From positions 1 to 35,076 of the forward strand of contig NZ_CAMJUE010000016.1 of the NCBI RefSeq assembly GCF_946408925.1: a DNA stretch of 35,076 nucleotides. The letters run 5' to 3'. Made by a program: the position numbers and the translations under genes. This DNA comes from an uncultured Methanobrevibacter sp. GTDB taxonomy: Archaea; Methanobacteriota; Methanobacteria; Methanobacteriales; Methanobacteriaceae. The notes beneath the pieces were generated by a model. The model saw only the letters and a program-made list of their open reading frames with translations. It had not been told where the DNA came from and made no database searches. Below are positions 1 through 35,076 of this stretch, in pieces (position 1 is the first letter of the stretch; each line of letters opens with the position of its first letter).

Positions 1-412
1 GCATCAGTTCAAATGCCTGCATTGCAGTCAGTGCGGTCAGCGGCACACATGCGGCTTCATCAAAATCCAAATAATCCGGAATTTTTGCAACAGCATCATT
101 ATCTATTGCAGCATATTCTGCAAATGCCCCAATCTTATCCAATGGCATTCGTGCATAGACCCTGTCTCCTTCGCTGAAATCGGATACTTTAGAGCCGGTT
201 TTTTCTATGACTCCTGAAAACTCATTTCCCATCACCAATGGATATTTATATGGTGTTATGAGTTTAACCTCTTCACGGACAATCATATTGTCCAGCGGGT
301 TTACCCCAGCATACTCTACTTTAACAAGCACTTCATCATCACTTATTTCAGGAATTGGAATTTCAGTCACTTCCAAAGGAGTGTTTTTCTTATTCAATAT
401 TGCCGCTTTCAT
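1..412 (-). CDS. NAD(P)H:quinone oxidoreductase-like, zinc-type alcohol dehydrogenase superfamily (partial)
   Basis: The gene starts at the ATG complementary to 410-412 and runs off the left edge, so only about 137 N-terminal residues are visible. The translation begins MKAAILNKKNTPLEV and continues with VKVEYAGVNPLDNMI, a GNEFSGVIEK segment and the GDRVYAR motif. This is the GroES-like fold of the medium-chain dehydrogenase/quinone oxidoreductase superfamily. The zinc-ligand Cys/His pattern of true alcohol dehydrogenases is not seen in this part, which favours a quinone- or enone-reductase type using NAD(P)H. Its first 23 bases overlap the 3' end of the HxlR-family gene, so the two are probably co-transcribed and translationally coupled. 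The substrate cannot be told, and the cofactor-binding half is outside the window. Confidence 0.85.
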   Translation of the reverse strand, partial: MKAAILNKKNTPLEVTEIPIPEISDDEVLVKVEYAGVNPLDNMIVREEVKLITPYKYPLVMGNEFSGVIEKTGSKVSDFSEGDRVYARMPLDKIGAFAEYAAIDNDAVAKIPDYLDFDEAACVPLTALTAMQAFELM

Positions 413-773
413 AATCATCAACTTTGAATATTTTTTTATAGTAGTCTTTAAACATGTCAATTATTTCCAGGTCACGCTCATCACCGCATTCAAGCTCATC
501 CAAACCATATGCAGCCATTTCATATAATATTCTGTTTAACCTCAATCCCTTACTGGTTAAATGGTATTCAGAATCCTTTTTTGTTATCAAATTCTTTGTT
601 TCCATATCCTTAAGAGTATCTGAAAGAACAGTATTGGAGAGTCCCTCAATCTGGCTGAATTCGCGGAAGTATTTCTTGCCCTGAAACATGTCCCTGATTA
701 AAACTATTGTCCATTTTCTGTTCAGTAGCTTCAGGGTGTTTTCAATCGGGCATGTGATTAGGTCTTTTGTCAT
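390..773 (-). CDS. HxlR-family winged-helix transcriptional regulator
   Basis: This 127-residue protein has the size and pattern of HxlR/YodB/CatR regulators. The N-terminus has the conserved Cys-Pro (C8) followed by LLNRKWTIVLIRDM. A helix-turn-helix follows (FREFSQIEGLSNTVLSDTLKDM), then the wing (LITKKDSEYHLTSKG). Characterised relatives such as YodB, CatR and HypR sense quinones, diamide or hypochlorite through the N-terminal cysteine. The conserved C8 suggests, but does not prove, thiol-based redox sensing here. The gene overlaps the start of a quinone oxidoreductase-like gene and is divergent from an exported flavodoxin. The inverted repeat at 834-851 in the shared promoter is its likely operator. 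Confidence 0.9.
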   Translation of the reverse strand: MTKDLITCPIENTLKLLNRKWTIVLIRDMFQGKKYFREFSQIEGLSNTVLSDTLKDMETKNLITKKDSEYHLTSKGLRLNRILYEMAAYGLDELECGDERDLEIIDMFKDYYKKIFKVDDYESGNIE

Positions 774-833
774 GATTTTCCCCGGAAATTTAATTATTTT
801 ATATTTTTAAATTGTATATTATATAATACACTC

Positions 834-851
834 AGTTAGCCAACACTAACT
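834..851. promoter_or_regulatory. Inverted repeat, candidate HxlR operator in divergent promoter
   Basis: AGTTAG, a 6-nt spacer CCAACA, then CTAACT: perfect 6-bp arms. It lies between the HxlR gene (start 773) and the flavodoxin (start 881 or 863), just right of an AT-rich TATA-like stretch (about 814-829). A regulator bound here would sit over the expected flavodoxin transcription start. This is an inferred binding site. Confidence 0.5.
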
Positions 852-880
852 ATATATTGTTGATGTTCACAACTATTATT

Positions 881-1519
881 ATGAACATTAAAATAATTCT
901 TTTAACAGCATTGATTGTTTTGGCTTTGGGCATTAGTGAAGTTGTGGCAATGAGTGATGCAGAAACTGTAGCCAATGATATCCTTAACAAGAATGCTTCA
1001 AACAGCGACACACTGATTGTGTATTTTTCAAGAACCGGCGAGAACTACAATGTAGGTAATGTTGAGGTTGGAAACACCGCAATGCTTGCATCCTACATCA
1101 AGGAATATCTGAAATGTGACTCATTTGAGATAGTTCCTATGGATAAGTACCCCGACAATTATGATGAATGCACAAAGATTGCATCAAAAGAAAAGGACGA
1201 TAACGCAAGACCAAAGATTGTCGGAAAAATTGATAATTTTGATAGCTACAAGACAGTATTTGTAGGTTATCCGATATGGTGGGGAGACCTACCAATGATA
1301 ATGTACACATTCATGGAAGACTATGAATTCAGCGGAAAAAAAGTCATACCATTCAACACACATGAAGGATCAGGTGATGCCGGAACCTACAATACCATAA
1401 AAGAAAAATTATCTGGTGCTGACGTAAACACCAATGGCCTGGCACTCGACGGTAAAACATCAAGAAGTGAAGAGGGAAAACAGCAAACAATTGACTGGTT
1501 AAAAGGTTTAGGTTATTAG
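881..1519 (+). CDS. Exported flavodoxin-family protein
   Basis: A flavodoxin-fold protein of about 212 residues behind an N-terminal hydrophobic segment (MNIKIILLTALIVLALG, ending near SEVVA) that looks like a signal peptide or membrane anchor. The FMN phosphate loop is visible as VYFSRTGEN, followed by an aromatic FMN-stacking stretch VGYPIWWGDLPM and a NTHEGSG segment, as in the flavodoxin_4 group. There is no lipobox Cys. The start at 881 gives a basic residue in the signal n-region. An in-frame ATG at 863 is possible, and neither has a clear ribosome site. Its stop codon is immediately followed by the ATG of the DUF4405-like membrane gene. Export of a flavodoxin together with a haem-type membrane protein suggests extracytoplasmic electron transfer; this role is inferred. 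Confidence 0.85.
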   Translation: MNIKIILLTALIVLALGISEVVAMSDAETVANDILNKNASNSDTLIVYFSRTGENYNVGNVEVGNTAMLASYIKEYLKCDSFEIVPMDKYPDNYDECTKIASKEKDDNARPKIVGKIDNFDSYKTVFVGYPIWWGDLPMIMYTFMEDYEFSGKKVIPFNTHEGSGDAGTYNTIKEKLSGADVNTNGLALDGKTSRSEEGKQQTIDWLKGLGY

Positions 1520-2114
1520 ATGAAAAGGACAATCATAGATATACTTTTGCTGGTAGCGATGCTTGTTGAATATTCAAAAGTATATCTGTCCCCACAAATA
1601 CATGAAATAGTTGGAATATGCCTAATTGTGCTTGTAGCGATGCATCTGATTTTAAACAGGAAATACATTAAGGCAATTTCAAAAGGCAGATACAGCAAAA
1701 AAAGAAGCCTTGAACTTATAATAAACCTTGGCTTTTTTTATAGCATTCATCATGACATGTATTTTTGGAATCCTTTCAAGCCGGGAAATACTTCCATTCC
1801 TCAATATTGGAAACCTGAGCATAATATATCTTCACAAAATCCTTGCATACACTTGCATAATTCTTTTAGGCATGCATCTTGGAATAACATTGAAAAAAAT
1901 ATTTAAAAAAATTCCGGGAAAATATGCCGTCTTCCCGGCAATCATAATATGCGGAATATATTCCTTCATTCAAGTTGATTTTTTCACTCATCTGACCGGA
2001 AAATCCGGTTTCAGCATGGTGAACGGAAATATCCTAATCAATTCGCTGGAATACTTAAGCATTGTTTTAATGATAGCAGTCATAGCAAACCTAATCTATT
2101 CCCGCCTATCATGA
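1520..2114 (+). pseudogene. DUF4405-like membrane cytochrome b-type protein, split by a frameshift
   Basis: Two overlapping reading frames make one protein. Frame one (from 1520) gives MKRTIIDILLLVAML, then HEIVG and VAMHLILN, to about 1732. The continuation, from about 1734 to 2114, is in the +1 frame and gives FIAFIMTCIFGILS, YLHKIL and LLGMHLGI, then a C-terminal hydrophobic helix. The switch falls at a run of seven T (1733-1739); six T would restore one frame of about 197 residues. The intact product would have about five membrane helices and four histidines placed as haem ligands, as in DUF4405 proteins found in flavin/electron-transfer loci. Removing one T, slippage, or a sequencing error could all restore it. 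It follows the exported flavodoxin without a gap and overlaps the convergent TPR-peptidase gene tail-to-tail by 19 bp. Confidence 0.75.
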
Positions 2115-3493
2115 CTTTCATATTCCCTTTTATACTTTCGAACAATACTTATATCATCATTGATTTCAATACTGAAAACACCCTTGGAAATAATCTTATT
2201 GATGTTTTTCACCCTTTTTTCAACAGACACCGTTTTTTTGGTTTCCAAAAGTATTCCATCATAGTTTGGAGGATTTGTGAAATCCTTTTTAAACTGTTCC
2301 TTGATTTCAGCTCTCCAACTTTTAGAAATGAATTCCTCAAGAATCGGAATTATATCCTCAGCGAAACTGTTCGCCAACCTCAGATAATACTTAATTCTGT
2401 CCTTATCCTTTTTGGAGTCGAACTTTTTGAGCAGCATGTTGAATGAACCGTAATTCTGATAACCGAAAGGTAAAAATCTTCCCTGAACAGTATGCGCACA
2501 GTATTCGTTCATGAGCTTATATGACTTGGTGTTGGAAAGGCAGTATATTGAAATGGCTTCAATCGCATGTGTCTTGTCGCTGTTCCAAATGTACATCAGG
2601 GACTGTGTGAATATTTCATTTAAAATATGATGTGTCAGCTCGTGAATCAGTGTTGAGATTTGCTGGGATTCATCCAACCTGTCATCAACCCTAATGACAT
2701 TAAATGCATAACTGCCCAATTCAGCACCCTTGTTTTTATATTCAACATCCGTAAAAGCCAGTGCCAAAAGACTAACCTTTTTGAAAATGCTGATTTCAGA
2801 CAGATTAATGTCATGCTCGGAAACAATCTCCCTGAAGTTTTTAATGCCTGCATTTTTAATTTTTGAGAGAATATTTTCATATTCCCCGACTGTCAACGGA
2901 TTGTCCTTTAAAAGATCAATACGCTTTTTAGTGAATATATTTTCAAACTCATTTAAATCTGAAACTGTTGTAAATCCGTCTTTCTTATTCAAATCCAATT
3001 TGTTTAACTTCTCTGTTGAATACTCCTCATCCTCTTCAATGAAATAATTCTCATCATCACAATCATCAGGACCTGAGAAGGAATTCAATATGTTTTCAAT
3101 GTCAAACCTGTTTCGATTTGAAGAAGGCCTGCTGTCCAATTGAATGTCTCCAATTGCTTTTTTAACAGCCAACGCCTCATAGTTTTCAGGATAATATTTC
3201 AAGGCCAAATCACAGTAAATTAAAGACTTATCATACTTTTCAGCCAAAAACAACAGATACGCCTTTCCGCTCCATGCAAAGGAATGCTCGTTATTAATCC
3301 TTAATGCCATATTGAAAGACATGTAAGCTTTTTCAAAATCATTCAGTTTTGTCTGGCACACTCCCAACAGAACCCATGCAGAATCATTGTTTTTATCATT
3401 TGAAAGAATTTTTTTGAAATAATCACGAGCCCGCGCATAATTTTTAGATTGAATATGCTCAATTCCACGTTTAAATAATGCTTTCTCATCCAT
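2096..3493 (-). CDS. TPR protein with HExxH metallopeptidase-like domain
   Basis: A 465-residue protein. Residues 3-115 form about three tetratricopeptide repeats (for example YARARDYFKKIL and DFEKAYMSFNMALRIN). An acidic linker covers about 120-170. A C-terminal domain (about 190-465) carries TLIHELTHHIL, an HExxH zinc motif at 284-288. E330 in MNEYCAH is a plausible third ligand of gluzincin type. No signal peptide is seen, so it should be cytosolic. I chose the ATG at 3493. An in-frame GTG at 3505 overlaps the GGGTG ribosome site and would only add four residues. It is the last gene of the chaperone/kinase operon, 51 nt after the small membrane protein. A regulatory or clean-up protease recruited through its TPRs is the natural reading, but no substrate is known. 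Confidence 0.75.
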   Translation of the reverse strand: MDEKALFKRGIEHIQSKNYARARDYFKKILSNDKNNDSAWVLLGVCQTKLNDFEKAYMSFNMALRINNEHSFAWSGKAYLLFLAEKYDKSLIYCDLALKYYPENYEALAVKKAIGDIQLDSRPSSNRNRFDIENILNSFSGPDDCDDENYFIEEDEEYSTEKLNKLDLNKKDGFTTVSDLNEFENIFTKKRIDLLKDNPLTVGEYENILSKIKNAGIKNFREIVSEHDINLSEISIFKKVSLLALAFTDVEYKNKGAELGSYAFNVIRVDDRLDESQQISTLIHELTHHILNEIFTQSLMYIWNSDKTHAIEAISIYCLSNTKSYKLMNEYCAHTVQGRFLPFGYQNYGSFNMLLKKFDSKKDKDRIKYYLRLANSFAEDIIPILEEFISKSWRAEIKEQFKKDFTNPPNYDGILLETKKTVSVEKRVKNINKIISKGVFSIEINDDISIVRKYKREYESHDRRE

Positions 3494-3544
3494 AAAAAAA
3501 AACACACCCTTAAAAAAAAGTAAAAGATAAAAAAAAGATAATTT

Positions 3545-3892
3545 TTATCTTACCGCTTCAATTTTTAAAAACGCTATAATCTGAGTGATGGCATCAACCG
3601 GAATATTGAGAATGACCAAATAGAATATAATTGCTCCCAATACCAAACCGCTCAAATACAAAATCCCCAGACCGAAAGGTCTTTCTGAAGCTCCGTTAGC
3701 ATAATAATCAAAACCGATTATTAGCTGAAGACCTGCCATTACAGATAAGATCAATGAAAAATAAAATGAGTCCACACCGAAAAAAGATAAATTGTAACAT
3801 CTGATACATATACTTATAATGAAAAGAATCAAAGCAAAGATTATGCTTTGTATAGACATCTTTTTTGTAAACTCATCATAAAAAAATCCCAT
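3545..3892 (-). CDS. Small membrane protein, function unknown
   Basis: A protein of 115 residues with three predicted membrane segments at about 13-33, 43-62 and 74-96 (IIFALILFIISICI, YFSLILSVMAGLQLIIGF, GILYLSGLVLGAIIFYLVIL). The ATG at 3892 is preceded by GAGGTGAT at the right spacing, and this ribosome site overlaps the stop codon of the phosphatase gene upstream. This start is better than the in-frame GTG at 3901. I do not recognise a family. Its tight coupling to the phosphatase gene suggests a membrane partner of the operon. Confidence 0.75.
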   Translation of the reverse strand: MGFFYDEFTKKMSIQSIIFALILFIISICIRCYNLSFFGVDSFYFSLILSVMAGLQLIIGFDYYANGASERPFGLGILYLSGLVLGAIIFYLVILNIPVDAITQIIAFLKIEAVR

Positions 3893-3897
3893 AGCTA

Positions 3898-4713
3898 TCA
3901 CCTCATTTCTTCAATAAAGTTCATCAACACATCCATATTGTCTATCGGCACGGACAAATCAACATCCAAATATGCCTTGTCCATAGTACCGAAGCTGGAT
4001 GATAAAATTATCTGATTTCCATAAATAAAATAACTGTCAACAACTGTATGACCTACAACCATGCAATTGGAACCTACAACTTTCAGGAACCTGTCAACAT
4101 CCTCAACAGAATAATCATTGTCGTAACGATTCCATAAAAAGCCGTACAGCCTCTTGTTGTTATAGTCATTGTCAAAAATCTTATTGAATGCACCTGTTGA
4201 GTTTATCAATCTTGAAGGTCCTGTGTGGGAGATAAACAATCCGTTTTCTGTTTGGACAAAAAAAGGCATGGATTTGAAAAATTCAACATAATCGGAAAGG
4301 TAAGGCTCAAGACTGCCTTTTTTTTCCACTATCAAATTTTCAAAATCCAGTGTCTGATTATTGAACCCTTTAAAGACCGGACTTTCAACAATGTGGCTCC
4401 ATTCATGATTGCCCAAAAGAGGATGGAAATTAGGATACTTTTTGAACTTTTCAATCACATCCTCTATTATTTCAATGGACCCGTCATCCTCACTGACCGC
4501 ATGAATAAAATCACCTACAAAAACCATATGGAAATCGGGATCATCACAATCCCACAAATCCATATATTTTTCATAATCCTCCAAATTCCCATGCAAATCA
4601 GTGACAACCAAAAGGCGTCCCTTTGAAGGCAACTGAATAAACTTTTCATTAAACATAATATTCTCCGAACTATCATAAAAAGATATGAATCTTTTAATTA
4701 TTCTAGAAATCAT
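3898..4713 (-). CDS. PPP-family metallophosphatase (Ser/Thr protein phosphatase-like)
   Basis: A 271-residue calcineurin-like phosphoesterase with the full PPP motif set: VTDLHGN (D39, H41), VGDFIH (D68), LLGNHEW (N102, H103, E104), ISHTGP (H163) and VVGHT (H222). These residues bind the dinuclear metal centre. The order and spacing fit PPP-type protein phosphatases such as bacterial PrpA/PrpB and lambda phosphatase, although the canonical DR after the GD motif is replaced by IH. It starts 16 nt after the Hsp70 gene and lies in one operon with a Hanks-type kinase, so it is probably the opposing phosphatase. A nucleotide-directed activity (Ap4A hydrolase-like) cannot be excluded from sequence alone. 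Confidence 0.85.
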   Translation of the reverse strand: MISRIIKRFISFYDSSENIMFNEKFIQLPSKGRLLVVTDLHGNLEDYEKYMDLWDCDDPDFHMVFVGDFIHAVSEDDGSIEIIEDVIEKFKKYPNFHPLLGNHEWSHIVESPVFKGFNNQTLDFENLIVEKKGSLEPYLSDYVEFFKSMPFFVQTENGLFISHTGPSRLINSTGAFNKIFDNDYNNKRLYGFLWNRYDNDYSVEDVDRFLKVVGSNCMVVGHTVVDSYFIYGNQIILSSSFGTMDKAYLDVDLSVPIDNMDVLMNFIEEMR

Positions 4714-4729
4714 TTCCTACAGTCCATGA

Positions 4730-7222
4730 TTAAGATTTACCTACTCCACCAGGGCCAACACCACCATCATCCTTCATTAGATTTATGAGTTTATTTGCAA
4801 TATTTGCCATTGCAGGCACATCTTCATTGTCCAAAGCCACTTTACCTTGTTCTTTTAAATCATTTACTAAATCTGCATCTTTCTCTTCATATTCTGCAAA
4901 AAGCATTAAATAAAGTAAGGCTTGCTTAATCTGTTCAATTTGACTGCCCACAGGAGTTAATTCTGCCTTTAACTTAAATAAAGCATTTCGCAATTGGTCG
5001 ATTTTAAGAGCATCTTCATTTTCAATAGCTTCATCTACTTCTCTGGAAACCTTATCAAACTCATCCTTCTGTTCAAGGGTACCGTTTTCCCGGGCGAGTT
5101 CAGCAACTTCATCCCTTAATTGTTTAATCTCCTCAAACTTATTTTTTTCTTCAAAATAATTATTTATATTGTTTATAAGTTCATTTAGTTTATTGATTAA
5201 CTTGTTTGCCTGGTCAATTGCGCCTTCGTCATTTTCAGCACCATCCAATGAATCCTCAATATTTTTAATTAAATTTTCATCTTCAATCTGATTTAAATAT
5301 GCTTCAATGTCTTCAGGAATATTCTCCCTTGCACATTTTGACTTGACATCCTGATAGTCACTTTTTGCTTTTTTAAATTTATTATTCACTTCATTAAAAG
5401 TGAAACCTTGAACATTAGGGTCTATTCCAAATGGAATTTTTTGTCCGGTTTCAAGAATGGTAACCTCAAAGTCCATAGTACGTGATTCATCAATATCAAC
5501 AGTAACCGTAATCTCACTACCGGCTAACATTGTTTCATTAATCATTTCACCTGAAATCAACAATTTCCCCATCAGCTCATTATTGGATGCCACTCTGGCA
5601 GTACCATTATATAATGGTAATGACAATAAACTGGAAGAATCTCCTTTAATAACATCATTTTTTGTAACGAACGGTTCCATATTATGATAAGGAAGAGGAA
5701 CTCCTTCTTTAGCTAAAATAAATAAACTGTCATCATACAATCCCAAACCTAATGTATGAGGCAACACTACCTCCGGTACAACTCCTACTTTATATTCAAT
5801 AGCAGTTGGGGAATTTTCGTCAAGTTCGACTATACTTCCGCCGGCATCATATAAACTGATAGAATATCTGTTTACATCATCTTCAGGGTTCAATTCAAAT
5901 TCGAAATACCCATCGGATTCAACAGAAATTTTACCTGTGGTTCTTTTAGTTTTAATATTAATTGCCTCAACAGTAAAACCATCAAAATCATCTGTTTTTT
6001 CAGACAACACCTCTCCTGATACGAAAAATTCTTCTTTTGGCCCTGTTGAAGCATAATCTAATTTTAATCCAAAACTGTCAGATGAAACTGGGACATGAGG
6101 ATCAGGTATTGTTCCTGCAAACAATGCAGCACCTTTTGCAACAACAGTAGTTGGGTCGATATCATATTTTAACGGAATATTGAATGATTTTTCCAAACGT
6201 TCACGTATTACCGGACTAAGAGTGGATCCTCCGACCAAAATAATATAATCAATATAATCTGCTTTCAAGTTAGCTTTTTTCAATGCGTCATTACAATGGT
6301 TGATTGTCCTTTTAATATAGGAATCCATTATTTCTTCAAGTTGGTCTCTTTTTAAGGTGTATTTGAAATCATAAATGTCATTATCATGCACCATCAGACT
6401 ATCGACAAATATTTTTGCCTTATCGGATCTGGACAAATCTTTTTTTGCCTCTTCAGCTGCACCTTTAAGTTTAGCAAATTGTTTGCCATATTTTCCCTTA
6501 TGGGTTTTATTAAAGTCTGAAATACCCAAATCTTCACGTATTTTTTCAGCAAAAATTTTATAAACAATATCCCAATCAATCAGGTTTCCGCCAAGACGTT
6601 CATCACCGGAATGAGAGAGATTTTCAAATTCCCCACCTTCCAACTTGACAACAGATACGTCAAATGTACCTCCTCCCAAATCATAAATCAACCATATTCC
6701 CTCTTCATTTAGAAAGTTTGAATAAGCATAAGCTGCCGCTACAGGCTCCATAATAACTGGAGTGAAAGCAAAGCCTGCAATTTCTGCAGCTTTTTTGGTG
6801 GCTTTAATTTTAATTGGCCCAAAATCTGCAGGAACTGTAATTACTGCAGAATTGACAGTTTTATCCAACTGTTTGAAAACTGAATTTTTCAAATCTTTTA
6901 AAACTTCAGCAGACAACTCTTCAGGAAATAATTTTTTTCCTGAATCTTCAAAAACATACTCCTTTTTCATACCCATATCGAGTTTGAATTCCGCAGCTGC
7001 ATTCATTGGATCAAATAAAACCTGTCTTTTTGCAGAATCACCAACCATTATATTTCCTTCATCATCAATAGCAACAGCAGAAGGTGTAAAATTCCTATTA
7101 CTTATTAAATTTGGAACTATCGGAGTATCATTACCCTCACAATGAGCAATAATTGAAGTTGTAGTTCCCAAATCTATTCCAAAATCAACCATTTTTGTTC
7201 TTAATTCTTCAGAGTTAGACAT
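4730..7222 (-). CDS. Atypical Hsp70 chaperone with inserted interdomain module
   Basis: An 830-residue Hsp70, about 200 residues longer than DnaK. The ATPase domain (about 11-385) has phosphate-1 GIDLGTTTS (15-23), phosphate-2 IYDLGGGTFDVS (179-190) and the adenosine motif IILVGGSTLSP (327-337). At about 390-480 the usual hydrophobic linker is absent. In its place is a beta-rich insert (FTVEAINIKTKRTTG, SDGYFEFEL) resembling a carboxypeptidase-regulatory-like fold. A recognisable beta substrate-binding domain follows (LPHTLGLGLY, about 488-600). The C-terminal third (about 605-815) is a long charged helical region, ending in a Gly-rich tail with no EEVD or acidic DnaK tail. The ATG at 7222 has a GGTGA ribosome site. 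It is probably a dedicated paralogue serving this operon. Confidence 0.92.
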   Translation of the reverse strand: MSNSEELRTKMVDFGIDLGTTTSIIAHCEGNDTPIVPNLISNRNFTPSAVAIDDEGNIMVGDSAKRQVLFDPMNAAAEFKLDMGMKKEYVFEDSGKKLFPEELSAEVLKDLKNSVFKQLDKTVNSAVITVPADFGPIKIKATKKAAEIAGFAFTPVIMEPVAAAYAYSNFLNEEGIWLIYDLGGGTFDVSVVKLEGGEFENLSHSGDERLGGNLIDWDIVYKIFAEKIREDLGISDFNKTHKGKYGKQFAKLKGAAEEAKKDLSRSDKAKIFVDSLMVHDNDIYDFKYTLKRDQLEEIMDSYIKRTINHCNDALKKANLKADYIDYIILVGGSTLSPVIRERLEKSFNIPLKYDIDPTTVVAKGAALFAGTIPDPHVPVSSDSFGLKLDYASTGPKEEFFVSGEVLSEKTDDFDGFTVEAINIKTKRTTGKISVESDGYFEFELNPEDDVNRYSISLYDAGGSIVELDENSPTAIEYKVGVVPEVVLPHTLGLGLYDDSLFILAKEGVPLPYHNMEPFVTKNDVIKGDSSSLLSLPLYNGTARVASNNELMGKLLISGEMINETMLAGSEITVTVDIDESRTMDFEVTILETGQKIPFGIDPNVQGFTFNEVNNKFKKAKSDYQDVKSKCARENIPEDIEAYLNQIEDENLIKNIEDSLDGAENDEGAIDQANKLINKLNELINNINNYFEEKNKFEEIKQLRDEVAELARENGTLEQKDEFDKVSREVDEAIENEDALKIDQLRNALFKLKAELTPVGSQIEQIKQALLYLMLFAEYEEKDADLVNDLKEQGKVALDNEDVPAMANIANKLINLMKDDGGVGPGGVGKS

Positions 7223-7249
7223 ATATTCACCATTTTTAATCTTAAAATT

Positions 7250-8053
7250 TTATTTTTCTGCACCTGCCCTTGTAACAACAACTTGTGCTTTTAAAACCTT
7301 TTTACCATTGAAATAAATTTCAGGTTTTTTAGTTTCGGTAATTGTAGGCACTTTCAAATTAGGATTTTCATCTTCAAAAGCAAGCACATCAATATCCATG
7401 TATGCATCATATTTCTGACCGATAGGATCCTTAATTTCAAAGCCCCAGTTAGATAATTTCGACAGCAACACATTATAGTATTCCACAGTGGAATTTATAG
7501 GGCGCAATGAATCGTTAATAATTTTTTGACAGATTTTCACTTCATTTAAATTATCATTAACCCTCACACTATCATACTTAGGGTTTTCAAGAATATGGGT
7601 TAATTTTTCTTCTTGTTTTGACAAATAACCGGTTACAACTGACAATTGGTTTTGCTTTTGATATTTTATTGCAATATTGCCCATTACCCATAAATTTGTA
7701 ACCATTTCAACCATTATTTTAGTCATTTTTGAAGAAACTGCAGGATTTTTTGAATCCAAATATTGAATATCCGCAACAAGTTTGCCTACAACGTTTTCTA
7801 TTTCACGCATACGCTGCATCACTACAGTATCCATTTCAGACAATTCTTCCGGTTTTTGAGGAACTGCATTTTGATTTAAATTATTAAGCGGTTTTTGATT
7901 TAAATTTGCAAATTGCCCCTTGTTCTTTAAATTCGGCCTTTGTTTAGCCCTTGCACGAACTCTCTGCTGGTTCTTATTTTTTTTATTTTGAGAATTACCT
8001 TTATTATTCCTGTTAAACATGCCTTTAACGGAATCCAATGGATTATCACTCAT
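7250..8053 (-). CDS. Asn/Lys-rich helical protein of Hsp70 operon, function unknown
   Basis: This 267-residue protein is not a family I recognise. The first ~70 residues are low-complexity, basic and rich in Asn, Gln and Lys (NRNNKGNSQNKKNKNQQRVR), probably disordered. Residues about 70-200 are amphipathic helices with coiled-coil character (MDTVVMQRMREIENVVGKL, YLSKQEEKLTHILEN). The last ~60 residues include a short beta-type tail (PEIYFNGKKVLKAQVVVTR). There is no signal peptide or membrane helix. It lies between the J-like protein and the Hsp70 gene (20 and 27 nt gaps). A cochaperone or exchange-factor role is conceivable from position and helical content, but no GrpE signature is visible. 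Confidence 0.7.
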   Translation of the reverse strand: MSDNPLDSVKGMFNRNNKGNSQNKKNKNQQRVRARAKQRPNLKNKGQFANLNQKPLNNLNQNAVPQKPEELSEMDTVVMQRMREIENVVGKLVADIQYLDSKNPAVSSKMTKIMVEMVTNLWVMGNIAIKYQKQNQLSVVTGYLSKQEEKLTHILENPKYDSVRVNDNLNEVKICQKIINDSLRPINSTVEYYNVLLSKLSNWGFEIKDPIGQKYDAYMDIDVLAFEDENPNLKVPTITETKKPEIYFNGKKVLKAQVVVTRAGAEK

Positions 8054-8073
8054 TTTTTTATACCTCCAAAGTT

Positions 8074-9852
8074 TTATAAGAAATTAACCCCCGCATAATA
8101 TGCCAAAGATAATAGCATTACAATCACTACAAAAATAGCATATTTTTTATTATAAGATGTAGGAGTTGAAGTTTTTTCCTCGTTAAGTTTGACGATTAAT
8201 AAATTTGGATGATTATCTCGAACAGTTATTGTTCCCGTATATTTCTCATAACCTAATTTATCAACTTCGTATCTGTATCTACCTAAAGGCAGATCATTTA
8301 TTGTGCAATCCCCTGAAATGTCTGTAACTTTTTCATAATGTTTTCCCGTTTCGATATTAGTCAAGGACACTGTTGCAACTATTCTCTCTCCACTGGAAGA
8401 TTTAACGGATATATCAACACTGGCTGTGGATTTAGAAGTTTTTCCTTCTTTTTTAAGAGTTAACTTTTCCAATTTCATTCCATCACTAAGAGTTACTTTT
8501 CCCTCATAGGTCACATATCCGATTTTTCTTGCAGTATATGAATATTCACCCTCAGACAAATCTTTTATACTACATTCACCATAATCATCAGTTTCCAGAT
8601 AGTTTACGCTTCCAGTGTCGGAATTAGTTAAAATAACATCAACATTACTTAAACGAGCTCCGTCTTCATCAACAATTGAGAAATTAAGGGTGAGTGAACC
8701 TTCAAAAGATTCGAAAGTATTGATATCAGAACTGATTCTGCCTACCAAATCACTGTCTGTTGCATATTCCCGTAATTTTTTAAGCAAATCAAGGAATTTA
8801 TTGAAATTATCCTCATCAATTATTTTTAATAAAACCAACTCGGACTGTGCAGGAATCCTATTATATAAAAGATAACAGGTGGAATTTAACAGATTATTTG
8901 CATATGTATCACCTTTTAGTGAAGTGCTCAAAACAGACAAGTAAGGCAATACCTCATCACTATACTCAAATAATAAATTAAATTTATCTTTAATATCTTC
9001 AGCTGATTCAAAAGACTTTTCGAATGATTTTTTATTTTGATTGACCAATTCATCAAGGGCATTAACAATTTTGGAAGAAACCTTACTTTTATCTGATTCA
9101 TCAAATGGAGAATCTGAAATATTATCAATGAATTTAGATACGTAATCTAATTTTCTCTTACCAATATTTGATGAACGCAATATTTTTTTGATGAACAGAT
9201 AATTAATATTCAACAAAGCAAACGGCAAATTTTCAAATATTTCATCGATATACTCCTCAGTCAACCGTGGATCATTTATATCATTCACTCTTTGCTTAAC
9301 ATAATTTTTAAAATTACTTGAATTGACAGTTTGATTCCAATAGTTTAAAGCCAAATCCAAATCTTCAAACAATTTCTTATTTCCTTTACCGTCCATGAAT
9401 CCATCTAAAGCCCTTACATGATATAAAACTGCCAGATTATGAATGGAAGTCATGTTCATAGTGCCTGAAGTTGAGGTATCTCCCCAATAGGAAATAGCTT
9501 TATTAAAATTATTTTCCTTTAAATAATCTGCAACTTCCTCATCAAGGTCACTGTCAAAAGATTTTGGCCAAAACCAAAAAATTTCATCAATCATTCTTGT
9601 TTTAACATTGGTTAAACGATTTTTTGCATCCTGATACTCATTATAGGAAGGTTCAGGTGAAACAGGCAATAAAAAATTCATGTTAGATTTATCGAAAACA
9701 CCTTTTAAAGGTTCAGTGTCACTGAAGTTTTTTCTTTGCTTATACCTGTCAATTCTAGTAATACGATTATCTATCTTCCTTCCTTTAGTTGTTATATCCA
9801 ATCCCAAAATTCTAAAACCGTTGGTTCTATAAATATTTTCTTTTACATCCAT
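8074..9852 (-). CDS. Tail-anchored J-like/carboxypeptidase-regulatory-like protein
   Basis: 592 residues with three parts. Residues about 7-40 (NIYRTNGFRILGLDITTKG, then IDNRI) resemble helices I-II of a J domain, the (Y/F)RxLGL pattern followed by a basic helix, but the HPD tripeptide is missing. A following segment AKNRLTNVKTRMIDEIFWFWP (about 76-96) leads into a helical middle region to about 380. Residues about 386-467 and 478-557 are two copies of a beta-sandwich repeat (ETDDYGECSIKDLSEGEYSY; TDISGDCTINDLPLGRYRY) like carboxypeptidase-regulatory or PEGA domains. One C-terminal membrane helix (about 570-590) ends the protein, so the bulk should face the cytosol. The ATG has a GAGGTGT ribosome site. 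It may recruit the operon's Hsp70 to the membrane; this is inferred. Confidence 0.75.
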   Translation of the reverse strand: MDVKENIYRTNGFRILGLDITTKGRKIDNRITRIDRYKQRKNFSDTEPLKGVFDKSNMNFLLPVSPEPSYNEYQDAKNRLTNVKTRMIDEIFWFWPKSFDSDLDEEVADYLKENNFNKAISYWGDTSTSGTMNMTSIHNLAVLYHVRALDGFMDGKGNKKLFEDLDLALNYWNQTVNSSNFKNYVKQRVNDINDPRLTEEYIDEIFENLPFALLNINYLFIKKILRSSNIGKRKLDYVSKFIDNISDSPFDESDKSKVSSKIVNALDELVNQNKKSFEKSFESAEDIKDKFNLLFEYSDEVLPYLSVLSTSLKGDTYANNLLNSTCYLLYNRIPAQSELVLLKIIDEDNFNKFLDLLKKLREYATDSDLVGRISSDINTFESFEGSLTLNFSIVDEDGARLSNVDVILTNSDTGSVNYLETDDYGECSIKDLSEGEYSYTARKIGYVTYEGKVTLSDGMKLEKLTLKKEGKTSKSTASVDISVKSSSGERIVATVSLTNIETGKHYEKVTDISGDCTINDLPLGRYRYEVDKLGYEKYTGTITVRDNHPNLLIVKLNEEKTSTPTSYNKKYAIFVVIVMLLSLAYYAGVNFL

Positions 9853-9862
9853 TAATTACACC

Positions 9863-11494
9863 TCACATAGATAATCCGCGCTTCCATAAAGACAATTTAC
9901 CTGAATATTCGGATTCAATTTCATTGTCTGAAAGGACTGCAAATTCCATCAGTCTTGCAATTTCAATTTTCTTAGAGTCATCCCATCTGTATTTTTTAAT
10001 TAATTTAAGGGATTCATCAACAATCTTATCAACATCACCTGTTTTCAAAATATCCATGAACGGGCGATACATTTCACCAATATATGAATAATCTTCCATT
10101 ATATCATTTAATGATTCAACAGCACTGTTTAAATCTTTATTTTCATATAAATCTGACAATAATGTCCATAATGAAATATATCCCTCATATTTATCATTAA
10201 ATTCAGGATTATATGCAATTGCTTCCTGTAAAAGGTCACAGGCAAGTGCATAATTAGGATTGTCCTGACTGTAAATCTTGAATGATTCACCCATCAATTT
10301 TTCATCAGGCATTTCGTCTTTCCATAATCTGAGACGGTAAGTGTATTTTTCACGCACATCGATGTTTTTAATAATTGCCTTTTCCAAGATTTCAATGGCA
10401 TCATCCAATCTGTTTTCCTGTTTTGCCAAACTGAAAGCCTCTGACAACAAATCTTCCATACTCTCAGTGAAATCCTGTTCAACGACTTTATCATCGTCAT
10501 CACTAACGGAACCTGATGAGGAAATCTGAGATGTGTAAATCACAGTGGTTTCATTAACCCCCAAATCATCTTCCATATAATCAGTTATGACCTTCAACAG
10601 TTCCCCTGAATCTTTATATCTTTCTTTCGGATTAACATAGAGACATTTTACTACAATGTCATCCAATTCAGAAGGAATATCTGAATTATAATAACTAGGA
10701 GGTTTTAAATCACCTTTCCATGGTTTTCCGAAAAACATATCGCCCATATCAAATTTTATAATGTCATAAGGGAAACGATTGGTTAACAATTGATAAAAAA
10801 TAACTCCAATTGCATAGATGTCACTCATTGTTGAAAAGTTCTTTTTGAAACATTCCGGAGCCATATAAAGTGGAGTTCCTGCAACTGAGAGGTTGTCAAA
10901 TGAACTGTCACTGTCCTTAGCATTGGCCAGACCGAAATCAGTGATTTTAATAAGTGGCTTGCCGTCCTCTATTTTCATCAATAGGTTTTGAGGCTTTATA
11001 TCCCTATGGATGATTTTAGGTTTATTTGTATGCAATACATCCAATCCCATTGTAATCTGTTTCATTATATCCAATGCTTCAATTGTAGGCATGATCTTGC
11101 CCCGGCTTTCAAAGGATTTCCAGTATTCCCATAAATCCCCCCCACGAACATATTCCATGACGAAATAAGCATATTTCTTATCCCTATCGTTTTTTAAGCC
11201 AAAATTGAAAAATCCCTTTTTGTCCTGTCCTGAAACTGAAATGATTCCCGCATCGTGCATACTGATAACATTCTTGTGCCTGATTAAGGTAGCGATTCTT
11301 GCCTCCTTAAAAATGTTATCGATGTCATTTACTGACAACGGCTGTTTGTTGATTTTCATTGCACGGCGGTCGTTTAAATAGACATGATTTACAAGATACA
11401 CATCGGCAAAACCACCATGCCCCAGGAATTTTTCAACCTCATATTGGCCTCTGAAAAATTCCTCAACCATACGTTCTACTTCACTTTGCATCAT
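9863..11494 (-). CDS. Hanks-type Ser/Thr protein kinase with C-terminal helical repeats
   Basis: 543 residues. The N-terminal kinase domain (about 15-305) has all catalytic motifs: Gly-rich loop LGHGGFADVYL (24-34), ATP-lysine K47, helix-C E64, HRDIKPQN (163-170), DFGLA (186-190), the activation loop with SVAGTPLYMAPE (203-214), and the SDIYAIGVIFYQLLT stretch. It should be active. The C-terminal ~210 residues contain TPR/Sel1-like helical repeats (LDDAIEILEKAII; ALACDLLQEAIAYNP; LNSAVESLNDIM) for protein binding. No membrane segment is present, unlike PASTA kinases. It lies between the Clp and J-like genes with 10-11 nt gaps and shares the operon with a PPP phosphatase. Its likely targets are the neighbouring chaperone proteins, which is inference. 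Confidence 0.93.
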   Translation of the reverse strand: MMQSEVERMVEEFFRGQYEVEKFLGHGGFADVYLVNHVYLNDRRAMKINKQPLSVNDIDNIFKEARIATLIRHKNVISMHDAGIISVSGQDKKGFFNFGLKNDRDKKYAYFVMEYVRGGDLWEYWKSFESRGKIMPTIEALDIMKQITMGLDVLHTNKPKIIHRDIKPQNLLMKIEDGKPLIKITDFGLANAKDSDSSFDNLSVAGTPLYMAPECFKKNFSTMSDIYAIGVIFYQLLTNRFPYDIIKFDMGDMFFGKPWKGDLKPPSYYNSDIPSELDDIVVKCLYVNPKERYKDSGELLKVITDYMEDDLGVNETTVIYTSQISSSGSVSDDDDKVVEQDFTESMEDLLSEAFSLAKQENRLDDAIEILEKAIIKNIDVREKYTYRLRLWKDEMPDEKLMGESFKIYSQDNPNYALACDLLQEAIAYNPEFNDKYEGYISLWTLLSDLYENKDLNSAVESLNDIMEDYSYIGEMYRPFMDILKTGDVDKIVDESLKLIKKYRWDDSKKIEIARLMEFAVLSDNEIESEYSGKLSLWKRGLSM

Positions 11495-11505
11495 ATTAAC
11501 ACCTT

Positions 11506-13803
11506 TTACTCCACTTTAAATTTTAATTCATTGCGAACAGCTGAAATTACAATAGTGTCGCCCTGTTTGACTTCCCTTCCAACTATCATGTCTGAAATTG
11601 GATACTCAACAAGCTTTTCAACTGTTCTTTTAAGATATCTGGCTCCAAAGTTTGCATTATATCCCTTGCTTACCAGATATTTATAGACAGATTTTTTAAC
11701 CTTAAGTTCAATGGATTTTTCTGAGGAAATGCGCTCTGACAAATCATCCACATATAATTTCACCAATGCCTCATGGTCTGATTTGGTCAATGCATTGAAA
11801 ATAATCACGTCATCAATTCTGTTTACCAGTTCAGGCCTCATCACCTGAGCCAAATTATCCAAAATATTGAGAGTGTTCATATCTTCCTGTGTTCCTCCAA
11901 ATGCAACGTTATAATCCTGTTTGGTTTCAAGCTGAATGTTTGAAGTCATTATGAAGATACAATTTTTGGCGTTTATTGTATTTCCCTTACCGTCTGTCAG
12001 ACGACCTTCATCGAATGCCTGGAGGAATACATCAAATATTTTAGGATGCGCCTTTTCAATTTCATCCAATAAAACTATTGAATAAGGATTGTTCTTGATA
12101 GCATTGGTTAAAAATCCGCCTTCATCATTACCTTTATATCCCGGAGGCGCACCGATCAACTTTGAAATGGAATGTTCTTCCTTATATTCAGACATGTCTA
12201 CCCTAATCAATGACTTTTCACTGTCAAAGAGGAATTTTGCCAAAGTTTTTGAGAAGAATGTCTTACCCACACCGGTAGGTCCCAAAAATAGGAACACTGC
12301 CAAAGGCTTGTCCGGATTGTTGATTCCTGCATAGGAATTTTTGATTCTCTTTGAAACCTTTTCAACGGCATGATCCTGACCGATTATTTTTGATTTAAGG
12401 AACTCCTCAATGCGCTGAGCCTTTTCAAATTGGGAAGATTCATCAGAAATAGGAACTCCAGTCCATTCAGACACCACAGTTCTTACATCCTCTTCACTCA
12501 CAATAGATTCAATATTCAATGAATTGGTAATATCAAGTTTAGGAATTAGTTTTCGAGAACATGCCTCATCTATTACATCCAATGCTTTATCAGGAAGGTT
12601 TCTATCGGTTATGTATCTTACAGACAGATTTACTGCTGCTTCAATTGCCTCATCGGAAATTGTGACATTATGATACTCCTCATAATTTTCCTTCAGTCCC
12701 TTAAGAATAAATAATGTATCTTCAGGAGTAGGTTCATCCAATACTACAGGCTGGAATCTTCTTTCAAAAGCAGGGTCTGTTTCAAAGTATTTGCGATATT
12801 CCTGCAAGGTGGTTGCACCTATCATTACAAGATCTCCATTTGCCAATGCAGGCTTTATAATATTTGAAGCATCAAGACTTCCGCTGCCTGAACCTGCACC
12901 CAATATTGTATGTATCTCATCAACAAACAGGATAACCTCCGGATTGTCCTTGGACTCGTTAACAAGCTTGGTTATCTTTTCTTCAAATTCTCCACGATAT
13001 TTGGTTCCGGCAACCAGTGAAGCCATGTTGATTTCAATAATCTGCTTATCTTTTAGGAAATCCTTCATGCTCCCGTCAGTTATCTTTATGGCCAAACCAT
13101 TTACCAGTGCGGTCTTACCTACACCAGGCTCACCGATAATAAGAGGATTGTTCTTTTTACGTTTATTTAATGTTCTTACAACCTGCAATAATTCCTCATC
13201 ACGACCAATTACAGGAGTCAGTTTACCTTCCTTGGCCAGTTCGGTTAAGTTAGTACCATATTTAACCAAAATACTATTTGATGAGAGCTTCAATTTTTTT
13301 GATTCAGGTTTAATGTCCAAATTAGTCTTCAGTTCTTCAAAATCAATTCCTTTTTCTTCAAAGAATGTTTTTATAATATCTGAAGGCTTGTTCAGCAATG
13401 CCTTTAGAAAGTGGATGCAGCGAACCTCATCGCTGTTTGTACTTTCTGCAATTTTACCTGCATCATCAAAAATCACCTTACAGGACTTTGATCTTGAAAC
13501 CATATGATTTTCAGGTTCAAAAGAACCGACTCCCTTCAATTCACGAATTCCACGGCGTATAGAAGTAGTATCCAAATTGAAGTCATCGAAAAATTCTTTT
13601 ATCTCATTGTTTTCATCTTTAATTAATTCTTCATATTCATCATTAAAATTTACCTTATTCTCTTTTATTAAAAATACCATTTTCTCCATACTGCATATTC
13701 CAATAAGCAGTTCATCTTCGGAAAAATATTCCTGCTTTAAACCGGCAGCTTCTGCAGAACCTAATTCCCAAGCCAAATATGCACATTTTGACAATCTTAC
13801 CAT
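11506..13803 (-). CDS. Two-ring Clp/Hsp100 AAA+ ATPase (ClpA/ClpC-like, no M-domain)
   Basis: 765 residues. The N-terminal ~165 residues resemble a Clp N-domain. AAA-1 has Walker A GEPGVGKT (224-231), pore loop GTKYRG (266-271), Walker B ILFVDE (291-296) and an arginine finger region ERRF (347-350). AAA-2 has Walker A GPTGVGKT (508-515), pore loop GYKG (555-558), Walker B IVLLDE (576-581) and sensor-2 residues near GARYLKR. Between the rings there is no long coiled-coil middle domain, so it is organised like ClpA or a short ClpC rather than ClpB. A VAFGG segment (633-637) lies roughly where ClpA has its ClpP-docking loop, but ClpP is not expected in this lineage. It probably unfolds or disaggregates proteins with the operon's Hsp70. 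Confidence 0.92.
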   Translation of the reverse strand: MVRLSKCAYLAWELGSAEAAGLKQEYFSEDELLIGICSMEKMVFLIKENKVNFNDEYEELIKDENNEIKEFFDDFNLDTTSIRRGIRELKGVGSFEPENHMVSRSKSCKVIFDDAGKIAESTNSDEVRCIHFLKALLNKPSDIIKTFFEEKGIDFEELKTNLDIKPESKKLKLSSNSILVKYGTNLTELAKEGKLTPVIGRDEELLQVVRTLNKRKKNNPLIIGEPGVGKTALVNGLAIKITDGSMKDFLKDKQIIEINMASLVAGTKYRGEFEEKITKLVNESKDNPEVILFVDEIHTILGAGSGSGSLDASNIIKPALANGDLVMIGATTLQEYRKYFETDPAFERRFQPVVLDEPTPEDTLFILKGLKENYEEYHNVTISDEAIEAAVNLSVRYITDRNLPDKALDVIDEACSRKLIPKLDITNSLNIESIVSEEDVRTVVSEWTGVPISDESSQFEKAQRIEEFLKSKIIGQDHAVEKVSKRIKNSYAGINNPDKPLAVFLFLGPTGVGKTFFSKTLAKFLFDSEKSLIRVDMSEYKEEHSISKLIGAPPGYKGNDEGGFLTNAIKNNPYSIVLLDEIEKAHPKIFDVFLQAFDEGRLTDGKGNTINAKNCIFIMTSNIQLETKQDYNVAFGGTQEDMNTLNILDNLAQVMRPELVNRIDDVIIFNALTKSDHEALVKLYVDDLSERISSEKSIELKVKKSVYKYLVSKGYNANFGARYLKRTVEKLVEYPISDMIVGREVKQGDTIVISAVRNELKFKVE

Positions 13804-13838
13804 ATCATAACCCCGAAAGATTTTTTTAACTTTAATAA

Positions 13839-13850
13839 TACATCGATGTA
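13839..13850. promoter_or_regulatory. 12-bp perfect palindrome upstream of the Clp gene
   Basis: TACATCGATGTA reads identically on both strands. It lies in the only appreciable gap (64 nt) near the top of the operon, 35 nt upstream of the Clp start codon. It could be an operator or a chance palindrome; no matching regulator is seen nearby. Confidence 0.35.
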
Positions 13851-13867
13851 AAAAACTTAATCTAAAA

Positions 13868-14233
13868 TTATGCTCTTATAAAAACCGCAAACAGACCAAC
13901 AAGTAATGAAACAATCAAACCTGTGATAATCGGACCCAAACCCAACATAGAATATGGGAAACCTATATTAGGACCAAGAATAATTGGGAATATGAAATTC
14001 ATTATTAAAAATACGACAACTATGGCCAAAAATAATCCGACTATTGCAGATGATTTTGAAATTGATGAATTTACCAAATTACTTGGTACCGCCGCAATAA
14101 TGATGTATAAGACCAATACTGAGAGAATAGTATCTCCCAGAAGGAAATGAACAATTGCAGCGAAAATTAATGCGAGAATAGTTGTATAAATAATTCCTCC
14201 AATTGTAGCACCTATTATTTCAGATTCATCCAT
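13868..14233 (-). CDS. Small hydrophobic membrane protein, first gene of chaperone operon
   Basis: 121 residues with about four membrane segments (GGIIYTTILALIFAAIVHFL, ILSVLVLYIIIAAVP, IVGLFLAIVVVFLIMNFIF, PIITGLIVSLLVGLFAVFI) and a short acidic N-terminus (MDESE). The ATG follows a near-perfect GGAGGTAAT ribosome site. I do not recognise a family. It is separated from the Clp gene by 64 nt on the same strand and probably heads the operon. Together with the tail-anchored J-like protein and the small membrane protein near the other end, it suggests that the module works at the membrane. Confidence 0.75.
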   Translation of the reverse strand: MDESEIIGATIGGIIYTTILALIFAAIVHFLLGDTILSVLVLYIIIAAVPSNLVNSSISKSSAIVGLFLAIVVVFLIMNFIFPIILGPNIGFPYSMLGLGPIITGLIVSLLVGLFAVFIRA

Positions 14234-14559
14234 AATATTACCTCCACATGATATAATATTAGTTAAAAAAATATTTAAGTTGAATAAAGCAATTACTTTA
14301 TAGAAGAATTTTTAATAATTTTTTATTAAAAAATTATAAATTAAACAATTATTAGGAAAAATGAGTTAATATTAAATATTTTCTAAGAATGGTCAGAAAA
14401 TGTTCACCCTCCCCCAAAAACTCAAAAAATTATTGAAATAAGTAAAAAAAGATTACTAAAAAAATCATGAAATTTTCAAAAAATATAATGATAAATGGTT
14501 TATACCTGCAAACATTAAAAAAATAATTGGAATACAAAAGTATCCCATAAACTTCAGAA
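14234..14559. promoter_or_regulatory. Intergenic region holding the presumed operon promoter
   Basis: 326 AT-rich bases without a gene. On the minus strand ACTTAAATAT (14271-14280) is a TATA-like box about 40 nt before the ATG at 14233. Next to it lies an inverted repeat, ATAAAG-N6-CTTTAT (14284-14301), where an archaeal activator could bind. Further out, AATTTTTTA-T-TAAAAAATT (14317-14335) is another inverted repeat but is simple AT-rich sequence. The left-pointing operon and the left-pointing acetyltransferase are the only neighbours. No other gene was seen. Confidence 0.4.
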
Positions 14560-15099
14560 TCATTCATCTATTCTTTTGATGAATCCGGCAGGATTTCCTG
14601 CATAAATGGAATTATCAGGAACATCCTTTGTTACAACACTTCCTGCACCAACAATAGAATTTTCCCCAATGGTTACTCCCGGAAGAATTGTTGAAGCAAT
14701 ACCAATCCAAGCGTTCTTTTTAATGTGAATTGGTTTAGCATATGTTCCGCTTCGATTTTCAGGATTGAAATCATGATTTAAAGTGGTTAGATTAACTTTA
14801 GGAGCAATAAAGACCCCATCTTCAATAGTTATGCCTCCACGGTCCATAAAAGTGCACAGTTGCTGGATAACAACACCTTTACCTATAGTTATGTTTTTGC
14901 CATAATCCACATAGAATGGAGGCATGAAAAAAACAGACTCATCAACATCTTTTCCAATAATTTTACTTAAATATTCAAGATTTTCCTCTTCTGTATGAAC
15001 TCCACTGTTAAGTTCACGGCAAAGATTCATTGTTTCCTTAATAATATCCAAAATCTGATTATAATCCGGATCATCAGTAGAAATCAATTCACCTGCCAA
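14560..15099 (-). CDS. Sugar O-acetyltransferase, LacA/NodL/Maa type (5' end clipped)
   Basis: 179 residues of left-handed beta-helix acetyltransferase. The N-terminal maltose acetyltransferase cap begins [15 protein letters not shown]. The hexapeptide coils then include [20 protein letters not shown], the catalytic region TTLNHDF with its His, [19 protein letters not shown], and the hallmark end [21 protein letters not shown]. It transfers acetyl from acetyl-CoA to a sugar or other hydroxyl. Family members normally start with about eight more residues before LAGEL. Here only a TTG start at 15099 is available, and an in-frame TGA lies just upstream. Homology seems to continue a few codons past it (FEREL), into sequence that then becomes an adhesin remnant on the other strand. 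No good ribosome site is visible, so it may be unexpressed. Confidence 0.75.
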
Positions 15100-15111
15100 T
15101 TCTCTTTCAAA

Positions 15112-15369
15112 AAGACTTTCAAAAAATCACTTAAAACCAAAAAATACACTGTAACTCTGAAAGATAATCAGAACAAAGCCATGAAAAACATTAAGGTCAC
15201 TATCAAGGTTAATAAGAAAACCTATACTGCCAAAACTAATGCCAAAGGTAAAGCAACCTTCAAAATTAAAAAACTGACCAAAAAAGGCAAATACAAGGCA
15301 ACAGTAACCTACAAAGGCAACAACTGCTACAACAAAGCAAACAAAAAAGTTAAAATAATACTCAAGTAA
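15112..15369 (+). pseudogene. C-terminal remnant of an adhesin-like protein
   Basis: An open frame ending at the TAA at 15367-15369 encodes about 85 residues typical of the lysine-rich Ig-like end of methanobacterial adhesins: KKYTVTLKDNQNKAMKNIKV, KKTYTAKTNAKGKATFKIKK, KGKYKATVTYKGNNCY. The same module ends the giant adhesin (15777 onward) and the short secreted protein at 32423-33415. There is no signal peptide, start codon or upstream adhesin sequence. To the left of about 15112 the DNA is the 5' end of the acetyltransferase on the other strand. It is the leftover of a deleted adhesin gene that kept its own terminator. Confidence 0.8.
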
Positions 15370-15398
15370 CTGTGTTTTACAGTTACTAACTTTTTTTT
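15365..15398 (+). terminator. Hairpin plus T-run after adhesin remnant
   Basis: Perfect 9-bp arms AGTAACTGT (15365-15373) and ACAGTTACT (15379-15387) around a GTTTT loop, followed by eight T (15391-15398). It overlaps the stop codon of the adhesin remnant. Confidence 0.75.
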
Positions 15399-15747
15399 AT
15401 TTTTTCATGATCAATTTCATCTACATGTATGTGGTGGCAACCTACTTTTTCACAGCAGAGATATCGAATAATACAATACTAATGTATTTTATCAACATGT
15501 AACTTATCAACTATAACAATTATTAACCATACTTTCAATTAAATTAATCTTTTCAATCAACTGTTTTTTCCTACTTGTAGAGTATATTTGTTGGCATAAC
15601 ATATGCAAATATTCATCTTATTTTTTAAAACATATTCAAATTTATTCGTATTTCATGATTGGTAAAAAGAATAACAATAGAATTAAATTTACAGAAAAAA
15701 ATTCAATTAAAGGCTATGGTTAAATAAGAGGATTCAAAAAGAGCACT
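15399..15747. other. Intergenic stretch, nothing recognised
   Basis: About 350 AT-rich bases between two convergent terminators. I see no open frame of note, no RNA gene and no clear repeat. It may be eroded sequence from the deleted adhesin gene's surroundings. Confidence 0.4.
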
Positions 15748-15780
15748 AAAAAAAATAGTATTAGGGAATAGATTCCCTAA
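15748..15780 (-). terminator. Terminator of the giant adhesin gene
   Basis: TTAGGGAAT (15761-15769), a 2-nt loop, then ATTCCCTAA (15772-15780): perfect 9-bp arms. On the minus strand this hairpin includes the TAG stop codon (15777-15779) and is followed by a run of eight T (A run 15748-15755 on the plus strand). Confidence 0.8.
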
Positions 15781-18700
15781 CGTTTAACTTTTACATTTCT
15801 TTTTATTGTGTCCTTCAAATAAGCAATAGTAAATTTGTATTTTTTACCTGTTTTAAGCTTATTGATAACATTCTTTTTAATGGTTACTTTTGCAATGCCT
15901 TTTTTATTGGTTTTGGCTTTGTATTTTTTACCTTTAAATTTAAATATTACTATCTTCTTTTTAAGAGGTTTTTTGCCTTGTTTGAGTTTGGCGAACAGGA
16001 CAAGTTTTTTAGCAGACTTTTTGACTTTAAAATTCTTAGCTGAGAGCACCTGTTTTACATTGATTCTGTTTTTAATGGTGTATCCCTTGTAAATTGCAGT
16101 AATTGTGTACTTTTTAGGAGTGTATGCCTTAGTCAATTTGATTGTGATATAACCCTTACTGTCTGTTTTGAAAGTGTAGGTTTTTTTACCTATTTTAACA
16201 GTGACTTTCACTCCTTTACCAACAGCCTTACCATTATCACCAATCACCTGAAATTTGTACTTATAGTTACTGTTGTAATATTTCACAATATTCTTATTGC
16301 CTATAAATCTTTTGACAATATTTAAATTCTTTGTAACTATCTTGCCACAATCTAAAGCAGTAATTGTTACCTGATATGTTCCAACAGGCAGATTAACCTT
16401 AAGACTAACAATACCCTTATCATCAGTGGTGAAGAAATATGTTTTCTTATTCACCGTTAAACTTACATTTTTACCTTTCAGTGGATTTCCATTGTTATCA
16501 GTGATTTTAACCTGATAGGAAAGGCCACTGTTATAAGCACAAGTCATATCAGAAGCAATAATCTTAGTGTCGACAGTCAAATCAGTTGAATAAATCCTTG
16601 GCGCATATTTAGAATCTCCAGAATATGTGATTTTAAGGATATTTAAGCCTTCAATCAATTCATTTAGAGTGATACTTGCTGAACCATTCACCAAACTGAT
16701 GACATGGGTTGTGTTACCAACAACAAGAGTTATATTACCCTTAGCATCACTAGGAGCAGTGAAAATAACAGTCTTATCAACGACAGTCATATTAAAATCA
16801 TAATTTTCAACAGCTAAAACATTAAATTTAGCCTCTGAAACATTATTTTCATAATTAGGGATATAAATATGAGTTAGCGTACTATATTTTCCAACTCCTA
16901 AAGAAATACTGAAATTTCCCTTACCATCAACAACATTAACCTTAACCTCACTACCACCAACATAAATAATATAAACTCCATCAATATCAGCCTTAACATT
17001 AAGTGTAACATTATCAGGATAGGTAACATCAGATGCACTTATAACAACATTATTTATAGCCTTATTAATCACTATTGTCACACTATCAAGTGCAGAAGCA
17101 TAATTAGAATCACCAGAGTAATTAGCATAAACCACATATGATCCTGCATCCAATCCTGATAAAACAAATGCCTCATTAACACCAATGACTTTAATTATTG
17201 TTCCGTTAGCAAATCTATAAACTACATTACCTGTAGCTTCAGCAGGGAGACGTTGAGTAATATTAATAGCTCCACCATATGTTATTTCACTGCCATTAGT
17301 GATTATAACAAAGTTAGTGCCGGTAGTAGTGACTTTAAAAGTTGAAACATTTTCATTTTCATTATAATTTTCATTTCCAGCAAATATTACGCGAACAGTG
17401 TAATTTCCAGCACCCATAATACCAAAATTAAAAGCACCAATACCATTTAAAACTGTCACAGGAATACTATGCACCCCGACAACAACATTATACTCACCAT
17501 CAACACTGGCAAATACATTACCTGTGATATCAGCACCATAAACCTTATCCAAAACCTCAATACTTAACACAACATCAGCCTTAGCAACATTGAATGGAAT
17601 GATTGTGACATTATTTTTGTAATTAACATGACTGAATTCAACACAAGCAGAGTAATTTCCAGCACCCAGATAGATTGAATTCATTCCGATACCATTTAAA
17701 ACAGAAACAATAACTATTTTGCCACCGACAACAACACTATATTCACCATCAACATCAGCCATGACAGTAATTGTCACATTTTGAGGATATACCACATTCA
17801 TACCTGATACAATAATGTTATTTATCGCCTTATTAATTGTCAATGTGAATGAATCCCTTGCAGGAGCATAATTTGAATCGCCTGAATAGTTGGCATAAAC
17901 CACATAAGTTCCAACATCCAAAATAGGCATGATAAATGATTCACCAACATTTAAAACCTTAATTACACTTCCATTATCAAAGAAATAAGTGACATTTCCA
18001 TAAGCTCCATCAGGAAGACTTTGAGTGACATTTACTGAATTTCCATAGGTAATGTTTGTTACATTAGCAATAATATTGAAATTGGTTCCAGTTCTAGCCA
18101 CTTCAAAAGTGGTTTCATTATCATTGCTGTTGTAATTATCATTTCCGGCAAATATTACACGAGCAGTGTAATTTCCAGCATCAATAATACCTAAATCAAA
18201 AGCGCCAACACCATTTAAAACAACTACAGGAATACTATACTTACCAACAACAACACTATACTCACCATCAACACTGGCAAATACATTACCTGTGATATCA
18301 GCAGTATAAACTTTATCCAAAACTTCAATTCTTAAAGCAACATCAGCTTTAGATACAATAAACGAACAGTTAGTTAGGTTAATATCATAATTACTATTCG
18401 TATAATTGACATAAGCTGTGTAATTTCCAACATCAAGACTAACCATAGTCTTTCCGTGACCATCCACTACATCAACAAACAGTTGCTTATTGGCAACATT
18501 AACAGGCAAAATACCATCAATACCAGAAATTACATTAATAACAGTTAATTGGCCATAGACATTATTCTCAACAACAACAGTAATATTAACTATTTTCTTT
18601 AAAATCTTAAATGATTTTGAATCTGTGCTTTGACTAACATTAAATGTTTCCAGATTTGTAACGGTTACAGTATAATTTCCAACATCAAAACTAGGAATCA

Positions 18701-21700
18701 GAAGAATGTTGACAGTCACGTTACGGTTATAAACAACCATTCCATCCTGATTTTGAATCAATACATTTACAATAGTCCTATTATTAACATCAAAATCAAT
18801 CAAGACATCATCTTCGTAATAAATATCAGATATATTATTCAATGTAACGGTGGAATTGAGTTTATAAACATAGAATTCCTGAGATGAGGAATTTCCAATT
18901 ACATTTTCAGTGCCATAATTGGTAACAGTAACTGTGTACTTGCCCGAAGGCAAATCACTGACAGTAATCGGAGAACTAGTTACATTCTCATTATAAACAA
19001 TATCTCCAGCGCCATTTTTAATCATCACATTGACAACTGTGACGTTAACAACATAAATATAGACTTCCAAATCCTCACCATGGTTGATTGAATCAACAAA
19101 AACCTCAACATAAGAATGAGTTTTTATAATTTCAAAACTGCCATTAACTTTACTTCCACTGATATTGGAATTACCCAGATTTGTAAACTCGAAAGAATAT
19201 TTTCCAACTGTTAAATTTCTATAAATAAAGAAATAATAACCCAAATAAGCTTCTTCAGTCAAATTAGACATATCCTCAGGAAGTTTAGCAATTTCGTTGA
19301 AATTTTTATCAAAAATAACATTTCCTTGAGAATCATAAATGCAGATATGCAATAATGTTTCATTTTCCACATCATAATCCAATCTGAAAGGCATTCCATA
19401 ATATGTTACATTTAAATAGTCAAATTCAATGAATGAACCTGCTTTAAATATGTAAAATATTTTAGTGTCATTGCTAGGGTTGAAATTTTTAGAACCTGAA
19501 TTATAAACTTCTACAGTGTATTTACCTGCAGCCAAATTTGAAAGATCAAAATAGCTTTCATCAGTATTATTTTTATAGATAACATTATTGTTTTCATCCT
19601 TTACAATAACAGTAACATTTGTAGCATTGATTACATCAAAGTAAATTTCAATGTCATCTCCATAATACACATCATCAATGTCATCTATTTCAACAGAGGA
19701 GTTTGCAGGAATGACACGGAATATTTTTAAATCCTGACTGGAGAAAACATCACTGGTTTCCACATTAACCACAGTAATTTGATAATAACCAGCATCCAAA
19801 TCAAGATTAATACTTGAATTTGTAGTTGTGAAATTATATACATCACCGTTTTCCAAATCAACAATAGTTACAATAATATTGGTTAAATTATCAACAGTAT
19901 AATTAATTGTAACATTACCATAAACGTATTCTGTTTTATTATCAAGAATTATAGATGAATTAACTTTTAAAACATTGAATGAAGCATAATCTCCGCTAGG
20001 ATTATAATTTCTATCTATAATATTAGTTAATGTTACAGCATATGAACCTACAGGCAAATTATTTAGACTAAATAAATTGCCCTCAATGACATCGTTGAAA
20101 ATAAACTCCTTTGTATCAATATTATAAATTGAAGCAACAACACTAGTTCTGTTTTCAACAGTGAAATTAATAATTATATCTTTGCCGTAATAAACATCAA
20201 GTATTTCCTCGAGAGTTAATGAAGAACTTGCTCTATTAACTCTGAAATCTGAAACAACACTGCTTGAGCGATAAAATTCATTTTCTAAAGTACGGATTAC
20301 TATATTATAAAATCCAGTTCCAAAATCAGAAATAGAAATATTATTACTCTTTACAGTTTCATTGAATACCACTTCAGAGTTAAGAGTAACTGTAACCAGA
20401 ACTGCAGTACTGTTTTCAAACTCGAAACCTATTTTTACATCATCACCATAAATAACATCACTAATACTTGTAATTATAACGGATGAATTATATTTTAATG
20501 CATTAACTAACAGAGAATCAACAGTACAATTTACAAAGGAATTTTTATCAATAGCAGGAACAACAATCCATGACCCATTTGTTAATACCCATAAATACTC
20601 ATATGCATCAATATAAAACTCAGCCTCAAAAAGTTCATTGTTAATTTTGAAATTAAACACATCAATTAAAATGACATTATTATTATCATCATATATTGTA
20701 GCATTTAATAAAATCACATCACCAACCATATGATTTAAATTGACATCATCCAGACAAGCAAAGGTTTTTGAAAGAATAGTACCATTGTTAAAAATATAAT
20801 CTGATCCTGAAAGATTATTGTTATCCAAATAAACGGTTGATCCCTGTAAAATATTAATGGAGCGATTATTTTGATTATTGAAAATGCAATCACTGATATT
20901 TACATCTTCACACCAACATAATTCAATAATGCTTGAAGCAGGATTATTATTGTTAAATACTGAATCAACAATATTTAAATCAAGTATATTATATCCAATT
21001 ATTGAAGGTCCGGAATTACCTACAAATTCACAACCGTCAACAACATGATTTGAACCTTCCAGATATAGGGAATAGATTCCGGCACGAGTGAAATTTGAAT
21101 CTATTACAAGCAAATTAGAACCGGAATAGCTTAATGCAGAGTAGGCATTATTGACTGAAATATTGTTTATTACACCATTGTTTCCCAACCATTCAATTGT
21201 ATATATTGCATCTGCGAAATGAATATTCATTAAAGAGACATTGTCTGAAGATATATCAAATATGCTTGATTGATTCATTCCGCTAATCTCAAATCCATTT
21301 CCATTAATTATCACTGCCTTATCTATCGGAATACCGTCAGCATAATCAATATCATAATAATAAAAGTTATAATCATGTGTTAAATTAACAATACCATTGA
21401 CAGCTGTTTTATTTATCAAAATATAAAGAGCAGTGAATGAATCATCATCATAAATTATTTCAAATTCATGTTTTAACTCCACATTCTCATATTTAGCATA
21501 AATTTCACCATAAACGGGTCCGATAGCTTCAAATGAAATGAGAATTTTTCCTTTTTTTATCTTGCCTGAAGTGACATTAATCTTTCCTCCAAACGCATTA
21601 AAATCAAATGCAAATAGATTAAGTCCATCATATGTTGAATTTAATCTTGAATTGAAGTCATATAAGTTAGTTAAATTTAAAGCAAGTGTTGTTTTGTTTC

Positions 21701-24700
21701 CCGAACCAATAATATTTGAATTAGCATTGAAACTCGCAAATAAAGCATTGTTCACAACAACATTATCACTAACATTAGCCTTTTTATTGAAATTGTCTAC
21801 TGTATTTCCCCACCAGTTATAACTTGCATTTAATGGATTTGTAGCATAGATAACCATGTCAAAATTATTCAATAAAATAGAATTCCTTATTGAAATATTT
21901 TTACCTGAAGCATATATTGCACTGCCGTTGATTTCATTACCGTTAATGAGAGAAATATTCTCGAGAATGACATTATCTGATAAAATAGTAAAGATACGTG
22001 AAGCACCGTTACCGTCAACCTTATAACCGTTTCCATTAATGATAATATTCCTATTTATTGTTATTCCATTAGGATCATCATGATCAGGATAAAATTTAAA
22101 ATCATTATATAAATTAAGAACATTACCCACAACATGATTTATCATACTCTGCAAATTGTAGAACGAATCAATAGGATGTTCAACAACATTATATTTTATT
22201 TCATATACATTAAATGAATATTTTGAGAGATTTGCCAAAACAACAACTTTATTTATATCGAAACTACTTGGCATATATATAACTTTAACTAGAGAATTGC
22301 CTAAAATAAAGGAGTTGTTAGTGAATTTGCCTGAGCTTGATTTTAAGCTTAAGTTAATCTTAATATTACCATTATAATCTGAGATTGATTCTTTTTTTGC
22401 ATCAAATGACTTAAATGCAAAGGTAATGTTATTTTTAGAATGCTGATGAACATCTGTTTTTCCATAACCGACATCTAAAAACAACCAATTATTTAATTCC
22501 ACCCTTTCACCCACACTAGGCTTTATATCGAGATTATCACTAGTGTGGCCAAACCAATTGTTGAGTGATTTTAGACGACCGTCAACGGCTTCTTTTTTAG
22601 AGGTATCCAATATTCTCAAATCAGTGTTATTAATTAAAATAGAATCATAAATATTAAGATAACGGTATCCTGATGAATAAACAGTGGATTTTCCGCCACC
22701 ATTTCTCATGAAAATTGACTCGAATAAATTTATTCCCATGTTTCTAATTTCTTCTGCACACACTGCACTTCCATAACCTTTTGCAACATTATCATAAAAT
22801 TTTCCAGTTATGTTATTGAGCATATATGATTCAGTCAGATAAATTGCACCACCATCTTTTGAAGCTCGATTATTCTGATAAGTGCCTTTGAAGTTACCAG
22901 ATGAACTATATGCATAAACTGCACCACCGCAATCTGCATTATTTGAATTGAAAATTCCATCAATTAAAAAGTACCTAATTGCAATGGTCGTATGGGAATA
23001 AACAGCACCTCCATTTTTTGCAGTGTTATTTGTAAAATTGCCTGAAAGTTTATAATTGGAAACATCACGTATATACACAGCACCCCCATCATTAGATGCA
23101 TTATTATTTAGAAATATACCTGATATACTGCAAGAGGTAGACATTTGATCGTCTCCATCATAAAAGATAGCACCACCTTTTTCACTGACTGAATTGTTTT
23201 TAAATACAGATGAATTGATGAAAGCATTCCTATAACATTTTAAATAAATAGCACCACCATTTGTTGCGGAATTATTTTCAAATCTGCAAGAGTTAATAGA
23301 TATGTCAGTTAAAGGAGAAGTGAGAATTGCGCCTCCATTATCGGCAATACCATTAATAAAAGTGATATTATTGAAAACAACCTTATATTTACCTATGTTA
23401 AAAATCCTAATAGTTTTATTAGCATCTATAACATGATTATTCCCATTAATGGTTAAATTTTTATTAATTACGATACCATCAATTATGTTATAATCTGAAA
23501 GGTAAGAATAAGTGTAGTTCTTTTCAAGATTTATAACACTGCCTGAATTATTAATCAGATACTGAAGAGCAGTAAAAGAACCATCATAAAACTGGTCAAT
23601 ATAAATCCTATGTTTGAATAAGTTATAGTCAATTTCTATAGGCATTATACCATTAGACCTTGAAGTATAAACCACATCCCCCTTATTATTAGTTAAAATA
23701 ATTGAATCAGAACTAAGATTACCCCCTTCTTTCAATAGTTTAACACCAAATTTCATATTTATAAAGTTGGTTAAAGGAACTGATTGTTTTGTCTTCAAAT
23801 CATATGAATAGAATTTAAGAGTAATTTTTGAACTATTTCCTGCATGAATTCCAGGACTAGATGGTGTAACATTTAAATAAAGCAAATTTTTAACATCAAT
23901 ATTTTTGAGCAAATCATAATTTTTTAAAATATTATCATTTGTACCGCCAAACCAATTATTCTCAATAAACATAACATTAAATTGTAAATCATCAGGAGGT
24001 TTACCAATATACCTTGTTGGAGAGTCTGTTAATAATATTGAATTAGTAAGATTTAAGTTGGTATAACTACTGACATAAATAAAACATCCGTCAAATCTAG
24101 AATTTGAATTGATGAAAATACAATCTTTAATAACATTATCTTTATTAAAGCATTTTATATATACAGAACCTCCAGTTCTATCAGCGAAATTATTATTAAA
24201 AGTAGAATTAGTTATTGTAATTCCATTTCCTTCCATTTTAATTGCACCACCATCAAATTTAGCTGAACAATTAATGAACTTACAGTTATTGATTATAACC
24301 TTATCTGCATAAGCATCAATGGCCGCACCATAACTTGAATTACAATTAACAATATTTAAATTATTTATTTCTACATTAGCGTTAATGTTTTTTATCTTAA
24401 AAACATTGCCAATGCTTTTTGAATCAACAGTATAACCATTACCATTAATTACAAAATTTTTTAAAATATTTATACTCATATCACCATCAATAGATCTGTC
24501 ACGAGAATAATTATGAAGCAAATTTAAAACTCCATTTTGAGAACTGTCAATTGCTGCTTGAAGGGCAGTGAAGGAATTTGGATTTATCTTTAAATTTAAA
24601 GTAAGTTTTGCACCATAACAATCCACAGTAATAGAAGATGTGCTTTTAGAAATATCAGCCAAAAATTTAAAAGATGATTTGCCGTTTGCCAAATAAAGAT

Positions 24701-26588
24701 TATTAGAAACCACCCTTGCATTTACTGCACTTACAACATAACTAATCGCCGGATTATTAAATGGAGGTAAATTGGTGTTATCTGTAGGAGAATCACGCAT
24801 ATATTTCATATTTAAATTAATTATAGATTCCTGTCCAATAAAGTAGTTTTTATCCATAGATGTTGCAACCAGATATAGATTTTCTCTATTATTAAGGTTA
24901 ACTGCTTTGCCTTTGAGTTTGGCCAAATCGTAATACCTGTTATCCATAGTATTTCCAAACCAATTGTTTGCAATATTTATTTCTTTAGTAGACCAGACAT
25001 CATAATTGGTATTCCTTAAAAAAGTACAAAATTTAACTTCACATTTCTTATTGTCACAATATATTGCATTCGGCTGTTCGACAAATGCACAATCTATTAC
25101 GTATGAAGATTTAGAATCAAGATATATTCCCCCACCATATTTCTTAACCTGATTTTTGGTGAATAAACATCCTTTAAAATTAAGAGATTTGCAATTAGAT
25201 GAAGCATATACAGCTCCACCTTCTTTTGATGCACCATTACCTGTAAAATTACAATATGAAATTTGCCCAACAATAATTCCTTCATCAAAATATATTGCTC
25301 CACCATATTTACAGTAATGATTATTACCATTATATCCATTATTGTTAAATGTGCACCGAGTTATTTGAATACCTGTGTCGCCAATCCTGGAATCTGAAAA
25401 TATAAATAATGCACCACCCTTTTGTTTTATGCTATCATCCACATAGTTTGAATTAAAAACACAATCCTCAATTCTAACATCATTAGCAGATATTGATATT
25501 GCGCCTCCAAAACGTCCGGCAAAATTTTCATTGAATGTGCATCCCTTAACTAAAGCACCGGATCCGCCATGAAGATAAATGGCACCTCCATGCTCATAAG
25601 ACTGCATACATTCAACTCTTCCTGCGTGATTTTTAACAAAAACACAATCAATTATTTGACATTTACCATATGCATTTATTGCACCCCCATCTCCGGCAGA
25701 ACAATCTTCAAATCTACAAGATTTAACAGTAACCAAATCTGAAATTAAAATTGCACCGCCAGAACTGGATGAAGTAGATGTCATAGTGGAAAAGGTTTCC
25801 CATCTAACAGTTTTAGTCTCCCCAAAAGCATAACATTTCTTAAAAGTACAATCAATAATTTGGGAGTTATATTTAGCCAGTGCTGAAATTGCACCTGCAA
25901 GACCTCCCCTAGTGCAGTTTATAAATTTACAATTGGAAATTATAAAAGGACACCGCCCATCAGCAGTTATACTCCCTCCACTTCCACCTACAAAATCAAT
26001 ATTTTTTATTTCAATTTTTCGAATGGAATTCTCATACTTTAAATTAAAAACCGGATTATATCCAGGAGCAATCGTATGCCCCCTACCATCAATTACAAGG
26101 CTTTTAGTTATTTCAATAGAATTTGCATTTGCTTCAAAATTATAATCCTTATCCAATGTTATTGTTGAACCCTCTTTGGCAGCAAGAACCAAATTATTCA
26201 ATTCATCACGGGTCCCTACCTTTGAAGCAGACAACTTATCATTTACATTGCTACTGGAAAGCAATTCCACAGAAACAACACCGCTTCCATCAGAACCATT
26301 TTCTCCAGCAACTATAGGACTATCAACTAGATTAACTGTGGCATTTTTATCATTAACATTGCTGCTAAAAAGCAATTCCCCAGAGACAACACCCTGTCCT
26401 TCAGAAACATTTTTTCCAGTAAACATGTCATTATCATATTCATTAATATCCTCATCAACCACATTAATAACATTAATGTTATTAACATTAGAATTTTCTA
26501 TTGATGTTTGATTTTCACTTGCCGATACACAAGAAAACGACAAGAAACATAGAATTAATGAAATTAAAATAATTCTCTTAAAATTCAT
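15777..26588 (-). CDS. Giant secreted adhesin-like protein (beta-helix and Ig-like repeats)
   Basis: 3603 residues from the ATG at 26588; an upstream in-frame start at 26624 would put 12 non-signal residues before the signal peptide. The signal peptide is MNFKRIILISLILCFLSFS, ending near VSA. The N-terminal ~1950 residues contain five right-handed beta-helix blocks (DNA about 26215-20750). Each opens with a pattern such as FTALQ..I...GxVNL and VINGNGY. The first three contain many GGAI/GGAVY turns, and the first four are capped by an NNWFGxTxDN-type motif. Then come seven Ig-like repeats (about 20490-18620), two 256-residue repeats (18347-16812), and a Lys-rich Ig-like C-terminus (KKTYTFKTDSKGYITIK, KKYKAKTNKKGIAKVTIKK). 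There is no C-terminal membrane helix or pseudomurein-binding motif, so retention may be electrostatic. No frameshift is seen. Methanobrevibacter genomes carry many such proteins, with presumed roles in adhesion to cells or surfaces. Confidence 0.9.
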   Translation of the reverse strand: MNFKRIILISLILCFLSFSCVSASENQTSIENSNVNNINVINVVDEDINEYDNDMFTGKNVSEGQGVVSGELLFSSNVNDKNATVNLVDSPIVAGENGSDGSGVVSVELLSSSNVNDKLSASKVGTRDELNNLVLAAKEGSTITLDKDYNFEANANSIEITKSLVIDGRGHTIAPGYNPVFNLKYENSIRKIEIKNIDFVGGSGGSITADGRCPFIISNCKFINCTRGGLAGAISALAKYNSQIIDCTFKKCYAFGETKTVRWETFSTMTSTSSSSGGAILISDLVTVKSCRFEDCSAGDGGAINAYGKCQIIDCVFVKNHAGRVECMQSYEHGGAIYLHGGSGALVKGCTFNENFAGRFGGAISISANDVRIEDCVFNSNYVDDSIKQKGGALFIFSDSRIGDTGIQITRCTFNNNGYNGNNHYCKYGGAIYFDEGIIVGQISYCNFTGNGASKEGGAVYASSNCKSLNFKGCLFTKNQVKKYGGGIYLDSKSSYVIDCAFVEQPNAIYCDNKKCEVKFCTFLRNTNYDVWSTKEINIANNWFGNTMDNRYYDLAKLKGKAVNLNNRENLYLVATSMDKNYFIGQESIINLNMKYMRDSPTDNTNLPPFNNPAISYVVSAVNARVVSNNLYLANGKSSFKFLADISKSTSSITVDCYGAKLTLNLKINPNSFTALQAAIDSSQNGVLNLLHNYSRDRSIDGDMSINILKNFVINGNGYTVDSKSIGNVFKIKNINANVEINNLNIVNCNSSYGAAIDAYADKVIINNCKFINCSAKFDGGAIKMEGNGITITNSTFNNNFADRTGGSVYIKCFNKDNVIKDCIFINSNSRFDGCFIYVSSYTNLNLTNSILLTDSPTRYIGKPPDDLQFNVMFIENNWFGGTNDNILKNYDLLKNIDVKNLLYLNVTPSSPGIHAGNSSKITLKFYSYDLKTKQSVPLTNFINMKFGVKLLKEGGNLSSDSIILTNNKGDVVYTSRSNGIMPIEIDYNLFKHRIYIDQFYDGSFTALQYLINNSGSVINLEKNYTYSYLSDYNIIDGIVINKNLTINGNNHVIDANKTIRIFNIGKYKVVFNNITFINGIADNGGAILTSPLTDISINSCRFENNSATNGGAIYLKCYRNAFINSSVFKNNSVSEKGGAIFYDGDDQMSTSCSISGIFLNNNASNDGGAVYIRDVSNYKLSGNFTNNTAKNGGAVYSHTTIAIRYFLIDGIFNSNNADCGGAVYAYSSSGNFKGTYQNNRASKDGGAIYLTESYMLNNITGKFYDNVAKGYGSAVCAEEIRNMGINLFESIFMRNGGGKSTVYSSGYRYLNIYDSILINNTDLRILDTSKKEAVDGRLKSLNNWFGHTSDNLDIKPSVGERVELNNWLFLDVGYGKTDVHQHSKNNITFAFKSFDAKKESISDYNGNIKINLSLKSSSGKFTNNSFILGNSLVKVIYMPSSFDINKVVVLANLSKYSFNVYEIKYNVVEHPIDSFYNLQSMINHVVGNVLNLYNDFKFYPDHDDPNGITINRNIIINGNGYKVDGNGASRIFTILSDNVILENISLINGNEINGSAIYASGKNISIRNSILLNNFDMVIYATNPLNASYNWWGNTVDNFNKKANVSDNVVVNNALFASFNANSNIIGSGNKTTLALNLTNLYDFNSRLNSTYDGLNLFAFDFNAFGGKINVTSGKIKKGKILISFEAIGPVYGEIYAKYENVELKHEFEIIYDDDSFTALYILINKTAVNGIVNLTHDYNFYYYDIDYADGIPIDKAVIINGNGFEISGMNQSSIFDISSDNVSLMNIHFADAIYTIEWLGNNGVINNISVNNAYSALSYSGSNLLVIDSNFTRAGIYSLYLEGSNHVVDGCEFVGNSGPSIIGYNILDLNIVDSVFNNNNPASSIIELCWCEDVNISDCIFNNQNNRSINILQGSTVYLDNNNLSGSDYIFNNGTILSKTFACLDDVNLNHMVGDVILLNATIYDDNNNVILIDVFNFKINNELFEAEFYIDAYEYLWVLTNGSWIVVPAIDKNSFVNCTVDSLLVNALKYNSSVIITSISDVIYGDDVKIGFEFENSTAVLVTVTLNSEVVFNETVKSNNISISDFGTGFYNIVIRTLENEFYRSSSVVSDFRVNRASSSLTLEEILDVYYGKDIIINFTVENRTSVVASIYNIDTKEFIFNDVIEGNLFSLNNLPVGSYAVTLTNIIDRNYNPSGDYASFNVLKVNSSIILDNKTEYVYGNVTINYTVDNLTNIIVTIVDLENGDVYNFTTTNSSINLDLDAGYYQITVVNVETSDVFSSQDLKIFRVIPANSSVEIDDIDDVYYGDDIEIYFDVINATNVTVIVKDENNNVIYKNNTDESYFDLSNLAAGKYTVEVYNSGSKNFNPSNDTKIFYIFKAGSFIEFDYLNVTYYGMPFRLDYDVENETLLHICIYDSQGNVIFDKNFNEIAKLPEDMSNLTEEAYLGYYFFIYRNLTVGKYSFEFTNLGNSNISGSKVNGSFEIIKTHSYVEVFVDSINHGEDLEVYIYVVNVTVVNVMIKNGAGDIVYNENVTSSPITVSDLPSGKYTVTVTNYGTENVIGNSSSQEFYVYKLNSTVTLNNISDIYYEDDVLIDFDVNNRTIVNVLIQNQDGMVVYNRNVTVNILLIPSFDVGNYTVTVTNLETFNVSQSTDSKSFKILKKIVNITVVVENNVYGQLTVINVISGIDGILPVNVANKQLFVDVVDGHGKTMVSLDVGNYTAYVNYTNSNYDINLTNCSFIVSKADVALRIEVLDKVYTADITGNVFASVDGEYSVVVGKYSIPVVVLNGVGAFDLGIIDAGNYTARVIFAGNDNYNSNDNETTFEVARTGTNFNIIANVTNITYGNSVNVTQSLPDGAYGNVTYFFDNGSVIKVLNVGESFIMPILDVGTYVVYANYSGDSNYAPARDSFTLTINKAINNIIVSGMNVVYPQNVTITVMADVDGEYSVVVGGKIVIVSVLNGIGMNSIYLGAGNYSACVEFSHVNYKNNVTIIPFNVAKADVVLSIEVLDKVYGADITGNVFASVDGEYNVVVGVHSIPVTVLNGIGAFNFGIMGAGNYTVRVIFAGNENYNENENVSTFKVTTTGTNFVIITNGSEITYGGAINITQRLPAEATGNVVYRFANGTIIKVIGVNEAFVLSGLDAGSYVVYANYSGDSNYASALDSVTIVINKAINNVVISASDVTYPDNVTLNVKADIDGVYIIYVGGSEVKVNVVDGKGNFSISLGVGKYSTLTHIYIPNYENNVSEAKFNVLAVENYDFNMTVVDKTVIFTAPSDAKGNITLVVGNTTHVISLVNGSASITLNELIEGLNILKITYSGDSKYAPRIYSTDLTVDTKIIASDMTCAYNSGLSYQVKITDNNGNPLKGKNVSLTVNKKTYFFTTDDKGIVSLKVNLPVGTYQVTITALDCGKIVTKNLNIVKRFIGNKNIVKYYNSNYKYKFQVIGDNGKAVGKGVKVTVKIGKKTYTFKTDSKGYITIKLTKAYTPKKYTITAIYKGYTIKNRINVKQVLSAKNFKVKKSAKKLVLFAKLKQGKKPLKKKIVIFKFKGKKYKAKTNKKGIAKVTIKKNVINKLKTGKKYKFTIAYLKDTIKRNVKVKR
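16812..18347 (-). repeat. Two tandem 768-bp coding repeats in the giant adhesin
   Basis: Copy A is 18347-17580 and copy B 17579-16812, exactly 768 bp (256 codons) each. Both begin ADVxLxIEVLDKVYxADITG and include GTNFxII, the identical YVVYANYSGDSNYA, and NKAINNxxxS at matching offsets. Each unit holds three Ig-like domains. In-frame spacing and high similarity point to a fairly recent duplication, and a hot spot for length change by recombination. Confidence 0.85.
18620..20490 (-). repeat. Seven Ig-like repeats of about 85-105 residues
   Basis: Protein repeats, each opening with S(S/F/Y/T)(V/I/L)x followed by a (V/I)YYGxD-type motif (VIYGDD, VYYGKD, YVYGN, VYYGDD, TYYGM, INHGED, IYYEDD) and closing with (V/A)G(K/N/S)YxVxxxN. 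They are diverged at DNA level. They form a stalk between the beta-helix part and the 768-bp repeats. Confidence 0.8.
26225..26420 (-). repeat. 111-bp tandem duplication near the adhesin N-terminus
   Basis: Two copies with a period of 111 bp (37 codons), anchored by AGCAATTCC at 26260 and 26371. Both encode the pattern GVVSxELLxSSNVNDK, which lies just after the signal peptide and before the first beta-helix block. Confidence 0.7.
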
Positions 26589-26940
26589 ATTAAACACATC
26601 AAATTTTTTTATACATAAATACATATTAAATTTACATTAAATATTATTTATGTTTAGATACTTAAAGTAAACAATATCATAATCAATTCTCAATCTACAC
26701 ATTTACTTCTGCCATTTACATAGCTTAAATCAACAGCATCTAGTTTCAGTTTAATCAATTTCATACCTCAAAGTATTTCGATTGAATCCATTTTCACAAC
26801 TGTTAAAGCTGTAGATAGCTATAAAGTAATTCATTAATTTTATAATCCAATAATTAAAACTGTACAATATCTATTGTCATTTTCACTGCCAAAATCTATT
26901 CAATACATAATGTTCATAAGTATAATCCCACATTACGACT
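26589..26940. promoter_or_regulatory. Intergenic region upstream of the giant adhesin
   Basis: About 350 AT-rich bases. The minus-strand leader just before 26588 has AT-rich TATA-like sequence (around 26605-26650) and only a weak ribosome site (GATGTG). No second gene is seen. A short plus-strand stretch near 26810 could be degraded adhesin coding sequence but is too short to call. Confidence 0.35.
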
Positions 26941-26973
26941 TTAAAAAAAATAACTATTTAACTTAAATAGTTA
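26941..26973 (-). terminator. Terminator of the acyltransferase locus
   Basis: TAACTATTTAA (26951-26961), one base, then TTAAATAGTTA (26963-26973): 11-bp perfect arms. On the minus strand a run of eight T follows (A run 26943-26950). It overlaps the last codons of the acyltransferase pseudogene. Confidence 0.75.
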
Positions 26974-28072
26974 TCAAATTTCAAATAGATATTTTTTTCC
27001 AAATTAGCAAGTCTAGATTTGACTTTTAATTTTCTGAATAGCAATTCCCGTATCCAGTCGATAGCACATACAACAAATATTGCAACTCCAATAAGAATAA
27101 CACTAATTATCATCAAAATTGGATTCATTTAAGCTAAAAATGCGAATTTACCATCAAAGTAGAAATGGGCTAATGACATATTGTTATGAATCAAATAAAC
27201 ACCAAAACAGACTGGAGTGAAGAATTTAATAATAGATATGACTGATGATTTAGTAATATTCAATCTTTTAAATACACAGAATAATGCAATTCCACCTATA
27301 AAGTTCAATACAGATAAATAACAATTAAAGGAATATAAAGCAAAACCAGTTTCTATCAAACCAATTGATTCAAGGACAAATCTAATTAGCCAAGAAGCTA
27401 ACATACATATAATATAAATTAAAAGCCATTTATAAGTTTTAAAGATTTTAAATACATTATATTTATGTAAAAGACCTCCAGTATAATATAAAACAATGAA
27501 CCATAATACACTGTATCCTTGATTAAGATTAAATGCTGCATCCTGGTTTAAAACTGTTGGCAATAATGAAAATATAATAAATACGCTTAAAAATGCCGCC
27601 AGATCTTGTTTTTTATTAAAATGTTTTAAACCCAAGTTTACAAATGGTGAAATTAAAAACATACCAACATATGCAGTAAAGAACCAATACCTACTAAATT
27701 GACTATTAGTATAAATGTTGGAATAATGTTTTTCCAGAACTGCTCTAAACCAATTTCACCAGGCAATAAGAATTTAAGTATAATAATAATTATTATAGAA
27801 TAAAATAAAACTTCAGCCCACAATGTCAATAAACGATAATATTTAGTTTCCTTACCATAATAAACATAACCTGTAATTAAAACAAAACAGTTAACAGCAA
27901 CTAATAAAAATGACTCCAATAACCAAGCAGACTCATATTGCAAAGAAAAAGGAATTGTAGCACTAATAACCCCACCTTGACCCAATATATGAACTATTGG
28001 AACCATTAGCATTGATACAATCCGCAATAAATCAATACCATAATCCCTTTGAGTTGTTTTCAAAACAATCAA
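26958..28072 (-). pseudogene. Membrane acyltransferase (acyltransferase_3/OafA-type), broken by a frameshift and a stop
   Basis: Three pieces form one integral-membrane acyltransferase. Piece one, from TTG 28072 (ribosome site GGAGGT at 28079-28084), gives RDYGIDLLRIVSMLMVPIVH and runs to about 27715. There one T seems to be missing from an A/T run near 27713-27715. The frame then continues as TNSQFSRYWFFTAYVGMFL and MFLISPFVNLGL to a TAA at 27129-27131. The same frame resumes at once with MNPILMIISVILIGVAIFVV and ends at 26958-26960, the normal C-terminal membrane helix of the family. The intact enzyme would O-acylate surface or cell-wall glycans. An insertion sequence starts only 5 nt upstream of the ribosome site, so the native promoter is also gone. 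Confidence 0.85.
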
Positions 28073-28089
28073 CGTATAAACCTCCAAAA

Positions 28090-28110
28090 TGAGTGTTGGC
28101 AGAAATTATT
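28090..28110 (+). repeat. Left terminal inverted repeat of the insertion sequence
   Basis: Begins TGAGTGTTGGCAGAAATTAT and is 21 bases long. Its exact reverse complement is at 29924-29944. Confidence 0.9.
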
Positions 28111-28409
28111 AGTCTTTAGCCAATGTTCATTTTTTCTTTAATTTTATAACTTTTTTTTAAAAACTGTTCAATTTTAATAATATTAATTTTTTAACTTATT
28201 TTTCACGATATTTTTAAGTTTAATTATATTATTTCTATTAAATTTTATTATAACTTGTTTAATATTATTAATATCAAATTATAAAAGTATACAATTATTT
28301 ATAGTAACTATAAGTTATTTAAATATATTTATATTAGTAATTACAAATATATAATTGATTATAATTAATTTTATAATTATATAGATAAGTATATTTGGTT
28401 TTGGTTATT

Positions 28410-29870
28410 ATGATTTTGAATAGCAATATTTTGATGGATTTTAGTAGGGAAATTGATGAAATGGATGGTGAATTTCAACTTATGTATTTCGCTTCTGAAA
28501 TTGTGAATGGTACTTTTAATTACTTTAAAATTGAACGTAAGACTTCAAATGTTGGAAAACCACCATTTGACCTTAAAGACATGATAAAACTAATTTTTTA
28601 CAGGTATATTAATAAAATAACAAGTACAATAGAGTTGGCTTATAATGCTAAGTATAATCATTTGTATAATTTAATTTATCATGGCTTGGAGCCAAGTGAT
28701 AGGACAATAAGGGATTATTGTAAGTATTTTCAACCAATATTTCAATTAATTATGAGTTTCATCCTAATTGTGGCTAATAGGATAGGTTTAACAGATTTTG
28801 AACATATTGCAATTGATGGAACAATAAAGAATGCTCATAATTCGCCATTTAATATAATTAAAGAAAAAGACATTAGTTTGTTAATAAAGCATTATATGAT
28901 TGAGGAATTGTCAAAAGATGAAATTAAACAGCTTAGAAGAACTGGGAGGAAATTTATGAATGATAAATCTAAATCTGATGAAGAAAAAGTTGATATTCTT
29001 TTTTATTGGTGGCGTTTGTTAGATTATTCTGGTCAAGTGTCGCTTGCTTTGAATGATCATGATGCTAGGTTGATGAAAATTAAAAATAAAGGTCAAAAAT
29101 ACCCTAAATTTTCATTTAACATTCAATTGGGAACAGATACAAAATCAAAGCTGATTTGTGGAGTTAATGCAGTTCAAAATCCTACGGATCATTATCAAAT
29201 TCCAGCATTGATGAAACAAATTCTCGCCAATTTACAAATCAAACCACTAAAAATTAGCGCAGATACAATCTATTTAACACTAGCAAATTTGCAATATCTC
29301 GAAGAATTAAATATAACTGCCTTAATTCCAACATCAAAGCAAAATAGAAAGAATTCAGGAAATTTACCTGACAATCCATTTGCTATAGATTACTTTGTTT
29401 TTGATGAATATAAAAATGTTTTCATTTGCCCAAATAATGAAGAACTAACTCTTGATGGAGCATATCCAGCACCACAAGAAAAAGGAGGAGGAAATAAAAT
29501 CAAATTAGTCTATTCTAACTACCAAGCATGCAAAAACTGCAAATACAAAGGAACCTGCTACACAACAAACCATAGAACAATAACAAGATATATTCACGAA
29601 GTAACATACAAAGTAGAACGATTAATGTCCACCAAAGAGGGAATGAAAGACTATAAACTTCGTTCAAAGACAGTAGAATCGCATAATGGAACATTTAAAA
29701 GAATTTACAACTATGATTATATTCCTATAGTCGGCTTAAAAAGAGTACAAAACCTAATGTTCACCATAGTAGCATCATATAATGCAATAAGACTATTTAA
29801 TCTAGTTGAAGGAAATAAAATGGATTTATATTCAGTTATTAGTGCGATAAGATTCATATCAATGACTTAA
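28410..29870 (+). CDS. DDE transposase, IS1182-like
   Basis: 487 residues from the ATG at 28410; an in-frame TTG at 28395 is less likely. The N-terminal part (FDLKDMIKLIFYRYINKI, SDRTIRDYCKYFQPIF) resembles the DUF772 domain of IS1182/IS5-group transposases. Candidate catalytic residues are D in AIDGTIKNAHN, D in ISADTIYLT, and E in SKTVESHNGTFKRIYNYDY. A CKNCKYKGTC zinc-ribbon-like motif stands in the C-terminal third, as in IS1182 members. The frame is intact, so the element may be active. It moves the surrounding element by cut-and-paste or copying; the mechanism cannot be read from sequence. Confidence 0.88.
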   Translation: MILNSNILMDFSREIDEMDGEFQLMYFASEIVNGTFNYFKIERKTSNVGKPPFDLKDMIKLIFYRYINKITSTIELAYNAKYNHLYNLIYHGLEPSDRTIRDYCKYFQPIFQLIMSFILIVANRIGLTDFEHIAIDGTIKNAHNSPFNIIKEKDISLLIKHYMIEELSKDEIKQLRRTGRKFMNDKSKSDEEKVDILFYWWRLLDYSGQVSLALNDHDARLMKIKNKGQKYPKFSFNIQLGTDTKSKLICGVNAVQNPTDHYQIPALMKQILANLQIKPLKISADTIYLTLANLQYLEELNITALIPTSKQNRKNSGNLPDNPFAIDYFVFDEYKNVFICPNNEELTLDGAYPAPQEKGGGNKIKLVYSNYQACKNCKYKGTCYTTNHRTITRYIHEVTYKVERLMSTKEGMKDYKLRSKTVESHNGTFKRIYNYDYIPIVGLKRVQNLMFTIVASYNAIRLFNLVEGNKMDLYSVISAIRFISMT

Positions 29871-29923
29871 AAAAATAGAATCATGAAAAAATAAAGGAGA
29901 AAAATAAAAAATGTTCAAAATTA

Positions 29924-29944
29924 AATAATTTCTGCCAACACTCA
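29924..29944 (-). repeat. Right terminal inverted repeat of the insertion sequence
   Basis: Reads AATAATTTCTGCCAACACTC and one more base on the plus strand, the exact reverse complement of 28090-28110. It ends 33 bases from the 3' end of the RNase P RNA gene. Confidence 0.9.
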
Positions 29945-29952
29945 CAACAGTG

Positions 29953-29960
29953 AAAAAAAA
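29953..29960 (-). terminator. T-run ending the RNase P RNA transcript
   Basis: Eight T on the minus strand, 17 nt past the end of the P1 helix of the RNase P RNA. The insertion sequence lies just beyond it, so the terminator was spared. Confidence 0.5.
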
Positions 29961-29977
29961 TAGAATAAATACATATT

Positions 29978-30269
29978 CATGGCATGTTAAGAGTAACCCA
30001 CATTCTGTTCAACAGCATTCATCTTAGCGAACTACCTTGCCTACACAAGCGATTATCGGCAACTTTGCTCTTGCATCCTATGGAATGGCCGTTTCACCGT
30101 TTCTTTTAATGTCCTCAATTAACTGTCATCGTCTACCATTAAAAGCCGTGTCGTTTCTGCTCCAGAGTCATACTTCTCAGTATACGTTTTTCAACGCCAT
30201 AGTCTTGTTTGATGTGCGGAGTTTCCTTAGTTAAAAAAATTAACCAGCAGCTGTCTTTAACTTGCCATG
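29978..30269 (-). ncRNA. rnpB: RNase P RNA (archaeal type A-like)
   Basis: About 292 nt. The ends pair as P1 (CATGGCAAGTTAA at the 5' end with TTAACATGCCATG at the 3' end), followed by P2 (ACAGC with GCTGT) and a P3 hairpin (GGTTAA...TTAACT). Universally conserved elements are seen in order: CR-I AAGGAAACTCCGC, then GCAGAAACGACACGGC, GGTGAAACGGCCA, CGCTAAGATGAATGCTG (CR-IV), and ACAGAATGTGGGTTA (CR-V). It is the catalytic RNA that trims tRNA 5' leaders. It starts 16 nt after initiator tRNA-Met on the same strand, so both are probably made from one transcript. Any reading frame drawn across this gene is spurious. Confidence 0.93.
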
Positions 30270-30285
30270 AAAAAATTTAATAAAT

Positions 30286-30360
30286 TAGCAGGGCCTAGAT
30301 TTGAACTAGGGATCTCAGGGTTATGAGCCCTGCGGGTTCACCAGACTACCCCACCCTGCT
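30286..30360 (-). tRNA. Initiator tRNA-Met (CAU)
   Basis: 75 nt with full cloverleaf. The acceptor stem is AGCAGGG/CCCTGCT with discriminator A. The D arm is GGGTAGTCTGGTGAACCC, the anticodon loop CTCATAA, and the T arm CCTAG-TTCAAAT-CTAGG. The A1:U72 pair and the three consecutive G:C pairs next to the anticodon loop (GGG/CCC) mark it as initiator rather than elongator. CCA is not encoded, and no intron is seen. The promoter is at 30399-30413. Confidence 0.95.
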
Positions 30361-30398
30361 ATAAAAACCAGTAACATTACTAATTATGGTCTCCATCA

Positions 30399-30413
30399 TA
30401 TATAAAGTTTTCG
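30399..30413 (-). promoter_or_regulatory. BRE/TATA promoter of the tRNA-RNase P RNA unit
   Basis: On the minus strand the sequence reads CGAAAAC then TTTATATA (30406-30399), a near-ideal archaeal BRE plus TATA box. It predicts a start near 30378, about 18 nt before the tRNA. No comparable promoter at the right distance is seen in front of the RNase P RNA gene itself. Confidence 0.75.
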
Positions 30414-30440
30414 CAAATTGAAAAAAATCAAAGAAAATAA

Positions 30441-30953
30441 TTACTTATTTTCTAATGATTCAATTCTTTTATCAAGATCATTTAATTTTTCTTCGGTAGA
30501 TTTTTGGAATTCTTCAGATGATTTTTTAAATTCAATGAAATCTTTCTCCAAATTATCAACACTGGCAGTGGTTTCAGAGAATTTATTTTCCAAATCTTCC
30601 AAATCATCAGTAGTGGCCAAAGACCAGTCTTTAATTAATTCTTCACTTTTGGCATCCAAAAATGCATCAATTTTATTTGAAAAGACATCAGTGTTTAAAC
30701 TAGACATGTCAATATCACTTAATTTAACTTTGATTCTTTTTCCCATTGAATCACCCTTTGAAGATTCTTTTGATAAATCAGCATACTCTGGAGAATCATT
30801 GTTTAAAACTTCACCCATGTGTGCATCTGCACTTGTTGGGACATAAGATTTCAATTTGTCCATTGTAGCCGGACTGTTTAACAAATAATAATAAACTAAA
30901 ACTGCAATTGCAACAATTAAAATAATAACTGCAACTACTTCCATAGCATCCAT
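30441..30953 (-). CDS. Membrane-anchored coiled-coil protein, function unknown
   Basis: 170 residues. One N-terminal membrane helix (VVAVIILIVAIAVLVYYYLL, about 5-25) precedes a mainly acidic region and a C-terminal coiled coil (about 105-168) with heptads such as LENKFSETTASVDNLEKDF and KLNDLDKRIESLENK. The ATG follows a GGTGG ribosome site. It starts 8 nt after the stop of the next coiled-coil protein gene, and the two share architecture, so they may form a membrane complex. I recognise no family. The tRNA promoter begins downstream of it, so the two units are separate. Confidence 0.75.
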   Translation of the reverse strand: MDAMEVVAVIILIVAIAVLVYYYLLNSPATMDKLKSYVPTSADAHMGEVLNNDSPEYADLSKESSKGDSMGKRIKVKLSDIDMSSLNTDVFSNKIDAFLDAKSEELIKDWSLATTDDLEDLENKFSETTASVDNLEKDFIEFKKSSEEFQKSTEEKLNDLDKRIESLENK

Positions 30954-30961
30954 TTTACCAC

Positions 30962-31369
30962 CTATTTCTTCATGTTTTTAAGTTTTTGCTCTTTTTCTTC
31001 GATTTCGGTAAGCATCTTTTCAAGTTTCCTTTGTTCGGTTTCAGCTTCCAGCCTTGCCAGCCTTTCATTGATTTCAGAGTGAAGGAAACCGACACGACTT
31101 CTTGCTTCAGTTGTGGACTGTCTAATTTCAGAAAGACGGTCTTGCTGTTCCTGTGGCAATGGAATAGGATTATCCATTAATCTTTTAGATTCAATATCTT
31201 TTTCGACCATAGACATCTTTTTAAGCTCAATCTCTTTTTCAAGAATGGCAATAGAGCTTTTGGATTTGGATATGCTTTTCCATTGGAAAACAATGATTAT
31301 CAATACAATAGCCGCAATAACCACAAGGATTAATATAAACATTTGGTCAGGTATTGTAGGAATTTCCAT
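30962..31369 (-). CDS. Membrane-anchored coiled-coil protein, function unknown
   Basis: 135 residues: one N-terminal membrane helix (MFILILVVIAAIVLIIIVF, about 10-28), then a basic stretch (KSISKSKSS), then a long charged coiled coil to the end (INERLARLEAETEQRKLEKM; EIEEKEQKLKNMKK). The ribosome site GGAGGTT is strong. It is divergent from the map gene and forms a two-gene unit with the similar protein at 30441-30953. The basic residues after the helix predict a cytosolic coiled coil. Confidence 0.75.
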   Translation of the reverse strand: MEIPTIPDQMFILILVVIAAIVLIIIVFQWKSISKSKSSIAILEKEIELKKMSMVEKDIESKRLMDNPIPLPQEQQDRLSEIRQSTTEARSRVGFLHSEINERLARLEAETEQRKLEKMLTEIEEKEQKLKNMKK

Positions 31370-31470
31370 TTTTTAACCTCCAATTAATATATACTTTTAT
31401 AGTAATATATAATATTATATAACATTTATCAATTAAATATTTAATTGTATCAAAAAGAAGGTAAAAATTT

Positions 31471-32388
31471 ATGATAGAATCTTATATAGAATCAGGAAAA
31501 ATTGCTTCAAAAATACGTGAAGATGCTTCAAAGATGATTAAGGAAGGAACATTAGTTATAGATCTTGTTGAATATGTTGAAAATGAAATTTTAAAATCTG
31601 GTGCTCAAATTGCTTTCCCATGTAACGTATCATTGAATGAAGTTGCAGCCCACTACACATCTCCTGCAGGAGATAAAACAGTGATTCATGCCGGAGACAT
31701 GGTCAAACTAGACCTGGGAGCAATGATTGACGGATATATTGCAGATACTGCAGTTACCGTGATTGCTGATGGAAACATTGATGAAAACTACACACAGGAC
31801 GAAATCAATCTGCACGAAGAGATAGTTGAAGCATCAGCAGCAGGTCTTGAAGCGGCAATTGCAACCGCAAGAGCAGGAATCGAAGTATCAAAAATAGGTG
31901 CCGCAGTTCACGAGGCAATTGCAGAGTATAAATTAAATCCGATATTCAATTTAACCGGTCACAGTTTAGAGCAGAATAATTTACACGCAGGCATTTCCGT
32001 GCCAAATTATGATAACCACGACAATTACGTTTTAGAGGAAGGTCAGGCCGTTGCAATAGAGCCATTTGCAACAAACGGGGAAGGAATTGTGAACGATGCA
32101 CCAGGACATTACATCTACTCATACATGGCAAATAAACCCTTCCGTATGAAATCAACACAAAGGGTTTTAAAATACATCCAGCATCATCACAGATACGTTC
32201 CATTTTCAGGAAGATGGATTACAAATGAATTTGGTGAGAGAAAAGGATCCATTGCACTTAAACAGCTGGGAGATGCAATGGCAGTCTATCCGTATGCCCC
32301 ACTGCGCGAAAAGCAGGACTGCTTTGTAAGTCAAAAGGAACATACCCTGATAATTGAAAAAGAAGGCTGTACAGTTACAACCATTTAA
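31471..32388 (+). CDS. map: Methionine aminopeptidase, type II
   Basis: 305 residues, the usual size of archaeal MetAP2. It removes the initiator methionine from nascent proteins. The metal ligands are visible: D81 in KLDLGAM, D92 in IADTAVT, H164 in LTGHSLE, E197 in AIEPFAT and E290 in SQKEHTL. H61 (AAHYTSP) is the conserved active-site histidine. The helical subdomain insertion that defines type II lies at about 220-280 (MKSTQRVLKYIQHHHRYVPF). The ATG follows GAAGGT with good spacing. It is a single-gene unit, divergent from the coiled-coil pair. The initiator tRNA-Met is about 1.1 kb away, which is probably coincidence. Confidence 0.96.
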   Translation: MIESYIESGKIASKIREDASKMIKEGTLVIDLVEYVENEILKSGAQIAFPCNVSLNEVAAHYTSPAGDKTVIHAGDMVKLDLGAMIDGYIADTAVTVIADGNIDENYTQDEINLHEEIVEASAAGLEAAIATARAGIEVSKIGAAVHEAIAEYKLNPIFNLTGHSLEQNNLHAGISVPNYDNHDNYVLEEGQAVAIEPFATNGEGIVNDAPGHYIYSYMANKPFRMKSTQRVLKYIQHHHRYVPFSGRWITNEFGERKGSIALKQLGDAMAVYPYAPLREKQDCFVSQKEHTLIIEKEGCTVTTI

Positions 32389-32392
32389 AATT

Positions 32393-32422
32393 AAAAAAAA
32401 GATGAAGAGATTTTCTCTTCAT
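32393..32422 (-). terminator. Hairpin between map and the short secreted protein
   Basis: ATGAAGAGA (32402-32410), a TTT loop, then TCTCTTCAT (32414-32422): 9-bp perfect arms. The minus-strand side is followed by eight T or more (A run 32393-32400). It ends the secreted-protein gene and may also stop map transcription from the left. Confidence 0.75.
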
Positions 32423-33415
32423 TTAAATATAATATTTGTAAAAGGTCAAGGTTAGTTTTGTTTTCTTATAAGAAACAACGGTTTTGTATTTACCAAGTTT
32501 TTTAGGAGTTTTTAACTTAAATACTGCAATTCCTTTCTTATTGGTTTTCGCCTTATAAGTTTTTTTGTTAAATTTTACTTTGATTAATTTATTTTTCTTG
32601 TTTTTACCTAAAAACTTAACTTTGAATTTTATAGTTGATTTAAGATGTTTATTTTTTAAACTGGTTAATGGCTTCAGCACCGGCTTCACATAAAGGTCAT
32701 TTAAAACAACATAATTGTTATATCTTGCCCCAATCTGATAAAGGCCAGGTTTTGAATCAATTTTGAGTTTTGCAAAGCCGTTTTTATCTGTAGTTTTTAC
32801 ATAGGTTTTACTGCCAATGGCAAATGTTACCTTCTCACCGGCCTTTACCGGATTTCCATTAACATCATAAGCCCTTACAGTATAAGTGTTGCCGCCATCA
32901 TAAAACATGTTAATATCTTTGTTGCCGGACAATAAACTGAATACTTTTAAATCGACTGTAGCATTATCCCCATTTGGATGAAAAGCGTTTAATTTATAAT
33001 TTCCATTTTTAATGGCTGCCTTTAAAATTGCAACACCATTGGAATCGGTATTTACATACCAACCAAGATCATTATCATCTAATGAGAAAGATACCCTTGA
33101 CTCATTTAATGGTGTTCCATCTTCATTATAAAAAGAGGCCTTATACCATATTCCACCATTAACACGGTCAATTACTCCCTGCATTTTAATTGTTTGGGAA
33201 GCATCCTTAAGTCCGTAGGAATTATCTTTTACCTGAATAATATCTCCGTTTCCGTCATCACTTAAGATTTCAGGATTTTCAGCAATGTCACCAATCATTT
33301 TGCCGTCATCGCCATAAGATATTGCTTGAGTAGCGTTTTCATCAGCAGCAAATGTGCAATTGACAGATAGAATTAATGAAATTGCAACTAAAAAAATAAT
33401 AAACTTTTTGTTCAT
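32423..33415 (-). CDS. Short secreted Ig-like (adhesin-like) protein
   Basis: 330 residues. The signal peptide is MNKKFIIFLVAISLILSVN, with cleavage near TFA-ADEN. Then comes a linker rich in Asp and Asn, followed by three Ig-like domains: about 75-160 (VSFSLDDNDLGWYVNTDSNG), about 160-250 (KTYVKTTDKNGFAKLKIDS), and a Lys-rich last domain (KTYKAKTNKKGIAVFKLKTP). No membrane anchor is seen. The last domain is closely like the ends of the giant adhesin and of the remnant at 15112-15369, so it may be a cell-wall retention module. The ribosome site is GGAGGA. Confidence 0.85.
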   Translation of the reverse strand: MNKKFIIFLVAISLILSVNCTFAADENATQAISYGDDGKMIGDIAENPEILSDDGNGDIIQVKDNSYGLKDASQTIKMQGVIDRVNGGIWYKASFYNEDGTPLNESRVSFSLDDNDLGWYVNTDSNGVAILKAAIKNGNYKLNAFHPNGDNATVDLKVFSLLSGNKDINMFYDGGNTYTVRAYDVNGNPVKAGEKVTFAIGSKTYVKTTDKNGFAKLKIDSKPGLYQIGARYNNYVVLNDLYVKPVLKPLTSLKNKHLKSTIKFKVKFLGKNKKNKLIKVKFNKKTYKAKTNKKGIAVFKLKTPKKLGKYKTVVSYKKTKLTLTFYKYYI

Positions 33416-33494
33416 GAATTTTCCTCCACTGTAAATTGTTTTTAACAGTAATATTATTTAATTGTATTTGAAAAAAGTCAGATAGAAGTAGAGG

Positions 33495-33521
33495 ATTTAA
33501 AAAAAATAAAAAAAGAAAAAA
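33495..33521 (-). terminator. T-rich tract after frhB
   Basis: On the minus strand, right after the frhB stop, there is a long T-rich stretch (TTTTTTCTTTTTTTATTTTT) without a strong hairpin. Poly-T tracts end many archaeal transcripts. Confidence 0.5.
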
Positions 33522-33527
33522 GAGAAA

Positions 33528-34379
33528 TTAGTATTCCACAGGAAGTGGTAATCCTAATTTAGCTCTGTTTTCACGTTCTTTACCGTTTTTGTCTTTTTTA
33601 CCTTTAGCTAATTTTTCAAGTAAAGGAAGACCTGGTTTTACATCGTCCATTGGTTTTGTTTCAATTAAACCAGCGTCAACAGCAGCTTTAAAGATGCTGT
33701 CACCATCGTCGGTTCTGGTTAATACGGTGGACCATCCGTCAGGAGATCCTACAGAACCGGTGGATACGTCAGCCCATTCAGCTACGTAGTCCATACAGAT
33801 GTTACAACCAGCTTGTTCATAACCGTGGGTTTCTTTAATAGCTAATCCTGAGTCTTCGCCATCTTTGGTTAACCAGAATTTACCTTTTCCGATGTCCATT
33901 TTGGTAGCGTCGGTTAAGGAGTCAAATCCTAATTTAGCAGTTGCGAAGGTATCAAGAGAAGCCATAGGGAAGTTTTCCATACAGTAGATACCGATGAGTA
34001 ATTTGATTTTGTCTACAACGAATCTGGTGAATGGATAAGCTTGTGCTTTTCTTAAACCTTGGGTTTGACATGGAGTTGCTACAACACCAACTTTTTCTAA
34101 ACCATATTGACGGGTAGCTTCTTTTAAAGCTGATAAGGTTGGGGACATTGAGTATTTGGTACCTGCTGCTGCGATAACTTCATCTGCTGAAGTTACTACA
34201 GTAGGGATTGGTCTCCAATCTTCATCAGGAGTTCCAGCTACAACTGCACCTTCAATGATTCCTTCATCGAGTGCGTAACAAAGTAAAGCGGAAACAATTC
34301 CTCCGTCTTGAGATACATCTAAAATTTTGCTATCTGTAGATCTTGCAGATAATGCTTCTTTATAAGTTCCTAATGGCAT
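33528..34379 (-). CDS. frhB: Coenzyme F420-reducing [NiFe] hydrogenase, beta subunit
   Basis: 283 residues from the ATG at 34379, which has a strong AGGAGGA ribosome site; an in-frame TTG at 34385 lies too close to it. FrhB carries FAD, one [4Fe-4S] cluster and the F420 site, and passes electrons from the H2-oxidising subunits to F420. Visible marks are the DGGIVSALL segment (26-34), GTKYSMSP (73-80), [13 protein letters not shown] with C104, C133, and GCNICMDY with C192 and C195, the likely cluster ligands. It follows frhG by 11 nt, as in the known frhADGB order. It supplies reduced F420 for methanogenesis. Confidence 0.97.
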
Positions 34380-34390
34380 GTTCAATCCTC

Positions 34391-35076
34391 CTATAACCCT
34401 GTATTTTCTTTAATTCTTTTTATAGGTAACCATGCTCTTGGACACATTGCATAACAAGTTCCACATTTAATACATCTGTCTCTATCACAGCTAGGTCTAC
34501 CTTCAGTAAAGCCCATAGCTCTTGTAGGACAAGCTAGAGCACAAGTTCCACATCCACTACATAATCCGTTACGGATGATGTTAGTTAATACATCACAGCC
34601 ACATCCAGTGTTACAAGCTGCTTTATCGATAGCAGGTTGTAAGTATTCTAAGTCTCCGTTACATAATGCAACAACTGCGTTAGCAATCATTTCAGGAGCT
34701 ACAGGACAACCAGGAAGTGCTAAATCAACTTTAACTAATGAACTAACTGGTACAAAAGATTCGTGTTTAGGTTGTGCTTGTTGACCACCACGTGCGAAGG
34801 TTGTGAAACAACCGGTCATAGCACAGGAACCAAATGCACAGATTAATTTGGATTTTTTCCTTGCTTCTTGGATTTCATGTAAACTGTGTTCATCTTGTAA
34901 ACAGACGGATCCTTCAATTAAACATAAGTCCATTTCCGGCATTTCTTCAGCGTAAGTACCGTGAATCCATTTGTCAACTAAAGTTTGTCCGTATACGATA
35001 TCAATCATATCAGTTAAAACTGTAGATAAAATGTCATAGTTTTCAGTTAAAGACATTGCATCTCCAGTACAACCAC
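34391..35076 (-). CDS. frhG: Coenzyme F420-reducing [NiFe] hydrogenase, gamma (small) subunit, partial
   Basis: The frame is open to the right edge of the window, so the N-terminus is missing. The codons before MSLTENYD read GCTGDA, which contains a conserved proximal-cluster cysteine, so the internal Met is not the start. Other small-subunit cysteines are in [10 protein letters not shown] and LPGCPVAPE. The C-terminus has two ferredoxin-type [4Fe-4S] motifs, [12 protein letters not shown] and [12 protein letters not shown]. The subunit conducts electrons from the NiFe site in FrhA to FrhB. The remaining frhA and frhD would lie to the right, outside the window. Confidence 0.96.

Follow-up and report, generated by a model that had tools for sequence, protein, structure and literature searches.

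The stretch of DNA analyzed here (the window, 35,076 nucleotides from an uncultured Methanobrevibacter sp.) raises the question of why an Hsp100, an Hsp70, a protein kinase and a protein phosphatase are encoded side by side in an archaeon. A previous sequence-only reading had proposed that nine same-strand genes at 2096-14233 encode a membrane-associated remodeling machine, switched by reversible phosphorylation and feeding a dedicated protease, or alternatively a defence or stress-response module. A recheck of the open reading frames identified all nine genes in this interval, all on the minus strand. In the order of transcription the intergenic spacings are 64, 11, 10, 20, 27, 16, -4 and 39 nt, so that of the range of 5-64 nt given earlier the upper figure stands, whereas the lower one does not, because the phosphatase gene (gene 7) and the gene for a 118-aa membrane protein (gene 8) overlap by 4 nt. 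Pfam agreed with the Clp/AAA, Pkinase, HSP70, Metallophos and TPR assignments, whereas the match to Peptidase_M78 was weak. Terminator-like hairpins followed by a T run were found by a pattern scan on the minus strand at 14528-14547, in the gap that separates the operon from the acetyltransferase gene upstream, and at 1914-1938, downstream of gene 9, but the signal is weak, with 9 sites found against 6.7 expected.

The central part of the operon is a set of chaperone genes. Gene 6 (4730-7222) encodes an Hsp70 of 830 aa with an ATPase domain (PF00012, 7e-82), an SBD-beta-like region, a helical C-terminus and, judging from the alignments, an extra domain at approximately residues 385-485, which probably lies between the ATPase domain and the SBD. 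In a profile-profile comparison with a near-full-length DnaK, the C-terminal part matched the DnaK SBD (E 3.6e-6, probability 87%; reversed control E 0.44), and gene 6 thereby appears to combine the ATPase domain and the SBD of a bichaperone Hsp70. The pattern used for the interdomain linker motif was uninformative, as it also missed canonical DnaK. In the tree, the operon Hsp70s form a clade apart from DnaK, with a long-branch warning on the join of one long branch (L095). Gene 5 (7250-8053; 267 aa) had been described as an unknown helical protein; it is a real helical gene, but its likeness to the nucleotide exchange factor GrpE had been missed. In a search of the PDB with its AlphaFold2 model, GrpE structures occupied ranks 1-8 (best E 5.5e-5), with TM-scores that were low overall (0.2-0.5) and low confidence in residues 1-69 of the model. 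By sequence alone, the GrpE matches in the family were below the Pfam cut-off, hhalign gave an E of 0.004 and a probability of 8%, and a sequence profile of the family found no match in the PDB. We conclude, mainly from the predicted fold, that gene 5 probably encodes a divergent GrpE.

Gene 4 (8074-9852) was modeled by AlphaFold2 (pLDDT 89.6) as a J-like N-terminal domain, a helical-repeat middle part and two Ig-like domains, and hydropathy adds a C-terminal transmembrane segment at residues 568-591 that may serve as a tail anchor; Pfam recognized CarboxypepD_reg/PEGA domains in the protein. The HPD motif was absent from all 36 J-like sequences, whereas it was present in all 15 canonical DnaJ proteins of the family. 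Since the match to DnaJ is also weak (E 0.013, hhalign probability 3%), a J-like stimulation of Hsp70 is putative only; in the fold search of the model against the PDB, matches to a J domain were swamped by the Ig-like domains. A tail anchor was recognized in nine of the nine kinase-linked J proteins put through hydropathy (L066 left out), whereas the two intact J proteins without a kinase in the block (G113 and G033) had none. Gene 2 (11506-13803) encodes an Hsp100 of 765 aa with two AAA+ domains (Pfam/NCBIfam) and no M-domain insertion. Its Walker A motifs are 284 residues apart, and the spacing is 280-284 residues in 13/13 Hsp100 loci, as in the ClpA-type enzymes, as compared to about 400 residues in ClpB. 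Because the M domain is missing, classical cooperation of the DnaK-ClpB kind is doubtful.

The operon thus holds a private Hsp70 machine, consisting of Hsp70, a GrpE-like factor, a tail-anchored J-like protein without HPD and an Hsp100 without M domain. The presence of all four in one block argues for the Hsp70/Hsp100 remodeling machine predicted earlier, and the membrane segment of the J-like protein points to the membrane, as do two small proteins with several transmembrane segments by hydropathy, encoded by gene 1 (13868-14233; 121 aa, three segments, with homologs in the same place in G070, G097 and G094) and gene 8 (3545-3901). The set resembles the DnaK-DnaJ-GrpE-ClpB bichaperone system, here encoded by one operon, but differs in the missing HPD and M domain, in the extra Hsp70 domain and in the added kinase and phosphatase.

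These genes are conserved as a block in Methanobrevibacter and relatives. The full order of nine genes recurs in four genomes (G000, G070, G097 and G094), the Clp-kinase-J-GrpE-Hsp70-PPP...M78 block in two further genomes, of which G041 is without the 121-aa gene and G124 without the 118-aa one. Four other genomes have a variant block. The flanking genes vary between the loci. Scattering of the genes in related genomes, which had been named as the observation that would speak against a single unit, was not seen; they stay together. For all nine genes, dN relative to three relatives is 0.075-0.38 and dS ranges from 0.87 to unresolvable, the synonymous sites being saturated or almost so, and the conservation of the nine genes is far beyond chance. 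A full-length Hsp100 and the J-like protein were identified in the same 14 genomes, out of 138 searched for the former and 151 for the latter, a coincidence with a chance of 2e-19 without phylogenetic correction; all presence counts given here ignore phylogeny. Of the other Hsp100s of this type in the 138 genomes, those of G001, G096 and G097 are incomplete, shorter matches, and a copy in G050 we rejected as an archaeal gene since its contig has bacterial-looking neighbors (ClpP-, ClpX- and Lon-like by eye) that indicate contamination. By these comparisons, Hsp70, the GrpE-like and J-like proteins (the latter with a membrane anchor in most copies) and the two-AAA Hsp100 form a core that stays together from genome to genome. 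In the tree, the Hsp70 from G113 (genus g12) falls within those of the genus of the window (g1), a placement pointing to horizontal transfer, and the operon has a mobile look in its patchy, cross-genus distribution. A module carried by viruses or plasmids was considered and rejected, as the J-like query was unmatched in plasmids, phages and viral contigs, and two J-like homologs were unmatched in plasmids.

The second feature of the operon is its link to phosphorylation. Gene 3 (9863-11494) encodes a Hanks-type Ser/Thr kinase of 543 aa with the Lys, HRD, DFG and APE motifs, and gene 7 (3898-4713) a calcineurin-like, PPP-type phosphatase (Pfam 4e-11) with DLHG, GDFI, GNHE, SHTGP and GHT motifs; the motif scan thus identified catalytic motifs in both proteins. 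Kinase and phosphatase are present in 10 of the 14 blocks and were not found in the blocks of G113, G110, G033 and G035, the last on a truncated contig; in G113, a kinase and a further Hsp70 are encoded at other places in the genome. The only other Pkinase match over the cut-off in the genome of the window is a kinase-Hsp70 fusion of 1166 aa, encoded by a sister operon in which FHA, SIS and RtcB genes precede the fusion in the same strand run. Both parts of the fusion are homologous to the operon kinase and Hsp70, and the FHA protein is of a winged-helix-FHA type. Of 18 fusion loci retrieved, 11 have a PPP phosphatase gene after the fusion, although the locus in the genome of the window does not. 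The kinase was found in 30 of 138 family genomes (E up to 1e-20) and the FHA protein in 36, which include all 30 kinase genomes (Fisher 1e-24, ignoring phylogeny) and six without kinase. The RtcB paralog is present in 15 of the 30 kinase genomes and in 16/138 overall, including the contaminated G050. The idea that RtcB is a housekeeping neighbor was discarded, as the paralog is absent (E up to 1e-20) from all 29 genomes picked for lacking the sister operon; these include four with FHA but no kinase (G076, G098, G115 and G116), two with a typical block (G097 and G041) and one with a reduced block (G033). The proposed reversible phosphorylation gains support from these associations, which are consistent with a phosphorylation-linked chaperone system.

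Furthermore, a putative operator-like palindrome, TATAAAG-N6-CTTTATT, is located at 14283-14302, 49 bp before the first ATG; as WATAAAGNNNNNNCTTTATW, it is the sole exact match in this assembly. Similar sites (TATAAAG-N6-CTTTATA) precede TIR genes, some of the TPR genes and the sister operon with RtcB and the kinase-Hsp70 fusion. In the 130 bp upstream of the start, a site with 13 or more of the 14 positions matched was identified for 10 of 27 TM121/Clp/RtcB/TIR starts as compared to 1 of 275 other ORFs. This count covers ORFs of 100 aa or more with at least 130 bp of upstream sequence, and thus passes over, for instance, a TIR gene in G056 and TM121 in G094, both at the ends of their loci. 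It keeps three RtcB genes classed as internal (two of them with 13 or more positions) out of the 27 starts, and scores as a miss the miscalled TM121 start of G070, which has a 17/20 site nearby; the palindrome was first spotted by eye in G000 and G097, so these two are not independent, and G079 and G082 are close relatives. Across whole genomes, the exact palindrome shows no enrichment (45/138 genomes, as compared to 56 for a backwards control). A site is seldom close to the FHA genes, and none of the seven FHA starts in first-gene position has one at 12 or more positions. The shared site suggests a link between the operon and the sister kinase-Hsp70 operon.

Yet another feature is seen in the four variant blocks, which are divergent copies that lack the M78 gene and have a gene for a TIR-domain protein 3-47 nt upstream of Clp in 4/4 loci. 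Some of the TIR partners are fused to PMP/adhesin-like repeats. The kinases of these variants belong to a very divergent lineage in which APE was unmatched by the pattern used, and their joins in the kinase tree carry a long-branch warning. RyR and DUF4062-AAA-WD40 genes are found at related kinase-Hsp70 loci. The TIR variant, the sister operon and the palindrome had all been missed in the sequence-only reading.

We hypothesize that the proteins of the operon make up a private, membrane-tethered Hsp70/Hsp100 machine, which works as a switch under the control of phosphorylation and probably serves the response to stress or to conflict with viruses or other elements, and not routine folding; we consider the chances of this hypothesis to be evenly balanced. 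The J-like protein would tether the machine to the membrane. There, Hsp70 and Hsp100 might be engaged by abnormal or foreign assemblies of proteins. The kinase could be gated by the nucleotide state of Hsp70, the FHA domain may read the targets that the kinase phosphorylates, and the FHA-winged-helix protein may adjust transcription at the palindrome, while the phosphatase would reset the switch. A linked effector would act downstream, such as the M78-like peptidase here and the TIR protein in the variant. The TIR, RyR and DUF4062-AAA partners, together with the patchy distribution across genera, lend support to the alternative of a defence or stress-response module raised earlier. A bolder version, which we hold only tentatively, is a new class of switch for immunity or stress in archaea: the Hsp70 ATPase, beside or fused to a kinase, would sense abnormal assemblies of proteins at the membrane, and a phospho-relay to the FHA-winged-helix regulator would control one TATAAAG-N6-CTTTATA regulon (the chaperone operon, the RtcB RNA-repair operon and the TIR/RyR effectors), built like the unfolded-protein response.

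We also considered the possibility of plain proteostasis, in which an accessory Hsp70 and an Hsp100 disaggregase would counter the stress of heat, bile or oxygen, phosphorylation would only adjust their activity, and conflict would play no part. The full set of Hsp70, J-like, GrpE-like and Hsp100 proteins and the retained SBD-beta-like region fit this explanation, and the 14 full-length Hsp100s are the only ones of their type in the 138 family genomes, the contaminant aside. However, canonical DnaK is also listed in at least nine of the 14 genomes, the presence in 14 of 138 is patchy, both the M domain and HPD are absent, the TIR, RyR, FHA and RtcB associations are not accounted for, and the fused Hsp70 of the sister operon has no SBD detectable by blastp. 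We regard this explanation as rather unlikely and stress or conflict signaling as the more likely role.

Another explanation is that the machine is dedicated to large surface and membrane proteins, which it would assemble or survey by remodeling membrane complexes of the adhesin-like or secretion kind, in keeping with the anchored J-like protein with Ig-like domains, the two small membrane proteins, the neighboring gene for an adhesin-like protein of 3615 aa and the adhesin-like repeats of TIR partners. But adhesin-like genes are abundant in Methanobrevibacter, the flanks vary and the J proteins of G113 and G033 are without anchor, which makes this role improbable.

The threading of clients by the Hsp100 into a protease, for which the M78-like protein had been put forward, deserves even less credence. 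Gene 9 (2096-3505) encodes a protein of 469 aa with TPR (Pfam) and an M78/IrrE-like HELTH motif (PF06114 at 1e-4), HExxH is kept in 6/6 typical loci, and the Hsp100 is ClpA-like in length and carries a conserved stretch, VAFGG or similar, at the place equivalent to the ClpP-docking loop (VAFGG in four loci). The loop that docks to ClpP is of the IGF/IGL type, however, and the stretch seen here does not appear to be. A search for ClpP that was positive in 12 of 14 control genomes gave no match in the genome of the window (assembly 88% complete). Furthermore, the M78-like gene is missing from six of 14 core loci (the four TIR variants, G113 and G110) and none was seen on the truncated G035 contig, while the first His is lost in G033 (KELTH). 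The feeding of a dedicated protease is thus not supported, and the idea has been downgraded. A chance neighborhood of unrelated genes is rejected as practically untenable, because the gene order is kept over several species with varying flanks; the identical phyletic sets and the common upstream site also speak against it.

The eukaryotic unfolded-protein response involves the IRE1 kinase, the Hsp70 BiP and RtcB. We draw on it for analogy only and claim no homology: a kinase linked to Hsp70 and an RtcB gene occur in the sister operon, but unlike in IRE1, no RNase domain was identified by Pfam in the kinase or the fusion. Likewise, the threonine phosphorylation pathway of type VI secretion combines PpkA, PppA and Fha with ClpV and thus also unites kinase, phosphatase, FHA protein and Clp ATPase. 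The phosphatase is PP2C there and PPP here, the Hsp100 scores 632 bits against the TssH model TIGR03345, below the cut-off of 885, and no secretion genes, of type VI or otherwise, were found among the nine genes or the flanking genes scanned in the window. Among the known anti-phage systems of PADLOC-DB 2.0.0 there was no system-specific match; the matches were generic, to kinases (PD-T4-6, mad6), AAA and TIR, or weak, like that of the FHA protein to Csa3.

A close published likeness is to the GAP1-N2 GTPase-centric conflict systems, in which HSP70, GrpE and a J domain fused to beta-sandwich repeats (DnaJ-FNIII) form one theme, predominantly in actinobacteria and firmicutes, and a kinase, a PP2C phosphatase and a vWA protein another, with TIR effectors in some of the systems described (Kaur et al., 2020; PMC7159879). 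They share with our operon HSP70, GrpE or a GrpE-like protein, a J or J-like domain with beta-sandwich repeats and a predicted role in conflict. However, they are defined by DO-GTPases and GAP1/GASH, none of which is among the nine operon proteins, where Pfam recognized no GTPase domain, and the parts of PMC7159879 available to us describe neither an Hsp100 or PPP phosphatase beside Hsp70 nor a kinase-Hsp70 fusion. A limited literature search, which is no proof of absence from print, found no system joining kinase, PPP phosphatase, Hsp70 and Hsp100 in the available parts of PMC7159879, PMC8195603 and PMC7772410. Taken together, the operon and its sister operon suggest an undescribed chaperone-based signaling or defence system.

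If this is true, a chaperone-based branch would be added to the predicted archaeal conflict systems, and Hsp70 would be the ATPase switch of a Ser/Thr phospho-signaling system in the archaea, where to our knowledge few Hanks-kinase circuits have been described. The kinase-Hsp70 fusion, the FHA reader and the palindrome provide pairs that are open to test. The system may also be of relevance for the methanogens of animals, as one homologous contig belongs to the RUG344 MAG, which we take to be part of a rumen series of MAGs.

All nine ORFs of the block (2096..14233, minus strand) were found as the sequence-only reading had described them. They are separated by intergenic gaps of 64, 11, 10, 20, 27, 16, -4 and 39 nt and flanked on either side by terminator-like hairpins, which are weak and whose count in the scan lies near chance expectation. 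Pfam recognized a double AAA+ Hsp100, a protein kinase, CarboxypepD_reg/PEGA domains, HSP70, a calcineurin-like phosphatase and TPR with a weak M78 match. For 9/9 block genes, dN was far below a near-saturated dS in comparison with three relatives, and the window Hsp70 shares 72% and 67% identity with proteins from two uncultured Methanobrevibacter contigs. The window corresponds to contig C16 of its assembly (G000; 2.30 Mb, 133 contigs, completeness 87.8%). G000 and the genomes of its relatives (G001-G137) make up the 138 family genomes that were searched for DnaK, Hsp100, the FHA protein, the kinase, the palindrome upstream of the block and the RtcB paralogue.

The helical 267-aa protein, previously listed as unknown, is predicted to be a GrpE-like exchange factor, as the best eight PDB matches of its AlphaFold2 model are all GrpE (best E 5.5e-5; TM-scores low, 0.2-0.5). 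The model has a mean pLDDT of 74, and order begins at residue 70. Matches to Pfam GrpE were obtained for 2/22 homologues (best 1.8e-4) and for 5/10 further homologues (5e-4 to 0.03); all were sub-threshold, and those of the second set each extended to the profile end. Alignment of the 267-aa family with the family GrpE in hhalign gave E 0.004 with a probability of only 8%, against E 0.34-0.83 for reversed and unrelated controls. The sequence evidence for GrpE is genuine, though sub-threshold.

The AlphaFold2 model of the J-like protein (mean pLDDT 89.6) starts with four helices in what by eye is a J-domain-like layout; helical repeats come next, then two Ig-like domains and, at the C-terminus, a helix (568-591). 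We call it J-like rather than a J protein because HPD is absent from all 36 sequences and DnaJ is matched only weakly (E 0.013, probability 3%). Hydropathy of 11 intact J proteins (L066 left out) indicated a tail anchor in 9/9 of the kinase-linked proteins run and in 0/2 without kinase. P0030 has its J-like domain after the apparent end of a kinase C-lobe, as judged by eye, and P0032-P0034 combine J-like domains with a precomputed response-regulator domain; signalling links of J-like domains therefore recur elsewhere.

Full-length Hsp100 was identified in 14/138 family genomes, and strong J-like matches among 151 genomes of the phylum fell in exactly the same 14. G050 also has a full-length Hsp100, but on a bacterial-looking contaminant contig; shorter partial Hsp100 matches were seen in G001, G096 and G097, and matches in ten more genomes (E up to 0.001) were confined to the C-terminal portion of the J-like profile, which is essentially Ig-like. 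The core loci fall into three forms: a typical form (G000, G070, G097, G094, G041, G124), a TIR form without the M78-like gene, in which a TIR-domain gene lies 3-47 nt upstream of Clp (G056, G085, G082, G079), and a reduced form whose block has no kinase and phosphatase (G113, G110, G033); the block in G035 is cut by a contig end. Based on the composition of these forms, Hsp100, J-like, GrpE-like and Hsp70 are the core, kinase and phosphatase a second layer (10/14), and the effector-like partner a variable layer. In G113, a kinase and another Hsp70 lie about 30 kb from the reduced block (L060). The J-like and Hsp70 genes of G110 (L067) are each broken into two ORFs, which suggests decay of the module or an assembly error.

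Comparison of upstream regions yielded the palindrome TATAAAG-N6-CTTTATA. Its sole exact match in G000 is placed 49 bp before the first ATG of the block, and G097, G079 and G082 each contain exactly one exact copy, always before an operon of this type. Genome-wide counts gave no signal (at least one exact match in 45/138 genomes versus 56/138 for the backwards control), and the weight of the palindrome rests instead on its position. Within 130 bp upstream, matches of at least 13/14 occurred at 10/27 first-gene starts of TM121, Clp, RtcB and TIR genes versus 1/275 other ORFs, the lone exception sharing a divergent region with the G041 Clp gene; at 12/14 or better the counts were 15/27 versus 11/275. 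The distance to the start codon is 39-65 bp for 13/15 sites. TPR genes had the palindrome in 3/13 cases, and FHA genes mostly did not at the 12/14 threshold (0/7 first-gene starts, 1/18 internal). An exact copy in G124 (C86:24360-24379) falls beyond the 130-bp window, some 200 bp upstream of an FHA gene at 23431-24156 (minus strand).

A sister operon on contig C36 of G000 has RtcB, SIS, FHA and a kinase-Hsp70 fusion (1166 aa) in a single strand run. The only two Pkinase matches above cut-off in G000 are exactly the two Hsp70-linked kinases. Fused and operon Hsp70s group together, apart from DnaK (100/100; with a long-branch warning for L095). When the SBD region from the window Hsp70 was used as a blastp query, the hits were 18 separate proteins, with no fusion among them. 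Of 18 fetched fusion loci, 11 have a PPP phosphatase after the fusion; the G000 copy has none. RyR-type proteins are frequently found downstream in relatives, in one case as a TIR-RyR protein; they are about 740-810 aa and often in tandem (L036, L037, L039, L042-L046, L072, L074), the assignment resting on Pfam for one of them and for a TIR-RyR protein, and otherwise on position and similarity. In genus g9, large proteins with a DUF4062-like start sit beside separate kinase and Hsp70 genes (L070, L071, L073), with a DUF4062-AAA-WD40 architecture tested by Pfam for L071 only.

The FHA protein, FHA by Pfam and winged-helix-like by eye at its N-terminus, was detected in 36/138 genomes (E up to 1e-15). 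These include all 30 genomes with the kinase (30/138; E up to 1e-20) and six without it (G034, G076, G098, G110, G115, G116); in G041, G094, G097 and G124 an FHA gene is close to the nine-gene block. The RtcB paralogue heading the sister operon occurs in 16/138 genomes, namely the contaminated G050 and 15 of the 30 kinase genomes, and in 0/29 genomes chosen for not having the operon. It therefore belongs to the module, yet in half of the kinase genomes only.

Composition, co-occurrence, order, fusion and palindrome were observed directly, and we propose the following mechanism. The J-like and GrpE-like proteins, together with client load with Hsp100, would set the nucleotide state of Hsp70, which would in turn gate the kinase. 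Phosphorylation might be read by the FHA-winged-helix protein, which would then act at the palindrome, with the M78-like or TIR effectors responding and the phosphatase resetting the switch. Catalytic motifs are kept in the window kinase and phosphatase; a scan of 33 kinases showed HRD in all 33 and DFG in 32, and the APE pattern was unmatched in the four TIR-variant kinases. HExxH is retained by the M78-like last gene in 6/6 typical loci. Because of the TIR, RyR, DUF4062-AAA-WD40 and RtcB partners, we favor a response to conflict or damage, as predicted from gene content, over housekeeping folding. Canonical DnaK was not found in G000 (88% complete assembly) and is listed in at least 9/14 genomes with the core. 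The odds that we place on these readings derive from the co-occurrence and position tests.

We regard the system as a novel member of the chaperone-centred systems for signalling or conflict. The closest published idea in a thin literature check is the HSP70-GrpE-DnaJ theme in GTPase-centred conflict systems (PMC7159879). The block differs from classical KJE-ClpB in two defining points, HPD and the M domain. The latter is considered absent because the Walker A motifs of Hsp100 are 284 residues apart (280-284 in 13/13 loci). The window Hsp70 retains an ATPase domain and, separated from it by an extra domain, a stretch resembling SBD-beta (E 3.6e-6; the match falls in the DnaK SBD). Nor does the block correspond to ClpP-type proteolysis, ClpP not being found in the 88% complete G000 assembly. 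The earlier idea of a phospho-switched remodelling machine feeding a dedicated protease is partly supported: the signalling part is strengthened and the protease part is dropped. The T6SS pathway and GAP1-N2 systems do not match the block, and all matches obtained with PADLOC were generic or weak.

The flanks differ from locus to locus, except that G097 and G041 have TPR and FHA genes in common on the downstream side; the Hsp70 of G113 (genus g12) nests within the group of genus g1, to which the window belongs; and the blocks of G033 and G035 adjoin RNA polymerase genes. Taken together, this suggests that the block has spread horizontally. No mobile element was identified with the block, and searches of plasmids, phages and viral contigs with the J-like protein gave no match. 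In G033 (L068), two RpoA-type (Rpb1 domain 5) reading frames (8419-9615 and 17899-19899) enclose the core block, and one of them has an odd, extended stretch of acidic repeats; the arrangement looks like insertion at, and duplication of, the RpoA-type gene. In G035 (L099, 787-5090), the Clp gene comes immediately after a gene for the RNA polymerase B subunit in the same orientation, which may be a similar insertion region. Elsewhere in the window, two overlapping ORFs in different frames (27129-28087, minus strand) correspond to one half each of a single acyltransferase (PF01757), which makes this gene look frameshifted or split; it adjoins a DDE transposase gene (28395-29870, plus strand). 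An adhesin-like protein of 3615 aa with beta-helix, PMP and Ig-like repeats is encoded at 15777-26624 (minus strand).
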